DNA of 64,000 nucleotides. It comes from Oceanospirillum beijerinckii DSM 7166. Lineage in GTDB: Bacteria > Pseudomonadota > Gammaproteobacteria > Pseudomonadales > Halomonadaceae. A program made the position numbers and the translations under genes. Under the pieces are notes generated by a model. It searched no databases. It saw nothing but the letters and a program-made list of their open reading frames with translations, and had not been told where the DNA came from. This document shows positions 1 through 64,000 of this stretch, piece by piece (the first letter of the stretch is position 1; every line of letters starts with the position of its first letter). The DNA lies in the NCBI RefSeq assembly GCF_000422425.1, contig NZ_AULT01000034.1:1-64000 (forward strand), read 5' to 3'.

Positions 1-140
1 CCTTTTAACCAAGCTATCAGAGCTTTGTAATCTGTCGATACATTCTTGAAAACTTTGGTTTTAAACTTGCTTTTGTCGACATCACGCAGCCAGCAGCAGT
101 CAAGTTTAGCTTTACTAATATCAATACCTATATAATGCAT
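1..140 (-). CDS. IS110-family transposase, N-terminal fragment (cut by window edge)
   Basis: I translated the minus strand from an ATG at position 140. It begins MHYIGIDISKAKLDCCWL and stays open to the window edge (about 46 residues). The GIDISK-K-D start with an early Asp is the hallmark of the RuvC-like DEDD domain of IS110-family transposases, which move the element through a circular intermediate without classical inverted repeats. Only the first catalytic Asp is inside the window, so the remaining DEDD residues, the C-terminal Ser domain and the intactness of the gene cannot be judged. The upstream flank (141-262) would be the left end of the element. Confidence 0.85.
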   Translation of the reverse strand, partial: MHYIGIDISKAKLDCCWLRDVDKSKFKTKVFKNVSTDYKALIAWLK

Positions 141-262
141 CTCTCATTTACCTTGTATATGCAGCATCACTGAAAACAGGTGCTTGGATACCATTCAATG
201 TATGAGAACAATGAGAGTCTGGGCGTTTATCTACATTACAGCGTCAAACACTAAGGTCGGAA
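141..262 (-). other. Left-end non-coding region of the IS110-like element; possible bridge-RNA locus
   Basis: This stretch lies between the transposase start and the dispersed repeat and holds no open frame of note. In IS110-group elements such as IS621, the non-coding region upstream of the transposase encodes the bridge RNA that pairs with target and donor DNA. The position here fits, but I did not fold it or find the pairing loops. The exact left end is unknown. The string AAGGTCGGAA occurs at 253-262 and again at 323-332, so the boundary may lie near the first of these. Confidence 0.3.
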
Positions 263-443
263 CCAACATCACCGGACTCTACAGGTCATCAAGGTAGCTA
301 ACCCTGATTTCCGGAGAGATACAAGGTCGGAAAAGCTGCAAGGCGCCTTCCGACAATTATCCGGTATCGAAGTTCGTGTCGGATGGAGCTTCGCTTATCT
401 AACCTACTACTCTAATACCAAGAAACTTATAGGGAATGGTATC
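263..443 (+). repeat. Dispersed palindromic element, copy 1 (variant with extra arm)
   Basis: The core (about 321-443) carries the family hallmarks: a GTCGGAA...TTCCGAC hairpin, a second hairpin GGATGG...CTTATC, and the right terminal repeat AAACTTAT...GGAATGGTAT. The left terminal repeat is missing. In its place is a module of about 58 bp (264-322) that recurs, inverted, only in copy 6 (58911-58970). The IS110-like end lies directly to the left. The copy is downstream of fdxA. Between it and fdxA (444-529) I see only AT-rich sequence. Confidence 0.8.
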
Positions 444-529
444 GTTTATTGTCTTAACTATTTGCTATTAAAGGTTTTTTTAATCTTTTGTTAGAGTGTG
501 TCGTATTATCAGCTTGGTATATAAACGTT

Positions 530-856
530 CTAGCGACCTTCCAGATTCGGCAATTTATTCTCTACACCATCCCACTCTTTAGCATCCGGTAAAGGATCAA
601 TACGTTCACTGATGTTTGGCCATTTTTGAGAGAGTTCTTCGTTCAGCTCAAAAAAGTGTTCCATCTCACTGGGCAGTTCATCTTCCGAGAAAATCGCTTC
701 TGCTGGGCATACCGGCTCACATAAACCGCAATCAATACATTCATCGGGGTTGATCACCAGGAAATTAGGGCCTTCGTAGAAACAATCTACAGGGCAAACT
801 TCCACACAATCGGTGTATTTGCACTGAATGCAGTTATCGGTCACGACAAAAGCCAT
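530..856 (-). CDS. fdxA: 7Fe-8S ferredoxin FdxA
   Basis: A small cytosolic electron carrier with one 3Fe-4S and one 4Fe-4S cluster. By comparison with Azotobacter ferredoxin I, C9, C17 and C50 should bind the 3Fe-4S cluster, and C21, C40, C43 and C46 the 4Fe-4S cluster. All are present, and the acidic C-terminal extension typical of the family follows. The length of 108 residues is normal. A strong ribosome-binding site (AGGAGAG) precedes the ATG. It lies 101 bp downstream of mutS on the same strand, the same neighbour as in Pseudomonas, and may be co-transcribed with it. The redox partner is not evident. Confidence 0.95.
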
Positions 857-957
857 AATGCGCTCTCCTGATCTCTGTTTTTAGCTTAGGGTTAGGCCTG
901 ATTTTTGCCTCCGGTCTGGAACTAGCCCTGAGCTTAATTCCAGATCAGATCTTGAGA

Positions 958-3534
958 TTAGCCTTTAGACAGCTGTTTTAGCTGATAAATCAGATCCAGT
1001 GCCTGGCGCGGTGTCAGATCATCAGGATTGATACTGGCCAGCTTTTCGATTGCAGGATCAGGCTTGGCGGCAAACAGATCGTTTTGCAGAGGAGCAACCA
1101 CAGGAGCCGCATTCAAATTAGGCTGGCTTTCCTGCTGTTCCAGTAAAACCAGTTTCTCTTTAGCGTTATTCACTACATTGAGTGGAATACCTGCCAGCTT
1201 AGCCACCTGCAGACCATAACTCTGGCTGGCGGGGCCTTCCTGAACCTTATGCATAAAGATAATGTTGTCGTTATGCTCGGTAGCATTCAGGTGCAGGTTG
1301 ATCACGCCATCCATCTGCTCGGGCAGGCTGGTCAGTTCAAAATAGTGGGTTGCAAACAGGGTATAAGCTTTGAGCTGTTGCGCCAGATGCGCTGCACAGG
1401 CCCAGGCCAATGACAGACCATCAAAGGTACTGGTTCCGCGACCAATCTCATCCATCAACACCAATGAGCAAGGGGTTGCATTGTGCAGAATATTGGCGGT
1501 TTCTGTCATCTCCACCATAAAGGTGGAGCGACCACTGGCCAGATCATCCGATGAGCCGATACGGGTAAAGATACGATCAATAGGCCCTAATGTCGCAGCA
1601 GCAGCGGGTACATAACTGCCAGTATGGGCCAGCAGCACAATCAGCGCGATCTGACGCATATAGGTCGATTTACCGCCCATATTCGGACCGGTAATAATCG
1701 CCATACGGGAGTCGTTATCAAAGTCCAGATCGTTAGGTACAAATGGTTGATCACTGACCTGCTCTACGACCGGGTGACGACCGGAATTAATATGCACACC
1801 GTTTTCACGGCTTAGGGTTGGGCGGCAGAAGTTCAGACTTTCAGCACGTTCGGCAAAGTTATTCAGCACATCCAGCTCAGACAGACAGATCGCCAGGTTT
1901 TGCAGTGCAGATAGGTTTTCATTCAGCTGCTCAATCAGTGCTTCATAGAGGGCTTTTTCACGGGCCAAAGCACGGGAGCGACTGCTCAACACCTTATCTT
2001 CAAACTCTTTCAGCTCAGGGGTGATAAAACGCTCGGCATTTTTCAGGGTTTGACGACGGATATAATCCGCTGGGGCCTGATCGGATTGAGCGCGACTGAT
2101 CTCGATGTAATAACCGTGTACCCGGTTATAACCCACTTTCAGAGTAGATAAGCCAGTACGGGCTTTTTCCTGCTCTTCCAAACGGATCAGGTAATCACCG
2201 GCATGTTCACTCAACTGACGCAGCTCATCCAGTTCAGCATCGTAGCCATCGGCAATCACACCTCCATCACGAATCACTACCGGAGGATTTTCAATGACCG
2301 CCCGTTGCAGCAGATCGGATTCATGGGGGAAGGGCACAATAGCGCTGCGCAGATGATCCAGTGCAGGCTCATCAATACTATGCAGCAGATCAGACAGCGC
2401 AGGCATCTCATGCAGCGCATCGCGTAGACGGGCCAGATCACGGGGGCGGGCACTGCGCAGTGCCACACGGGCCAGAATACGTTCGATATCACCAATCGCT
2501 TTCAGATGATCATAGATAAACTGCCACTGGAAGCTCTCCTGAATCGCTTGTACACAGGACTGACGCAGGTGTAGTTGATCATGACAACGAATGGGGCGAT
2601 TTAACCAGCGACGTAGCTGACGGCTACCCATAGCGGTGGCGGTATTATCCATCACCTCGGCCAGGGTATTTTCCGTACCACCAGACAGGTTGATATCGAT
2701 CTCCAGATTACGACGGCTGGCGGCATCAATTTGAATACACTCTTCACGGGATTCCGCTTGCAGTGAACGCACATGAGGCAGACCAGTACGCTGAGTATCA
2801 CGCACATATTCCAGTAGACAACCCGCTGCACTGATCGCAATTTCCAGATGTTGGCAACCAAAACCCGCCAGATCACGGGTTTCAAACTGACGACACAGCT
2901 GGGTGGTGGCACTATCCAGATCATATTGCCAAGGGGGCTGTAAACGTACGCCTTTACGCTGCCGGATCGCTGGCTCAAACTCCTCGCCTTCATCCAGCAG
3001 CAGTTCCGCGGGATCAAGACGTTGCAGTTCCGCTTGCAGAGCGCTTGGCTCATTGATTTCCTGCACGGTAAAGCGGCCACTGGTTACATCCAATACCGCC
3101 AGACCAAAGACACCATCTTTAACGGTCAACGCCGCCAGCAGGTTATCCCGACGCTCATCCAGCAAAGCCTCATCACTTACGGTTCCTGGCGTCAGAACCC
3201 GCATCACCTTACGCTCAACCGGTCCCTTACTGGTGGCCGGATCACCCACCTGTTCACAGATCGCCACAGAGTGACCACCGCGTACCAGACGAGCCAGATA
3301 GTTTTCCGCAGAGTGGAAAGGAATACCCGCCATCGGAATCGGATTACCCCCGGTTTTACCCCGGGTGGTCAGCGTAATATCCAACAGCTGAGCCGCTTTT
3401 TTAGCATCGTCAAAAAACAGCTCATAGAAGTCCCCCATCCGATAAAAGACAAGTTCATTGGGATGATCTTTCTTAATGCTGAAGTACTGTTGCATCATTG
3501 GTGTATGTTGTTCGGTTTTTGCCTTTGTTTTCAC
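958..3534 (-). CDS. mutS: DNA mismatch repair ATPase MutS
   Basis: Recognises mismatches and small loops and starts methyl-directed repair with MutL. The mismatch-wedging Phe-X-Glu motif is at F36-Y37-E38 within GDFYELF. The ATPase domain has Walker A (GPNMGGKST, near 615-620) and Walker B ([10 protein letters not shown], near 690-700). The C-terminal helix-turn-helix and tetramer region are present. The 858-residue length is normal for the family. The start codon is GTG; translation [18 protein letters not shown] aligns with family N-termini, so I kept it. In related genomes mutS lies close to recA, but here about 17 kb of other genes separate them. Confidence 0.97.
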
Positions 3535-3761
3535 TGGGTTTTACCGTCTAATATGCTGTTTTTAAACCATTTTTTCTGAATTTCGCTCAATCAAGGTGTC
3601 ATAACGTCCCACTAAGTTTCACTAAATCCCATATTTTGGTGTAGGTTTTAGTATGGGTTATGATGTTTGTGAAAACTGGCATTGATAAAACCTATACTTC
3701 TTGGTTGGCGTTAAGAAGAAGGCTTTGAGTTAATAAAACTGACAACAAATGAGGCACCAGT

Positions 3762-5045
3762 ATGAGCGCTGCGCAGGATAACAAACCTCTGACTCCCTTA
3801 GCAATCAAGGCAATGAAGCCAGAAGACAAAGATTTGTCTGATACTGCTGATAACAGAGGGCTTAGGGTGACATGTGGCAAGACAGGTAAAAAAACCTTCT
3901 TCTATCGCTATAAAAGCCCGGTGACGAAAAAGCTGACCCAAATAAAGATTGGGGTTTTTCCTGATACAACGTTAGCTCAGGCTCGCACTGAACTGCATGA
4001 GCTGAAAAAAATGCGTGATGAAGGTAAATGTCCCAAGCTGGAAAAAGAGGCTTTGCTTGAAGAGCAGGCAAAAGAACAGGCAGAGCAAACGATATTTACT
4101 GTAAAGGATGTGATTGATCTCTATCTGACTCAGTACATAGAAGATAGGAGATTAGAGGACGGTTCAATCTCACCTGGGGCCAGAAAACCTAAAGGACAAG
4201 ATGAAGTAAGGCGTACCCTATACAGTGATCCAGTCAAGATCTTAGGGGATAAGCCAGCAACTGAAGTATCCGCCCGTGAGATTACTGAGATGATTCAAAA
4301 GATAGCTCTGGATCGTGATGCACCTGTTCAAGCCGGAAATGCCCTAAGAGAGTTATCAACAGCTTTTGAGTTTGCCATGAGCAAACATATTTTCTCTGAA
4401 CGGTTTGTTAACCCGGCTCTTCAAGCAAAGAGCAGCCTCAAATTCCTAAAGGTCAGGCTGACCTCGAAAAGAGGGGATACTTATTTAGAAGAAAATGAAC
4501 TCCAGACCTTTTTGCATTGGCTTCCAGGGTCTGCATTTGGTTCTACCCATAAGGACATTTATCGCATGACTTTGTGGACGGGCTGCCGTACAGGTGAAAT
4601 CTGTGCATCGTCGTGGAGCGACTTTGATCTTGAAAAAGGCATTCTACGTTTACAGGAAACCAAGACTGGAGTTAAGCGAAATGTTCAACTCCCAAGGCAG
4701 GCCATAGAGTTATTAAATACATTGAAGCTGAGTACAGGTGATTATCCTTTCCCATCTCAGAGAACAGGGAAGGCTCTGGACCAAAAGTACCTGAGTATGC
4801 GCTGTTGGCTTATGCGTAAAAGAGGACTAATGCTGGAGGAAATTCCTAATTGGACGCCTCATGATTTGAGAAGAACTGTGCGTACAGGGTTATCAAGAAT
4901 TGGTTGTCCCAGTGAAGTGGCTGAAGCGATTTTAGGGCATGCAAAAAAAGGTATTGTAGGCACCTATGATCTCCATAGGTATGAGCCTGAATGCCGAGAG
5001 TGGTTGCAAAGATGGGCGGATTATATGGATGATCTGATTAAGTAA
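3762..5045 (+). CDS. Tyrosine recombinase, P4-type integrase
   Basis: A site-specific recombinase of the phage/genomic-island integrase type. The N-terminus (residues 10-90) matches the arm-binding DUF4102 domain (DNRGLRV...KTFFYRYK...IGVFPDTTLAQAR), followed by a SAM-like core-binding domain. The catalytic domain holds R276 (GCRTGE), H367-x-x-R370 (PHDLRR), H393 (LGHAKKG) and the nucleophile Y402 (GTYDLHRY), so the enzyme looks intact. It lies next to the 5' end of mutS and points away from it. No tRNA lies beside it, and I found no convincing direct repeat marking att sites. Its only obvious cargo is the following toxin-antitoxin pair, so it may be the remnant of a larger island. Confidence 0.92.
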   Translation: MSAAQDNKPLTPLAIKAMKPEDKDLSDTADNRGLRVTCGKTGKKTFFYRYKSPVTKKLTQIKIGVFPDTTLAQARTELHELKKMRDEGKCPKLEKEALLEEQAKEQAEQTIFTVKDVIDLYLTQYIEDRRLEDGSISPGARKPKGQDEVRRTLYSDPVKILGDKPATEVSAREITEMIQKIALDRDAPVQAGNALRELSTAFEFAMSKHIFSERFVNPALQAKSSLKFLKVRLTSKRGDTYLEENELQTFLHWLPGSAFGSTHKDIYRMTLWTGCRTGEICASSWSDFDLEKGILRLQETKTGVKRNVQLPRQAIELLNTLKLSTGDYPFPSQRTGKALDQKYLSMRCWLMRKRGLMLEEIPNWTPHDLRRTVRTGLSRIGCPSEVAEAILGHAKKGIVGTYDLHRYEPECREWLQRWADYMDDLIK

Positions 5046-5093
5046 AGCTATCTATATCACTAAGTGGTACACTTTGGTAAGGATAACCGTACC

Positions 5094-5468
5094 ATGAGAG
5101 TCTTTAAAAACAGCGTTTTCAATCGCTGGGCGGATAAAGAGAAAATCCAAGACAGTCAGCTGATTTCCGCAATTAGTGAAATTCAGAGCGGGCTGATTGA
5201 TGCAGATCTTGGCGGAGGTATGTACAAAAAGCGTATCGCTGTGCAAGGACAGGGGAAAAGCTCTGGGTATCGTACCCTATTGGCCTACAAGTCGGGGAAG
5301 AGTGTCTTTTTCCTATATGGGTTTGCTAAGAACAGGCAAGACAATATCTCTAAGAGTGAATTGAGAGCCCTGAAGTTATTAGCAAAGCAGTTATTGGGCT
5401 ATGGTGATCCGGCGCTTGATGACCTAATTGCAAAAAGAGTGTTATTTGAGGTGATTGAAAATGAGTGA
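5094..5468 (+). CDS. RelE-like type II toxin
   Basis: A 124-residue protein of the RelE/HigB-like family (Pfam RelE, PF06296 type), recognisable from MRVFKNSVFNRWADKE at the start, GGGMYKKRIA and SGKSVFFLYGFAKN in the core and the KLLAKQLL helix. Relatives cut mRNA on the ribosome. I chose the ATG at 5094, preceded by AAGGAT, over an in-frame GTG at 5064 because family members begin with MRVF. The stop overlaps the start of the antitoxin gene by 8 bp, so the two are translationally coupled. Toxin-first order is typical of higBA-like pairs. It starts 48 bp after the integrase stop. Confidence 0.85.
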   Translation: MRVFKNSVFNRWADKEKIQDSQLISAISEIQSGLIDADLGGGMYKKRIAVQGQGKSSGYRTLLAYKSGKSVFFLYGFAKNRQDNISKSELRALKLLAKQLLGYGDPALDDLIAKRVLFEVIENE

Positions 5469-5766
5469 ATCTATTCTGGATATGGTGCATGAAACAGCCA
5501 GTGCCCTTCATGAAGCAGGTCATCTGCCAGACACGACCATGAAAGAGTTTGATGCTCTGTGCCTGCCGCCTGTACAAGAATACACGGCTGAACAGATCCA
5601 GCTTATTAGGCAGAAGGCGAAAGTGAGTCAGGCAGTGTTTGCAGCCTACTTAAATGTCAGTAAATCAACCGTGCAGAAGTGGGAGCAGGGTGATAAAAAG
5701 CCAAACGGTCCATCACTGAAGCTGCTGAACCTAGTCTCTGAGAAAGGGCTGGCTATCCTGTTGTGA
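5461..5766 (+). CDS. XRE-family antitoxin (HigA/NadS-like)
   Basis: A 101-residue protein with a C-terminal helix-turn-helix: IRQKAKVSQAVFAAYLNVSKSTVQKWEQGDKKPNG is a textbook Cro/C1 motif, shown here only to mark the region (roughly residues 46-80). The N-terminal half (ESILDMVHETASALHEAG) is the part expected to bind the toxin. The ATG inside the toxin's last codons is preferred over an in-frame TTG six bases earlier. Antitoxins of this type repress their own operon. A hairpin at 5779-5811 (TAGCGCAT...ATGCGCTA) follows and may end the transcript, though its T-run is poor. Confidence 0.85.
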   Translation: MSESILDMVHETASALHEAGHLPDTTMKEFDALCLPPVQEYTAEQIQLIRQKAKVSQAVFAAYLNVSKSTVQKWEQGDKKPNGPSLKLLNLVSEKGLAILL

Positions 5767-5865
5767 TACTTGGATCTGTAGCGCATCAGGTCTTTTAGAC
5801 TGTATGCGCTAAGACTTGTACTTTGTCCTGCTTTAATCTTACTTTTATCTGACAGGACTTGAGCG

Positions 5866-6585
5866 TTATAACGTTTGCTCCAGTGCCTTTTTTAACTCTG
5901 TAAGGTTGTGAATCTGAGCCGTAGGCTCAATTCCCCAGGGATCAAATACGGCATCCGGTGATCGCTTTACCCAAGCGGCACGCATACCGGCAGAAATCGC
6001 TCCAATCACATCAAAAGAGTTGCTGGAGATCAGCCAGGCATTTTGTCCGCCGACGTGTGTTGCTTGTCCATCACCTTGGCTCTCAAGCTGAGCTTTGGCC
6101 TGGCGCAAAAAGTGGCTATAGACACCGGGATTAGGTTTAAAGGATTTCATATCGTCGACGCTGACGATGCCATCGAAGTAATCGTGAATGCCTGCATGTT
6201 GCAGCAGGGTTTCTACCGCATCGGCGCTGCCATTGGAGAAGCCAAACATGGCTATACCAGAATCTTTCAGGGCTTGCAGGGTAGGCTCCACATCATCAAA
6301 AGCCGGTAGTGTGCGGTAGGTATCCAGCAGTTGCTGTTTCTGCTGTGTGCTAAGATCCTGTTTTAACAATTGGCAGGCATATTCCAGGGCATCACGGGTG
6401 CAAATGGCGAAGTTGGCGTAGTTCTGCATCAGTCCACGGCGAAAGGTATACTCCAGCTGCTTATCACGCCAGGTTTGGGAGAAAAGAGTAGCTTGATCAC
6501 CGACCATATTCTGCAACTGTTCAACTACGCCGTGTACATTGATCAGGGTGCCATAGATATCAAAAGCCAGGATGGGTTTGCTCAT
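5866..6585 (-). CDS. HAD-superfamily hydrolase, (S)-2-haloacid dehalogenase type
   Basis: A cytosolic hydrolase. The nucleophile is D9 in AFDIYGTLI, followed by T13. An Arg in the RRGLM cap region, MKSFKPNPGVY with the catalytic Lys, and SSNSFDVIGA with the metal/Asp loop complete the type II haloacid dehalogenase pattern. The DxYGTL start separates these from phosphatase-type HADs (DxDGT). The 239-residue length fits. The natural substrate may not be a haloacid; many such genes act on small 2-substituted acids. It is divergent from the FadR-type regulator, which may control it. Confidence 0.82.
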   Translation of the reverse strand: MSKPILAFDIYGTLINVHGVVEQLQNMVGDQATLFSQTWRDKQLEYTFRRGLMQNYANFAICTRDALEYACQLLKQDLSTQQKQQLLDTYRTLPAFDDVEPTLQALKDSGIAMFGFSNGSADAVETLLQHAGIHDYFDGIVSVDDMKSFKPNPGVYSHFLRQAKAQLESQGDGQATHVGGQNAWLISSNSFDVIGAISAGMRAAWVKRSPDAVFDPWGIEPTAQIHNLTELKKALEQTL

Positions 6586-6829
6586 TAGAGGGATATCTCC
6601 TTGTCGCCTTGGTTTATCAGCGTTTTAAAAAAAACACTGCCAATAAAATAATCGATACAGGTTTGTATACGCCGACCTTTTTGTTTTGCTACATACATCA
6701 TGTCGAGAGAAGCGTGCCAACGTCCAGACTTTGCTCTACTGGTCGGACCCGCTTTTAGTGTTATGGAGCTGGACTCTGTGGGTGAAAAAACTGATAGTTA
6801 TCAGGCGATTTTAAATCCTCTCAGCTCAT

Positions 6830-7666
6830 ATGAGAACCGTATCTGTGTCAGCGAAATCAGCCGTATCAAAGCCTGAATCACCAAAACAAGTGCCACCAAA
6901 ACAAGCATCATCAATATCAGCTAAAACCAATGACTCGATTTCCGGCCAATCCACAGCACAGTCGGTGGCTTATCAAGTCGAGCAGATGATTTTGGATGGC
7001 GCGCTGGCACCGGGAGATAAGATTCCTTCCGAGCGACAGTTGATGGCTCGTTTGCAGGTGTCCCGCTCTATTGTACGTGAGGCATTAAAAGCGCTGCAGG
7101 GGAGAGGCTTGATCGAAACCCGCCACGGTCAGGGCTCTTTTGTCCGCGATACTCTGGCTGAACCGGAAAATGATGGTCCGCTAATGCAGCTGTTTTTTGA
7201 TCATACCCGTACACTGTATGACTTGTACGAGGTGCGGGAAACCTTGGAAGGACAGGCTGCTAGCTTAGCTGCTGAGAGAGGTACAGATCAGGATTTGTAT
7301 TGGATCACTAAAGCTTTTAACGCCATGGTGGAGGAAGAGGATGCCAGCAAGATGGCCGAGCGGGATCATGCCTTTCACAAGGCGATTGTTGAAGCCTCAC
7401 ATAATGGTGTTCTGATGCACACCCTAAGCAGTCTGAAGGGCTTGGTGCTGTATTCGGTGGCGGCTTCGGTGACTAATCTTAGTCATCGAGACAGCTTTAA
7501 GCAGCAGATGGATAAACATCATCGCCAGATCTATCAGGCGATTATCAAACGTCAGCCGCAAAAGGCTCAGAAGGCAGCCATGGCCCATGTGCGTCATGTC
7601 AGAGACAGCTTAAAAGCGATTGAACGGCAAGGAGAAGTGATTATCCGTGCAGAGCTTTCACAGTAA
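6830..7666 (+). CDS. GntR-family transcriptional regulator, FadR subfamily
   Basis: The winged helix (roughly residues 47-113) contains GDKIPSERQLMARLQVSRS followed by VREALKALQGRGLI, the GntR signature. The C-terminal FCD ligand-binding domain follows (about 120-265, with ERDHAFHKAIVEASHN and HHRQIYQAIIKRQPQKA, where FCD metal/ligand His residues usually lie). The first 40 residues are low-complexity Ser/Lys/Pro and may not be part of the folded protein; a later start is possible. A short palindrome GGTCGGACC (6741-6749) lies about 80 bp upstream and could be an operator. The effector is unknown; FCD regulators usually sense small organic acids. Confidence 0.85.
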   Translation: MRTVSVSAKSAVSKPESPKQVPPKQASSISAKTNDSISGQSTAQSVAYQVEQMILDGALAPGDKIPSERQLMARLQVSRSIVREALKALQGRGLIETRHGQGSFVRDTLAEPENDGPLMQLFFDHTRTLYDLYEVRETLEGQAASLAAERGTDQDLYWITKAFNAMVEEEDASKMAERDHAFHKAIVEASHNGVLMHTLSSLKGLVLYSVAASVTNLSHRDSFKQQMDKHHRQIYQAIIKRQPQKAQKAAMAHVRHVRDSLKAIERQGEVIIRAELSQ

Positions 7667-7749
7667 GCTCTTCATTAATTAAAGTTCCCACTCATTAAAG
7701 TTCTTGCGGTTAAAACTCGATATGGGCTCTTTCAACATAAGCTTCATTA

Positions 7750-8478
7750 TCAGATTCCCAATAGCCCTTTTAATCCATCCAGCAAGACACTGCAGGCGGC
7801 CAGAACACTGAGTGTAATAATCAGTTTTTTTACCGTTGCTTCCTGAAAGCGTCCCGCCAAAAATTCCGCCAGTAGATACCCCAATGCCACACCGGGTATT
7901 AACGGTAGTGTGAGGTAGACGGTTTGCAGGGTAAACCAGCCGTTTACTGCCAGCATAATGATAGATACTGGAGTGCTGAGCAGAAAAAACAGCGCCAGAT
8001 CATTGCGTGTTGTAATGCGATCTTTGTGTTGATACACCAGGGCCATGGGCGGTCCACCCACTGAGGTTGCGGTGCCCAGTACACCGGAGAAAAATCCGGC
8101 GGTGGTTAGCGATAGCGGTGTGGTTTGCAGCTGGATATGTCGGGTGCTTATCCAGATTGCCAGCAGTAAGGCGCTGCCCAGCACGATACTTAAAAGATGC
8201 TGTGGCATGGCCGTTAGCAACATAGCTCCGACCCAAGCTCCGGGAATACGGGCCAGGGTTGCTGGTAGAGTACGGGTCCAGTTGACCTGCTGGCGGTTTT
8301 TAACAATCACCATGGCCGACAAAATAAAGCCCAGCATAAGAATCGGACCGGGCACATAATCCGGTGAGATCAGATAAAGCAAAGGCGCGGATAGCAGGCC
8401 AAAGCCCAGCCCCATCCAGGCTTGTACGCCGATGCCTAGTGTCACGGCAGCAATGGCTAATAGATTAATCTGGTCCAT
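7750..8478 (-). CDS. TauE/SafE-family membrane exporter
   Basis: An inner-membrane protein of about 8 hydrophobic segments. It shows the family's repeated Gly/Pro-rich halves (GLGFGLLSAPLLYLISPDYVPGP near the start and FFSGVLGTATSVGGPPMALVY in the second half). Relatives export sulfite, sulfoacetate or other organic anions. The 242 residues fit. It converges on the FadR-type regulator, and its neighbours suggest transport of an anion linked to the HAD hydrolase, but the substrate cannot be read from sequence. Confidence 0.85.
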   Translation of the reverse strand: MDQINLLAIAAVTLGIGVQAWMGLGFGLLSAPLLYLISPDYVPGPILMLGFILSAMVIVKNRQQVNWTRTLPATLARIPGAWVGAMLLTAMPQHLLSIVLGSALLLAIWISTRHIQLQTTPLSLTTAGFFSGVLGTATSVGGPPMALVYQHKDRITTRNDLALFFLLSTPVSIIMLAVNGWFTLQTVYLTLPLIPGVALGYLLAEFLAGRFQEATVKKLIITLSVLAACSVLLDGLKGLLGI

Positions 8479-8596
8479 AGGATATAGGCTCCGCTTGTTA
8501 AAATATCTGAGAGTTCTTCTGGCTCATTTTGCTTTGTGATGCTTGGCCTTATCGCGCCTGTTTTATGGCTCTTGCCCTATGGAGCTGGATTGGCAA

Positions 8597-8633
8597 GTAA
8601 AAAAGCCCTCAATCTGTAACAACAGATGAGGGC
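8597..8633 (-). terminator. Rho-independent terminator of the minus-strand 573-residue/DUF3726 operon
   Basis: Stem GCCCTC plus ATCTGT pairs with ACAGAT plus GAGGGC around an AACA loop (8605-8633). On the minus strand it is followed by a T-run (A-run 8599-8604). It lies 344 bp after the stop of the DUF3726-like gene, with a dispersed repeat in between. Confidence 0.8.
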
Positions 8634-8752
8634 AAGGGATTCACTTTACACTTTACATCGAGGTGGCTTGTTTTACTTAAGACTCCTGTCTGGAAACAAG
8701 CCGCGCTTGTCAAGATAGCGACATGGGCGTTATTGATTCAGGTTGGTGCTTG

Positions 8753-8892
8753 TACCATTCCTGATAAGTTTCTTGATATCAACGCAGGTTGTATAAGCGA
8801 AGCGTCATCCGACATTGACTACAATATCTGATGATCGTCGGAAGGCGCCTTGCGGCTTTTCCGACCTACAACAACTTATCTGGTTTGGTATT
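8753..8892 (-). repeat. Dispersed palindromic element, copy 2
   Basis: A complete copy in inverted orientation, with both imperfect terminal repeats (TACCATTCCTGATAAGTT at the left, AACTTATCTGGTTTGGTA at the right) and the internal GTCGGAAGGCGCC / GCTTTTCCGAC hairpin. It lies in the 498-bp gap between the exporter gene and the DUF3726-like gene, which otherwise holds only the terminator at 8597-8633. Confidence 0.85.
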
Positions 8893-8976
8893 ATCAATGC
8901 ACTCCCAGGGTGCATCCAATGTGCTTGCAGGCCGGAGTGGTTTTCTCCAGCCTAATAATCGTTTAGGTGGTGGCGA

Positions 8977-9720
8977 TTAACCCGCACCCTGGCGAGATTG
9001 TTCGCTGTTTTCTACCAGCACACCGGTACCGATACTATTGATCTCAGCCCACAGATCTTCATCAATTTCGATGCCATAATCGATGCTGTGCTCTTTGTTC
9101 TGCTCAACCTGTTGTGCACTTACATACTTGACGTGGTGGTTGCCCGGAGATTGCTGCAAAGAGGTGGTCAGATCCACGCGGGAGCTACAGATAATGGTTA
9201 GTGCCTGTTTGTCATCAGCACCGGCTTTCAGATTAGTGGCCGCTTCTGCGTAGCTTGGGTAACGCTCACCGGCCTTAATCGCGGCGGTATGTTCAGTCAC
9301 CGACTGACTGCCGTTACGCCAGTAAGCGGCGACACTGATACCGCGACGACCACAGTCGGTCAGGGCTTTCAGGATAAACTTACGGTTGTGGCAGTTATGT
9401 ACTGTGACTGTGGCGATACCGCTTTCCAGCGCTTTCGCGTGTGCCAGATCCACAGACGCTGCGATACAGTTCAGAGCACTGCGACCATTACTGTCGATAA
9501 TGGCTGAGGTGCTGTCTTCATAAACAACCTTGCTCAGCGGCTTATCGCGATCGGCTGTGATATAAGGTAGGGCACGCTTCAGCTCTTCCAAGCCATCCAG
9601 ACCGTGTTTTTCCAGCCACAGAATCATATTGGCGGCATCTTCATAGTTGCCGACAAAGTAACCGCTGGCTTCGTAACAGCGACGCAGGGCAGCTTTTAGT
9701 TCGTTCATTGAAATTTTCAT
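8977..9720 (-). CDS. DUF3726-like protein, distant relative of the Ldh_2 (malate/lactate/imine reductase) family
   Basis: A 247-residue protein. The N-terminus (MKISMNELKAALRRCYEASG, then DAANMILWLEKHGLDGL) resembles the helical start of the Ldh_2 dehydrogenase family and of DUF3726. The middle (LAHAKALESGIATVTVHNCHN) recalls the Ldh_2 core. It is much shorter than the roughly 340-residue dehydrogenases, so it may be a non-catalytic or specialised relative. Ldh_2 enzymes include reductases of cyclic imino acids, relevant because the locus seems to handle a nitrogen compound. It follows the 573-residue gene by 26 bp on the same strand, so the two are an operon. The family call is from memory of the signature and is moderate. 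Confidence 0.55.
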   Translation of the reverse strand: MKISMNELKAALRRCYEASGYFVGNYEDAANMILWLEKHGLDGLEELKRALPYITADRDKPLSKVVYEDSTSAIIDSNGRSALNCIAASVDLAHAKALESGIATVTVHNCHNRKFILKALTDCGRRGISVAAYWRNGSQSVTEHTAAIKAGERYPSYAEAATNLKAGADDKQALTIICSSRVDLTTSLQQSPGNHHVKYVSAQQVEQNKEHSIDYGIEIDEDLWAEINSIGTGVLVENSEQSRQGAG

Positions 9721-9746
9721 GGTTAACGCTCCTCTATGCTGCCTGA

Positions 9747-11468
9747 TTAGTGGTTGTTTTCAGTAGTCGGTGCCAGTGGCATAAACCAGTCATCATTGAA
9801 TGGTTTGCCGATATCTTCTAACAGAGGTGCACCCTGGAACATGGTATTACGCACCCACAGTTTGGATTTTGGATCAAATTTGCTCACGCCGAAGAAGGCC
9901 AGTTTGGCGCGCAGCAGGTGCATAGGCAGAATGTCACGATCAAGCAGGTTGGCCTGAATATCACCGTAGATGCAGCGGTTCATGCTCTGAATACGACGCA
10001 CAATGCCTCGCAGTTTAGGGCGTGCCACCATAAAGCGCGCTGTGGTGTGCTCCGGGTGCAGTTGGACATATTCACTCAACTGGTCGTAACACTTGCGTAC
10101 TGCATAACCGACACCCAGTGCCATCTGCTTCTCTTTACCCTGGTCACAGGCAGAGTGACCCAGGCGCGGTTCCATCTTCTCTTCTGAACGGTACCAGAAT
10201 ATTTCACGGGAGCCTTCGGCACCAAAATCGATATCCAGCGCCCAGCGGTAGCGATCTTCGATCACGGATTTCAGCGCCTGAACCGGCATCAGAGGGTCCA
10301 GATCCAGAAACTCTTCAGCGGCTTGGTAATCATCCAGATCTTCGACCAGCTCTGGATACAGCTCCAACATAATAGATACCAGCATCTCCTGACCCTGTAC
10401 CGAGCTGTTGTTTTCGCTCCACTGGATCAGCTCATTCCAGTCACTGAAGTTTTCTTCGATCTGCTGCTGTAAAGCTTTCAGGTCGTTCAGTACCAGTTGA
10501 TTATTGTCAGTCTGCCACGCATCTTCGGTGACGGTTTGCTCAGTGTGCAGGCTGCAACGCTCAATCAGTTCCTGGAAGCGAGTTCGGATACGCAGGTCAA
10601 TTTGTCCCAGAGTGCGTACACGAGCCAGTGCCAGTTCACGCATCTCAACCCATTGATTGATCAGGTGTGGGTGATTCACCAGATAAGGCGCCATACCCAG
10701 ACCGGTAGAGTTACCGATACCGAAGTAGCGTTTGATCTCGTCCTGCATCGGCTGATAGGAATCCTGGGACTTGTGTTTAGCAATATGTTCAGCCTGAGTC
10801 AGGCTGAAGTTACGCAGCATCAGACAGACAAACATCTCAGCGGCAAAAGGGCGGGCAAAATCGGGATAGCGGGTTTGTACTTTTTCCCAGTCCGCCATAC
10901 CCAGCTTACCGCTGCCGTATACCGCTGTAGTGCGGTACAGGTAGCCGACTTCAGCGATTTTGCTAACATCCGGCTGCTCGCCGTTGGCCAGTTGATCCAC
11001 CACATAGTTAAAGTTACGGGCGCTACGATTCGCGCGGGATAGGACAAAGACACGGGCGTCAACTCGACCGGCTTCCTGCTTAGGTACGTTTTGACGCAGC
11101 TTTTCCAGGTAGATATCGTCTACTTCACCGTCAACCAGGGCCATTGTCAGGTCCCATTTGGTCGCGATAACGCGGTCGTTACGCTCTTCGTCAGACAGAT
11201 AATCAGAGAAGATGACAAAGTTAAATAAGCCGTGCGGTGCTTGAACCTGATAAATCACGGTGCCGTAACCTTGCTCATCCAGATCAAAGCGACGGGTTTC
11301 GATCTGCCAGCGTTCGCGCATGATGCGACGAACCAGGGCGCGCATAAAGCTTAAACGGCTCTGGTGCAGCGCACCTAAACGTTCCAGATTCATCACCTGG
11401 TCAGCTGGTCGTAAGGCCAGCGCGTTGCCCCCTCTCAGAGAAGCATGAATGGCGGCTAGGGTTGTCAT
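9747..11468 (-). CDS. Conserved-looking protein of unknown function, 573 residues
   Basis: I do not recognise the family. The protein is soluble-looking, without signal peptide or membrane segments. It is rich in Arg, Asp and aromatic residues, with motif-like stretches such as ERWQIETRRFDLDEQGYG, IGNSTGLGMAPYLVNHPH, EIFWYRSEEKMEPRLG and MNRCIYGDIQANLLDRD. The central part (about 290-390) is helical and acidic. The first gene of a two-gene minus-strand operon with the DUF3726-like gene, it lies downstream of a LysR regulator gene on the same strand and near the ALDH-BCCT operon, so it is probably an enzyme of the same pathway. No catalytic motif can be assigned by eye. Confidence 0.8.
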   Translation of the reverse strand: MTTLAAIHASLRGGNALALRPADQVMNLERLGALHQSRLSFMRALVRRIMRERWQIETRRFDLDEQGYGTVIYQVQAPHGLFNFVIFSDYLSDEERNDRVIATKWDLTMALVDGEVDDIYLEKLRQNVPKQEAGRVDARVFVLSRANRSARNFNYVVDQLANGEQPDVSKIAEVGYLYRTTAVYGSGKLGMADWEKVQTRYPDFARPFAAEMFVCLMLRNFSLTQAEHIAKHKSQDSYQPMQDEIKRYFGIGNSTGLGMAPYLVNHPHLINQWVEMRELALARVRTLGQIDLRIRTRFQELIERCSLHTEQTVTEDAWQTDNNQLVLNDLKALQQQIEENFSDWNELIQWSENNSSVQGQEMLVSIMLELYPELVEDLDDYQAAEEFLDLDPLMPVQALKSVIEDRYRWALDIDFGAEGSREIFWYRSEEKMEPRLGHSACDQGKEKQMALGVGYAVRKCYDQLSEYVQLHPEHTTARFMVARPKLRGIVRRIQSMNRCIYGDIQANLLDRDILPMHLLRAKLAFFGVSKFDPKSKLWVRNTMFQGAPLLEDIGKPFNDDWFMPLAPTTENNH

Positions 11469-11815
11469 TATTATTGTCCTCTTCTTATGTCTGCCTGCAT
11501 TGTTTTAATCAGGATTCGCAACAGGATTTTTATCAGTAATGTTAGCTTGTAAAGCGTCGTCAGTTGATGAGCCAATCTTGAGTCAAATCTGCCTACGCCG
11601 ACAAATCAGAAGGTTATATCGGGTGATAAGTAAACTTTATCAAAACCTCGTCTGTAATTATTTTTACTAAGGTAAGGATGGGCAAAACCCTTGAAAAATG
11701 GGGGCTTTTATTCAGTTTAGTGGTTTAGAGATGAGGGAGGGCTGAAAACAAAGCGCTGGAAAAGAGCGACAATATATTGATAGAGAGCAATAAATGCTCT
11801 CCTCTGCCTGTGTGA
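11469..11815. other. 347-bp gap with a candidate minus-strand promoter
   Basis: No gene is visible. On the minus strand, TTGATA (11638-11643), a 17-bp spacer and GATATA (11615-11620) form a plausible sigma-70 promoter about 150 nt before the 573-residue gene. A LysR-type operator could overlap it, but no clear inverted repeat stands out. Confidence 0.4.
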
Positions 11816-12718
11816 TTAGTCTTGATGGTCTTGGCTCTGCTGCTTAATAAACTCCACCAAAGCCTCGGCCGGTGGTGATAGAGATTTGTTATTCATCTGC
11901 ACAATACCGATATGGCGAATCACCTTGGGACTACTTAACGGTACAAAGGTCAGCTTCTGGCTATCTTTTGGTACCGCATACCAGGGCAGGGTGGTGATAC
12001 CAAAGCCTGCTTCCAACATCGCAATCAGCGAAATCATATTCGAGATATAGAACTGAGACTGACCTAACAGTGGGCTGGCTTCCGTGTCTTCCAAAATACG
12101 CGACGTACCATTACCGATTAAACGATATTGCGTTAGCTCTTCCCAATGGATCTCATCGAACTCTGCAATAGGGTGATTGATGGGGCACACCACACCAATC
12201 TGATCATCCCAGATCGGAGTAAAGCTTTTATCACTGTGTTCCTCTTCATGGAACAGGCTGGCGATACCAAAATCCACTTCCTGGCTTTCGACCATCTTTA
12301 TTACCGCATCCGAGTTGCCATCAAAAAAGCTGATATGTAGATCGGGTGAGTCAGCAACAAACTGCAGCAACAGCTCTGGCAGAATACGGGTGGCAATAGA
12401 AGGCACAGAGGCGATACGCAGATGACCGGTTTTATGTTCGGCCAGCAGGGTCATATCTTCGGCGACACGATCATGATGGGCGATCAGCTCTTTGGCCTTA
12501 GGTAAAAAGTAGCGACCAAAAGGGGTCAGCTCTGTTTTTGCTGTTTTGGCATTGCGCTTTTCAAACAGGCCTTCACCCAGTTTGTTTTCCAGATCCCGAA
12601 TCGATAGTGAGATCGCCGGTTGCGTGCGGTGGGCCTTTTCTGCGGCAGCATGGAAACCTTTCAGCTCTGCTACCCAGACAAAATGACGGAGTTGGGTGAT
12701 TTTCAGTTCTGGCAACAT
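11816..12718 (-). CDS. LysR-type transcriptional regulator
   Basis: A 300-residue regulator. The N-terminal winged helix (residues 5-65) has the classic ITQLRHFVWVAELKGFHAAA, then AHRTQPAISLSIRDLE pattern. The effector-binding domain (about 92-295) follows, with LRIASVPSIATRILPELL and the GFGITTLPWYAV signature. It lies between the unknown two-gene operon and the divergent ALDH operon, so it most likely controls one or both in response to the pathway substrate. The 329-bp intergenic region towards the ALDH gene holds an array of direct repeats. Confidence 0.92.
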   Translation of the reverse strand: MLPELKITQLRHFVWVAELKGFHAAAEKAHRTQPAISLSIRDLENKLGEGLFEKRNAKTAKTELTPFGRYFLPKAKELIAHHDRVAEDMTLLAEHKTGHLRIASVPSIATRILPELLLQFVADSPDLHISFFDGNSDAVIKMVESQEVDFGIASLFHEEEHSDKSFTPIWDDQIGVVCPINHPIAEFDEIHWEELTQYRLIGNGTSRILEDTEASPLLGQSQFYISNMISLIAMLEAGFGITTLPWYAVPKDSQKLTFVPLSSPKVIRHIGIVQMNNKSLSPPAEALVEFIKQQSQDHQD

Positions 12719-12746
12719 CGCTTTTTTCCTCGGTTCTCTCTGATCA

Positions 12747-12885
12747 CAAGCCCGTTAAAGTCCTATCAATGCATCGTCAAAAGCGCGGTAAAACCCTATT
12801 CAAGTGCTATTTAAGCCCGGTCAAAGCTCTATTTTTGTTCTTTCAACACTCTGTCGATGCATCTCAAGGCCCGATAAATAAAGGC
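12747..12885 (+). promoter_or_regulatory. Array of ~19-bp direct repeats in the LysR-ALDH intergenic region
   Basis: Similar strings of the form AAGCCCGGTAAA(A/G)CCCTAT begin near 12748, 12781, 12813 and, less well conserved, 12866. The first three are 32-33 bp apart, about three helical turns. Two near-identical palindromes around GATGCATC also occur (about 12769 and 12855). The array lies between the divergent LysR and aldehyde dehydrogenase genes, so it is a good candidate for cooperative regulator binding. It is not a standard single LysR T-N11-A box. Confidence 0.5.
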
Positions 12886-13047
12886 CTTCGCAGCGCTTGA
12901 TGCTTGATTATCCTCACCTTTTTTATGGTTTGCTTTTAAAGCGATTTTCTTTGGTAAGGAAAACTTATCAACGAATATTATTTATTAATTTTTATTATTA
13001 GATGCCTGGGCCTAAGATGCAAACAACGATTTAAGAGAGGTAGCGTT

Positions 13048-14514
13048 ATGACAACAAATACAAACACTGGGTCTGATCAGGTTTTCCGTAACTATATTGG
13101 TGGTGAGTGGGTAGAAGGCAATAAAGGTAGTGTTGCCAACATCAGCCCTGCAGATACCAGCGATGTGATTGGTCATTACGCTCAGGCAGATAAAGCGCAA
13201 ACTGAAGCCGCTATCGTCGCTGCTGAACAAGGTCAGATTGAATGGGCCAAAAGTGGTCTGGAACAGCGTTACTCTGTTCTGATGGCCATCGGTGATGAAC
13301 TGATCGCCCGTAAAGATGAGCTGGGTGAGATTCTGGCCCGTGAAGAAGGTAAAACCCTGGCGGAAGGTATCGGTGAAACGTATCGCTCCGGTCAGTTCTT
13401 CCACTACTACGCGGCAGAAGTACTGCGTCAGATGGGTGAAACCGCTGAATCAGTACGTCCTGGTATCGAAATTGAAACCCGCCGTGAGCCAGTCGGTGTT
13501 GTAGGTATCATCACCCCCTGGAACTTCCCGACAGCCACAGGTGCCTGGAAAATTGCTCCGGCACTGGCGTTTGGTAATGCTGTGGTTTGGAAACCTGCGA
13601 ATCAGGTACCGGCTTCTGCATGGGCGCTGACTGAAATTATCTCGCGTCAAAACCTGCCAGCAGGCACGCTGAACCTGGTGATGGGTCCGGGTGCTGAAGT
13701 GGGTGATGTGATGATCAACTCCCGCGGCATCAATGCACTGACCTTCACCGGCTCTCTGGAAACCGGCCGTAAAGTAGCCGCTGCTACTGCGGTAAATCTG
13801 GTGAAATGCCAGCTGGAGATGGGTTCTAAGAACGCTCTGGTGGTACTGGACGATGCGGATCTGGATAACGCCGTTGAGTGTGCGGTTAATGGTGCCTTTG
13901 GTGGTACTGGTCAGAAATGTACGGCATCTTCCCGTCTGATTGTGACCGAAGGTATTCACGATCGTTTTGTTGAAGCGGTTGTTGAGCGCATGAAGAAGCT
14001 GGTGGTTGGTCACCCGCTGAAAGAAGGTGTTCATATTGGTGCTGTGGCTGACGCCCGTCAGATGGAACAGAACCTGGCCTACCTGGAGCTGGCTAAGAAA
14101 GAAGGCGGCAAGCTGGTATATGGCGGTGAAGTACTGAACGAAGATACCGAAGGCTACTACATGCAGCCTGCACTGTTCACCGAAACCACGAATCAGATGA
14201 CTATCAACCGTGAAGAAGCTTTTGCTCCGATCGCCTGTGTGATCAAGGTGAAAGATTACGACGAAGCACTGGCGACTCTGAATGACACTAACTTCGGTCT
14301 GACCGGTGGTATCTGTACGGAATCTCTGAAGTACGCCTCTGACTTTAAGCGTAATGCGAAGACCGGTTGTGTCATGGTGAACCTGCCAACGGCGGGTACT
14401 GACTACCACGTGCCATTCGGTGGCCGTAAAGATTCCAGCTTCGGTCCACGTGAACAAGGCACCTACGCCAAGGAATTCTACACCGTTGTAAAAACGACTT
14501 ACATCCGCCCATAA
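13048..14514 (+). CDS. NAD(P)-dependent aldehyde dehydrogenase, alpha-ketoglutaric-semialdehyde dehydrogenase type
   Basis: Oxidises an aldehyde to the acid. The catalytic set is complete: N159 (TPWNFPT), E257 (LEMGSKN) and nucleophile C291 (GQKCTASSRL). The C-terminus PFGGRKDSSFGPREQG with AKEFYTVVKT resembles 2,5-dioxovalerate dehydrogenases from glucarate and hydroxyproline breakdown more than betaine-aldehyde dehydrogenases. The 488-residue length is usual. AGAGAGG precedes the ATG. First gene of a plus-strand cluster; the dipeptidase-like gene starts 16 bp after its stop. The exact substrate is inferred only as a small carboxylated semialdehyde. Confidence 0.85.
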   Translation: MTTNTNTGSDQVFRNYIGGEWVEGNKGSVANISPADTSDVIGHYAQADKAQTEAAIVAAEQGQIEWAKSGLEQRYSVLMAIGDELIARKDELGEILAREEGKTLAEGIGETYRSGQFFHYYAAEVLRQMGETAESVRPGIEIETRREPVGVVGIITPWNFPTATGAWKIAPALAFGNAVVWKPANQVPASAWALTEIISRQNLPAGTLNLVMGPGAEVGDVMINSRGINALTFTGSLETGRKVAAATAVNLVKCQLEMGSKNALVVLDDADLDNAVECAVNGAFGGTGQKCTASSRLIVTEGIHDRFVEAVVERMKKLVVGHPLKEGVHIGAVADARQMEQNLAYLELAKKEGGKLVYGGEVLNEDTEGYYMQPALFTETTNQMTINREEAFAPIACVIKVKDYDEALATLNDTNFGLTGGICTESLKYASDFKRNAKTGCVMVNLPTAGTDYHVPFGGRKDSSFGPREQGTYAKEFYTVVKTTYIRP

Positions 14515-14529
14515 CCGGGAGCAGGTCTT

Positions 14530-15549
14530 ATGACTACACAGCAGAATTCAAACAATAATGCGCTGCATAACGATCTGATAGTGATTGATGGTCTGCAGTA
14601 TTCCAACTGGAATCGCACGATCTTTGAACAACTGCGCGAGGGTGGTGTGACCATGGTGCATGTCACCATCGTCTACCACGAACAGATTCGTGAAACCCTG
14701 CTGCGTATCTCGGAGTGGAACCGCCACTTTGAGCAACACAGTGATCTGATTATGCCGGTCAGAAGTGCGGCGGATATCCGTCGCGCTAAAGAACTGGGCA
14801 AGGTGGGTATCATGTTTGGTGCCCAGAACTGTTCGCCGATTGAAGATGATATCGGCATGATCGAGGTGATGCGCGAGCTGAACCTGATGATTATGCAGCT
14901 GACTTATAACAACCAGAGCCTGCTGGCATGCGGTTGTTACGAAGCTGAGGACAGTGGTGTTACTCGCTTTGGTCGCCAGGCGATCAAAGAGATGAACCGG
15001 GTCGGTATGGTGGTGGATATGAGCCACAGCGGTGAGCGCAGTACACTGGATGCCATTGAGATTTCTGAGCGTCCTATTGTGATCTCTCATGCCAACCCGA
15101 CCAGTTTCCACGCCGCCAAGCGCAATAAGTCCGATACGGTACTGAAGGCGCTGGGCGAGTCCGGTGGCTTACTGGGCTTCAGCCTGTATCCGTTCCACCT
15201 GAAAAATGGCCCGGATTGCACACTGGATGAGTTTTGCGACATGGTGGCCAGCACCGCTGATCTGATGGGGATTGATCGTATCGGTATTGGTACCGATCTA
15301 TGCCAGGATCAACCACTGTCTGTATTGGAGTGGATGCGTAACGGTCGCTGGTCAAAAGAGATGGATTATGGTGAAGGTTCTAAGTCCAATGCGGACTGGC
15401 CACGTCCATTGTCCTGGTTCCGGGACAGCCGTGATTTCCCGAATATCACTAATGGCCTGCTGGCGCGGGGCTTCAGTCCTGAAGAAGTGGCCAAAGTGAT
15501 GGGCCTGAACTGGCTGAACTTCCTTGATGATGCTCTGAAACCAGAATAA
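14530..15549 (+). CDS. Peptidase M19 (membrane dipeptidase)-family protein with altered metal site
   Basis: Belongs to the amidohydrolase-fold renal dipeptidase family. H166 (DMSHSGE), H187 (VISHANP) and D256 (GIGTDLCQD) occupy the usual metal and catalytic positions. The first metal motif, normally HxD in DGHND, is DGLQY here (L22, Q23, Y24), so a classical two-zinc dipeptidase site is unlikely. A similar protein is, as I recall, linked to the dimethylglycine demethylation genes of Pseudomonas aeruginosa (PA5396). No signal peptide is seen, so it is cytosolic despite the family name. It is co-transcribed with the ALDH gene. A role in hydrolysing an amide intermediate is inference. Confidence 0.8.
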   Translation: MTTQQNSNNNALHNDLIVIDGLQYSNWNRTIFEQLREGGVTMVHVTIVYHEQIRETLLRISEWNRHFEQHSDLIMPVRSAADIRRAKELGKVGIMFGAQNCSPIEDDIGMIEVMRELNLMIMQLTYNNQSLLACGCYEAEDSGVTRFGRQAIKEMNRVGMVVDMSHSGERSTLDAIEISERPIVISHANPTSFHAAKRNKSDTVLKALGESGGLLGFSLYPFHLKNGPDCTLDEFCDMVASTADLMGIDRIGIGTDLCQDQPLSVLEWMRNGRWSKEMDYGEGSKSNADWPRPLSWFRDSRDFPNITNGLLARGFSPEEVAKVMGLNWLNFLDDALKPE

Positions 15550-15621
15550 ACCCACAGTTATTTTCTGATCACACTGCTTCAAATTCCATTTGATCAGGCC
15601 GTGATTTGAGACCCGCTGTGT

Positions 15622-15654
15622 CCGGTTTACGGGTAAGTTGTGCCCGTAAACCGG
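15622..15654 (+). promoter_or_regulatory. Perfect 12-bp inverted repeat between the M19-like and BCCT genes
   Basis: CCGGTTTACGGG and its exact complement flank a 9-nt spacer. No T-run follows on either strand, so it is not a standard terminator. It may be an mRNA stem-loop that stabilises the upstream transcript, or a protein-binding site for a promoter before the transporter gene. Confidence 0.55.
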
Positions 15655-15769
15655 AAAACAGGCCGAAAAACAGAGGTTTTTACCCTGAAATCTTTGTTTT
15701 TCAGTCTATGAAAATCTGGCTTAAGAGCCCTGATAGCGTACAAAAATAAAAGACATCAGGAGACTTATA

Positions 15770-17344
15770 ATGAATGATACAACCCTGGCCTCTGCACAAG
15801 CAGACGAGGCGGTTATGAATAAAGGCAAATTCTTTGACGGCGTTGATATCCCCGTCTTTCTGATCAGCGGTGGCGTGCTGGTACTGTTTGCTGCGTTTGC
15901 GCTTTACGACATCAAGATGGTATCCGGCTGGGTGAATACCGGCTTTGCCACCTCCACCAAATTCTTCGGTGCCTATTGGCAGGTGCTGTTGCTGCTGACC
16001 TTTATTATCGGCCTGTTCCTGGCGATTGGTCGTACCGGTTCTGTGGTACTGGGTGGCCTGAAAGCCCCTGAGATGAGTACTTTTAAATGGATCTCTGTGA
16101 TCATGTGTACTCTGCTGGCCGGTGGTGGTGTGTTCTGGGCTGCAGCTGAGCCTATGGCGCACTTCACTTCTCCTCCGCCTCTGTTTGTAGGTCTTGGGGG
16201 CGGCGAAACTGGTACGGTACAAGCGGCTTATAACGCACTGGCACAGAGCTTTATGCACTGGGGTTTCCTGGCGTGGGCGATTCTGGGCAGCCTGACCGGT
16301 GTAGTCTTTATGTACCTGCACTATGAAAAAGGTCTGCCACTGAAACCTCGAACATTGCTATACCCAGTGTTCGGCGATAAGGTAATGAAAGGCCCTCTGG
16401 GTGCCATCGTTGATGCCTCCTGTGTACTGGCAGTAGTGGCAGGTACGGTGGGTCCTATCGGTTTCCTGGGGCTGCAGGTGAGCTTCGGACTGGAAAAACT
16501 GTTTGGTATTCCTGATGTATATGCCACTCAGGTGACCATCTTGGTGGGCCTGATTGCCATCTATACCCTGTCTGCAGTGAGCGGTGTGACAAAAGGTATT
16601 CAATTACTGAGTAGTGCTAACGTAATTCTGGCTGTGGCACTGATGGCTTTTATCCTGCTGTTTGGCCCAACGGCATTTATCTTTGATAGCTACCTGCATT
16701 CGTTTGGTATCTACCTGGATCAGTTTATCCCTATGGCAACCTTCCGTGCTAACCCCGGTTGGTTGGACTGGTGGACCGTATTCTTCTGGGGCTGGTTCCT
16801 GGGTTATGGCCCGCTGATGGCGATGTTTGTGGCACGTATCTCCCGTGGCCGTACCATCCGTGAAATGATCCTGCTGATCTCTGTAGTAGCACCTGTAATC
16901 ACTTGTTTCTGGTTCACCATTGTCGGTGGAAGTGGTCTGGCGTTTGAACTGGCGAATCCTGGCGTGATTTCAGAACCTTTCACAGGTTTTAATCTGCCTG
17001 CGGCACTGCTGGCGATTACCGAACAGCTGCCAATGGGCTTTTTGATCTCTGTACTGTTCCTGGTACTGACTACAATTTTCGTAGCGACGACGGGTGACTC
17101 CATGACCTACGCGGTTTCTATGGTAATGACAGGCACAGACAGTCCTCAAGCAGGTATCCGTGTGTTCTGGGGTGTGATGATGGGGCTGGTTGCGGCGCTG
17201 CTGATCTCTATCGGCTCCGGTGGTATCTCTGCCCTGCAGTCCTTTATTGTGATTACCGCTGTACCCGTATCTCTGGTACTGCTGCCATCACTGTGGAATG
17301 CCCCTCAGATCGCTAGGAAAATGGCGGATGAACAAGGTCTGTAG
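15770..17344 (+). CDS. BCCT-family transporter (betaine/carnitine/choline type)
   Basis: A 12-segment inner-membrane secondary carrier for zwitterionic or quaternary ammonium compounds. The family signature lies near residues 331-366: WTVFFWGWFLGYGP followed by MAMFVARISRGRTIREM. GGGVFWAAAEPMAHF near 121-135 is the other conserved block. In the Corynebacterium carrier BetP the substrate box here reads WGWWISW, whereas this protein has W342, F343 and Y346 in the aligned stretch, so its substrate need not be glycine betaine. It lacks the long C-terminal osmosensory tail of BetP, which suits nutrient uptake. RBS AGGAGAC precedes the ATG. Confidence 0.93.
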   Translation: MNDTTLASAQADEAVMNKGKFFDGVDIPVFLISGGVLVLFAAFALYDIKMVSGWVNTGFATSTKFFGAYWQVLLLLTFIIGLFLAIGRTGSVVLGGLKAPEMSTFKWISVIMCTLLAGGGVFWAAAEPMAHFTSPPPLFVGLGGGETGTVQAAYNALAQSFMHWGFLAWAILGSLTGVVFMYLHYEKGLPLKPRTLLYPVFGDKVMKGPLGAIVDASCVLAVVAGTVGPIGFLGLQVSFGLEKLFGIPDVYATQVTILVGLIAIYTLSAVSGVTKGIQLLSSANVILAVALMAFILLFGPTAFIFDSYLHSFGIYLDQFIPMATFRANPGWLDWWTVFFWGWFLGYGPLMAMFVARISRGRTIREMILLISVVAPVITCFWFTIVGGSGLAFELANPGVISEPFTGFNLPAALLAITEQLPMGFLISVLFLVLTTIFVATTGDSMTYAVSMVMTGTDSPQAGIRVFWGVMMGLVAALLISIGSGGISALQSFIVITAVPVSLVLLPSLWNAPQIARKMADEQGL

Positions 17345-17441
17345 TGTTTAGGTTATTCTGCCTCACACATTGATCTCTTTATCTTTGACAGGCTGCAAGG
17401 GCAGCCTGTTATCCCTCCGATGATTTTAAAAAGTGATAACT

Positions 17442-17819
17442 ATGAAACAAGCAGTTAAAACTGAACTTTTTGCCTCTAAAGCACCGCTGGAGTGGGCTGT
17501 AATTGCTAATGGCCAGTTGTCGACGGCGCAGATTCCCATTGATCAGAATGGGCAGGTGGTTGACGGCGGCATTGAAGCTCAGGCGCGTCAAACCATGGAT
17601 AACCTGAAACATACCATTGAGGCTGCAGACCTGACGATGGATCACGTCACTCAGGTGCTGATCTATGTCACGGATCGTGATCAAATGCCTGTGTTTAATA
17701 AGGTCTATGCTGAGTATTTCCAAGCGCCTTACCCAAACCGTGCCGCGATGATAGTAGCCGGTTTGGCCCGTGAAGAGATGCTGTGTGAAGTGGTTGCCTA
17801 TGCCACTGTGCCACAGTAA
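17442..17819 (+). CDS. RidA/YER057c/UK114-family protein
   Basis: Members hydrolyse reactive enamine/imine intermediates to ketoacids and ammonia. The key Arg is R100 in PYPNRAAMIVAGL, followed by CEVVAYA, where family members have a conserved Glu; this subfamily fits an imine deaminase. I took the ATG at 17442 rather than the in-frame GTG at 17433, giving 125 residues. It lies 97 bp after the BCCT gene and ends the cluster. Its presence suggests the pathway makes an imine, for example by oxidising an amine or a cyclic imino acid. Confidence 0.85.
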   Translation: MKQAVKTELFASKAPLEWAVIANGQLSTAQIPIDQNGQVVDGGIEAQARQTMDNLKHTIEAADLTMDHVTQVLIYVTDRDQMPVFNKVYAEYFQAPYPNRAAMIVAGLAREEMLCEVVAYATVPQ

Positions 17820-17948
17820 CCCTGTATTCGAATAAACCGTCCCTCATCGGTTTATGGGTTACGCAAAGTTCAAACTTCGCCATTTGAAGTGAATTTGGTT
17901 TGAAATCTGTTGCTGGAGCACTCCACCACAGATCTTACAAACAGGGTA

Positions 17949-17977
17949 AGCGAGCCCGCGTGTCGGCTCGCTTTTTT
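17949..17977 (+). terminator. Rho-independent terminator after the RidA gene
   Basis: Stem AGCGAGCC/GGCTCGCT with an 8-nt loop is followed by six T residues. It lies 130 bp after the RidA stop and probably ends the plus-strand catabolic operon. Confidence 0.85.
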
Positions 17978-18024
17978 GTCAGTGTAACTATTGATCATTG
18001 ATATCTGTTGTTGCTTTATTAGCT

Positions 18025-19983
18025 TTAGTTTTTTCTGCTATTTGAAGTACCGCGATTTCTACTTGCTGAGGAATAACTGCCACGTTTGCCTGAACTGCGC
18101 CTTTTCTTCTTAAACGCATCTTTATTTTCCAGCCCGGCTAAACCAGACATCTGAGCCGTTTTTGCTTGCTCTATCATGCTGTTGAGTTGCTGTTGCATGG
18201 GCAGCATAAAGTCATCGTATTTCAGCGCCTTCTGGCTGATATTCTCCAGCATGGATTCCCAGTGGGCGGTCATATCCGGCAGAGTGGCGGACTCGGGCAG
18301 GTTATTGATCAGGGCCTGACCGGTTGGGGTAGAGAGAATCAGCTTGTTCTGACGCTGTAAAAAGCCACGTTTAAATAGCAGCTCGATAATGCCCGCACGG
18401 GTGGCTTCTGTGCCCAGGCCATCGGTGTCTTTCAGAATCTTCTTAATGCTTTTATCTTTTACATAGCGGGCGATGCCTGTCATGGCAGACAGTAAAGTCG
18501 CATCGGTAAAGTGCTTGGGTGGCTGGGTTTGTTTCTCCAGCAGTTCGCCGTGACTACAGTGCAACACATCGCCTTTTTTTAGAGCCGGTAGATGTTGTTC
18601 ATCCGGTTCCTGCTCAAACGGTTTTTTCCAACCCAGATCGATATTCTGCCGAGCTTTGGCGATAAACAAACCGCCGGCAATATCAAAGCTGATCTGTTGA
18701 GTGTTATAACGATATGCGGGATAAAACTGTGCCAGATACTGGCGGGCGATCAGTTCGTAGAGTTTTCGTTCGTCATTGGCTAAGCGGCCACTATCCATGC
18801 TTTTGGTTGTCGGGATAATAGCGTGGTGTGCATCCACTTTGCTGTCATTCCAGGCCTTGCTGACCAGTTTCTGATCCGCTTCTGTTGCACCCTGGCGCAA
18901 ATTATCCGCCGTGTTTTGGATGGCACTGATCACCGCAGGGGCATCTTTCAGCTGATCTTTAGGCAGATGACGACTGTCGGATCTGGGGTAGGTGATCAGG
19001 TTGTGTCTTTCATACAGCGCCTGACACAGATCCAGTACCTGTTGTGCCGAGAAACCGAAACGCTTGTTCGCGGCGATCTGCAGTTGTGACAGGTTAAAGG
19101 GCAGCGGTGGTGACTCTCTTTTGCTTTGCTGCTCAACGTCGACCACGGTGGCCGCTTGTTCAAAAATACGCTGTACCACATGTTCGGCCAGCTTTTTATT
19201 CAGTACCCGGCTTTCTTCATCCATATGAGGTGCGCAGGCATCACTGGGTTGCCATTCTGCAGTAAAGCTATGGTTATTTTTCCCGGATGCATCGGTGTGC
19301 AGGTGGGCGAGTACTTCGTAGAAGTTTTTCGGCTGGAAGTTTTTGATCTCTTCGTCGCGGCGCACCACCAGGCCCAAGACTGGGGTCTGTACCCGGCCTA
19401 CCGAGAGCACGCCTTTATAACCCGCTTGCTGTCCTTTAAGGGTATAAGCACGGGTGAGGTTAATCCCATAGAGCCAGTCCGCACGACTGCGGGCCAGTGC
19501 CGAAGTAGCCAGTGGAATAAAATCCCGATTGCTACGCTCGTTATTGAGGGCTTTTTTGACCGCGCCTGGGTTTAAGTCACTGATCAGTACCCGACGGGTA
19601 TTGTTGCGTTTAGTGGCAGATGTTTTAAGGTAGCTGATCACCTCATCGACCAGTAGTTGTCCTTCACGGTCCGGGTCACCGGCATTAACCAGAATACTGG
19701 CTTGTTTTACCAGCTTGCGCAGTACCGTCAGCTGTTTGCGGGTTTGGCTTTTGGGCTCTAACTGCCACTGGTCGGGAATAATGGGCAGTTTATCCAGCTG
19801 CCACTTTTTCAGGGCTGGATCATAGACTTCAGGATCGGCTTGCTCTAACAGGTGGCCAATACACCAACTAACACAATCACCCTGTCCGGTTTCGATATAA
19901 CCCTCATGCTTTTTATGAGGTTTGGGCAATACCGCTGCGATAGCGCGGCCCAGACTGGGTTTTTCTGCAATATAGAGTTTCAT
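18025..19983 (-). CDS. topB: DNA topoisomerase III
   Basis: A type IA topoisomerase that decatenates DNA by single-strand passage. The TOPRIM domain begins at the N-terminus (MKLYIAEKPSLGRAIAAVL) with NAGDPDREGQLLVDEV as its acidic motif. The active-site Tyr is Y332 in LITYPRSDSRHLP (E. coli TopB Y328). The C-terminal tail is basic (KKKRRSSGKRGSYSSASRNRG), suited to DNA binding. I chose the ATG at 19983 because it begins the conserved TOPRIM sequence; an upstream in-frame start would add 20 unconserved residues. Length 652. It is divergent from recA. Confidence 0.95.
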   Translation of the reverse strand: MKLYIAEKPSLGRAIAAVLPKPHKKHEGYIETGQGDCVSWCIGHLLEQADPEVYDPALKKWQLDKLPIIPDQWQLEPKSQTRKQLTVLRKLVKQASILVNAGDPDREGQLLVDEVISYLKTSATKRNNTRRVLISDLNPGAVKKALNNERSNRDFIPLATSALARSRADWLYGINLTRAYTLKGQQAGYKGVLSVGRVQTPVLGLVVRRDEEIKNFQPKNFYEVLAHLHTDASGKNNHSFTAEWQPSDACAPHMDEESRVLNKKLAEHVVQRIFEQAATVVDVEQQSKRESPPLPFNLSQLQIAANKRFGFSAQQVLDLCQALYERHNLITYPRSDSRHLPKDQLKDAPAVISAIQNTADNLRQGATEADQKLVSKAWNDSKVDAHHAIIPTTKSMDSGRLANDERKLYELIARQYLAQFYPAYRYNTQQISFDIAGGLFIAKARQNIDLGWKKPFEQEPDEQHLPALKKGDVLHCSHGELLEKQTQPPKHFTDATLLSAMTGIARYVKDKSIKKILKDTDGLGTEATRAGIIELLFKRGFLQRQNKLILSTPTGQALINNLPESATLPDMTAHWESMLENISQKALKYDDFMLPMQQQLNSMIEQAKTAQMSGLAGLENKDAFKKKRRSSGKRGSYSSASRNRGTSNSRKN

Positions 19984-20295
19984 ACGATCTTGTGGTCCAT
20001 ATACAGCTGATATTTTCAATATACAGTGGCTTATCCCGCACACTGTATGACGACAGCGTTTATACAGTACTTTTTGTTGTAAAAAAGCAGGCAGGAAATA
20101 GCGAAAAATTTCCCCTTAGCCATGTATAATGCGCGCCATCTATACCGGTGCGACCAGTGTGTTTAGGTGATGGCCAGGGTGTTTGCGGGCATTTTAAGCT
20201 TATTTTCAACCCTGCTTTCAACCTAAATCGGCATATTTCAAAACACAGGATTCAGCCCGTTACAATCTTCTTAATGTCACTACTGTACACGACTA

Positions 20296-20311
20296 CTGTT
20301 TTCATATACAG
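20296..20311 (+). promoter_or_regulatory. LexA (SOS) box upstream of recA
   Basis: CTGTTTTCATATACAG matches the consensus CTGT-N8-ACAG exactly and lies 38 bp before the recA start, so recA should be LexA-repressed and SOS-induced. The rest of the 365-bp topB-recA gap holds a possible extended -10 element (TGTATAAT near 20122) but no gene. Confidence 0.93.
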
Positions 20312-20348
20312 TGTTCTGTAGTTTAGGATTTCAAATTAAAGGTGTGTC

Positions 20349-21437
20349 ATGTCAGATCAAGAAAATCGTCAGAAAGCGTTAGGCGCGGCCCTGTCTCAGA
20401 TTGAGCGCCAGTTTGGTAAGGGTGCGGTTATGCGCATGGGCGAGCAGCCTCGTGAAGCTATTCCTGCGGTATCCACCGGTTCTCTGGGTCTGGACGTTGC
20501 ACTGGGCATTGGCGGTCTGCCATATGGCCGTATTGTTGAAATCTTTGGTCCTGAATCTTCCGGTAAAACCACGCTGACGCTGCAAGTGATTGCTGAAGCT
20601 CAGAGGCAGGGCAAAACCTGTGCTTTCGTTGATGCGGAGCACGCGCTTGATCCGATTTATGCCGAGAAGCTGGGTGTAAATCTGGACGAGATGCTGGTAT
20701 CTCAGCCTGACACCGGTGAGCAGGCGCTGGAAATCACCGATATGCTGGTGCGTTCCAATGCGGTTGACGTCGTGATTGTTGACTCCGTGGCGGCTCTGAC
20801 ACCGCGTGCTGAGATCGAAGGTGAGATGGGGGATTCCCATATGGGTCTGCAGGCACGTCTGATGTCTCAGGCGCTGCGTAAAATCACCGGTAACATCAAA
20901 AACGCCAACTGTCTGGTGATCTTTATTAACCAGATTCGTATGAAGATCGGCGTGATGTTCGGTAACCCTGAAACTACAACGGGTGGTAACGCGTTGAAGT
21001 TCTACGCTTCTGTACGTCTGGATATCCGTCGTACCGGTTCCGTGAAGCAGGGTGACGAGGTTGTGGGTAACGAGACCCGCGTTAAGGTGGTGAAGAACAA
21101 GGTATCGCCTCCGTTCAAACAAGCCGAATTCCAGATTATGTACGGTAAGGGTATCTATCATGCCGGTGAAGTGATCGATCTGGGTGTACAGCATAAGCTG
21201 GTTGATAAAGCCGGTGCCTGGTACAGTTATAACGGCAATAAGATCGGTCAGGGTAAAGCCAACGCCGCTCAATACCTGATGGATAACCCGGAAATATTAA
21301 GTGAGATTGATGGTAAGTTACGTGAAATGCTGCTGACCCCTATTCCTGCTAAGGCAGAGTCCGGTGCAAAAGCGACAGAAGAAGATAAAAAAGCGGCTAA
21401 AGAATCCAAAGAACCTAAAGAAGACAAGCTGCTATAG
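20349..21437 (+). CDS. recA: Recombinase RecA
   Basis: ATP-dependent strand-exchange protein and LexA co-protease. Walker A is [10 protein letters not shown] (about 66-75). The L1/L2 regions ([36 protein letters not shown]) are intact, and a Lys/Glu-rich C-terminal tail follows. The 362 residues fall in the usual range. A LexA box is just upstream, a strong terminator just downstream, and recX follows, the standard arrangement. Confidence 0.99.
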
Positions 21438-21482
21438 GCTTATGAAATAGCACTTTGTGCGTTACCCGCTCTACTCAGCCTT

Positions 21483-21514
21483 AAAACCAGTCAAAGCGAT
21501 TTGACTGGTTTTTT
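21483..21514 (+). terminator. Rho-independent terminator after recA
   Basis: Thirteen-base stem AAAACCAGTCAAA/TTTGACTGGTTTT with loop GCGA, running into more T residues. As in many gammaproteobacteria, it would reduce read-through from recA to recX. Confidence 0.9.
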
Positions 21515-21633
21515 GCCGTTTGGGGTAAGGGGTAACGGTTGAGATAGTCAGAGCGAATAATAAAGTCTGTCTGATTCAAGCCCGGATCGGATATTGGTAA
21601 TAGCGCAAGGGTGAAACGGGGTGGAAAACAAAG

Positions 21634-22167
21634 ATGGCGGCAAAAAAACTCACCACAGAATCTGAAATTTTCCAGGCGGCAATTGATCTGTTATCCCGCC
21701 GGGACTATGCGGCTGGTGAGCTTAAGCAAAAGCTGTTGGTTAAAACCGGTCCTGCTGAGGCGGAATCCTCGGAAGGTGATGGGTTTGACGAGCCGGTTGA
21801 GCCTCAAGTTTCACCGCGAGAATTAGTAGAGCGGGTGATTATCCGTGTGCAGGAAGCAGGCTATCAAAGCGATGAGCGTTATATCGAAATGCTGGTGCGT
21901 GCCCGTAAAGAACGGGGTTATGGCCCGCAGTTTATCGCCCAGTATCTGCAGCAGTACAAACTGGATAGTCTGCTGGTTGAGGAGTATATCGACAGCCGTG
22001 ATCCCGAGTGGAAAGAATACGCTCTCAGACAGCTGGAGAAAAAATACCGCCAGCCCAGTGATGATTTTAAGGAGCGGCAGAAGCAGCAACGTCATCTGTA
22101 TCAACGGGGTTTTAACAGCGATCAGATCCGGTGGGCGATGAGTCGTTTTGATGAAGATACTGTTTGA
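21634..22167 (+). CDS. recX: RecA regulator RecX
   Basis: Binds RecA filaments and limits their growth. Three-helix repeats are visible (IDLLSRRDYAAGELKQKL, then YIEMLVRARKERGYGPQFIAQYLQQY, then YQRGFNSDQIRWAM at the C-terminus). The 177 residues are longer than the usual ~150 because of an acidic insert (about 36-55, EAESSEGDGFDEPVEPQ) between the first two repeats. Position 196 bp after recA supports the call. Confidence 0.93.
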   Translation: MAAKKLTTESEIFQAAIDLLSRRDYAAGELKQKLLVKTGPAEAESSEGDGFDEPVEPQVSPRELVERVIIRVQEAGYQSDERYIEMLVRARKERGYGPQFIAQYLQQYKLDSLLVEEYIDSRDPEWKEYALRQLEKKYRQPSDDFKERQKQQRHLYQRGFNSDQIRWAMSRFDEDTV

Positions 22168-22446
22168 ATAGATGGTTCTCTTTTAACCCTCTCTTTTTTA
22201 TCTATCGAGAACGTTTCTCAATAATCTGCTGGGTCTGGTTGTCTATTAACGTCTAACGTTACTGATCTGACGAGAAAAATCGGTTCTCAATCAAAGTAAT
22301 ACTACCCTTCCTGTCTGCAGGTCTTATAATATTTGCCTTTTACTCCTGGGGCTGAGTACAGCATCAGGCCGCTCTCTGGCTCTTTTCTGGGCAGAAGTGA
22401 TGCCTGTCTCCAGGCTTAGATCGTGTATTCCCTACGGACCTGTTGT

Positions 22447-25071
22447 ATGAAAAGTGCAGATATTCGCCAAGCCTTTTTAAAGTTCTTTGAATCGAAAGGC
22501 CACAAAATTGAAGCCAGTAGTTCACTGGTACCCGCTGATGATCCTACTCTGCTGTTTACCAACGCAGGTATGAACCAGTTTAAAGATTGTTTCCTGGGTA
22601 TGGAAAAGCGGGATTACACCCGTGCCACGACCTCGCAGAAGTGTGTGCGTGCCGGTGGTAAACACAACGACCTGGAAAATGTGGGTTATACCGCCCGTCA
22701 CCATACCTTCTTTGAAATGCTGGGTAACTTCAGCTTTGGTGATTATTTCAAACAGGATGCGATTAACTTCGCATGGGAATTCCTGACCTCTAAAGAGTAT
22801 ATGGGCCTGCCAACCGAAAAGCTGTACGTGACCGTATATGCGTCGGATGATGAAGCCTATGACATCTGGACCAAAGAAGTGGGTGTTCCTGAAAATCACA
22901 TGATTCGTATCGGTGATAACAAGGGTGCACCATACGCATCGGATAACTTCTGGGCGATGGGTGATACCGGTCCTTGTGGTCCTTGTACTGAGATTTTTTA
23001 CGATCACGGCCCTGACATTGAAGGTGGCCTGCCAGGTACGCCGGAAGAAGATGGCGACCGCTATATCGAAATCTGGAACGTGGTATTTATGCAGTTCAAC
23101 CGTACTGCTGATGGTGAGATGCAGCCTCTGCCTGCGCCGTCTGTGGATACGGGTATGGGCCTGGAGCGTATCAGTGCAGTAATGCAGGGCGTTCACGGTA
23201 ACTACGATATCGATCTGTTCCAGAACCTACTGAAAGCAGTAGCGGATGCGGTAGGTTGTGTCAACGATGGCAATCCATCACTGAAAGTGATCGCGGATCA
23301 CATTCGTTCTTGTAGCTTCCTGATTGCCGACGGCGTAATTCCTTCCAACGAAGGCCGTGGTTACGTACTGCGTCGTATTATCCGCCGTGCTTGCCGTCAT
23401 GGTAACAAGCTGGGTGCCACCGGTCTGTTCTTCCACAAGCTGGTATCCGCACTGGCTGACGAGATGGGTGAGGCTTTCCCTGAGCTGCGTGCTCAGCAGG
23501 AAACGATTGTACGTCTGCTGAAGTCTGAAGAAGAGCAGTTTGCTAAGACTCTGGAGCAGGGTCTGAAGATTCTGGAACAGGATCTGGCTGATCTGGACGG
23601 TAAAGTTATTCCGGGTGACGTGGTCTTTAAACTGTACGACACCTACGGTTTCCCAATGGATCTGACTGCAGATATCGCCCGTGAGCGTGATCTGGAAGTG
23701 GACGAAGCCGGTTTTGAAGTAGCGATGGAAGCCCAGCGTGAGCGTGCTCGTTCCAGCAGCAGCTTTGGCATGGACTACAATGCGCTGATTAAAGTGGATT
23801 CTGAAACGGTATTTACCGGCTACGATGGTACCGAAGGTACAGGCTCTGTTGTGGCTCTGTTCCGTGACGGTAAAGAAGTCGAGACACTGAGTGCCGGTGA
23901 AGAGGGTGTGATCGTACTGGATCAGACGCCTTTCTACGGTGAGTCCGGTGGTCAGGTAGGTGACTGCGGTATCCTGACTAAAGATGGCGCGCGTTTTGAT
24001 GTACGTGATACGCAAAAAGCCAGCGGTGCTTTCCTTCATCATGGTCTGGTTGCAGAGGGTTCTGTCAGCAAAGGCGATAGTGTGAATGCAGCGGTTGAAG
24101 CCGATCTGCGTCTGCGTACTGCTCATAACCACTCGGCGACTCACCTGATACATGAAGCTCTGCGTCTGGTGCTGGGCGATCACGTGCTGCAGAAAGGCTC
24201 TCTGTGTGACAGCCAGCGTCTGCGTTTTGACTTCAGCCACTTTGAAGCGGTCACGCCGGAGCAGCTGAAGCAGGTTGAAGAGATTGTTAACGCTCAGATC
24301 CAGGCGAACCTGGAAGTAACCACTGAGCTGATGGATCTGGATGCCGCAAAAGCTAAAGGTGCCATGGCACTGTTTGGCGAGAAGTACACTGGTGAAGTCC
24401 GTGTGCTGAGCATGGGTGAGTTCTCCGTTGAGCTGTGTGGTGGTACTCACGCCAAGCGTACCGGTGATATCGGTCTGGTGCGTATTGTATCGGAAGGCGG
24501 TATCGCATCTGGTGTGCGTCGTGTCGAAGCGGTATCCGGTGCTGAAGCGATTGCTTACACCCAGAGCCGTGAAGCCCAGCTGAGCGAAGCGGCGGGTCTG
24601 CTGAAGTCTAAACCGGAGCAACTGGTTGAGCGTCTGACGGCGAGTCTGGATCGCAGTCGTGCACTGGAGAAAGAGCTGGAGCAACTGAAGGCTAAACTGG
24701 CCAGTGCGGCGGGCTCTGATCTGGCCTCTCAGGCGGTTGAGATTGCTGGTGCTAAGGTACTGGCGGTGAACGTTGAAGGCGCAGATGGCAAGTCTCTGCG
24801 TGATATGATGGATCAGCTGAAAAACAAGCTGGGCAGCTGTGCTCTGGTGCTGGCTGCTGTGAATGGCGACAAGGTTGCTCTGATCGCGGGTGTCAGTAAA
24901 GACCTGACTGGCAAAGTGAAAGCGGGTGAGCTGGTTAATCACGTTGCGACACAAATTGGCGGTAAAGGTGGTGGTCGCCCGGATATGGCGCAAGCGGGCG
25001 GTAATAACCCTGCGGCATTGCCAGGCGCACTGGAATCCGTTCAGGCCTGGGTTGAGGAAAAGCTGGCTTAA
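22447..25071 (+). CDS. alaS: Alanyl-tRNA synthetase
   Basis: Charges tRNA-Ala. The class II catalytic domain starts at [19 protein letters not shown], with the motif 2 region [16 protein letters not shown], followed by the tRNA-recognition and editing domain with the zinc-binding [14 protein letters not shown] and later [13 protein letters not shown]. The C-terminal oligomerisation domain ([15 protein letters not shown]) is complete. I chose the ATG at 22447; an in-frame upstream GTG adds eight unconserved residues. Length 874. The 279 bp before it hold no gene. Confidence 0.98.
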
Positions 25072-25141
25072 TGTCAGACTTCTGAGAGCAGGACTAAGAT
25101 CTGTTAGCTAAATAATACTTTGTTAACAGTATCCTACAGGG

Positions 25142-25165
25142 GCCCGGCTATATGCCGGGCTTTTT
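25142..25165 (+). terminator. Rho-independent terminator between alaS and lysC
   Basis: GCCCGGC/GCCGGGC stem with a TATAT loop, followed by TTTTT. It lies only 28 bp before the lysC start, so it could also act as an attenuator in the lysC leader. Confidence 0.8.
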
Positions 25166-25193
25166 GACCAACCCGAAAAGGGAAAACGTAACG

Positions 25194-26423
25194 ATGGCTC
25201 TTTACGTTCAGAAGTTTGGTGGTACCTCCGTAGGCTCCATCGAACGTATCAAAGCTGTTGCCGAAAAGGTAAAAGGTTACCGTAACGAAGGGCACGACGT
25301 AGTGGTTGTGGTCTCAGCTATGAGCGGTGAAACCAATCGTCTGATCGGACTGGCACATGAGATTCACGAGGAACCGACACCCCGTGAGATGGATATGCTG
25401 GTGTCCACCGGTGAGCAGGTGACTATTGCTCTGCTGTCGATGGCGCTGAACCATATGGATTGTCCGGCGGTGTCTTACACCGGTTCTCAGGTGAGTATTG
25501 TGACCGATAGCTCACATACCAAAGCCCGGATTAAGAAGATTGATAACGACAAAATCCACAAGGATCTGAGTGAAGGTCGTGTGGTTGTGGTGGCAGGCTT
25601 CCAGGGGGTGGATGAGCACGGCAATATTACCACGCTGGGTCGTGGTGGTTCCGACACCACAGGTGTAGCGCTGGCGGCAGCACTGAAAGCAGACGAGTGT
25701 CAGATCTTTACCGACGTTGACGGTGTATATACGACCGATCCGCGTGTCTGCTCAAAAGCAAAACGTCTGGAAACCGTGACTGTTGAAGAGATGCTGGAGC
25801 TGGCCAGCCTGGGCTCCAAGGTTCTGCAGATTCGTTCTGTAGAATTTGCTGGCAAATATAATGTCCCACTTCGCGTGCTGTCCAGTTTTGAGGATGGCCC
25901 GGGTACTCTGATTGTTGCTGAGGAAGTCGATGCAATGGAAGAACCGCTGATCTCTGGTATCGCCTTTACGGCGAACGAAGCTAAACTGACTGTATTGAAT
26001 GCACCGGATATGCCGGGTGTGGCTTCCAGAATTCTGGGCCCTGTGGGTGATGCCAACATTGAAGTGGACATGATTGTTCAGAACGTGGCACCCGATGGCA
26101 AAACCACCGACTTTACCTTTACTGTAGCCCGTGGTGATTACAAAAAAGCCCAAGCGGTTCTGGAAGGTGTTGTGTCAGAGCTGGGTGCCGGTGAAATCGC
26201 TGGTGATAACGAAATCTGTAAAGTATCTCTGGTCGGTGTGGGTATGCGCTCCCATGCAGGTGTAGCCAGTAAGATGTTTAAAGTGCTGTCAGATGAAGGT
26301 ATCAATATCCGTATGGTTTCTACCTCAGAGATTAAAATTTCTGTTGTGATTGATGAGAAATTTATGGAGCTGGCTGTACGTGCTCTGCATACCGCATTCG
26401 GGTTGGATAAAGAAGAAGATTAA
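25194..26423 (+). CDS. lysC: Aspartate kinase
   Basis: First step of the aspartate pathway to Lys, Thr and Met. The kinase domain has KFGGTSVG at residues 7-14, VVVSAMSGETN and GRGGSDTTGVALAA. Two C-terminal ACT domains (about 265-400, with VLNAPDMPGVASRI and VGVGMRSHAGVASKMF) suggest feedback control, as in the Pseudomonas-type single-domain enzyme. I used the ATG at 25194 (MALYVQKFGG); the longer in-frame start would run through the terminator. Length 409. The order alaS-lysC-csrA is common in gammaproteobacteria. Confidence 0.96.
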   Translation: MALYVQKFGGTSVGSIERIKAVAEKVKGYRNEGHDVVVVVSAMSGETNRLIGLAHEIHEEPTPREMDMLVSTGEQVTIALLSMALNHMDCPAVSYTGSQVSIVTDSSHTKARIKKIDNDKIHKDLSEGRVVVVAGFQGVDEHGNITTLGRGGSDTTGVALAAALKADECQIFTDVDGVYTTDPRVCSKAKRLETVTVEEMLELASLGSKVLQIRSVEFAGKYNVPLRVLSSFEDGPGTLIVAEEVDAMEEPLISGIAFTANEAKLTVLNAPDMPGVASRILGPVGDANIEVDMIVQNVAPDGKTTDFTFTVARGDYKKAQAVLEGVVSELGAGEIAGDNEICKVSLVGVGMRSHAGVASKMFKVLSDEGINIRMVSTSEIKISVVIDEKFMELAVRALHTAFGLDKEED

Positions 26424-26442
26424 AATCTGCTTTTGAAGTTTT

Positions 26443-26482
26443 AAACAGGGTCTACTTTAATAAAGAAGACCCTGTTTTTTTT
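26443..26482 (+). terminator. Rho-independent terminator after lysC
   Basis: AAACAGGGTCT pairs with AGACCCTGTTT, with an extra inner CTTT/AAAG pairing, followed by a T-run of nine. Confidence 0.9.
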
Positions 26483-26678
26483 TATCTGGAGCATATATTC
26501 TGTAAGAAACTTTTCGGCAGAATAGTTTTTGATGAAGGGTTTATTACAGGAAATAGTTGAGTGAAACGGTATTTGCCGCATAATATGCGCTCAATTTAAA
26601 AGATGGCCTCTACATCCATCTGATCTGCTGTATGCTCCACAAGAGCATCAGTCCCCGAGGAGATAAGGAGATTCAACC

Positions 26679-26870
26679 ATGTTGATTTTAACCCGCCGTG
26701 TTGGTGAAACCCTGATGATTGGTGACGAGGTTACTGTAACTGTACTGGGCGTTAAAGGTAATCAGGTACGTATCGGTGTAAATGCACCAAAAGAAGTAGC
26801 GGTTCACCGTGAAGAGATCTATCAGCGCATTCAGCGTGAGAAAGAGGGTTCTGACCAGAGCGATTCCTAA
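26679..26870 (+). CDS. csrA: Carbon storage regulator CsrA (RsmA)
   Basis: A dimeric RNA-binding protein that controls translation and mRNA stability at GGA motifs. The 63-residue sequence [18 protein letters not shown], then [18 protein letters not shown], is near-identical to the family, and the RNA-contact residues L4, R6 and R44 are kept (R44 as HREEIY). AAGGAG precedes the ATG. The csrA-tRNA-Ser-tRNA-Arg order is the same as in E. coli. Confidence 0.97.
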
Positions 26871-26906
26871 GTTACGAAAAAATAACTAAAAAAATATAAA
26901 AAAAGA

Positions 26907-26934
26907 TAGACAAGCCGAAAAACTGTGGTATAGT
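26907..26934 (+). promoter_or_regulatory. Candidate sigma-70 promoter of the Ser/Arg tRNA cluster
   Basis: TAGACA and TATAGT are separated by 16 bp and lie 15 bp before tRNA-Ser. A GC-rich TTTGCGCC follows the -10, as usual for stringently controlled stable-RNA promoters. Confidence 0.65.
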
Positions 26935-26948
26935 TTGCGCCGTGTTTC

Positions 26949-27041
26949 GGAGAGGTGGCCGAGAGGCTGAAGGCGCTCCCCTGCTAAGGGAGTATAGAGT
27001 TTGTAGCTCTATCGAGGGTTCGAATCCCTCCTTCTCCGCCA
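26949..27041 (+). tRNA. tRNA-Ser (GCT), copy 1
   Basis: A 93-nt class II tRNA with a long variable arm. Acceptor GGAGAGG pairs with CTTCTCC; the anticodon loop CTGCTAA reads AGC/AGU; TTCGAAT T-loop; CCA encoded. Identical in sequence to the copy at 27383. Confidence 0.96.
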
Positions 27042-27050
27042 CATCATCAC

Positions 27051-27127
27051 CCGCTCGTAGCTCAGCTGGATAGAGTACCTGGCTACGAACCAGGCGGTCG
27101 GAGGTTCGAATCCTCCCGAGCGGGCCA
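27051..27127 (+). tRNA. tRNA-Arg (ACG), copy 1
   Basis: 77 nt; acceptor CCGCTCG/CGAGCGG; anticodon loop CTACGAA (ACG, read as ICG after A-to-I editing) decodes CGU/CGC/CGA; CCA encoded. It follows tRNA-Ser by only 9 bp. Confidence 0.95.
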
Positions 27128-27255
27128 TTTTAAAACATTAGTATTTAGAATGAAGATGTGGTTTTGGTGTCTGTAACTAGAGATAGTTATAAGCTATTTT
27201 TAGATAGCTAGGCATTGCACTGTACGAATAACTTCGTAGAATTTTAAAGTTTTGC

Positions 27256-27332
27256 CCGCTCGTAGCTCAGCTGGATAGAGTACCTGGCTACGAACCAGGC
27301 GGTCGGAGGTTCGAATCCTCCCGAGCGGGCCA
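27256..27332 (+). tRNA. tRNA-Arg (ACG), copy 2
   Basis: Same sequence as copy 1, separated from it by 128 bp without other features. A terminator follows at once. Confidence 0.95.
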
Positions 27333-27337
27333 TTCTT

Positions 27338-27369
27338 AAAAAACCAGAGTGAACGACTCTGGTTTTTTT
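27338..27369 (+). terminator. Terminator after the first Ser-Arg-Arg tRNA unit
   Basis: AAAAAACCAGAGT/ACTCTGGTTTTTTT stem with a short loop. It lies between the two tRNA units, so the second unit may need its own promoter or read-through. Confidence 0.85.
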
Positions 27370-27382
27370 CTTGTTTTGTTGT

Positions 27383-27475
27383 GGAGAGGTGGCCGAGAGG
27401 CTGAAGGCGCTCCCCTGCTAAGGGAGTATAGAGTTTGTAGCTCTATCGAGGGTTCGAATCCCTCCTTCTCCGCCA
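27383..27475 (+). tRNA. tRNA-Ser (GCT), copy 2
   Basis: Sequence identical to the copy at 26949, and the 9-bp spacer to the next tRNA-Arg (CATCATCAC) is also identical, which points to a recent segmental duplication. Confidence 0.96.
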
Positions 27476-27484
27476 CATCATCAC

Positions 27485-27561
27485 CCGCTCGTAGCTCAGC
27501 TGGATAGAGTACCTGGCTACGAACCAGGCGGTCGGAGGTTCGAATCCTCCCGAGCGGGCCA
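27485..27561 (+). tRNA. tRNA-Arg (ACG), copy 3
   Basis: Same 77-nt sequence and ACG anticodon as the other copies, 9 bp after the second tRNA-Ser. Confidence 0.95.
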
Positions 27562-27629
27562 TTTTTTGATGTGAAGAATCAGCTCTGGTTTATCAGGGCA
27601 AAGGACTTTTAAGTCCAGGCAAGTTTTGC

Positions 27630-27706
27630 CCGCTCGTAGCTCAGCTGGATAGAGTACCTGGCTACGAACCAGGCGGTCGGAGGTTCGAATCCTCCCGAGC
27701 GGGCCA
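27630..27706 (+). tRNA. tRNA-Arg (ACG), copy 4
   Basis: Same sequence as the other three. The spacer from copy 3 (68 bp) differs from that between copies 1 and 2. Last tRNA of the cluster. Confidence 0.95.
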
Positions 27707-27751
27707 TCTATTCTCTTCTTGGATTATCGACTTATCTAAGAACAAGAGATC

Positions 27752-27783
27752 AAAAAAACCGAAGCAAAGGCTTCGGTTTTTTT
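27752..27783 (+). terminator. Terminator at the end of the tRNA cluster
   Basis: ACCGAAGC/GCTTCGGT stem with loop AAAG, flanked by A-run and T-run; could work in both directions. Confidence 0.9.
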
Positions 27784-27941
27784 ATTTCTGCTTCTCTATT
27801 TATTGTTCAGGTACTGCTATATCTTCTTATCTAATCAGTAGACTTTTCTTTATATTGTTTTAAAAGAGGCCTGTTTGTTTTATCCACAGGCCTTTCGAGC
27901 AAATAGAGCGGTAAGGGGTTGTTGATAACTCTTTATGGTTA

Positions 27942-28082
27942 TGCCAGTCCAGATAAGTTGTTGTAGGTCGGAAAAGCCGCAAGGCGCCTTCCGACAATTA
28001 TCCGGTATCGGAGTCAATGTAGGATGGCGCTTCGCTTATCCGGCCTACCCTGATATCAAGAAACTTATCGTGAATGGTATTA
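27942..28082 (+). repeat. Dispersed palindromic element, copy 3
   Basis: Complete copy with left end CCAGTCCAGATAAGTTGTTG, the GTCGGAAAAGCCGC...CCTTCCGAC hairpin and right end AAGAAACTTATCGTGAATGG. It lies between the convergent tRNA cluster and dusC. Nothing else is seen in this 411-bp gap apart from the terminator. Confidence 0.85.
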
Positions 28083-28117
28083 TCTATCGTTCTGAGCAAG
28101 CCGCGCTCTGCATCTGG

Positions 28118-29233
28118 TTACAGATTGTAGCTATTTAATCTTTGATTAAAGTCTTCCGGTAATCTGTCAGCAAATAACCTTTCCTGTTGCGCTGAAGCCG
28201 CGATCAGTTCCAGCATAGGCTCGGCTTTAATACAGGTTTTGGCTTGCTCAAACAGTACCTCCATACGCGGATCTTGCTTTTTCATCATCGTCAGCCACTG
28301 TTTGCCTCTCGATATCAGGTATTTCTCGGGGCAGTGGCTCTGTATTTGCCATAAATAGTGCAAAATGACAGCAGCTAGATCAGCGGGGGTAGGTCGCTCA
28401 TGAATATCATGTCGAATCCGATAGGCCAGGTAAGGATCTGCGATTAGACCGCGACCAATCATGACGTCTTTACAGTTGCTGACTTCGCGGCAGTTGTGAT
28501 AATCCTCAATACTCCATATATCGCCATTTGCAATTAGCGGGATATGGGCCTTCTCTTTTAGCTTGGCAATCCAATGCCAGTGTGCAGGTGGCTTATAGCC
28601 TTCTACCTTGGTTCGGGCGTGTACCGTTAATTCTGTTGCGCCGCCATCCTGAATCGCTGCCAGATTTTCAAAGGCCAGGTTTTTATCTTCATAGCCCAGA
28701 CGCATTTTTGCTGTCAGACGGGCACCGCTCCCCTCAAGTGCTTTTGCCGTAGATGATACTATTTGATGAATTTCCTCGGGGTCTTGGAGGAGTACAGCTC
28801 CTCCTTTGTGACGATTGACGGTTTTGGCTGGGCAGCCAAAATTAAGGTCCACGACCTCAGCGCCTAGCATGGCGGCTTTGGAAGCATGGCGGGCCAGTAA
28901 TTCGACATTATTGCCTAACAGCTGTAAATGAACGGGCACCTGACTGACGGTTCGGCAATCATGTAGCAGTTCCGGGCAGGTCTTTTTAAAAGCTTTGGCC
29001 GGTTGTATCTGGTTTGTAATGCGCAGGAATTCGGTGACACAGAAACTCAGTCCGCCGATTTCACTCAGCAGCTGGCGGACGTGGTAATCCACAACCCCCT
29101 CCATAGGTGCCAGTGCGATGCGATCTTCTGCTGTGATGCCTGCTGCTTTTTGGGGCAGGGCATGATTTGGGTTGATCGCTGGGTTGCTACTGTTTTGCTC
29201 AGTAGATGAAAGGGGGATTAACGGCTTGGGCAT
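28118..29233 (-). CDS. dusC: tRNA-dihydrouridine(16) synthase
   Basis: An FMN-dependent enzyme reducing uridine in the tRNA D-loop. LAPMEGVVDYHVRQLL marks the FMN-barrel start, C134 in NFGCPAKTVNRHKGG is the catalytic Cys, and ELTVHARTKVEGY, IANGDIW and DVMIGRG complete the Dus pattern. FCVTEFLRITNQ and the spacing fit the DusC branch. Compared with E. coli DusC it has about 40 extra N-terminal residues of low conservation, so translation may start later. It is convergent with the tRNA cluster. Confidence 0.9.
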   Translation of the reverse strand: MPKPLIPLSSTEQNSSNPAINPNHALPQKAAGITAEDRIALAPMEGVVDYHVRQLLSEIGGLSFCVTEFLRITNQIQPAKAFKKTCPELLHDCRTVSQVPVHLQLLGNNVELLARHASKAAMLGAEVVDLNFGCPAKTVNRHKGGAVLLQDPEEIHQIVSSTAKALEGSGARLTAKMRLGYEDKNLAFENLAAIQDGGATELTVHARTKVEGYKPPAHWHWIAKLKEKAHIPLIANGDIWSIEDYHNCREVSNCKDVMIGRGLIADPYLAYRIRHDIHERPTPADLAAVILHYLWQIQSHCPEKYLISRGKQWLTMMKKQDPRMEVLFEQAKTCIKAEPMLELIAASAQQERLFADRLPEDFNQRLNSYNL

Positions 29234-29599
29234 GATGAGTCGCTGTTGATCAAAGGTCTAAGGGAAGACAGATATTGATAAAGGTCAAGCTCTGTTTCGA
29301 CGTGGCAATGATATAACGTTTGTACGATAAAGGAATCTTTCAGTGTGAAAGAAGTGACTTTTAGCTGTTGTTTGTGTTCGGTTTTTAGCGAAATTGACCC
29401 TTGAGTCCTGTTAATTGTCTACAGTTTCCGGGATTTTATTGCTTGGCACAAAAAATCAAGGTAAATTAGCTGCGCCCTTGTGTCTGTGTATTGGGCGAGA
29501 GCACAGATTTCAGGGGCACGCTGCAAGAGGCAAAAAAAATAGGTGGCAGACTCCTAGTCAAAGTCTGACCCATCCAAGAACTAAACGAGGAATGGCTTA
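29234..29599. other. 366-bp divergent promoter region between dusC and oadG
   Basis: No gene is visible. TTGCTT (about 29440) followed at normal spacing by TAAATT could form a weak promoter for oadGAB. No strong palindrome stands out. Confidence 0.3.
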
Positions 29600-29851
29600 A
29601 TGCAACCTTCTGAGCTGATTTCCGAAGGCATCAGCCTGATGCTGTTCGGTATGGGGTTTGTTTTTGTATTCCTGACGTTGCTGGTTTACGCAACGGGCGC
29701 TATGTCCAATATAGTGACTCGTTTTGTTAAACAGGCTCCGGCAGAAACAACGAACAAACCGGCTCCTGCAAGCGCACCTGCTGCTGGCAATAATGATGAG
29801 CTGATCGCGGTAATGACCGCCGCAGTTCATAAATTTCGAGCGGGCAAATAA
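29600..29851 (+). CDS. oadG: Oxaloacetate decarboxylase gamma subunit
   Basis: A small membrane subunit (83 residues) with one transmembrane helix (about 11-35, SLMLFGMGFVFVFLTLLVYA), an Ala/Pro-rich linker and a C-terminal DELIAVMTAAVHKFRA stretch. OadG assembles OadA with OadB in the sodium pump. GAGGA precedes the ATG. First gene of the oadGAB operon. Confidence 0.92.
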   Translation: MQPSELISEGISLMLFGMGFVFVFLTLLVYATGAMSNIVTRFVKQAPAETTNKPAPASAPAAGNNDELIAVMTAAVHKFRAGK

Positions 29852-29908
29852 GAGCAGACGCTTTTTTAGCCAATAAAAACTCATAATTAATGGAAAAGGC
29901 CAATACCC

Positions 29909-31681
29909 ATGACCGAGTCCAAAAAACCACTAGGCATTACTGATGTCGTCCTGCGTGACGCTCATCAGCCCCTGTTTGCGACCCGCCTGCGTCTTGATGA
30001 CATGCTTCCTATTGCTGAGAAGCTGGATCAAGTCGGTTTCTGGTCATTAGAATCCTGGGGAGGAGCAACGTTTGACTCCTGTATTCGCTACCTGGGCGAA
30101 GATCCGTGGGACCGCATTCGCGAACTGAAAAAAGCGATGCCTAATACCCGTCATCAAATGCTGCTGCGTGGCCAGAACCTGCTGGGCTACCGTCATTATG
30201 CTGACGATGTGGTTGATAAGTTTGTTGAGCGTGCTGCGACTAACGGTGTGGATGTGTTCCGTGTTTTTGATGCGATGAACGATCCGCGTAACCTGCAGCG
30301 TGCACTCGAAGCCGTTAAGAAAGTAGGTAAACACGCGCAAGGTACGCTGTCTTACACTACAAGTCCGGTTCATAACCAGGAAGCCTGGGTTAGCCTGGCT
30401 AAGCAGATCGAAGATATGGGTGCAGACTCTATCGCGATCAAAGATATGGCGGGTATTATGACGCCATACGATGCTTATGAACTGGTATCTCGCCTGAAAG
30501 CGGAAACAGATCTGGAAGTTCAGCTGCATGCGCATGCGACTTCTGGTCTGTCCGATATGACCATCCTGAAAGCGGTAGAAGCCGGTATTGACCGTGTTGA
30601 TACAGCGATCTCTTCCATGTCCATGACCTATGGTCACACAGCGACTGAATCCGTTGTTGCTGCCCTGCAAGGCACTGACCGCGACACCGGTATCGATCTG
30701 CTGCTGCTGGAAGAAATTGCGGCTTACTTCCGTAAAGTGCGTAAGAAATACGCGAAGTTTGAAGGTGCCCTGCGTGGTACTGACTCCCGTATTCTTGTGG
30801 CACAGGTACCTGGCGGCATGCTGACCAATATGGAAAGCCAGCTGCGTGAACAGGGTGCCGGAGACAAGTTCGATGAGGTTCTGGCTGAGATCCCGCGTGT
30901 GCGTGAAGATCTGGGTCATATTCCTCTGGTAACGCCAACCTCTCAGATTGTCGGTACTCAGGCAGTACTGAACGTACTGACCGGTGAGCGTTATAAGAGC
31001 ATCTCCAAAGAAACTCAGGGTATCCTGAAAGGTGAATACGGTGCAGCGCCTTCTGCTTACAATGCAGAGCTGCAGGCTAAAGTACTGAATGGTGCTGAGC
31101 CAATCACCTGTCGTCCGGCAGATCTGCTGGAAGCCGAAGTGGATAAACTGACTGCTGAGCTGAACGATCTGGCAAAAGAGAAGGGTTTCAACCTGGCTTC
31201 TGAGTCCATTGACGACGTTCTGACTTATGCCCTGTTCCCGCAAATCGGTTTGAAATTCCTGGAAAACCGTGGCAACCCTGATGCATTCGAACCTGTTCCA
31301 ACCGAAGAAGAAGGTACTAAAGCTGTGAGCAAGAATACTGGTCCTGAAGTTTACACTATCACCGTTAACGGCCAGAACTACGTAGTTCAGGTAACTGAAG
31401 GCGGCGATATTTCTAATGTTCAACCTGCCGCAGCTCCAGCGGCGGCGCCAGCAGCTGCACCAGCTGGTACGGGTGAGCCTGTAACTGCGCCTCTGGCAGG
31501 TAACATCTTTAAGGTTATGGTTAACCCAGGCCAGGCTGTACAGGAAGGTGACGTAGTAATCATCCTAGAAGCGATGAAGATGGAAACTGAAGTTCGTGCA
31601 GCACGTTCCGGTACTGTAGGTACTGTAAACGTACGTGAAGGCGATGCGGTTGCCGTGGGCGACACTCTGCTGACTCTGTAA
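29909..31681 (+). CDS. oadA: Oxaloacetate decarboxylase alpha subunit (biotin protein)
   Basis: Carboxyltransferase that moves CO2 from oxaloacetate to biotin. The N-terminal HMGL-type barrel starts with [17 protein letters not shown] and has the metal site near AIKDMAGIM and LHAHATSGL. An Ala/Pro linker ([14 protein letters not shown]) leads to the C-terminal biotinyl domain, whose Lys lies in EAMKMETE. The 590 residues are complete. It works with OadB and OadG to export Na+ while forming pyruvate, which fits a marine organism. Confidence 0.96.
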
Positions 31682-31710
31682 GTCCTGCTTTTGAAACGAG
31701 GTTGATTTAA

Positions 31711-33012
31711 ATGGAACAACTTTTGAGCTTATGGCAGGGCTCGGGTCTTTACAACATGGGCTTTGGGCAGTTGACGATGATTCTCATCTGTCTGGGGCTG
31801 CTGTATCTGGCAATCGTAAAGAACTTCGAACCACTGCTACTGGTTCCAATCGGTTTTGGTGGTCTGCTGGCCAACATTCCTGAAGCCGGTTTAGCCCTGT
31901 CTGCTGCGGAGCAAGCTATTTATATGGCTAACCCGGATGTACTGGCGTCTATGGCGCAGGTGCTGGGTGCTGAAGCTGCGGATAAAGAAACACTGTTGCA
32001 TCTGGTACACGAAGCACAGCCTAGCACTTACGCTGCTGCTCAGCTGGCGGCGCAGGATGCAGGTTACTCCAATGGTATGCTGTATAGTTTCTACTCTGTA
32101 GCGATCGCCAGTGGTATTGCACCTCTGGTTATCTTTATGGGTGTAGGTGCGATGACTGACTTTGGTCCTCTGCTGGCTAACCCTAAGACTCTGTTCCTGG
32201 GTGCAGCAGCGCAGTTCGGTATCTTTGCTACCGTACTGGGCGCAGTTGGTCTGTCTGCCTTGGGCATTATGGATTTCTCCGTACAGCAAGCGGCAGCTAT
32301 CGGTATCATCGGTGGTGCAGACGGCCCTACGTCTATTTACGTAGCGAGTCTGCTGGCCCCTGAACTGCTGGGTGCAATCGCGGTAGCGTCTTACTCTTAC
32401 ATGGCTCTGGTGCCTCTGATTCAGCCACCTATTATGCGTGCGCTGACGACTCCAGAAGAGCGTAAGATTGAGATGGTTCAGCTGCGTACCGTATCTAAAG
32501 CAGAGAAGATCATCTTCCCTCTGGTACTGCTGGTACTGGTAGCTCTATTGCTGCCTGACGCGGCACCTCTGCTGGGTATGTTCTGCTTCGGTAACCTGAT
32601 GAAAGAGTGTGGCGTAGTTGAGCGTCTGAGCGATACTGCACAGAATGCTCTGATCAACATCACCACTATCTTCCTGGGCCTGTCAGTAGGTTCCAAGCTG
32701 ATGGCGGACAAGTTCCTGGCATTAGAAACCCTGGGTATTCTGGCACTGGGTATCGTAGCCTTCGGTATCGGTACTGCGTGTGGTGTTCTGATGGCTAAGC
32801 TGATGAACCGTGTGACTGAAACTCCAGTCAACCCTCTGATTGGTTCTGCAGGTGTATCCGCTGTACCTATGGCGGCACGTGTATCCAACAAGCTGGGCCT
32901 GGAATACAACCCACACAACTTCCTGCTCATGCACGCTATGGGCCCGAACGTTGCAGGTGTAATCGGTTCTGCGGTAGCAGCCGGTGTGATGATCAAATAC
33001 CTGGGCGGCTAA
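31711..33012 (+). CDS. oadB: Oxaloacetate decarboxylase beta subunit, Na+-translocating
   Basis: A polytopic inner-membrane protein that decarboxylates carboxybiotin and pumps Na+. The conserved stretches [21 protein letters not shown], here quoted only in part as [12 protein letters not shown], and [18 protein letters not shown] hold the Asp and Ser residues involved in Na+ binding in Klebsiella OadB. Length 433 is normal. It starts 29 bp after oadA and ends the operon before a strong terminator. Confidence 0.95.
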
Positions 33013-33058
33013 CAGCCTGATCTCTGGTTTGATCTGCGCTTTTCATAAGCGCGATACG

Positions 33059-33088
33059 AAAACCCCATGGCAGTGCCATGGGGTTTTT
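33059..33088 (+). terminator. Rho-independent terminator after oadB
   Basis: AAAACCCCATGGCA/TGCCATGGGGTTTT, an almost perfect 14-bp stem running into T residues. A smaller hairpin (GCGCTT...AAGCGC) lies just before it. Confidence 0.9.
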
Positions 33089-33158
33089 CATTGTTTACTC
33101 GGCGAAAGCAGTAACCCCATATGCTTGAAAGAAAGCAGAGGCACCCTAGTTGATATGA

Positions 33159-33758
33159 TTATGCCTGTATGTTCTGTAGCAAGCCGGTAGGCACGACCAA
33201 CTGATCTAGGTTTCCTGATCTGGTGTAGCCATTGTTGGGGATATTATCTGTTGGTCTAGGTAGGGCTTCTGAGCCAAGCTTCATTACTTGCTGAACTTTT
33301 GAGCTACTGTCATTAAATTGTATTTTTTCACGATCTTGCCCAGTCGCAATACTGATAATGTAACCGCTGGAATGAGTGAGATAAACACTGTTCCCCGTTG
33401 AATGTACCTGAAAATCTGGAGCGCTACCCACAATTCGATAAGTATCGCTCAACACAAGACCGTTTTTTGCTTCCGGTAGTTTGATCTCAGTTTGCTGCGG
33501 TTGAGCCTGATCTTCTTGTTGTTCTCTCGCTGCTTGAGCTGCCTCTCTATTTTCTCGCGTTTGAACTTTTTGTATTTGTGCTCGATTGGTCTGTTCAATA
33601 GAGTTTAGAACACTTGGAGTATTTCCAGTATGCACACTGGAGGAGGGCTGCGCTTTCGGGGAGGCAACGGATTGGGCTGCAATACTGCTATAAACAGGAA
33701 CGGTACTACTAGTAACAGTAAAATTAGTAGCAGTAAAATTGGTGACTGCGGCTACCAT
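33159..33758 (-). CDS. Hypothetical protein, 199 residues, two-part architecture
   Basis: I do not recognise it. The first 60 residues are rich in Ser, Thr, Val and Ala. Residues 60-95 form a Gln/Glu/Ala/Arg-rich probable coiled coil (EQTNRAQIQKVQTRENREAAQ). The rest (about 95-199) is a mixed domain with LVLSDTYRIVGSAPDFQVHS and YIISIATGQDREKIQF. There is no signal peptide. A good Shine-Dalgarno (GGAGAG) precedes the ATG, supporting a real gene. It stands alone between oadB (convergent) and a dispersed repeat. Confidence 0.7.
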   Translation of the reverse strand: MVAAVTNFTATNFTVTSSTVPVYSSIAAQSVASPKAQPSSSVHTGNTPSVLNSIEQTNRAQIQKVQTRENREAAQAAREQQEDQAQPQQTEIKLPEAKNGLVLSDTYRIVGSAPDFQVHSTGNSVYLTHSSGYIISIATGQDREKIQFNDSSSKVQQVMKLGSEALPRPTDNIPNNGYTRSGNLDQLVVPTGLLQNIQA

Positions 33759-34025
33759 AGCTTCTCTCCTCTCAATAAACGATATTAGAGGCCTTTGCTG
33801 AGAGATACGTTACGCTAAAGAGCGGATGTGCCGAGTTGATAATGGTCAGACCTTATCAGGTTACGGCTTACTATCTCTTAAACATAGATGAAAAAAAGCA
33901 CTGTTGCCAAATAGACCACAGAGATAATTGGAAGTTCGCTAAGGTAACAAGGGTGGGGACTGCAGCTTGCTTTGAGGAAGGGGGCTAACCCAGGAAGGTT
34001 TAGAGTCCTCTTTTGGGTTAGCTAT

Positions 34026-34161
34026 AATACCAAACCAGATAAGTTGTTGTAGGTCGGAAAAGCCGCAGGGCGCCTTCCGACAATAATCAGAGCCAGTGTC
34101 GGATGGCGCTTCGCTTATCCAACCTACTCTGATATTAAGAAACTTATCGGGAATGGTATAA
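34026..34161 (+). repeat. Dispersed palindromic element, copy 4
   Basis: Complete copy: left end AATACCAAACCAGATAAGTT, right end AACTTATCGGGAATGGTATA, whose complements match at about 14 of 18 positions; inner hairpins as in the other copies. It lies just downstream of the outer-membrane barrel gene. The rest of the 427-bp gap (33759-34025) holds nothing I can name. Confidence 0.88.
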
Positions 34162-34185
34162 GTTTGCTGTTAACTCGCTGGCATA

Positions 34186-35409
34186 TCAGAAATATCGGCT
34201 AATTGTAACTTGAAGGTAGTCATCATTGCGCAGGCTGTGCATTGGATCACGGCTGTCTGAAGCATCAATAATGCGCGCTTCACCACTTAGCTTCCACCAG
34301 TTGTTCAGGCGGCGACTGGCTTCAATACTGAAGATATGGCCATCATAATCCATATCTCTTCCCAAACCTGCAAGAATCTCGGTGCCTTCCTCATCATTAA
34401 GCGCAAAGCGCAGACCACCAAAAAGGTCGTTTTGCATTGTCGATGAGGCATCTTTGCCCCGCTCATCCCAACCATACTCAACGATTAAACCTAAATCTGT
34501 ATCGGTATCCATGATGCCATACAGGGTATACTCAAAGCCGGTATGAAGAGCGGCAAAGCTTTCACTCTTGCTGTCCCTATGAATCATCTCCAGTTTAAAT
34601 AACCAATCCAACCAGATAGCCTGGGCCGTCGCTCCAACTTGAGTCATCTGCTCATAATAGGGCACAAGTACCGGTGTGCCATTCTCAAGGCTGGCCTGTA
34701 GCAAAGGTTCACGATTGGTGCCGTGGAAGGCGGAGAGTGTCAGATCCAGCCAATCGTAACTTTGGCTCCAGCGAATCGCCAGATCCGTATGCAACTGTTT
34801 TGCACTGCTTTCATACTGGGCATCATCGCTGATATTCAAGGGCAGGCTAGGGCGGCCATCAGTACTGGCGAAGGTACGTTCCCTGAAGCCAGGTAGCAGG
34901 TAGAAGTCCCAGATACCCGAATCCATTGCGATGGAAAGGTTGATCATGGGTTGACCCAGTTTTTCCTCGCCACTGATGTTTTCCACCAGATCGGTTTGAT
35001 TGATCACATCGACCAGGTGTTGGAATTCGGTCACGCCCCAGAACTCTTTGCGCAGACCTGAGCGTACCTCCCAATTGTCTTGAGTGTATATCCAGTAGGC
35101 TTCGCGAATATCACCATGGGTGCGCTCATCATCGTTCTGATCAATACGTAGCATGGGCTTAAATTGCAGCAGATGCTGCTGATCTTCACTAAACCAAACC
35201 CATTGGGGTTCGATCAGTACGGAGGCGTTAGTATCTTCCTGATTATTTCGGCTGGCATCCTCGGTAAAGACCCGGGCTTCCAGGTCGATCTTACCGCTGA
35301 ACTCCAGTTCTGCCTGAGCAGAACCGGCCAGAGCACTCATCAGTGCTCCGGCCAACCAATAAGCAGGCTTGGATCTCTGCATTTTTGCTGCAGTGATGGC
35401 TTGCTTCAT
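34186..35409 (-). CDS. Putative outer-membrane beta-barrel protein of the RND/LolA-like operon
   Basis: 407 residues with a signal peptide (cleavage likely after GSAQA, near residue 33). Many alternating amphipathic strands follow (for example DLEARVFTED and WVWFSEDQQHLLQFKPML). The C-terminal YLQVTISRYF ends in Phe, the signal read by the BAM machinery. It lies 15 bp after the LolA-like gene on the same strand. In such operons the barrel protein probably completes an envelope-spanning lipid or hydrophobic-substrate route. No specific family name is certain. Confidence 0.75.
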   Translation of the reverse strand: MKQAITAAKMQRSKPAYWLAGALMSALAGSAQAELEFSGKIDLEARVFTEDASRNNQEDTNASVLIEPQWVWFSEDQQHLLQFKPMLRIDQNDDERTHGDIREAYWIYTQDNWEVRSGLRKEFWGVTEFQHLVDVINQTDLVENISGEEKLGQPMINLSIAMDSGIWDFYLLPGFRERTFASTDGRPSLPLNISDDAQYESSAKQLHTDLAIRWSQSYDWLDLTLSAFHGTNREPLLQASLENGTPVLVPYYEQMTQVGATAQAIWLDWLFKLEMIHRDSKSESFAALHTGFEYTLYGIMDTDTDLGLIVEYGWDERGKDASSTMQNDLFGGLRFALNDEEGTEILAGLGRDMDYDGHIFSIEASRRLNNWWKLSGEARIIDASDSRDPMHSLRNDDYLQVTISRYF

Positions 35410-35424
35410 GGTAAGTGCTCCTGA

Positions 35425-36228
35425 TTAACGGGCGCGTTTTAACGCGTTTTTGTTAAAGTCACGTTCATCCAGACCCTGCTTAAAGCGGTAGTCTTTCCAC
35501 GCCAGTACGGTGCTTTTGCCATTTTGATGGTTCTGCATTTCCATCTTATCAGCGCGCCAGTATTGACCGACATACTGTTGATAACCGGTAAAGTTCAGGG
35601 TTTTCAGTCGTTCGTTTTTACGGTCGTAGAAATCCAGTTTCTGCATACGGTATTCCGTGGTATCAACCCAGCTGATGCGACGGGTATAGCCGGAGGTCTT
35701 TTCTACCGGATAGCTTTCTACGACATAGCAGGTTAGTTTGCCGCAGGCTTCTTCGGTCAGATACTTGTAGGTGTATTTATCGATCTCAAAGGAACCCATA
35801 TCCTCATAGGAGAACTCGGAGCCCATAAAAGGACCGGATTTGTTGCGTGACGAGATACGCTTTACACGACCGAGTGCAGGCAGGTACAGCCATTGATCAT
35901 CCGGCTTATTAATATGGGAGAAGCTCAGGAAAGCGGTTCCCTTAACATCTCTGGGTTCATCAAAGATGGTCAGGCTTTTATCGCCATCATTCTCCTGCTC
36001 CAGGGATTTCATACGAATCTCCCGAATACTCTCCTGGCCCTGAGCGTTGCGCAGAATCATCTGCATCTCGGCCTGCATATCCTGCCAACCGGTGTCACGA
36101 CGTTCGTACTCTTCCATGATACTACGGCCTTTATCCTCAACGCTTTGTGCTAAAGCCAGAGGGCTTAGCGTGACACAGAGGCTTAATCCTGTCAGTGCCA
36201 GTTTATGCGGCAGGTTGTTCAGAGCCAT
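35425..36228 (-). CDS. Outer-membrane lipoprotein-sorting protein (LolA-like)
   Basis: A periplasmic protein with a signal peptide (cleavage near LALAQS, residue 27) and no lipobox. Hallmarks of the LolA-like family are DEPRDVKGTAFLSF, QWLYLPALGRVKRISS and GPFMGSEFSYEDM (roughly residues 90-150). Relatives are thought to shuttle lipids or lipoproteins through a hydrophobic half-barrel. The start overlaps the end of the RND gene by 26 bp, indicating translational coupling, so the protein likely receives cargo from that transporter. Confidence 0.88.
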   Translation of the reverse strand: MALNNLPHKLALTGLSLCVTLSPLALAQSVEDKGRSIMEEYERRDTGWQDMQAEMQMILRNAQGQESIREIRMKSLEQENDGDKSLTIFDEPRDVKGTAFLSFSHINKPDDQWLYLPALGRVKRISSRNKSGPFMGSEFSYEDMGSFEIDKYTYKYLTEEACGKLTCYVVESYPVEKTSGYTRRISWVDTTEYRMQKLDFYDRKNERLKTLNFTGYQQYVGQYWRADKMEMQNHQNGKSTVLAWKDYRFKQGLDERDFNKNALKRAR

Positions 36229-38566
36229 GGGCTACTCCTTTATCATTATCTGAATCTTGTTGAGAGATTTTCGAATCTTGTACGCTATTGTTTGTATCCA
36301 GCTTCATCAGTAGAGGCGGCAGGAACAGGAAGTCTACAATCAGTGCGATCAAAATGGTGATAGCCGTCATTAAGCCCATTTCGGCATTCACTTTGAATGT
36401 GGATTGGGCCAGTATCATAAAGCCGCACACCAGAACAAAGGTCGTCACCCACAGTGCACGACCTACACTGCCGAAGGCGTATTGAACGGCGCCATGACTA
36501 TCTGCACCTTTATTACGACGAGCGTGCAGGTATTTGCTTAAGAAGTGCACTGTATCATCGACGACGATACCCAATGTCATACTGGCAACAATGGATAGGC
36601 CTAAACCAATTTGGCCAACGGATAATCCCCAGATGCCAAAGGCTACTGTTGCAGGTAGGATATTTGGTAACAGGCTCAGCAGACCAAAACGCACCGAACG
36701 CAGTGCAAACCCCAGTACCAGTGATATCAGCAGTAATGCGATAACCGTACCTGAGATCATGCTGATAATATTGCGTTGGCCTATGTGAGCAAACATCAAT
36801 GTTGGACTGGCCAGTGTTGCCGTGTATTGAGGCGCGTTTTGGCTAAACCACTCGATAATCCGCTGCTCAATGGCCAGTTGCTCATTCGTGGTCTGGTTCT
36901 TCAGTGTGACCACAACCCGGGTAGAGGATTTATCAACATTAAGCTGATTGTTCAGATCCAGGCCGTAAGGCAAAGACATCTCATATAGCAGCAGATACTG
37001 AGCAGCCAACTCCTGGTTATCTGGCAGTTTGTACCACGAAGGATCATCACCGTGCATATTTTTATTCAAGCGTTTGATGATATCGGTAATGGTATTCACA
37101 TGGTCCGTTTCCGGTTGTTCACGCATCCAGTTACTGAAATCTTCGACTACCTGGAGAAAGGCGGGATTATTGATGCCACTTGTCACTCCGCTATCAATCG
37201 ACAGTTCGATCGTTGTCAAACCGGACAGATTATCCTGCATAAAATCGGTGGCCTGACGGAATTCGACGCTTTCATCAAAGTATTTTACAAAGTCGTCGTT
37301 GAGCTCATTTTTAGGCACAAAGATGCTGATGGCAATCAGAACCACTGTCATAGCCGGTAAGAGTACGCGGCGGTTTTTAATCACAAAGGCACTTAAGCCT
37401 AGCATCATATCTTTATCACCTTCCTCTTTTTGCTTCACTCGCAGAGGAAGTAGCATCAACAGAGCAGGGAAGATGGTGACAGAGAAAGCAAAGGCCAGCA
37501 TGACCCCCATCGCCACCATATTACCCAGATCGCGGAATGGCGGTGAGTCTGAGAAGTTCATGGCAAGGAAGCCAATGGCAGTGGTAGCACTGGTCAGGAA
37601 GATAGGCTTCAGGTTGATACGCAGGCTGTCCAGCATGGCCTGCTTTTTCTTCACGCCATGACGCATCTCGTAGAACATAGTGGTAAGAATATGAATGCAG
37701 TCCGCGACAGCCAGGGTCAGGATAATGGTGGGCGCTGAGGCGGAAGGGCCTGTCAGATAAAAGCCCATCCAGCCTGCCAGCCCCATGGTCGCTACGATAC
37801 TGGAGATGACCACTACAACTGTTGCAAAGGTGCCGGTAATGGTGCGTAGCATCAGGCCGATGGTGACGACTACCACCAGAAACATCGCAGGTACCAGTGT
37901 CGCATTATCTTCAAGCGTCGCTTCTGCAAAGCTGGTGTTCATCATCGCGACGCCAGATAGCATAATATCCAGGCCTGGATATTCCTGCTCAACCTGAGCA
38001 CGAATCTCACGCACTTTATTGGCAACGGCTGGTATTTCCTCTACAGGGTTGATGCCCGGTAGCTGCAGTGTGACATTGACCACGGCCACATGCCCTTTCG
38101 ATGAGATCAAACGTTTTTCGATCAGAGGATCTCCAATAGCAATGGCTTTGGCTTCATCCAGCTGGTTCTGATCCAGTGAGCGAGGTTCGTAGACCAGATC
38201 TTCAACAATCAGGTCATCCTCTTCCGCATGGCTGTACTGGTAATTGGTGATCGAATCCACTCGTGTGGAGTAAGGTACCTGCCAGGAGGCTTCAGTGATC
38301 TTCTGAATCGCTTCCAGGTGTTCCTGGGAGAAGATGGTTTTATTATCGGGTGCTATAACAAACGCGACGTTATCGCTTTTTGTATAGACCTTCTGCATGG
38401 CTTCAAAGGCTTGTAATTGAGGGTTTTCCGGTCCGAAAAACACCCGATAATCACTTTTAAAGACCAGTTTTTGTGCCCCTGCTGCTGCCGTGACTATCAG
38501 AGCTATTCCGATAAGTAAGGCGATCAGAGGGCGCTTTAACACAAAGTTAAAAAGCCGCTCAGACAT
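36203..38566 (-). CDS. RND/MMPL-family transporter
   Basis: A 787-residue inner-membrane protein with twelve predicted helices in two halves. Each half has a large periplasmic loop (residues about 35-220 and 440-615) and a five-helix sterol-sensing-like bundle (first half: LTLAVADCIHILTTMFYEMR; second: ASMTLGIVVDDTVHFLSKYL, with the proton-relay Asp pair). The family moves lipids, hopanoids or other hydrophobic molecules. First gene of the operon; it has a TetR operator-like palindrome (38692-38706) about 126 bp upstream. Confidence 0.9.
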   Translation of the reverse strand: MSERLFNFVLKRPLIALLIGIALIVTAAAGAQKLVFKSDYRVFFGPENPQLQAFEAMQKVYTKSDNVAFVIAPDNKTIFSQEHLEAIQKITEASWQVPYSTRVDSITNYQYSHAEEDDLIVEDLVYEPRSLDQNQLDEAKAIAIGDPLIEKRLISSKGHVAVVNVTLQLPGINPVEEIPAVANKVREIRAQVEQEYPGLDIMLSGVAMMNTSFAEATLEDNATLVPAMFLVVVVTIGLMLRTITGTFATVVVVISSIVATMGLAGWMGFYLTGPSASAPTIILTLAVADCIHILTTMFYEMRHGVKKKQAMLDSLRINLKPIFLTSATTAIGFLAMNFSDSPPFRDLGNMVAMGVMLAFAFSVTIFPALLMLLPLRVKQKEEGDKDMMLGLSAFVIKNRRVLLPAMTVVLIAISIFVPKNELNDDFVKYFDESVEFRQATDFMQDNLSGLTTIELSIDSGVTSGINNPAFLQVVEDFSNWMREQPETDHVNTITDIIKRLNKNMHGDDPSWYKLPDNQELAAQYLLLYEMSLPYGLDLNNQLNVDKSSTRVVVTLKNQTTNEQLAIEQRIIEWFSQNAPQYTATLASPTLMFAHIGQRNIISMISGTVIALLLISLVLGFALRSVRFGLLSLLPNILPATVAFGIWGLSVGQIGLGLSIVASMTLGIVVDDTVHFLSKYLHARRNKGADSHGAVQYAFGSVGRALWVTTFVLVCGFMILAQSTFKVNAEMGLMTAITILIALIVDFLFLPPLLMKLDTNNSVQDSKISQQDSDNDKGVAHGSEQPAA

Positions 38567-38691
38567 GATTCAATCCTCTTGTGTCTGAATATTGAGAAAA
38601 GGGAAATTACTTCAATCTTCCGTAATCAGTTGATTTATTGATGGTCGTTTTGCTATTTCTTTATGGCTGTCGCCGTAACCTGCTCTTTTAA

Positions 38692-38706
38692 ATGACGAAT
38701 CGTCAT
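38692..38706. promoter_or_regulatory. Palindromic operator upstream of the RND operon
   Basis: ATGACGAATCGTCAT is a perfect 15-bp palindrome apart from its centre. The same word with a single central change occurs at 39582-39596 before tetR, and a variant at 39559-39573. It is the likely binding site of the adjacent TetR protein. Confidence 0.75.
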
Positions 38707-38721
38707 ATTAGAAGAATATAA

Positions 38722-38750
38722 AAGGCAACCTGAGTTGCCTTGTTCTAATA
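38722..38750 (-). terminator. Terminator of the tetR gene
   Basis: AAGGCAAC/GTTGCCTT stem with loop CTGA. On the minus strand it is followed by TTTTATATT, fitting the end of the tetR transcript 20 bp after its stop codon. Confidence 0.7.
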
Positions 38751-38761
38751 TGGCACCTGAA

Positions 38762-39514
38762 CTAGATGCACAAGGTGCGACCCCGCTGTTCGAGGGCTGC
38801 CACTTCCGGTGCAAATACGTCTGACAGAATGCGTTTCAGTGATGCTTTGGTGTCATGCTCAGTACTTAACGGTTTGAAACCATAGCCATCCATCATAATG
38901 TTGACGGTATTAAAAAACTCCTGATCCAGTAATAAACCGCTGGAGACAGGACAAGACTCAATCATACTGTTTAACAGCGCTATACTGCCAAATGCTGAGG
39001 TCCAAAGGCCAAAGGTCACCTGCTGCAAGTTCATATGATGTGGCAGTTTAAACTCGCCAGATACCAGCGCATCCTCGACCACTCGGATGGCAATTGCCAT
39101 CATATCGGTATCGGCATCAAACAGTTTTTCCAGTCGGGTATGACTGGCCTTGGCCTGCAGATCTGAGGTGCGAACATAGAGTACAGCCATTGCTTGTGCC
39201 GGAGACAGTAAGGCATAGAGAAAGTAGGCGGTATTCATCGCCAGTAGGCGCTCTCTGTTACTGCCATTAAACTTAGCAGCCCGGAAGAACATCTTCTTTA
39301 ATTCTCCAAGCTTTAAAATACACAGCCCCACCAGTAGGTCTTCTTTACTGGAAAAATGGTTATAAACAGTGCCTTTTGAATAAGGAACACGAGCGACAAC
39401 CTTGTCGATAGTCAGTGCGCTGTAGCCGATCTCTTCCATCAACTCTGCTGTCGTTTGCAGAATATGATTTTCGCGCTCTTCAATAGTGGCTGGGCTGGCG
39501 ATCCTGGGTGTCAT
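38762..39514 (-). CDS. TetR/AcrR-family transcriptional repressor
   Basis: The N-terminal helix-turn-helix (residues 12-60, LTIDKVVARVPYSKGTVYNHFSSKEDLL) is the classical TetR motif, quoted here in parts only: LTIDKVVARV and GTVYNHFSSKED. The C-terminal ligand domain has no recognisable specificity. The 250 residues are slightly long for the family. The gene lies upstream of the RND operon on the same strand, and matching palindromes lie before both, so it probably represses itself and the transporter operon and is released by a hydrophobic ligand. Confidence 0.9.
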   Translation of the reverse strand: MTPRIASPATIEERENHILQTTAELMEEIGYSALTIDKVVARVPYSKGTVYNHFSSKEDLLVGLCILKLGELKKMFFRAAKFNGSNRERLLAMNTAYFLYALLSPAQAMAVLYVRTSDLQAKASHTRLEKLFDADTDMMAIAIRVVEDALVSGEFKLPHHMNLQQVTFGLWTSAFGSIALLNSMIESCPVSSGLLLDQEFFNTVNIMMDGYGFKPLSTEHDTKASLKRILSDVFAPEVAALEQRGRTLCI

Positions 39515-39558
39515 GATGTCTCCAATGAAACCTGTTATAGCGGAAGATTAGTTTTTAA

Positions 39559-39596
39559 GTGACGATGCGTCAATTACTTTTATGACGATTCGTCAT
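39559..39596. promoter_or_regulatory. Double palindromic operator between tetR and the nitrilase-family gene
   Basis: TGACGATGCGTCA (39560-39572) and ATGACGATTCGTCAT (39582-39596) lie 22 bp apart, two helical turns, so two repressor dimers could bind the same face. The second differs from the RND-side palindrome by one central base. Placed between divergent genes, it may control both tetR and the nitrilase-family gene. Confidence 0.75.
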
Positions 39597-39666
39597 TAAA
39601 CTTTTAATCAGTTGACCTGATATACTGGAATTTCTCTGATTGATCAAATGGTTAGGAGGAACTGTC

Positions 39667-40473
39667 ATGTTGTCAGACTTTAAGGTGGCTGCGGTACAAA
39701 TGGTCTCGGGTGAGGATGTGGCACTGAATCTTGCGCAGGTAGAAAAAAGTGTTGCTCAGGCTGCGACGGAAGGCGCGCAGTTAGTAGCGCTGCCAGAATA
39801 TTTCCCAGTGATGCATCACGATGGTGGTTTTAAGTTATCCATTGCTGAAGTATTTGGTGATGGTGAGATTCAGAGTAAGTTGTCTGAGTTGGCGGTTAAA
39901 CACAATATCTGGCTGGTGGCAGGCTCAATGCCGCTTAAGAGCAAGCAGGAAGATAAGGTCACCAATACCTGCCTGGTGTTTGATCCTGAAGGCCAGTGCG
40001 CTGCGCGTTACGATCAGATTCACCTGTTTGATTTTCAGCGTGGCGACGAAGTGTATAAAGAGTCTGATAGTCACGAGGCGGGCCATCAACCGATCTGTTT
40101 TGATACGCCATGGGGGCGAGTGGGTTTAGCGATCTGTTATGACCTGAGATTCCCAGAGCTATTCCGCGCGCTGGATAATGTGGATCTTTTGGTGATTCCT
40201 TCTGCTTTTACCGTGCCAACGGGTAAAGCCCATTGGCAATTATTATTGCAGTCCCGCGCGGTAGAGAATCAGTGTTATGTCTTGGCTCCTGCACAAGGCG
40301 GTCAGCATGAAAATGGTCGTGCTACCTGGGGACACAGTATGATTATTGATCCTTGGGGGGAGATTATGGCGCAGATTGAGACGGGTAATGGTGTGATCAG
40401 TGCAGAGTTGTCGCGTAAGCATTTTGAGGAAGTACGCCAACAGCTACCCGCCTGGCTGCATCGTAGGCTATAA
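39667..40473 (+). CDS. Carbon-nitrogen hydrolase (nitrilase family) with Gln at the Lys position
   Basis: Relatives (Nit1/omega-amidase branch) hydrolyse amides such as deaminated glutathione. The family triad is Glu-Lys-Cys. E44 (LPEYFPVM) and C157 (AICYDLRFPEL) are present, but the Lys normally found in Y-x-K-x-HLFD is Q117 (RYDQIHLFD). This is read directly from codon CAG at 40015. The AGGAGG ribosome site before the ATG at 39667 decides the start. Length 268 is usual. It is divergent from tetR and shares its operator region. Confidence 0.88.
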   Translation: MLSDFKVAAVQMVSGEDVALNLAQVEKSVAQAATEGAQLVALPEYFPVMHHDGGFKLSIAEVFGDGEIQSKLSELAVKHNIWLVAGSMPLKSKQEDKVTNTCLVFDPEGQCAARYDQIHLFDFQRGDEVYKESDSHEAGHQPICFDTPWGRVGLAICYDLRFPELFRALDNVDLLVIPSAFTVPTGKAHWQLLLQSRAVENQCYVLAPAQGGQHENGRATWGHSMIIDPWGEIMAQIETGNGVISAELSRKHFEEVRQQLPAWLHRRL

Positions 40474-40615
40474 CTCGTGAGCATCGCAGGCTATAACTTA
40501 GCTGCTTTGCAGGCTAGAAATGAATCTAGGCTATTACTGTCTTTGCTGGGTTATGTATAATCTTGCACTGATTTTTTAAGTGATCCTTCTACTTTTACAG
40601 GACTGAACGTAAGTC

Positions 40616-42100
40616 ATGACTGTTCGTACTCGAATTGCACCGTCTCCAACCGGTGATCCGCACGTTGGTACCGCCTATATTGCACTGTTTAACCTGGCTT
40701 TTGCCCGTAAACATGGCGGTAAATTTATTCTGCGTATTGAAGATACCGACCAGACCCGTAGTACGGACGAATCAGAACAGATGATTCTGAACTCCCTACG
40801 TTGGTTAGGTCTGGACTGGGATGAGGGTCCAGACGTAGGCGGTGACTTTGGTCCTTATCGCCAGAGTGAGCGTAAGCATATGTATGCGGATTACGCTTTC
40901 CAGCTGGAAAAAGAGGGCAAAGCGTTCCGTTGTTACCGTACCAGTGAAGAGCTGGATGAGCTGCGTGAAGCCCGTAAAGCTGAGGGTAAGCATACTGCGC
41001 TGAAACAAAGTGATCTGGCGCTGCCTGCGGAAGAAGTGGCAGCCCGTGAAGCGGCCGGTGCTCCTTATGTGATCCGCATGTGTGTGCCGGAAGAGGGTGT
41101 CTGTCAGGTTGAGGACATGCTGCGTGGTACGATTGAGATCGACTGGGGGCAGATTGACTGCCAGATTTTGCTGAAGGCAGACGGTATGCCGACGTATCAC
41201 CTGGCTAATGTGGTGGATGATCATCTGATGCAGATCACTCATGTGCTGCGTGGTGAGGAATGGATCAACTCTGCGCCTAAGCACAAGCTGCTGTACGAAT
41301 ACTTCGGCTGGGATATGCCGGTGTTGTGCCACTTCCCACTGCTGCGTAACCCGGATAAGTCCAAGTTGTCCAAACGCAAGAACCCCACGTCGATCAACTA
41401 CTACCGTCGTATGGGTTTCCTGCCGGAAGCGGTAATCAACTATCTGGGGCGTATGGGTTGGTCCATGCCAGATGAGAGCGAGAAGTTTTCTCTGGATCAG
41501 ATGATCGAGAACTTTGATATTCAGCGTGTTTCCCTGGGTGGTCCGGTATTTGATGTAGAGAAACTGTCCTGGCTGAATGGTCTGTATATTCGTGAGGATC
41601 TGGGTGATCATCAGTTTATGCAGGAAGTAATGAAATGGGCATTTAATCCAGAGTATGTGAGTCAGATCATTCCTCAGATCAAAGGCCGTGTGGAAACCTT
41701 TAGCGACATCGCGCCGCTGGCGGGGTTCTTCTTCTCCGGTATGCTGCCAATTAATGAAGAGAGCTTCTCTCATATTAAGCTGGAGAAAGATCAGCTGGTT
41801 AAGCTGCTGCAGTTCACTTTGTGGCAGATGGAAGCACAGCGTAGCTGGAGCAAAGATAATATCTTTGCCGATATTAAGATGCTGTCTGGTCATTTTGAGC
41901 TGAAGATCAAGGATTTCTTACAGCCTATTTTTGTGGCCATTGCCGGTTCTGCAACCTCTTCTTCAGTGCTGGATTCCATGGCGATTATCGGCCCTGATCT
42001 GACTCGTGCCCGTCTGCGCCATGCAGTCAATGTGCTGGGTGGTGTATCGAAGAAACAAACCAAGAAGCTGGAAAAAGAGTTTGCTCAGCTGAATGGCTAA
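40616..42100 (+). CDS. gltX: Glutamyl-tRNA synthetase
   Basis: Class I enzyme charging tRNA-Glu. The HIGH-like motif is PHVG in [17 protein letters not shown] (residues 5-20), and KMSKS is represented by KLSKRK (about 248-253). The 494 residues with the C-terminal anticodon-binding helices are complete; the length fits the beta/gammaproteobacterial enzyme. The tRNA-Glu gene lies just downstream, a common pairing. Confidence 0.97.
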
Positions 42101-42149
42101 GCAATTGATTTTGTGCAATTAAGTATAAAAATTAATTGTGAAAAAGTGA

Positions 42150-42185
42150 TTGACACCTGCGGAGCAAATCCATAAAATTTGCTCC
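42150..42185 (+). promoter_or_regulatory. Strong tRNA promoter with an overlapping inverted repeat
   Basis: Consensus TTGACA (42150-42155), 17-bp spacer and TAAAAT (42173-42178) lie directly upstream of tRNA-Ala. A perfect 9-bp inverted repeat GGAGCAAAT...ATTTGCTCC (42161-42169 and 42177-42185) spans the spacer and the -10 box and could be an operator. Confidence 0.8.
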
Positions 42186-42195
42186 GTACTTGAGA

Positions 42196-42271
42196 GGGGC
42201 CTTAGCTCAGCTGGGAGAGCGCAACACTGGCAGTGTTGAGGTCAGCGGTTCGATCCCGCTAGGCTCCACCA
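42196..42271 (+). tRNA. tRNA-Ala (GGC)
   Basis: 76 nt with acceptor GGGGCCT/AGGCTCC, D-arm, anticodon loop CTGGCAG (GGC, reads GCC/GCU), T-loop TTCGATC and encoded CCA. Confidence 0.96.
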
Positions 42272-42283
42272 TCTCAAGCATGC

Positions 42284-42359
42284 GTCCCATTCGTCTAGTG
42301 GCCTAGGACACCGCCCTTTCACGGCGGTAACAGGGGTTCGAACCCCCTATGGGACGCCA
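42284..42359 (+). tRNA. tRNA-Glu (TTC)
   Basis: 76 nt with acceptor GTCCCAT/ATGGGAC, anticodon loop CTTTCAC (TTC), T-loop TTCGAAC and encoded CCA. It follows tRNA-Ala by 12 bp and is co-transcribed with it. Confidence 0.96.
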
Positions 42360-42387
42360 TTTATTTTGCTAAAAAGCAAATAATTAG

Positions 42388-42408
42388 CCGCTTAAAAGCG
42401 GTTTTTTT
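42388..42408 (+). terminator. Terminator of the tRNA-Ala/tRNA-Glu transcript
   Basis: CCGCTT/AAGCGG stem with a tight AA loop and seven T residues. A second AT-rich hairpin (TTATTTTGCT...AGCAAATAA) precedes it. Confidence 0.85.
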
Positions 42409-42506
42409 ATGCCTGAAATTCCTCATTTCTATTCTGTTGGCTTGCCTTCTTTGTTGTCTGTCTGTATTGACGGGTGCTCCTTTATATAATTTCCGCTAAA
42501 TTTTTG

Positions 42507-42640
42507 ATATCAGATCAGGTTGGATAAATGAAGCGCCATCTGGCATTTTCTTCGGTGTAGGATGATTGCAGGAAAGCGTCTTGCGGCTTTTCCGATCTAC
42601 AATAACTTATCTGGTTTGGTATTTATCTGGTTTGGTATTA
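42507..42640 (-). repeat. Dispersed palindromic element, copy 5 (degenerate)
   Basis: Inverted orientation, diverged. The left end is truncated (it begins near TTGATATCAGATCAGGTTGG without TACCATTC), while the right end is duplicated: TTATCTGGTTTGGTAT occurs twice in tandem (42607-42638). It lies between the convergent tRNA-Glu and PilZ/HD-GYP genes. The rest of the 424-bp gap holds no gene. Confidence 0.75.
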
Positions 42641-42783
42641 GTTGCTGGTTTTCGCTGCATTTACTCAGAGGCGTGGTGCTGGCTTATTATTATGGCTTGG
42701 TTGTTAAATTGGGTGGGTCATATTAGTGCTTTTGCTCTTATTTGAGGCGAGAGAATTTGAAAAAGGATGGAAGAGGGTGGGGT

Positions 42784-44694
42784 TTAGTCCATCATTAGCA
42801 GGCGATTAACAAAGTATCGGGATGGGTCTTCTGGTCGCACGATACTGCCAATCTCTCTTTCAACGCTTGGGTCGCTCAGATCAAAATCATCAGGTGGAAT
42901 CAGCTGCTTTTTGTCTGCATCGTAGATGACCCGTACAAGAGCGGGTTTGGCGGTCTCTGGGTTGAGAGTGAGCACAAAGCATAGCTTGTTGCTGGATAGT
43001 CTGACAAAGGAGCCGACAGGAAGTAGGCCTATGCATTTAATGAAGCGTTGAACCAGTGTTCGGTCAAACTGTTTGTCGCTGTTCATTAGTGTCTTAAAAG
43101 CGAGTGCGGGCAGCATGCCTTTAGCATAATTTCTATCTGTGGTCATAGCGTCATAGGCATCAACAATCGCTGCCATTCTTGCCAGGCCGGATAGTTTGTC
43201 TGACTTAAGTTGACGTGGGTAGCCACTGCCATCGAGGCGCTCGGTATTGCCTAAGGTAACGCCAAGAACTTCTTTGGGTAGGCTATCTGAAGCTGCTGTC
43301 AGTGCTTTGTGAGTGCTGACTACATGGCGTTGTAATTTATTGGGCTCGATTGGAGTTAGTTTGTCCGGCTTCAAGAGAATGGCGCTAGGCAGCGTAGCCT
43401 TACCAATATCATGCAGCAAGCCTGAGTAAATAATATCGGCCAGATTGCCTTGATAGCCAATGCTGCGGGCAAAGTGAGCGAGTAGGATGCCAAAGCTTAC
43501 ACTGTGCTGGGCCAGATAATCCTGAGGATCTCTTAGTGTGGTGAGGGCCAGGAGGACATAAGGGTTTGTTTCAAGTGCTGCAGCCAGTTTCTCCGAGATC
43601 TCGTAAGCGGGCTCTAGCTTTAATTTTTGTTTCTGCTTTATTAATGCCATCAGTCCTTTCACGCTTGCAATGGCATTAGTGTGGTATATGCGGAACTCTT
43701 TGAATAGTTCCTGTAGTTTGGCTTTCTCTTTTTGCTGTTTTAGCTCAGAGATACCGGACCTGATGGCTTGTTCGGCTTCTGTGAGCTCTTTTTCCTGCTC
43801 TTTCTCAGCGGTTTCTTTCTTGCGGTTTTCTTTTTTGCGAGATGTTGGTTTCTCGCTATCGCCGTCTGTGAAAGGAGTGGTGCTATCGTCGTCATCCGCA
43901 GGCTTTTCTTCATAAAGCGGAGATATATAGCGTGAGCTGCCATCATTCGAGCGTCGTGCGACTTCTCGTTGGATCTCTGCTACGGCATAAGAGATTTTGC
44001 GCTCTTCCATGGGGTCGAGAGCAGCGAACAGGCTGCCAAGGTAGGAGCAATCCTGTTTTTCATCATAGCCTACGTGCCGAATCTGGATGCTGCTGTTGAT
44101 CGTTAGTTGGTTGGGGAAGGTGATCAAGCAATTTTCAATAATAGCTTGGTTGGCCAGGATTTCCTGGTAATCACCTTCCAGGCATATTTGGCAGCCTTGA
44201 GCGGAGATGTCTTTTAGTACACCAATTGCTGGCTCTTCCAGTTGGGGAGAGGTTAATACTGCTTCAACGTCAACGCCGCGACGGATTTGCGCGCGATAAA
44301 ACTGTCGGCGCTGGAAGTAATCCAGTTCGTCAGGAAAGGGTATCTTGTAGATAGCCTGGCCGTCTTGTACGCCTTTGCCTACAGCGCGAATCTTTGTTGA
44401 TGAGATACGGCAGCCGTCATAAAAAGCTTCAAAGGAGAAGGTGCTGCTTTTAGCCATTAGGCGGTCACCCCAGTTTGGGGTGACCTGGTCGATAATGAAG
44501 AAGCGGCCTTTCAGGTCAACCTTAAGGATTATGGTTGAGTAGCTGCCTTCGACCGTGCTGAACTGCAGTTTGACAGGAATATGGTGTTCTCTAAGGCGGT
44601 TTAATAGCCCGTAGATGCTTTCAGGTTTGGTCAAGAGCTGCCCTTGTGGTTGCTGCTGAGTCTCCTGTTGTCTGTTGGGCGTATCGGTTGCCAA
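42784..44694 (-). CDS. YcgR-like/PilZ and HD-GYP fusion protein
   Basis: A 636-residue cytosolic protein with c-di-GMP-type domains at both ends. Residues 20-120 resemble the YcgR N-domain. The PilZ domain follows with RRQFYR near 128-133 and DISAQGCQI near 161-169, matching the RxxxR and D/NxSxxG c-di-GMP motifs. After a charged linker (about 260-330) comes an HD-GYP domain with H428-D429 (LLHDIGK). Its usual HHE-x-x-DGSGYP motif reads NTE-RLDGSGYP (N483, T484, E485), so two metal ligands are changed and phosphodiesterase activity may be weak or lost. It may act as a c-di-GMP receptor. Confidence 0.85.
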   Translation of the reverse strand: MATDTPNRQQETQQQPQGQLLTKPESIYGLLNRLREHHIPVKLQFSTVEGSYSTIILKVDLKGRFFIIDQVTPNWGDRLMAKSSTFSFEAFYDGCRISSTKIRAVGKGVQDGQAIYKIPFPDELDYFQRRQFYRAQIRRGVDVEAVLTSPQLEEPAIGVLKDISAQGCQICLEGDYQEILANQAIIENCLITFPNQLTINSSIQIRHVGYDEKQDCSYLGSLFAALDPMEERKISYAVAEIQREVARRSNDGSSRYISPLYEEKPADDDDSTTPFTDGDSEKPTSRKKENRKKETAEKEQEKELTEAEQAIRSGISELKQQKEKAKLQELFKEFRIYHTNAIASVKGLMALIKQKQKLKLEPAYEISEKLAAALETNPYVLLALTTLRDPQDYLAQHSVSFGILLAHFARSIGYQGNLADIIYSGLLHDIGKATLPSAILLKPDKLTPIEPNKLQRHVVSTHKALTAASDSLPKEVLGVTLGNTERLDGSGYPRQLKSDKLSGLARMAAIVDAYDAMTTDRNYAKGMLPALAFKTLMNSDKQFDRTLVQRFIKCIGLLPVGSFVRLSSNKLCFVLTLNPETAKPALVRVIYDADKKQLIPPDDFDLSDPSVEREIGSIVRPEDPSRYFVNRLLMMD

Positions 44695-44817
44695 GGTGCC
44701 AAATCCTCTGTCCTAAGTGTTAGTTAGTTATCTATTATAGAGATAGAAAACATCTTATAAAATCAAAAAGATAAATTGTAAACTGCAAATTCGTCGTGGC
44801 AAACCCTGAAAAAACAT

Positions 44818-45693
44818 TTAATCGGTTGCTTTCAGACGCTTTAGTAGGCTGGAGGTGTCCCAGCGGCCGCCGCCAATGGCTTGGACTTCAGCGTAAAACT
44901 GATCGACCAGTGCGGTGACAGGTAATTTTGCCTTAATTTTTCGTCCTTGTGTTAGACAAATATCAAGGTCTTTGCGCATCCAGTCAACAGCAAAACCGTG
45001 TTCGTATTGGTCTTTGATCATAGTATTGTGACGATTCATCATTTGCCAGGAGCCGGCAGCGCCTTTGGATATCACGTCAATAACTTTATGTTGATCCAGA
45101 CCTGCTTTTTCTGCAAAGTACAATCCTTCGGATAATCCTTGAACCAGGCCTGCAATACAGATCTGGTTGACCATTTTGGTGAGCTGGCCTGCGCCAATGG
45201 GTCCCATTAATGTCACTGCCTGGGCAAAGCTTTCCATAATGGGTTTCGCTTGTTCGAAAACTTCCTCATCGCCACCGCACATAACTGTTAACAGGCCGTT
45301 TTCGGCACCTTGTTGACCGCCGGAAACCGGGGCATCAATAAAGTGGATCGCTTTTTCCTGGCAGGCGATACCGATCTCTTCGGCTAGTTCGGCAGAGGCA
45401 GTGGTGTGATCGATCAGAATGCTGCCAGCTTTCATGGTCGAAATTACGCCATTATCAGCGCTGGTTACGCTGCGGACGTCGCTATCGTTGCCTACGCAGC
45501 AGAAGACGATATCAGCATCTTGGGCGGCCAGTGCGGGGGTGGGGGCGCTATTGCCCGGGTAGTCTTTTAGCCATTGCTCGGCTTTTTCTGGGGAGCGGTT
45601 ATAAACCGTAACCTGATAGCCTTTGTTTGCCAGGTGGCCGGCCATTGGGTAGCCCATGACGCCTAGGCCAATAAATGCCACTTTAATTGTCAT
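44818..45693 (-). CDS. NAD(P)-dependent beta-hydroxyacid dehydrogenase (3-hydroxyisobutyrate/tartronate-semialdehyde reductase family)
   Basis: Rossmann-fold oxidoreductase. The NAD motif GLGVMGYPMAG is at the N-terminus (about 8-18), the substrate loop DAPVSGGQQGAENG near 118-131, and the catalytic Lys in GAGQLTKMVNQ near 171. I used the ATG at 45693, which has AGGAG upstream and begins MTIKVAFIGLGVMG; a longer in-frame start adds 11 unconserved residues. Length 291. The exact hydroxyacid is not certain. It follows gltA on the same strand, with a terminator between. Confidence 0.88.
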   Translation of the reverse strand: MTIKVAFIGLGVMGYPMAGHLANKGYQVTVYNRSPEKAEQWLKDYPGNSAPTPALAAQDADIVFCCVGNDSDVRSVTSADNGVISTMKAGSILIDHTTASAELAEEIGIACQEKAIHFIDAPVSGGQQGAENGLLTVMCGGDEEVFEQAKPIMESFAQAVTLMGPIGAGQLTKMVNQICIAGLVQGLSEGLYFAEKAGLDQHKVIDVISKGAAGSWQMMNRHNTMIKDQYEHGFAVDWMRKDLDICLTQGRKIKAKLPVTALVDQFYAEVQAIGGGRWDTSSLLKRLKATD

Positions 45694-45711
45694 TATTATA
45701 GCTCCTGTAAT

Positions 45712-45737
45712 AAAAAAGGGCTGCATAGCAGCCCTTT
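45712..45737 (-). terminator. Terminator of gltA
   Basis: AAAGGGCTGC/GCAGCCCTTT stem with a 3-nt loop. On the minus strand it is followed by six T residues, 24 bp after the gltA stop. Confidence 0.88.
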
Positions 45738-45760
45738 GGTAGAATGTCGTGAAGACCCGT

Positions 45761-47047
45761 TTATTTGCTTGGGTAGTCGCGCGTATCTGGGCCGGTGTAC
45801 AGCTGGCGTGGGCGGCCGATACGGCTGTCGCCGTCGATCATCTCTTTCCAGTGTGAGATCCAGCCAACAGTACGGGATAGTGCAAAAATCACTGTGAACA
45901 TGTTAGTTGGAATGCCAATAGCTTTCAGGATAATACCAGAATAAAAGTCTACGTTTGGATACAGTTTGCGCTGGATGAAGTATTCATCTTCCAGGGCGAT
46001 CTCTTCCAGGCGCTTGGCAATGTGTAGCTGAGGGTCGTTTTCCAGGCCCAGCTCTTTCAGTACTTCATCGCAGGTTTCTTTCATTACCTTGGCGCGAGGA
46101 TCAAAGTTGCGGTATACGCGGTGACCGAAGCCCATCAGGCGGAAAGGATCGTCTTTGTCTTTTGCTTTGGCAATAAAGCGTTGGATGTTTTCTTCGGAGT
46201 CTTCGCCGATTTCATCCAGCATTGTCAGAACCGCTTCGTTTGCACCGCCGTGTGATGGGCCCCACAATGCAGCAATACCTGCCGCGATACATGCAAACGG
46301 GTTGGCGCCAGTGGAGCCGGTCAGGCGTACGGTGGATGTAGAGGCGTTTTGCTCATGATCCGCATGCAGCATAAAGATGCGATCCATTGCCTTGGAAAGT
46401 ACTGGGTTTGGCTTGTAGTCTTCGCAGGGTGTGCTGAACATCATGTGCAGGAAGTTTTCTGCATAGTTCAGGTCATTGCGAGGGTAGACAAAAGGTTGGC
46501 CTACGGAGTACTTGTGACACATTGCAGCCATGGTTGGCATCTTGGCAATCAGGCGGAATGCAGAGACTTCGCGGTCACGTGGATTGTTGATGTCCAGTGA
46601 GTCGTGGTAAAAAGCAGACAGAGCGCCGACTACGCCACACAGGATAGCCATAGGGTGAGCATCGCGACGGAATCCTTTAAAGAATTGGGTCAGTTGCTCA
46701 TGTACCATGGTGTGGTAGGTGATAGTGGTTTCAAACTGTTTTTTCTGTTCCGCGCTTGGCAGTTCGCCATTTAGCAGCAGGTAGCACAGTTCGATGTAAT
46801 CTGACTGTTTGGCCAGCTGGTCAATGGGGTAGCCGCGGTGTAGCAGAACGCCTTTTGCACCATCAATATAGGTGATGGCGGATTCGCAGGCTGCGGTGGA
46901 GACAAAGCCAGGGTCGTAAGTGAACAGTCCTTTGGAGGTCAAGCCGCGTACGTCGATAACGTCAGGGCCAATGCTGCCAGAGTAAATCGGCAGGTCAATT
47001 GGTTCTTCCAGCCCCGGTACCGTCAGGATCGCTTTCTTGTCAGCCAT
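45761..47047 (-). CDS. gltA: Citrate synthase, type II (hexameric)
   Basis: Condenses acetyl-CoA and oxaloacetate. The catalytic residues lie in [12 protein letters not shown] (His), [15 protein letters not shown] (His) and YPNVDFYSG (Asp). The N-terminal beta domain that binds NADH in gammaproteobacterial enzymes is present, so NADH inhibition is likely. Length 428. It faces away from sdhCDAB; the shared 441-bp region holds the sdh promoter. Confidence 0.97.
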
Positions 47048-47287
47048 TGATGGCCTCCTTTTCTAATTGTTAATTCATACTTGCCATGCCCTAAATCGCG
47101 GACCGGTCAAATATAGAGTGATAAACAGGATTGTCAATTACCTAAAAAGGTAGCAGCAAATGGATTTAGGCTTGCTAAAATCTGTTTAAGTACGGAGAAA
47201 TCCGTTACTTCGTAGCTTGCAGGCGGGTTGCTGTTACTTTTTGAAGCAAAAAAATGTTACCTTTTTGGGCCTATACTTTTTGCTTTA

Positions 47288-47316
47288 TTGTAATCGGAAT
47301 TCCGAGTCACTATAAT
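47288..47316 (+). promoter_or_regulatory. Near-consensus sdh promoter with a palindromic spacer
   Basis: TTGTAA (47288-47293) and TATAAT (47311-47316) are 17 bp apart. The palindrome CGGAATTCCG (47295-47304) fills the spacer and is a likely operator. It lies in the gltA-sdhC divergent region, 173 bp before sdhC. The remaining parts of the 441 bp (47048-47287 and 47317-47488) are AT-rich, with no gene. Confidence 0.7.
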
Positions 47317-47488
47317 TCCTGCCGCACGATTGGCGGTGGTGCTACCTTGTATCGCTTTGTATCAGAAAGTCGTTTTTTGACCTCTTTCTGATGTATTGAG
47401 GGCATTTGCAAGTGCTTCTATATATAAGGCAGCAGCCACCTGAAACCATAAGCCCTTAAGGTAAGGGCATAGAGAGTGTGTAAGAGCC

Positions 47489-47866
47489 GTGAATAGCAAA
47501 AGACCTGTAAACTTAGATCTAGCAACTATTAAGCTCCCTCTCCCTGCATATACTTCTATTGTTCACCGTATTACAGGTGTCATTCTGTTTATCGGACTGG
47601 CGTTCCTGTTCTCTGCTTTTGACTCCTCTCTGGAATCAGAGGCGAGCTTTAATGCGGTGAAAGAAACTCTGCAGGAGAGTGCATTCGCGAAGTTTGTACT
47701 CTGGGGACTATTATCTGCACTGGCCTACCATCTGGTAGCTGGTATCAAGCACCTGATTATGGATCTTGGTATTGGTGAAACACTGGAAGGTGGACTTCAA
47801 GGTGCCAAGCTGACGCTGGCAATTTCAGCATTTCTGATTCTTCTGGCAGGAGTTTGGGTATGGTAA
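47489..47866 (+). CDS. sdhC: Succinate dehydrogenase cytochrome b556 subunit
   Basis: A membrane anchor with three transmembrane helices that binds haem b and ubiquinone. SIVHRITGVILFIGL near residues 22-37 is the conserved quinone-site stretch (Ser and Arg), and YHLVAGIKHLIMD near 84-96 carries the haem-ligand His. The start codon is GTG. Length 125. The stop overlaps the sdhD start. Confidence 0.93.
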   Translation: MNSKRPVNLDLATIKLPLPAYTSIVHRITGVILFIGLAFLFSAFDSSLESEASFNAVKETLQESAFAKFVLWGLLSALAYHLVAGIKHLIMDLGIGETLEGGLQGAKLTLAISAFLILLAGVWVW

Positions 47867-48207
47867 CTAACGTAACCAATTTTGGCCGTAGTGGCCTGTC
47901 TGACTGGTTGTTACAGCGTTTCAGTGCGGTTGTTCTGGGTCTGTACAGTGTTTTTATCGTTGGTTACATGGTAACCAGCTTTGATGGTAGCTACGCTGAA
48001 TGGTCCGCTTTCTTTGAAGGCACCTTCGTACGTGTATTTACTTTCCTGAGCATTCTTTCGATTGCTGCCCATGCCTGGATCGGTCTGTGGACTATTTCCA
48101 CTGACTATATCAAACCAACGGGTATCCGTTTTGTATTCCAGACAGTTTGTAATTTAGCCCTGTTTACCTATGTGGTATGGGGTGTTCAAGTTCTGTGGGG
48201 AGCGTAA
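47860..48207 (+). CDS. sdhD: Succinate dehydrogenase membrane anchor subunit
   Basis: The second anchor, with three helices. [17 protein letters not shown] near the start and [20 protein letters not shown] are conserved, with His as a haem ligand. I prefer the ATG at 47860, which overlaps the sdhC stop, over an in-frame TTG six bases earlier. Length 115. Confidence 0.92.
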
Positions 48208-48211
48208 ACGA

Positions 48212-49987
48212 ATGACTGCAAACCTTCGTACACTGAATTTTGACGCCATCATCGTTGGTGGCGGTGGTGCAGGCATGCGTGCTGCACTGCAATTGTCTCA
48301 GTCTGGTAAAAAAACCGCACTGATCACTAAAGTATTCCCAACCCGTTCTCACACGGTATCGGCTCAGGGTGGTATCACCTGTGCGATCGCAAGTGCTGAT
48401 CCGAACGATGACTGGCGTTGGCACATGTACGATACCGTTAAAGGTTCCGACTACATCGGTGACCAGGACGCTATCGAGTACATGTGTAGTGTAGGCCCTC
48501 AAACAGTTTTCGAACTGGAGCATATGGGTCTGCCTTTCTCCCGTTTTGACAATGGTCGTATCTACCAGCGTCCTTTCGGTGGTCAGTCTAAGAACTTTGG
48601 TGAAGGTGGTCAGGCTGCGCGTACTTGTGCTGCTGCGGACCGTACTGGTCACGCTCTGCTGCACACGCTGTACCAGGCTAACCTGAAAAACAACACTGTA
48701 TTCCTGAATGAATGGTATGCAGTGGATCTGGTGCGCAATAAGAACGGTGACGTATGTGGTGTTATCGCTCTGTGTATCGAGACTGGTGAAACGGTATTTG
48801 TTAAAGCCGCTGCAACAGTACTGGCTACTGGTGGTGCGGGCCGTATCTATGCTTCCACGACTAACGCTCTGATCAACACCGGTGACGGTGTCGGTATGGC
48901 GCTGCGTGCAGGTATCCCAGCCCAGGACATGGAAATGTGGCAGTTCCACCCAACCGGTATTGCCGGTGCGGGCGTACTGGTGACAGAAGGTTGTCGTGGT
49001 GAAGGTGGCTATCTGGTCAACAAAGACGGCGAGCGCTTCATGGAGCGTTATGCACCTAACGCAAAAGACCTGGCCGGTCGTGACGTTGTGGCGCGTTCCA
49101 TGGTTATGGAAATTCTGGAAGGCCGTGGCTGTGGTGAGAAAGGCGATCACGTATACCTGAAGCTGGATCACCTGGGTGAAGAGGTACTGAACAAGCGTCT
49201 GCCGGGTATCTGTGAGCTGTCTAAGACTTTTGCTCACGCGGATCCTGTAAAAGAGCCAGTACCCGTTGTTCCAACCTGTCACTATATGATGGGTGGTGTA
49301 CCGACTAATGTTAACGGTCAGGCTCTGCAGCCAGATGAGAACGGCGAAGATCAGCTGGTTCATGGTCTGTACGCGGTAGGTGAAGTGGCCTGTGTATCTG
49401 TACACGGTGCTAACCGTCTGGGTGGTAACTCCCTGCTGGATCTGGTGGTATTTGGTCGTGCGGCTGGTATTCATATCGAGAAAGCACTGAGCGAAGGCAT
49501 GGTTTACGCTGATGCTGACGAAGCAGATATCGAGCGTGCAATGGCGCGTCTGAATCGCTGGAACGAGTCTACCGACGGTGAAAGCGTTGCGGATCTGCGT
49601 GCTGAACTGCAAACCTGTATGCAAAACTACTTCGGTGTATTCCGTACAGAAGAGTACATGCAGAAAGGTATTAAAGAACTGGCAGACCTGCGTACTCGTA
49701 TTGCTAATGCTAAGCTGGATGACAAGTCCCAGACATTCAATACTGCGCGTATCGAAGCACTTGAGCTGGATAACCTGCTGGAAGTAGCAGAAGCGACCGC
49801 AATTGTTGCTGAATACCGTAAAGAAAGTCGTGGTGCTCACGCTCGTGATGACTATCGTGATCGTGACGATGAGAACTGGCTGAAGCACTCACTGTACTTC
49901 CCTGGTGAAAAACGTGTAGGTAAGCGTGACGTGAATTTTGCGCCTAAGACTGTACCTGCGTTCCAACCAAAAGTACGTACCTACTAA
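48212..49987 (+). CDS. sdhA: Succinate dehydrogenase flavoprotein subunit
   Basis: Oxidises succinate to fumarate. [11 protein letters not shown] (residues 16-26) binds FAD, which is joined covalently to H47 in [34 protein letters not shown] holds active-site residues and appears here in part. Length 591. ATG at 48212 with GGGGAG upstream; it follows sdhD by 4 bp. Confidence 0.98.
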
Positions 49988-50005
49988 TTTACGGGAGTAA
50001 GCCAA

Positions 50006-50710
50006 ATGCTGGTCGTTAGTGTATATCGCTACAATCCGGAAAAAGATTCTGCTCCGTTTATGCAGGAATTTCGTGTAGACACCAAGGGTGCTGACCTAAT
50101 GGTGCTGGACGTACTGCATCTGGTAAAAGAGCAGGATAACACTTTTGCTTACCGTCGTTCCTGTCGTGAGGGCGTTTGTGGCTCTGACGGTATGAACATG
50201 AACGGTAAAAACGGTCTGGCTTGTATCACACCTCTGTCTGAGGTTGTGACGGAAGGCAAACTGGTGATCCGTCCGCTGCCAGGTCTGCCGGTTATCCGTG
50301 ACCTGGTTGTAGACATGTCTCTGTTCTACAAGCAATATGAGCGTATCAAGCCATACCTGCTGAATGATACTCCAGCGCCTGCAATCGAGCGTTTACAGGC
50401 ACCGGAAGATCGTGACAAGCTGGATGGTCTGTACGAGTGTATTCTGTGTGCTTGTTGTTCAACGTCTTGTCCGTCTTTCTGGTGGAATCCAGATAAGTTT
50501 GTAGGCCCATCCGGTCTACTGCAGGCTTATCGCTTCCTGGTTGACAGCCGTGACACTCAAACTCGTGAGCGACTGGCTGAGCTGGACGATCCGTTCAGTG
50601 TATTCCGTTGCCGCGGTATTATGAACTGCGTAAGTGTATGTCCAAAAGGTTTGAACCCAACCAAAGCAATTGGCCATATTCGTGACATGCTGGTGCGTAA
50701 CGCAACCTAG
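50006..50710 (+). CDS. sdhB: Succinate dehydrogenase iron-sulfur subunit
   Basis: Electron-transfer subunit with three clusters. The 2Fe-2S ligands lie in CREGVCGSDGMNMNG and the following CIT, the 4Fe-4S ligands in CILCACCSTSCPS, and the 3Fe-4S ligands in CRGIMNCVSVCPKGLNP. Length 234 is normal. It ends the sdhCDAB group; sucA follows after 236 bp with two structured signals. Confidence 0.98.
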   Translation: MLVVSVYRYNPEKDSAPFMQEFRVDTKGADLMVLDVLHLVKEQDNTFAYRRSCREGVCGSDGMNMNGKNGLACITPLSEVVTEGKLVIRPLPGLPVIRDLVVDMSLFYKQYERIKPYLLNDTPAPAIERLQAPEDRDKLDGLYECILCACCSTSCPSFWWNPDKFVGPSGLLQAYRFLVDSRDTQTRERLAELDDPFSVFRCRGIMNCVSVCPKGLNPTKAIGHIRDMLVRNAT

Positions 50711-50749
50711 TGTTAACCGCAGATCATTAATACAATAATAAAGTAACTG

Positions 50750-50811
50750 GGTTTACCTTAAGGTAAACCTCTGTGGTCGCCAGGCCGGCACTCACAAGGT
50801 GCTGGCCTGGC
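50750..50811 (+). promoter_or_regulatory. Palindrome and hairpin in the sdhB-sucA gap
   Basis: GGTTTACCTTAAGGTAAACC (50750-50769) is a perfect 20-bp palindrome. It is followed by a GC-rich hairpin GCCAGGCCGGCAC/GTGCTGGCCTGGC (50779-50811) without a T-run. They may be a regulator site and an RNA-processing or pausing element between sdh and suc genes. Confidence 0.5.
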
Positions 50812-50946
50812 AATGTAAAAAATACGACTTGGGGAACGGGGTTAACCACCCTGATTTGCAGAGGGTAAGGCACGCTACCTTTTTTTGACCGGAATAAGAC
50901 TCTCTGGTCACTGCAGATGACAGTTCCTCGTGCAGGGTGACTAAGA

Positions 50947-53790
50947 ATGCAAGAAGGCATAATGGAGTTGATGTGGAGCTCTTCCCACGTCTACGGGGGC
51001 AATGTGTCCTACGTTGAAGGGCTTTATGAGCAATACTTGCTTGATCCGAACGCAATTCCTGAAGAGTGGAGGAACTACTTCGACAAGCTTCCCAGAACCG
51101 AAGGCACAGGTTCTACCGATATCCCCCTCACACCCATCCGTGAACATTTTGATCTGCTCGCAAAAAATAAGCATAAAATGGCCCCTGCTGGCGCCAGCTC
51201 TGTTAGTACCGACCATGAAAAGAAACAGGTTCGTGTACTGCAGCTGATCAATGCTTATCGCTTCCGTGGCCATCAGAAAGCGAATATTGACCCACTGGGT
51301 CTGATGCAGCGTGAACCTGTTGCGGATTTGGAGCTGGCTTATCACCAACTGACAGCAGCCGATCTGGATACGACTTTCCAGACGGGTTCTCTGTTTATTG
51401 GCAAAGATGAAGCCCCGCTGCGTGAAATTATTGAAGCGTTGGAAAAGACTTACTGCACGACCACCGGCGCTGAGTTCATGCACATCGTGAACACAGAAGA
51501 GAAACGTTGGCTACAACAGCGTTTTGAAAGCGTGCGATCTGCACCTGCATTCGGTGTAGAGGCTAAGAAACACATCCTTGAGCGTTTGACCGCCGCTGAG
51601 GGTATGGAAAACTACCTTGCATCCCGCTATCCAGGTACCAAGCGTTTTGGTCTGGAAGGTGGTGAATCCTTTATACCTATGGTTGACGAGCTGATTCAGC
51701 GCTCGGGTTCTTTTGGTGTGAAGGAAGTGGTTATCGGCATGGCTCACCGTGGCCGTCTGAATCTGCTGGTAAACATTCTGGGTAAAAATCCTGCAGAGCT
51801 GTTTGATGAGTTTGAAGGTAAGAAGCTCATGCATGACGGCTCTGGTGACGTGAAATACCATCAGGGCTTCTCATCCAACGCGATGACCACTGGCGGTGAG
51901 GTTCACCTTGCACTGGCTTTTAACCCGTCTCACCTGGAAATTGTTTCTCCGGTAGTTGAAGGTTCCGTTCGTGCCCGTCAGGATCGTCGTGACGATTTTG
52001 AGGGTGATATGGTTATGCCTATCGTAGTGCATGGTGACTCTGCATTTGCAGGTCAGGGTGTGGTGATGGAGACATTCCAGATGTCCCAGACCCGTGCTTA
52101 TAAGACCGGCGGTACTATCCATATCGTGATTAACAATCAGGTTGGTTTCACCACCAGTAAGCCGGAAGATACCCGTTCTACGGAATACTGCACTGATGTG
52201 GCTAAGATGGTTCAGGCGCCGATTATTCACGTCAATGGCGATGATCCTGAAGCGGTGATTCATGCCGCTCAGGTGGCAGCGGACTATCGTCAGCAGTTTA
52301 AGCGCGATGTGGTGATTGATCTGGTATGTTACCGTCGTCGTGGTCACAACGAAGCGGATGAGCCATCCGGTACACAGCCGCTGATGTACCAACAGATCGC
52401 TAAGCAGCCAACCACTCGTAACATCTATGCTAAGCGCCTGGTCGCAGAGGGTGTACTGACTGAAGCAGAAGATAAAGATCTGATGGAAGATTATCGTTCT
52501 GCATTGGTTGATGGTCGTCATGTAGCTAAAAGTCTGGTTAAAGAACCTAACAAAGAGCTGTTTGTTGACTGGACGCCTTACCTGGGTCATGAGTGGACAT
52601 CCGAGTATGATACCTCTCTTGAGTTAACCCATCTGCAGAGTCTGGCAACTAAGCTATGCGATATTCCTGATGGTGTTAAACTGCAGCGTCAAGTTGGCAA
52701 AATTTATGAAGATCGCCGTAAAATGGCGGCTGGTGCGATGCCTGTTAACTGGGGCTTCGCAGAAATTCTGGCATACGCGACTATCCTTGATGAGAAACAT
52801 CCGATCCGTATCACCGGTCAGGATGTGGGTCGTGGTACCTTCTCCCACCGTCACGCTGTAATCCACAGCCAGACGGATGCCAGTGTTTATGTTCCTTTAC
52901 AAAACCTGTCTGATGATCAGCCAACAATGACCATCCATGATTCCTACCTGTCGGAAGAAGCGGTATTGGCATTTGAGTATGGTTATGCGACCACGACACC
53001 AAGCTCTCTGGTGATCTGGGAAGCACAGTTTGGTGATTTCGCCAATGGTGCACAGGTTGTAATTGATCAATTTATTACCAGTGGTGAGCACAAGTGGGGC
53101 CGTCTGTGTGGTCTGACTATGCTGCTGCCACACGGTTATGAGGGCCAGGGGCCTGAACACTCCTCGGCTCGTCTGGAGCGTTACCTGCAGCTGTGTGCTG
53201 AGCACAATATCCAGGTCGTTGTACCAACGACTCCTGCTCAGGTTTATCACATGCTGCGTCGTCAGGCGGTTCGCCCGCTGCGTAAACCTCTGGTGGTGAT
53301 GTCGCCTAAGAGTTTGCTGCGTCATAAGGATGCAACCTCCACGCTGGAAGAGCTGGCTAACGGCACTTTCCAAACCATCATTGATGAAGTGGATAGCTCT
53401 ATCGACAAGTCTCAGGTGAAACGCCTGGTACTGACCACCGGTAAGGTTTACTACGACCTGGTGAACTACCGTAAAGAAAACGAGCGTAACGACACGGCTG
53501 TTATCCGTATTGAGCAACTGTATCCGTTCCCTGAGGCAACTCTGGACGAGATCGTGGCTCAGTACCCCGCGCTGGAATCTGTGGCCTGGTGTCAGGATGA
53601 ACCACTGAACCAAGGTGCCTGGTATAGCAGTCAGCACCACATGCGTCAGGTTATGAACCGCTACCGTCACGGTTTGGGTTATGAACTGAAGTTTGCGGGT
53701 CGTGAGGCTTCTGCCGCTCCAGCCTGTGGTTACACCTCAGTACACGCCGAGCAGCAGGCTCAGCTGGTATCTGATGCGTTTAACCTGTAA
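50947..53790 (+). CDS. sucA: 2-Oxoglutarate dehydrogenase E1 component
   Basis: ThDP-dependent decarboxylase of the 2-oxoglutarate dehydrogenase complex. Active-site blocks HGDSAFAGQGVV, INNQVGFTTS and VNGDDPEAVIHAAQVA bind ThDP and Mg2+. The N-terminal E2-binding region (MQEGIMELMW, then GGNVSYVEGLYEQYL) is intact. Length 947. I kept the ATG at 50947 because MQEG-M is conserved; an internal ATG at 50962 also has a Shine-Dalgarno. Confidence 0.97.
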   Translation: MQEGIMELMWSSSHVYGGNVSYVEGLYEQYLLDPNAIPEEWRNYFDKLPRTEGTGSTDIPLTPIREHFDLLAKNKHKMAPAGASSVSTDHEKKQVRVLQLINAYRFRGHQKANIDPLGLMQREPVADLELAYHQLTAADLDTTFQTGSLFIGKDEAPLREIIEALEKTYCTTTGAEFMHIVNTEEKRWLQQRFESVRSAPAFGVEAKKHILERLTAAEGMENYLASRYPGTKRFGLEGGESFIPMVDELIQRSGSFGVKEVVIGMAHRGRLNLLVNILGKNPAELFDEFEGKKLMHDGSGDVKYHQGFSSNAMTTGGEVHLALAFNPSHLEIVSPVVEGSVRARQDRRDDFEGDMVMPIVVHGDSAFAGQGVVMETFQMSQTRAYKTGGTIHIVINNQVGFTTSKPEDTRSTEYCTDVAKMVQAPIIHVNGDDPEAVIHAAQVAADYRQQFKRDVVIDLVCYRRRGHNEADEPSGTQPLMYQQIAKQPTTRNIYAKRLVAEGVLTEAEDKDLMEDYRSALVDGRHVAKSLVKEPNKELFVDWTPYLGHEWTSEYDTSLELTHLQSLATKLCDIPDGVKLQRQVGKIYEDRRKMAAGAMPVNWGFAEILAYATILDEKHPIRITGQDVGRGTFSHRHAVIHSQTDASVYVPLQNLSDDQPTMTIHDSYLSEEAVLAFEYGYATTTPSSLVIWEAQFGDFANGAQVVIDQFITSGEHKWGRLCGLTMLLPHGYEGQGPEHSSARLERYLQLCAEHNIQVVVPTTPAQVYHMLRRQAVRPLRKPLVVMSPKSLLRHKDATSTLEELANGTFQTIIDEVDSSIDKSQVKRLVLTTGKVYYDLVNYRKENERNDTAVIRIEQLYPFPEATLDEIVAQYPALESVAWCQDEPLNQGAWYSSQHHMRQVMNRYRHGLGYELKFAGREASAAPACGYTSVHAEQQAQLVSDAFNL

Positions 53791-53884
53791 TTGATCAATT
53801 AGTCGCCTCTGATGCAAAAGGCACCAGAGGCACAACCGTTTTTGTTTGTGCAAGCAAAAAGAAAAGAATAGTAAAGGACCGAAC

Positions 53885-55093
53885 ATGGCAACTGAAATTA
53901 AAGCACCCGTCTTCCCTGAGTCCGTAGCAGACGGCACCATCGTAAACTGGGCAAAACAACCTGGCGAAGCTGTGGCACGTGACGAGCTGCTGGTTGAGAT
54001 CGAAACCGATAAAGTTGTTCTGGAAGTTGTTGCACCTGCGGATGGTGTGATCAAAGAGATCATTCAGGACGTAGATGCTACGGTACTGAGCGACGAACTG
54101 ATCGCTATCTTTGAAGAAGGTGCTGCTCCTGCCGCTGCGACGCCTGCTCAGGCTGCGGAAGAGAGCGCTGCAGAGGAAGAGACCGTACAGGTTGGCGATA
54201 AGATTCTGAGTCCTGCAGCACGTAAGCTGGCTCAGGAGAACAACCTGGATGTGGCTAAGCTGAACGGCACCGGTAAAGGTGGTCGTGTGACAAAAGAAGA
54301 CGTACTGAAGGCGGTTGAAGCCGGTACGGCTAAAGCGGCTCCTGCACCAGCTGCAGCTGCAGTCCCTCAGGTTAATGTTGAAGCGGGTGCGCGTGTTGAG
54401 AAACGCGTACCTATGAGCCGCATGCGTCAAACGATTGCCAAACGTTTGGTAGAAGCTCAGCAGACTGCAGCGATGCTGACCACTTATAACGAAGTGGACA
54501 TGAAGCCTGTTATGGAGCTGCGTAAGAAGTATAAAGACATGTTTGAGAAGAAGCACAACGGCGTACGTCTGGGCTTTATGTCTTTCTTCGTAAAAGCAGC
54601 AGCGGAAGCACTGAAGCGTTTCCCAGATGTGAATGCATCTATCGATGGTACTGATATCGTTTATCACGGTTACTACGATATCGGTGTAGCGGTATCCACT
54701 GAGCGTGGTCTGGTTGTGCCAATTCTGCGTGATACTGACACCATGAGCCTGGCTGATGTAGAATCTACTATTGGTGATTTCGCTAAGCGTGGTCGTGAAG
54801 GCAAACTGGGCATTGATGATATGACCGGTGGTACGTTCACAATCACAAACGGTGGTGTATTTGGTTCCCTGATGTCTACCCCAATCCTGAACCCACCACA
54901 AACGGCTATTCTGGGTATGCACAAGATCCAGGAGCGTCCAATGGCGGTTAACGGCCAGGTTGAGATCCGTCCTATGATGTATCTGGCCCTGTCCTACGAT
55001 CACCGTATGATCGATGGTAAAGATGCTGTACAGTTCCTGGTTACCATCAAGGAGCTGCTTGAAGATCCGGCGCGTATCCTGCTGGAAGTTTAA
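53885..55093 (+). CDS. sucB: Dihydrolipoyllysine succinyltransferase (E2 of OGDH)
   Basis: Core of the complex. One lipoyl domain carries K43 in [11 protein letters not shown]. After an Ala/Glu-rich linker comes the E1/E3-binding domain ([16 protein letters not shown]), then the catalytic domain with H373 in [13 protein letters not shown] at 53885 has AAAGGA upstream; a longer in-frame start is unconserved. Length 402. Confidence 0.97.
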
Positions 55094-55115
55094 GAACAGC
55101 GTTTATCACTCATGA

Positions 55116-56576
<1,461 letters not shown>

Positions 56577-56606
56577 GAATTAAGATTACGGGTAACCGTA
56601 GCAGGG

Positions 56607-56635
56607 GGCGGCATCCTACCCCAAGGGGTGTCGCC
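56607..56635 (+). promoter_or_regulatory. Stem-loop between lpdA and sucC
   Basis: GGCGGCA...TGTCGCC with an inner TACCCC/GGGGT pairing and a tiny AA loop. No T-run follows, so it is more likely an mRNA-processing or stability element than a terminator. Confidence 0.4.
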
Positions 56636-56670
56636 GATAGTGTTAGTGCACAATAAAATGGCTTAGCAGT

Positions 56671-57834
56671 ATGAATCTTCATGAATATCAGGGCAAACAG
56701 CTTTTTGCCGAATACGGACTGCCTGTTTCCAAGGGTTTTGCTGTAGATACCCCTGAGGACGCCGCACAAGCGTGTGAAAAAATCGGTGGTGACAAGTGGG
56801 TAGTTAAAGCACAGGTTCACGCAGGTGGTCGCGGTAAAGCGGGCGGTGTGAAACTGGTTGATACTCCAGCAGAAGCAGCAGAGTTCGCGCAAAACTGGCT
56901 GGGTAAGAACCTGGTAACTTATCAGACTGACGAAAACGGTCAGCCTGTTTCTAAAATCCTGGTTGAGAGCTGCACTGACATCGCAGACGAGCTGTATCTG
57001 GGTGCGGTAGTTGACCGTGCTACTCGTCGTGTTGTTTTCATGGCATCCACCGAAGGTGGTGTTGAGATTGAGACAGTTGCTGAAGAAACTCCAGAGAAGA
57101 TTCTGAAAGCAATCATCGATCCAATGACCGGTCCTCAGCCTTACCAAGGCCGTGAGCTGGGCTTCAAACTGGGTCTGAACAAAGAGCAGGTTGGTCAGTT
57201 CACCAAGATCTTCATGGGTCTGGCAAAACTGTTCCTGGAAAAAGATCTGGCTCTGATCGAAATCAACCCTCTGGTTATTAAAGAAGACGGTGATCTGCAC
57301 TGTCTGGATGCCAAGCTGGGTGTTGATGGTAACTCTGTATACCGTCACAAAGATCTGCAAGAGATGAATGATCCATCTCAGGAAGACGCTCGTGAAGCTG
57401 AAGCAGCTGAATGGGATCTGAACTACGTAGCACTGGATGGCAATATCGGTTGTATGGTGAACGGTGCAGGCCTGGCTATGGGTACTATGGACATCGTTGC
57501 TCTGCACGGTGGCTTCCCAGCTAACTTCCTGGACGTAGGTGGTGGCGCAACCAAAGAACGTGTTGCACACGCATTCAAACTGATTCTGTCTGACGACAAA
57601 GTTAAGGCAGTACTGGTCAACATCTTCGGTGGTATCGTTCGTTGTGACATGATCGCAGAAGGTATTATCGGCGCGGTGAAAGAAGTTGGTGTAAATGTAC
57701 CTGTAGTGGTACGTCTGGAAGGTACCAACGCTGATCTGGGTAAGAAGGTTCTTGACGAATCTGGTCTGGACATCATCGCAGCTGAAAGCTTAACTGACGC
57801 TGCTCAACAAGCGGTTAAAGCGGCGGGGAACTAA
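56671..57834 (+). CDS. sucC: Succinyl-CoA synthetase beta subunit
   Basis: ATP-grasp subunit that uses succinyl-CoA to make [25 protein letters not shown] starts the ATP-grasp fold (given in part: [16 protein letters not shown]). [17 protein letters not shown] binds nucleotide, IEINPLVI and DAKLGVD bind Mg2+, and GGGATKERV is conserved near the C-terminus. Length 387. sucD starts 5 bp after its stop. Confidence 0.98.
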
Positions 57835-57839
57835 TCGAC

Positions 57840-58715
57840 ATGTCTATCTTAATCAACAAAGACACTAAAGTAATCTGTCAGGGTTTCACTGGTGGTCAAG
57901 GTACTTTCCATTCTGAGCAAGCGATTGCTTACGGTACTCAGATGGTAGGTGGTGTAACTCCAGGTAAAGGTGGCACTGAGCATCTGGGCCTGCCGGTATT
58001 CAACACAGTTGCTGAAGCTGTTGAAGCGACGGGTGCTGATGCCTCTGTTATCTACGTTCCTGCACCTTTCTGTAAGGATTCTATCCTGGAAGCTGCGAAC
58101 GCAGGTATCAAACTGATCGTATGTATCACCGAGCACATCCCAGTACTGGATATGCTGGAGTGTAAAGTTAAGTGTGACGAGCTGGGTGTTCAGCTGGTTG
58201 GCCCTAACTGCCCAGGTGTGATCACTCCAGGCGAGTGTAAGATCGGTATTATGCCAGGTCACATCCACCTGCCAGGTAAAGTAGGTATCGTATCCCGTTC
58301 CGGTACTCTGACTTACGAAGCAGTTAAGCAGACAACTGATGCTGGCTTCGGTCAGTCTACCTGTGTAGGGATCGGTGGTGACCCTATTCCGGGTTCTAAC
58401 TTCATCGACATCCTGAAACTGTTCCAGGAAGATCCACAGACTGAAGCGATCGTAATGATCGGTGAGATCGGTGGTACTGCTGAAGAAGAAGCTGCTGCTT
58501 ACATTAAAGAGAATGTAACCAAGCCTGTTGTATCCTACATTGCGGGTGTAACTGCACCTAAAGGCAAGCGTATGGGTCACGCTGGTGCGATCATCTCTGG
58601 TGGTAAAGGTACGGCTGACGAGAAGTTTGCTGCTCTGGAAGATGCGGGCGTTAAAACTGTTCGCTCTCTGGCTGGCATTGCAGACGGTCTGCGCGAAGTG
58701 ACTGGCTGGGAATAA
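57840..58715 (+). CDS. sucD: Succinyl-CoA synthetase alpha subunit
   Basis: Binds CoA and carries the phosphohistidine. The Rossmann CoA site is [19 protein letters not shown] in the first 35 residues. H247 in [17 protein letters not shown] is phosphorylated. Length 291. It ends the TCA block and is followed by a UUCG-looped terminator. Confidence 0.98.
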
Positions 58716-58741
58716 TATTTCCTACGCTAAGTAAGCTTCTT

Positions 58742-58769
58742 AAAGGCGATCTTCGGATCGCCTTTTTTA
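58742..58769 (+). terminator. Terminator of the sdh-suc block
   Basis: AAAGGCGATC/GATCGCCTTT stem closed by a TTCG tetraloop, then a T-run. Confidence 0.92.
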
Positions 58770-58805
58770 TTGCCTGTCGCTAACTCAGATTGGAGTCTTC
58801 TCTGT

Positions 58806-58996
58806 AATACTAATCTTGACAAGTTGCTGTAGGCCGGAAAAGCCGCAAGGCACCTTCCGACAATAATCAGGCATATAGGTCTGTCGGATGGCGCTTCGCT
58901 TATCCAACCTTGTATCTCTCCAGAAATCAGGGCTAGCTACCTTGATGACCTGTAGAGTCCGGTGATATTGAAGGCGATTTGGAGCGATGGTATTTA
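58806..58996 (+). repeat. Dispersed palindromic element, copy 6 (variant with extra arm)
   Basis: Left end TAATACTAATCTTGACAAGT and the usual hairpins are present, but the right terminal repeat is replaced by the ~58-bp module seen in copy 1, in inverted orientation (58911-58970). GATGGTAT follows at 58986-58993. It lies between the sucD terminator and a second terminator, in the convergent gap with the lipoprotein gene. Confidence 0.82.
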
Positions 58997-59037
58997 CCCA
59001 GATATCAAAGAATTGGTCAGAAGAAACAGCAGGCAAT

Positions 59038-59067
59038 AAAAAAGGTCAGCAGATGCTGACCTTTTTT
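59038..59067. terminator. Bidirectional terminator between the sucD and lipoprotein genes
   Basis: AAAAAAGGTCAGC/GCTGACCTTTTTT with loop AGAT; A- and T-runs on both sides let it work for the minus-strand lipoprotein gene and as a back-up for sucD. Confidence 0.88.
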
Positions 59068-59142
59068 GCACGATGGCTAACCTGAGCTGTGTTCTAAGAC
59101 TGATCGGCTTAGCTAAAACTTCGGTTTTCCAAATCAGGTTGC

Positions 59143-59730
59143 TTACATTTTGTTATACGCTTTTTTAAAGGCTGCAATCAGAGCGTCTGGACGCTTCTTC
59201 TTGTTGCCTTTGTTCAGGACGTAGACAACGGTTTCGCCATTAGGGCCAGAACCGATATCGGTATAACGGTAAGGTGCTTCACCTACAGTGCGCACGTCGT
59301 TCATATCTTCCAGCGTGCTGAAGACATAGATACGACCTTCAATGCGTGCTTCGCCGTAGAACATTTCTGGCTGCAGCTGACCGTCGTACATTTCAACACT
59401 TGGGATACCCGTGGTCTTCTTCTTGTCTTTGCCCGTCAGGCCAAATACCAGAGTCTCACCTTTAGGGCCTGATGCGATACGTTTATAAGCGTATGGCGTT
59501 TCACCGTGTTGCAGGAAGTGCTTGTAGCTGTCTTTGTCGTAGAAAAAGTACAGGCGACCATCTTCATGGTGTACTTCGTACAGTTTGCTGATTTCAGCTT
59601 TAACTTGTTGTACTTTCTCTTCTGCTTTTTTTTCTACAGCGTTTTCTGCAGTTTGCATTTGAGAACAAGCGCTTACGCCAGCCACTGCGCCAGCTACAAC
59701 CATGGCCTTAAAAAGGTTTTTCAGTTTCAT
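59143..59730 (-). CDS. Lipoprotein with two copies of a ~50-residue domain
   Basis: 195 residues. The signal peptide ends in a lipobox VSAC (C22), so the protein is lipid-anchored; Ser at +2 suggests the outer membrane. A short coiled-coil stretch (about 25-50, AENAVEKKAEEKVQQVKAE) leads to two similar repeats. The first is YEVHHEDGRLYFFY...YAYKRIASGPKGETLVFGL, the second YGEARIEGRIYVFS...YRYTDIGSGPNGETVVYVL. The C-terminus is basic. The family is unknown to me. The ATG at 59730 is chosen because it begins the signal peptide. Confidence 0.8.
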   Translation of the reverse strand: MKLKNLFKAMVVAGAVAGVSACSQMQTAENAVEKKAEEKVQQVKAEISKLYEVHHEDGRLYFFYDKDSYKHFLQHGETPYAYKRIASGPKGETLVFGLTGKDKKKTTGIPSVEMYDGQLQPEMFYGEARIEGRIYVFSTLEDMNDVRTVGEAPYRYTDIGSGPNGETVVYVLNKGNKKKRPDALIAAFKKAYNKM

Positions 59731-59962
59731 TACCTGAATCCTTGCTTCTACATACATTGATATTGTTAGCAAAGGAGACTAAAAAAAATCTGTTGCAGAT
59801 ATATGACAAAAACTTTTCAGCTTCTTTACAGGGGGCTGTTTCAGTAAGGCTTCATGTTCCCGCCAGCTATGGTAGAATCGCCGACTTTCAATTTTCCGTG
59901 TGCAGTGCACGTTATCTTCACAGGGTGGATCTGGCCTGCGACCAGACACTGAAGAGGTTGTT

Positions 59963-61360
59963 ATGTTTAAACCTGAGCTATTATCCCCAGCGGGTACTTT
60001 CAAAAATATGCGTTATGCGTTTGCTTACGGTGCGGATGCGGTCTACGCCGGTCAGCCACGTTACAGTCTGCGTGTGCGCAATAACGATTTTAAACTGGCC
60101 AATCTTGAGCAGGGTATTCAATATGCCCACGATCGTGGCAAGCAGTTTTACGTGGCCAGCAATATCGCGCCACACAACGCGAAAGTACGTACCTATATGG
60201 ATGATATGGCACCGATTATCGAGATGAAGCCTGATGCGCTGATCATGTCGGACCCAGGTTTAATCATGATGGTGCGTGAGCGTTGGCCGGACCAGGTGGT
60301 ACACCTGTCGGTACAGTCCAACGTGGTGAACTATGCTGCGGCTAAGTTCTGGCACCAGCAGGGTGTGAAGCGTATTATTCTGTCCCGTGAACTGTCTCTG
60401 GAAGAGATCGAAGAGATTCGTAATGAGTGCCCAGAGCTGGAACTGGAAACCTTTGTTCACGGTGCGCTGTGTATCGCTTATTCTGGCCGTTGTCTGCTGT
60501 CCGGTTACTTTAACCACCGTGATCCTAATCAGGGCACCTGCACTAACGCTTGTCGTTGGAACTACAACACGGTTCAGACACAAACTGACGCCACGGGTGA
60601 TCTGATCCCTGTGTCTCAGGCTGATCAATCTGCCGGTATATGGGATCCTTCTCAGGATTCTGCTCAAGGCAATGGCGCTGCAATGACTTCTCCTGGTGCC
60701 GCCCACCATGATGAAAACAGTCAGGGCTTGTCTGCACTGATCGAAGAAGCATCCCGTCCGGGCGAACTGATGCCAGTGTATGAAGATGAGCACGGCACCT
60801 ATATTATGAACTCCAAAGACCTGCGCGCGGTTCAGCACGTTGAGCGTCTGACCAAGATGGGTATTCACTCCCTGAAGATTGAAGGTCGTACCAAGTCGCA
60901 CTATTACGTTGCCCGTACCGCTCAGGTTTATCGTAAAGCGATTGATGATGCCGCTGCCGGTCGTCCATTTGATATGAGTCTGATGGATACGCTGGAAAAC
61001 CTGGCCCACCGGGGTTACACCGAAGGTTTCTACCGTCGTCACGTACATGATGAGTATCAGAACTACGAAACCGGTAATTCTATCGGCGTAAACCAGCAGT
61101 TTGTTGGTGAGGTCTTAAGCTTTAACGATCAAACCGGTATGCTGGAAGTGGATGTGAAAAACCGCTTTGAAACCGGTGATACTCTGGAACTAATGCTGCC
61201 GGGTGGTAATGTTCGTTTTGAACTGAAGAATCTGGAAAACCGTAAGGGTGAAGGCATCAATGTCGCGCCGGGTAACGGTCATATTGTGAACCTGCCGCTG
61301 GATGGTAAGGTGAACGAAGCCGATCTTGAATATGCACTGCTGATGCGTGACCTGAAGTAA
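59963..61360 (+). CDS. trhP: tRNA 5-hydroxyuridine(34) synthase, U32 peptidase family
   Basis: Formerly YegQ. Makes 5-hydroxyuridine at the tRNA wobble base using prephenate. FKPELLSPAGTFKNMRYAF opens the barrel. The U32 signature is ELETFVHGALCIAYSGRC, then QGTCTNACRWNY, whose Cys residues probably hold an Fe-S cluster. Length 465; a Ser/Gly/Asp-rich insert (about 210-260) is loosely conserved. I chose the ATG at 59963, preceded by GAAGAGG, over a longer in-frame start. Confidence 0.9.
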   Translation: MFKPELLSPAGTFKNMRYAFAYGADAVYAGQPRYSLRVRNNDFKLANLEQGIQYAHDRGKQFYVASNIAPHNAKVRTYMDDMAPIIEMKPDALIMSDPGLIMMVRERWPDQVVHLSVQSNVVNYAAAKFWHQQGVKRIILSRELSLEEIEEIRNECPELELETFVHGALCIAYSGRCLLSGYFNHRDPNQGTCTNACRWNYNTVQTQTDATGDLIPVSQADQSAGIWDPSQDSAQGNGAAMTSPGAAHHDENSQGLSALIEEASRPGELMPVYEDEHGTYIMNSKDLRAVQHVERLTKMGIHSLKIEGRTKSHYYVARTAQVYRKAIDDAAAGRPFDMSLMDTLENLAHRGYTEGFYRRHVHDEYQNYETGNSIGVNQQFVGEVLSFNDQTGMLEVDVKNRFETGDTLELMLPGGNVRFELKNLENRKGEGINVAPGNGHIVNLPLDGKVNEADLEYALLMRDLK

Positions 61361-61398
61361 TCCTTCAGTCACCACAGGGAAACGTTATAAGGGAAACC

Positions 61399-62304
61399 AT
61401 GTCGGAAACAGCCACACTATTGCAGAACCTCGACGGCTGGCAGAAATACCAGCGGGTTCGGGCGGCAAGACCTTTTTCATTAGTGGTGGCTGTGGCTGCA
61501 TGCCTGCAGGGCATTATTCTGGGTTGGTCCGCAAGTGACCAGCCCTTTTTATTGTCACTGTTACTGCTGGCAGGGGGGATTTTGCTGCAGTTTGGCGTCA
61601 ATTTGATCAATGACTACTCTGACCTGAATGAGTTAAGCCTGCGTTTTCCTCAGGCGGATGCTAAGCAGCTTTATCGGCTCTCCGTTTTGATCAAGCAGAA
61701 CTTTCGCTACGGTCTGGGCTGTTTTGCGCTTGCACTTGTGATCGGGCTTTATCTTATCTACCTTTATGGTCTGCCTTTACTGGGGCTGTTTGTTCTGGGG
61801 TTAGCCGGAGCTTACTTCTATACCCAGGAGCCCATCTGTTATAAGAAGCGCGGTTTGGGTGTACCTCTGGTGTTTTGGTTGATGGGCGTCTTGATGATTG
61901 TCGGCTCGTACTATGTGATGACCGGCCATTACGATCGTGATCTTCTTTGGCATGCGTTGCCACTCAGCCTGTTAACTTCGTTGCTGTTACTGAGTAATGA
62001 GCTGCGGGACTACGAAAGCGATCAAAGAAACAGCCAGCATACCTTAACGGTGCGTATTGGTTATGGCCTGTCGGTGCAGTTGTATTTATTGTTAACGCTG
62101 GCGGCTTTTGTCAGTGTGTTTTATCTCTGGCAGCTGGAGTTATTAGCCTACCCCTGGTTAGTCCTGCTGGCGCTGCCGACACTAAAACAACCTCTGTTAT
62201 TGTTGTTACGGCCTGAAGAAGAGCGTCGTTTACTTACCCCATTGACCGGGCGTTTTCACGGTTTCTTTGCCTTGTTGCTATTGATTAGCTATCTCTTAGC
62301 ATAA
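61399..62304 (+). CDS. UbiA-family prenyltransferase (MenA-like)
   Basis: An inner-membrane enzyme with about eight helices, joining a polyprenyl chain to an aromatic acceptor. The first Asp-rich motif is NDYSD (71-75), but the third acidic residue of NDxxDxxxD is shifted (E78). The second motif is NELRDYESDQRNSQHTLTVR, very like MenA. No other menaquinone gene is in the window, so the acceptor is uncertain. Length 301. It follows trhP by 38 bp. Confidence 0.8.
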   Translation: MSETATLLQNLDGWQKYQRVRAARPFSLVVAVAACLQGIILGWSASDQPFLLSLLLLAGGILLQFGVNLINDYSDLNELSLRFPQADAKQLYRLSVLIKQNFRYGLGCFALALVIGLYLIYLYGLPLLGLFVLGLAGAYFYTQEPICYKKRGLGVPLVFWLMGVLMIVGSYYVMTGHYDRDLLWHALPLSLLTSLLLLSNELRDYESDQRNSQHTLTVRIGYGLSVQLYLLLTLAAFVSVFYLWQLELLAYPWLVLLALPTLKQPLLLLLRPEEERRLLTPLTGRFHGFFALLLLISYLLA

Positions 62305-62306
62305 TT

Positions 62307-62376
62307 TAGAGGCTAGAGGCTAGAGGCTAGAGGCTAGAGGCTAGAGGCTAGAGGCTAGAGGTTAGAGGTTAGAGGC
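62307..62376 (+). repeat. Heptamer tandem repeat (TAGAGGC)n
   Basis: Ten uninterrupted 7-bp units: seven TAGAGGC, two TAGAGGT, then TAGAGGC. It starts 3 bp after the UbiA-family stop and lies before cysQ. The copy number is likely to vary by replication slippage. Confidence 0.97.
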
Positions 62377-62425
62377 TTCAGATTAACCTTAAGGCCTGAA
62401 CATTACTTTAAAGGATACCTGTACT

Positions 62426-63280
62426 ATGTCATTTGAAAGCTCAGTGTCATTTGAGAGCACTGTGGCAGCGTTACTGCCACAGGTTGTTGAGATCTCCCGT
62501 CAGGCCGGTGATGCCATTATGGATATCTATCAGCAGGAAGATCTGGGCGTATCCTACAAGCAGGATGAAAGCCCACTGACACTGGCCGATATGGCGTCTC
62601 ATCGTTGCATCGAATCCGGCCTGCAACAACTGCAGCCAGAGTATCCGGTACTGTCGGAAGAGAGTGGTAAGATCAGTTGGCAGGTGCGTCAACAGTGGCA
62701 AACCTATTGGCTGGTGGACCCGTTGGATGGCACTAAAGAGTTTGTGAAGCGTAACGGTGAATTCACGGTCAATATCGCACTGATCCATCAGGGTAAACCT
62801 GTGATGGGCGTGGTTTATGCCCCTGTGTTGGATGAACTGTACTACGGTGTTGAGGGTTTAGGTGCTTTCTTTGTTGCTGCAGATAAGCCTGCCGAGAAGC
62901 TGGAGCTGGACCTAGAGTTTGAGCCGGAATGCTGGCGTATTGTTGGCAGTCGTTCTCATGGGGCAAGTCGTTTAGAAACCTTTGCCGAGTGTCTGCCTGA
63001 GTATCGCAATGTGCCAATGGGCAGTTCATTGAAGTTGTGTATGGTGGCAGCCAATCGTTCCGACCTGTATGTGCGTTTTGGTCCAACCAGTGAGTGGGAT
63101 ACTGCAGCAGCCCAGGCTGTTGTTGAGCAGGCTGGTGGTGCGGTGCTGAATGATCAGCTGGAGCCATTGGCTTATAATCACAAAGAGAGCCTGTTAAACC
63201 CCGAGTTTGTTGTCTGTCAGAAGAAGAACGCTATCTGGACCGATACCTTTGCCAAACTGGTGGAGCCGGTAGTGGGTTGA
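62426..63280 (+). CDS. cysQ: 3'(2'),5'-bisphosphate nucleotidase CysQ
   Basis: Mg2+-dependent, Li+-sensitive phosphatase of the inositol monophosphatase fold; removes pAp formed during sulfate assimilation. The metal ligands are E78/E79 in LSEESG, D98 and D101 in VDPLDGTKEF, and Asp in EWDTAAAQAVVEQAGG. The N-terminus holds a short repeat (SFESSV, then SFESTV) made by an 18-bp near-perfect duplication just after the start codon. Length 284, a little long for that reason. Confidence 0.93.
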   Translation: MSFESSVSFESTVAALLPQVVEISRQAGDAIMDIYQQEDLGVSYKQDESPLTLADMASHRCIESGLQQLQPEYPVLSEESGKISWQVRQQWQTYWLVDPLDGTKEFVKRNGEFTVNIALIHQGKPVMGVVYAPVLDELYYGVEGLGAFFVAADKPAEKLELDLEFEPECWRIVGSRSHGASRLETFAECLPEYRNVPMGSSLKLCMVAANRSDLYVRFGPTSEWDTAAAQAVVEQAGGAVLNDQLEPLAYNHKESLLNPEFVVCQKKNAIWTDTFAKLVEPVVG

Positions 63281-63293
63281 TCTCTTAAGACTG

Positions 63294-64000
63294 TCAATGC
63301 TGCTGAGCTTGTGGAGCACCAGAGATATAAACACTCTGGTTGCGTCCATTGTGCTTAGCCTGATACAAGGCATCATCGGCCCGTTTGATGGTGCTATCCA
63401 AAGGTTCACCAAAACGATGCAGGCTGATACCGACGGATAGAGTACAGTTAAGCCCCGGTTCGATCTGATCAAACTGATATTTCGCAAAGGCCTGACGAAT
63501 CCGCTCAGCAACCTTGATACCACTGTCCTGATTATTCTGCGGCAATAGTAAGACAAACTCTTCACCACCGTAACGACCAAACAGGTCGCTGGATCTAAGA
63601 TATTGCCCTGCAATCTGGGTAAAGTGCTCCAGTACCTGGTCACCGGCCTGATGACCGTATTGATCATTAATCTCTTTAAAGTGATCAATATCGATCATGC
63701 ACAAGGCACTGGGTTGATAGTTATCACTGGATTCCAAGCGGCACTCGGCTTCCTGAAAGAAGCGACGACGATTCAGAATACCGGTTAGTTCATCGGTACC
63801 CGCAATCTCATCCAGTTGCTGCATCGCTTGTTCCAGCTCTTCATTCGCTCGGATCATTTTGTGATTACTGGCTTTCAGCACACTTTTTTGTTTTCTTAAG
63901 CGCTCACTCAAGCGACGCACATAGCTGCTAAACAGAGCAATCCAGGTTTGTGCCGCAGCCAGGATAATCCACTGCATAATACTCAGGCGTAGTTGGCTGC
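63294..64000 (-). CDS. Diguanylate cyclase (GGDEF), C-terminal part, cut by window edge
   Basis: The frame stays open to position 64000, so the N-terminus is outside the window. What is visible has a transmembrane segment (WIILAAAQTWIALFSSYV), a coiled-coil linker, and a complete GGDEF domain. Its active site is GRYGGEEF. An inhibitory I-site RxxD (RSSD) precedes it by five residues. It should make c-di-GMP with product inhibition. It is convergent with cysQ. Confidence 0.92.
   Translation of the reverse strand, partial: SQLRLSIMQWIILAAAQTWIALFSSYVRRLSERLRKQKSVLKASNHKMIRANEELEQAMQQLDEIAGTDELTGILNRRRFFQEAECRLESSDNYQPSALCMIDIDHFKEINDQYGHQAGDQVLEHFTQIAGQYLRSSDLFGRYGGEEFVLLLPQNNQDSGIKVAERIRQAFAKYQFDQIEPGLNCTLSVGISLHRFGEPLDSTIKRADDALYQAKHNGRNQSVYISGAPQAQQH

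Follow-up and report, generated by a model that had tools for sequence, protein, structure and literature searches.

A gene unit of Oceanospirillum beijerinckii that probably serves the uptake and degradation of homarine

Homarine (N-methylpicolinate), a ring-shaped molecule, is common in marine algae and animals. For trigonelline, the TgnABCDE pathway of Acinetobacter baylyi cleaves the ring between C5 and C6 to an N-formyl semialdehyde, on which an aldehyde dehydrogenase (ALDH) and a hydrolase then act. The homarine operon described by Ferrer-Gonzalez et al. is reportedly named homABCDER. Homarine is a marine metabolite that, according to the excerpted text of PMC12817926, Ruegeria pomeroyi rapidly depletes in spent diatom medium, and N-methylglutamate dehydrogenase (Mgd) takes part in its catabolism in the account excerpted from PMC13390433. 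A first-pass annotation of the locus studied here had proposed an undescribed-looking catabolic locus for a zwitterionic nitrogen compound. The catabolic reading is supported, and the neighbouring genes fit homarine best. Undescribed probably does not apply to the core pathway, which is probably the one published by Ferrer-Gonzalez and colleagues (2026, Nat Microbiol 11:1531), as cited in the excerpt of PMC13390433.

The window, i.e. the whole stretch of DNA analysed, spans 64,000 nucleotides. The listing of its open reading frames confirmed seven ORFs at 8977-17819 in two divergent arms (Table 1), all of them present as first described: the unknown 573-residue protein, DUF3726, LysR, ALDH, M19, BCCT and RidA. 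A Pfam scan gave clear matches for LysR, Aldedh, Peptidase_M19, BCCT and Ribonuc_L-PSP, and the divergent order of the LysR and ALDH genes is common to most relatives.

Table 1. Positions and proposed roles of the features of the locus in the window
Feature	Coordinates	Strand	Description
TauE/SafE-type transporter	7750..8478	-	Pfam TauE; conserved neighbour in close relatives only
DUF3726 protein	8977..9720	-	247 aa; proposed to pair with the 573-residue protein as a subunit
573-residue protein	9747..11468	-	573 aa; proposed ring-opening catalyst; outside known families
LysR-type regulator	11816..12718	-	300 aa; Pfam HTH_1 and LysR_substrate
Intergenic stretch, LysR/ALDH	12719..13047		presumed control region, from ORF coordinates
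ALDH	13048..14514	+	488 aa; Aldedh E 6.8e-155; proposed oxidation of C5 semialdehyde
M19-family protein	14530..15549	+	339 aa; Peptidase_M19 E 1.4e-81; proposed N-deformylase
BCCT transporter	15770..17344	+	524 aa; BCCT E 3.1e-150; proposed homarine importer
RidA protein	17433..17819	+	128 aa from GTG; Ribonuc_L-PSP E 4.8e-23; proposed N-methyl imine hydrolysis

We consider it likely that this locus imports and degrades homarine. Already among the candidates of the first pass, homarine is the best of them because Mgd-type, formate dehydrogenase-type and imine-handling genes adjoin the unit. The order and chemistry of the steps after uptake are put forward tentatively, with belief and doubt close to balance. 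Homarine would enter through the BCCT protein. Acting together, the 573-residue and DUF3726 proteins would break the C5-C6 bond of the N-methylpyridinium ring, so that C6 ends up in an N-formyl group and C5 becomes an aldehyde. The ALDH would convert the C5 semialdehyde to the acid and the M19-like protein would take off the formyl group as formate. In the window's genome RidA would then aid hydrolysis of the N-methyl enamine or imine of 2-oxoglutarate to 2-oxoglutarate and methylamine; in other lineages an Ldh-family reductase would act instead and provide N-methylglutamate for Mgd. The LysR regulator would control both arms.

The logic proposed for the window resembles that of TgnABCDE in its C5-C6 cleavage, N-formyl semialdehyde, ALDH and hydrolase, but the seven ORFs include no flavin monooxygenase/reductase pair, and the first step would fall to the unrelated 573/DUF3726 pair. 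The homarine operon is resembled by Ruegeria-group loci, which have five structural genes and a regulator, the number implied by its reported name. The published pathway's link to Mgd (excerpt of PMC13390433) may likewise be echoed by the Mgd-type genes adjoining related units. Relative to the Ruegeria-group order and the Mgd link, the window differs in carrying RidA in place of Ldh, in having a BCCT gene and in its two divergent arms, and its genome lacks gamma-type Mgd. The window version seems to end differently from the core pathway.

The gene set turns up repeatedly in gamma- and alphaproteobacteria, and the unit is therefore more than a product of chance. The 573-residue gene has an M19 gene nearby in 86 of 91 loci, an ALDH gene in 73, a BCCT gene in 60 and a RidA gene in 48, so that its homologues do not occur mostly apart from the transporter and the ALDH, the pattern that the first-pass annotation had named as evidence against its proposal. 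These tables cover 91 of the 118 loci surveyed, the other 27 having less than 6.5 kb on one side; the 118-locus neighbour survey leaves out L013-L022, and the search for relatives' loci took the best 80 among the matches listed. At the identity threshold applied, 63 of 90 loci have a LysR gene close to the unit; in this count L014/L023, L020/L081 and L021/L078 each probably represent one genome taken twice. Three loci without an adjacent ALDH gene have an orthologue elsewhere in the genome (62-64%, next best 34-37%), which in one of them, Ruegeria arenilitoris, is part of another full copy of the unit. The 573-residue gene is common in some groups: in the genus of R. arenilitoris, 52 of 54 genomes carry it. 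The Ruegeria-group order LysR, ALDH, M19, 573-type, DUF3726, Ldh is found in 11 of the 15 loci examined. In Aminobacter, the unit is followed by a glycine-betaine-type ABC transporter and the annotation of the stretch shows no BCCT, a finding that we counted in favour of homarine. Literature searches on the combination of genes and on DUF3726 found no paper.

Mgd-type tetramer genes adjoin the unit in 4 of the 118 loci (L048, L084, L085 and L094) and also in Ruegeria sp. TM1040 and L159; the adjacency is rare overall. The L048-type alpha subunit has a relative (55-57%) in a gmaS-mgsABC-purU-folD-mgd-like locus. The L048 tetramer was considered as Sox and rejected, as it falls below the Sox cut-offs and has this relative in a gmaS-mgs-like locus. 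In TM1040, next to the unit lie genes for a sarcosine-oxidase-type tetramer and for a regulator of the AraC type, a layout that matches the arrangement of mgdABCD and tmaR in R. pomeroyi (excerpt of PMC13390433). The TM1040 alpha subunit scores 1356 against the SoxA model, above the cut-off of 1164, and its identity as Mgd therefore rests on its neighbours and not on the model. A search of the window's genome found no gamma-type Mgd, and its mgsC matches did not rise above paralogue level. This genome has, on another contig, a SoxA-scoring alpha subunit of sarcosine-oxidase type that shares 45% identity with the TM1040 protein and may or may not be an Mgd. The absence of glycine-betaine and carnitine demethylation genes noted in the first pass refers to the window; the genome at large carries this alpha subunit.

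Formate dehydrogenase-type genes of two kinds occur in 9 of the 118 loci, from few genera; two of the nine were scanned against families and the other seven were assigned by similarity. The Marinobacter gene of this type scores 483, below the model cut-off of 666. A 961-residue Marinobacter neighbour tried as a sarcosine oxidase was rejected, being a molybdopterin oxidoreductase. At E 1e-100, no Sox/Mgd alpha subunit was found in three genomes with formate dehydrogenase-type neighbours.

The Mgd-type neighbours also bear on which pyridinium betaine is degraded. The same chemistry might serve trigonelline or another such compound: the known trigonelline route likewise proceeds by ring cleavage and uses an ALDH and a hydrolase, and Sinorhizobium meliloti pSymB carries a paralogous gene set with a succinate semialdehyde dehydrogenase, i.e. 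the module in another form. Yet, N-methylglutamate is expected from a ring carboxylated at position 2, not at position 3, and Mgd-type genes adjoin the unit, which makes such a substrate very unlikely.

If homarine is the substrate, we predict that its ending varies by lineage, being either N-methylglutamate or 2-oxoglutarate and methylamine. RidA and Ldh are mutually exclusive in the locus. Among the 91 loci, the looser count gives 52 with RidA, 15 with Ldh, none with both and 24 with neither; a stricter RidA cut at 40% identity, which misses four RidA genes, gives 48 with RidA, 28 with neither and again none with both. The two genes were exchanged at least four times on a tree made by a quick method, with states taken from the stricter count (14 Ldh rows, after dropping the split gene of L086, and 49 RidA rows including the window). 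Gamma-type MgdC is present in 8 of 11 Ldh-type genomes versus 5 of 27 RidA-type genomes, a count in which L048, the source of the query, is among the eight positives, the Mgd copy of L086 is broken, and L028 and L085 (the latter with neither RidA nor Ldh) are left out. The Fisher values take no account of kinship among the genomes. A fuller scheme is possible, if on balance somewhat doubtful: two exchangeable endings, with RidA giving 2-oxoglutarate and methylamine, a marine source of methylamine, and Ldh giving N-methylglutamate that Mgd demethylates, both fed by a new class of N-methylpyridinium ring-opener made of the 573-residue family and DUF3726. If true, gene content alone would predict whether homarine is turned into N-methylglutamate or releases methylamine.

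The 573-residue protein matched no Pfam and no NCBIfam family in profile scans; among 79 aligned relatives, at most 4 hit any one Pfam family at E<=1. The alignment of these 79 relatives has 42 invariant positions. A first structure model, built from 10 sequences, was poor (pLDDT 68). The prediction suggested by the first pass for this unknown protein gave a model with pLDDT 92.3 and no fold match in the PDB (best E 0.21, probability 0.06); nothing was matched among viral models either (best E 0.45). No cofactor motif was recognised in the protein and its ring-opening role was therefore assigned by elimination. The DUF3726 protein matches Pfam DUF3726 (E 1.9e-23), and its N-terminal half appears to resemble Ldh_2: the score of 33.6 bits is below the cut-off of 38.8 and covers only profile positions 1-115 of 333, and residues 3-129 align to the Ldh_2 alignment (hhalign E 8.5e-5, probability 60). 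A Mesorhizobium protein fuses a 573-residue part with a DUF3726 part. We propose that the two proteins are a two-part ring-opening enzyme with no solved structural relative. If so, a ring-opening enzyme with a fold unmatched in the PDB is encoded by two genes whose only annotation is hypothetical or DUF3726.

The ALDH has C291 and E257 conserved in 95 relatives. Its nearest NCBIfam models are the alpha-ketoglutaric semialdehyde and 2,5-dioxovalerate dehydrogenases, both below cut-off. The earlier label of KGSA-type ALDH thus names the nearest model, NF042993 (alpha-ketoglutaric semialdehyde dehydrogenase), and overstates class membership, as the score is 488 bits against a cut-off of 770. Since these nearest models act on a C5 2,5-dioxo-acid, we counted them for homarine. 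The 2,5-dioxo-acid models score 488 and 473 bits versus 343 bits for glutamate semialdehyde models, which argues against proline betaine or N-methylproline, the least probable of the substrates weighed. Oxidation would there give N-methylglutamate semialdehyde, the ALDH would produce N-methylglutamate and Mgd would finish. The ALDH and Mgd-type genes would fit such a route, and BCCT proteins transport betaines, but the M19, RidA, Ldh, 573 and DUF3726 genes would have no clear task, and the unit contains no recognisable Rieske demethylase or proline-type oxidase. The earlier candidacy of proline betaine is further weakened in that neither a demethylase nor a proline-type oxidase turned up among those recurrent neighbour families that were annotated.

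Cyclisation of 2-aminomuconate semialdehyde gives picolinate, and the RidA family includes some 2-aminomuconate deaminases. The many PDB matches of the ALDH include 2-aminomuconate semialdehyde dehydrogenases. These points fit a route in which water opens homarine to N-methyl-2-aminomuconate semialdehyde. The ALDH would oxidise this product, and RidA, working like a 2-aminomuconate deaminase, would give a C6 oxo-diacid and methylamine. This route is unlikely: it yields neither formate nor N-methylglutamate, whereas formate dehydrogenase-type and Mgd-type genes recur nearby, it leaves the M19 protein of 86 of the 91 loci without a role, and enzymes for a C6 oxo-diacid were not recognised among annotated neighbours. 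In the preferred homarine pathway, with cleavage between C5 and C6, the window's RidA protein would act on the N-methyl imine. It scores 81.9 bits against Ribonuc_L-PSP, reaching the family score, R103 (presumably the catalytic Arg position) and E119 are conserved in 62 relatives, and it is a predicted RidA-family imine deaminase.

M19 dipeptidases have a binuclear metal site made of HxD, a bridging Glu, and two His. The window's M19 protein, whose closest PDB chain is 2i5g, resembles the family (renal dipeptidase, 2i5g) by a family-level match and by keeping His166, His187 and Asp256. It differs in that, when aligned to true dipeptidases, the bridging Glu is replaced by Gln99 and one His by Tyr126; the N-terminal HxD motif is not visible by eye, in a region outside these alignments. 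The metal site is apparently changed, with usual ligands missing. The BCCT protein belongs to its family (Pfam BCCT, 501 bits) and scores 338 bits against the glycine betaine equivalog NF047988, below 650. It shares family, length and overall alignment with the glycine betaine/choline transporters BetP and relatives, but its aromatic box reads WF-GY, in 81 of 81 near homologues, versus WW--W in BetP. The box has apparently been remodelled into a new form. Beside the altered M19 ligands and this box, the exchange of RidA and Ldh and the 573-residue model lacking a PDB match are apparently new. Outside the seven ORFs, a TauE/SafE-type transporter gene lies near the unit in 15 of 90 loci.

All seven open reading frames proposed by the first-pass annotation are present in the window, and their coordinates hold. 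Pfam and NCBIfam clearly assign the LysR, ALDH, Peptidase_M19, BCCT and RidA families; the DUF3726 protein shows in addition a resemblance to Ldh_2, below threshold, and the 573-residue protein matches no model of either collection. Among 79 aligned relatives of the latter, any one Pfam family is matched by at most four, at E≤1. The LysR and ALDH genes are divergent, with LysR and then the 573/DUF3726 pair on the minus strand, and ALDH followed by M19, BCCT and RidA on the plus strand.

Coordinates of the features discussed.
Feature	Stretch	Coordinates	Observation
Seven-gene unit	window	8977-17819	
TauE/SafE-type transporter gene	window	7750-8478	conserved beside the unit among close relatives (15/90 loci)
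427-residue integrase-like protein, then RelE/HigB-like and XRE-like genes	window	3762-5766	named by eye from translations; a sign that part of a mobile element lies upstream of the unit
814-residue natural fusion	L226, Mesorhizobium sp. 131-2-1	9944-12388	residues 19-573 match the 573-residue protein (41%), 596-660 match DUF3726 (Pfam)
Paralogous set	L225, S. meliloti pSymB	11941-23166	

The seven genes are a conserved unit. When a single genome of each species was scanned, at least 577 relatives of the 573-residue protein emerged, of which the best 80 were retained. Around the gene, in the 90 loci first compared and at set identity thresholds, we found DUF3726 in 86, M19 in 84, ALDH in 80, BCCT in 74, LysR in 63 and RidA in 60. 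A second count, restricted to the 91 loci flanked on each side by 6.5 kb or more, gave M19 86, ALDH 73, BCCT 60 and RidA 48, together with an Ldh-type reductase (15), formate dehydrogenase-type genes (9) and gamma-type mgdC (2, and 4/118 over all loci). The distribution of the 573-residue gene is patchy: it occurs in 16/369 sampled genomes of the class and 29/398 of the phylum, and in 52/54 genomes of the genus of Ruegeria arenilitoris. For three loci without ALDH beside the 573/DUF3726 pair, the genome has an orthologue elsewhere (62-64%, next best 34-37%), which in R. arenilitoris is part of a second, complete unit. The two 573-type genes of this genome (G795; stretches L167 and L049/L257) are 41% alike: one lies in the full operon, and for the other DUF3726 and a LysR gene are the sole neighbours recognised; a second 573-type match also occurs in a few further genomes of the genus.

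The unit may have two alternative endings. RidA alone is found in 48 of the 91 loci, a full-length Ldh-type reductase alone in 15, neither in 28 and both in none (Fisher p = 2.8e-6, ignoring kinship). A looser check gave 52 RidA, 15 Ldh, 24 neither and none with both, the two genes being together in none of the 138 loci examined; it also identified RidA in alphaproteobacterial loci without Ldh, e.g. Phaeobacter. The states changed at least four times on the tree of 573-residue proteins (by a quick method), and in Marinomonas vulgaris (L031), one of the loci closest to that of the window, the usual place of RidA beyond BCCT is taken by Ldh. Gamma-type MgdC is present in 8/11 Ldh-type genomes versus 5/27 RidA-type ones (Fisher p = 0.003, kinship again ignored), and at E 1e-100 the Sox/Mgd alpha subunit is absent from 14/27 RidA-type genomes versus 0/11 Ldh-type ones. 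This pattern fits an imine that would be either reduced by Ldh to N-methylglutamate, for subsequent use by N-methylglutamate dehydrogenase (Mgd), or hydrolysed by RidA to 2-oxoglutarate and methylamine.

In four marine gammaproteobacterial loci (L048, L084, L085, L094), genes for a sarcosine-oxidase-like heterotetramer adjoin the unit. These tetramers are most likely Mgd, because they score below the Sox cut-offs in both loci scanned (L048 and L094) and because a 55-57% relative of their alpha subunit, in genome G003, lies among genes of the glutamine-synthetase, GATase, GXGXG, glutamate-synthase, formyl-transferase and FolD families. We take these to be gmaS, mgsABC, purU, folD and mgd, the gene set of the N-methylglutamate pathway. 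In Ruegeria sp. TM1040, and likewise in L159, the unit has as neighbours an AraC-type regulator and a tetramer of the sarcosine-oxidase superfamily. The TM1040 alpha subunit is above the SoxA cut-off and its identity as Mgd thus rests on its neighbours. According to passages of PMC13390433, in R. pomeroyi the regulator gene tmaR, of AraC type, lies upstream of mgdABCD; the paper also notes, with reference to Ferrer-Gonzalez et al. 2026, that Mgd was reported to participate in homarine catabolism. The window's genome is RidA-type and its only alpha subunit is of the SoxA-scoring kind; mgsC gave nothing there above paralogue level, and was found in 1/12 genomes tested, G003, the source of the query. 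Since this SoxA-type protein is 45% identical to the TM1040 subunit, it might conceivably have an Mgd role.

Formate dehydrogenase-type genes adjoin the unit in nine loci and are of two kinds, each scanned in one locus. The first occurs in five loci of Halomonas and in one MAG, and its scanned member, L074, scores 700 against the formate dehydrogenase alpha model, above the cut-off of 666. In the second (three Marinobacter), the best model for L067 is formate dehydrogenase, at 483, under the cut-off. For three of the nine, L059, L067 and L076, a search at E 1e-100 detected no Sox/Mgd alpha subunit, and hence formate would not arise there through Mgd.

On its way to N-methylglutamate, homarine, the probable substrate of the unit, must shed one ring carbon and retain the N-methyl. 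In trigonelline degradation the ring is cleaved between C5 and C6. The simplest route would cleave homarine likewise, giving an N-formyl semialdehyde, a step that we would assign by elimination to the 573/DUF3726 pair. ALDH would convert the semialdehyde to the acid, the M19 protein would remove formate, and the imine would then be hydrolysed (RidA) or reduced (Ldh). This scheme would give every recurrent gene a single task, and would do so also for the neighbours of formate dehydrogenase type and Mgd type. In NCBIfam, the models closest to the ALDH are of enzymes acting on 2,5-dioxovalerate, a compound with the same carbon frame. The main rival, an opening by water to N-methyl-2-aminomuconate semialdehyde, leaves formate dehydrogenase, Mgd and M19 unexplained.

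The 573-residue and DUF3726 proteins very likely work together, since they are a single protein in Mesorhizobium sp. 131-2-1. The structure model of the former (79 sequences) is confident (pLDDT 92.3, pTM 0.92), and its best match among PDB chains, the set searched with Foldseek, has E 0.21; a distant fold match may nevertheless exist. Its family has 42 invariant positions, none of them cysteine. The DUF3726 protein matches the Ldh_2 alignment in its N-terminal half and has few invariant positions, and we thus see it as a partner rather than the catalyst. Judging from its residues, the M19 protein is probably not an ordinary dipeptidase: relative to true dipeptidases it has Gln for the bridging Glu and Tyr for one His, both metal ligands there, and inspection by eye shows no HxD motif in the N-terminal region. 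His166, His187 and Asp256 are retained; similar N-terminal regions are seen in the S. meliloti paralogue and in 2i5g. The BCCT box is WF-GY in 81/81 near homologues, which points to a different cation for the window transporter; of five further BCCTs encountered in the loci studied, four carry a WW box and the fifth is outside the pattern.

In 11 of the 15 Ruegeria-type loci fetched, LysR is divergent from ALDH-M19-573-DUF3726-Ldh. Five structural genes and a regulator are the number implied by homABCDER, reportedly the name of the homarine operon, and hence we expect the core of the unit to be the homarine pathway published in 2026. In the open-licence literature, homarine catabolism came up in one paper that cites this work and in one unrelated paper, and no title listed for homarine dealt with its catabolic genes. 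Nor did we find there any report of the RidA/Ldh exchange, the fold of the 573-residue protein, the altered metal site of M19 or the WF-GY box, all of which are apparently new.

Plasmid pMPC6-328K of Pseudomonas sp. MPC6 (L228) carries the whole unit, of RidA type, and is predicted to be conjugative; the unit may therefore move between bacteria. On Phaeobacter inhibens DSM 17395 plasmid pPGA1_262 (L222), the unit adjoins DMSP demethylation genes, with a RidA gene nearby and Ldh not found in the stretch. In the S. meliloti set, the 573-residue protein has a relative (30%) whose 242-residue partner matches no Pfam family. An M19 protein (43%) comes next, and then genes for an ABC transporter, an aminotransferase and a succinate semialdehyde dehydrogenase, and two for RidA. 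The putative ring-opening module may have been reused there on a different compound, perhaps a further pyridinium betaine.
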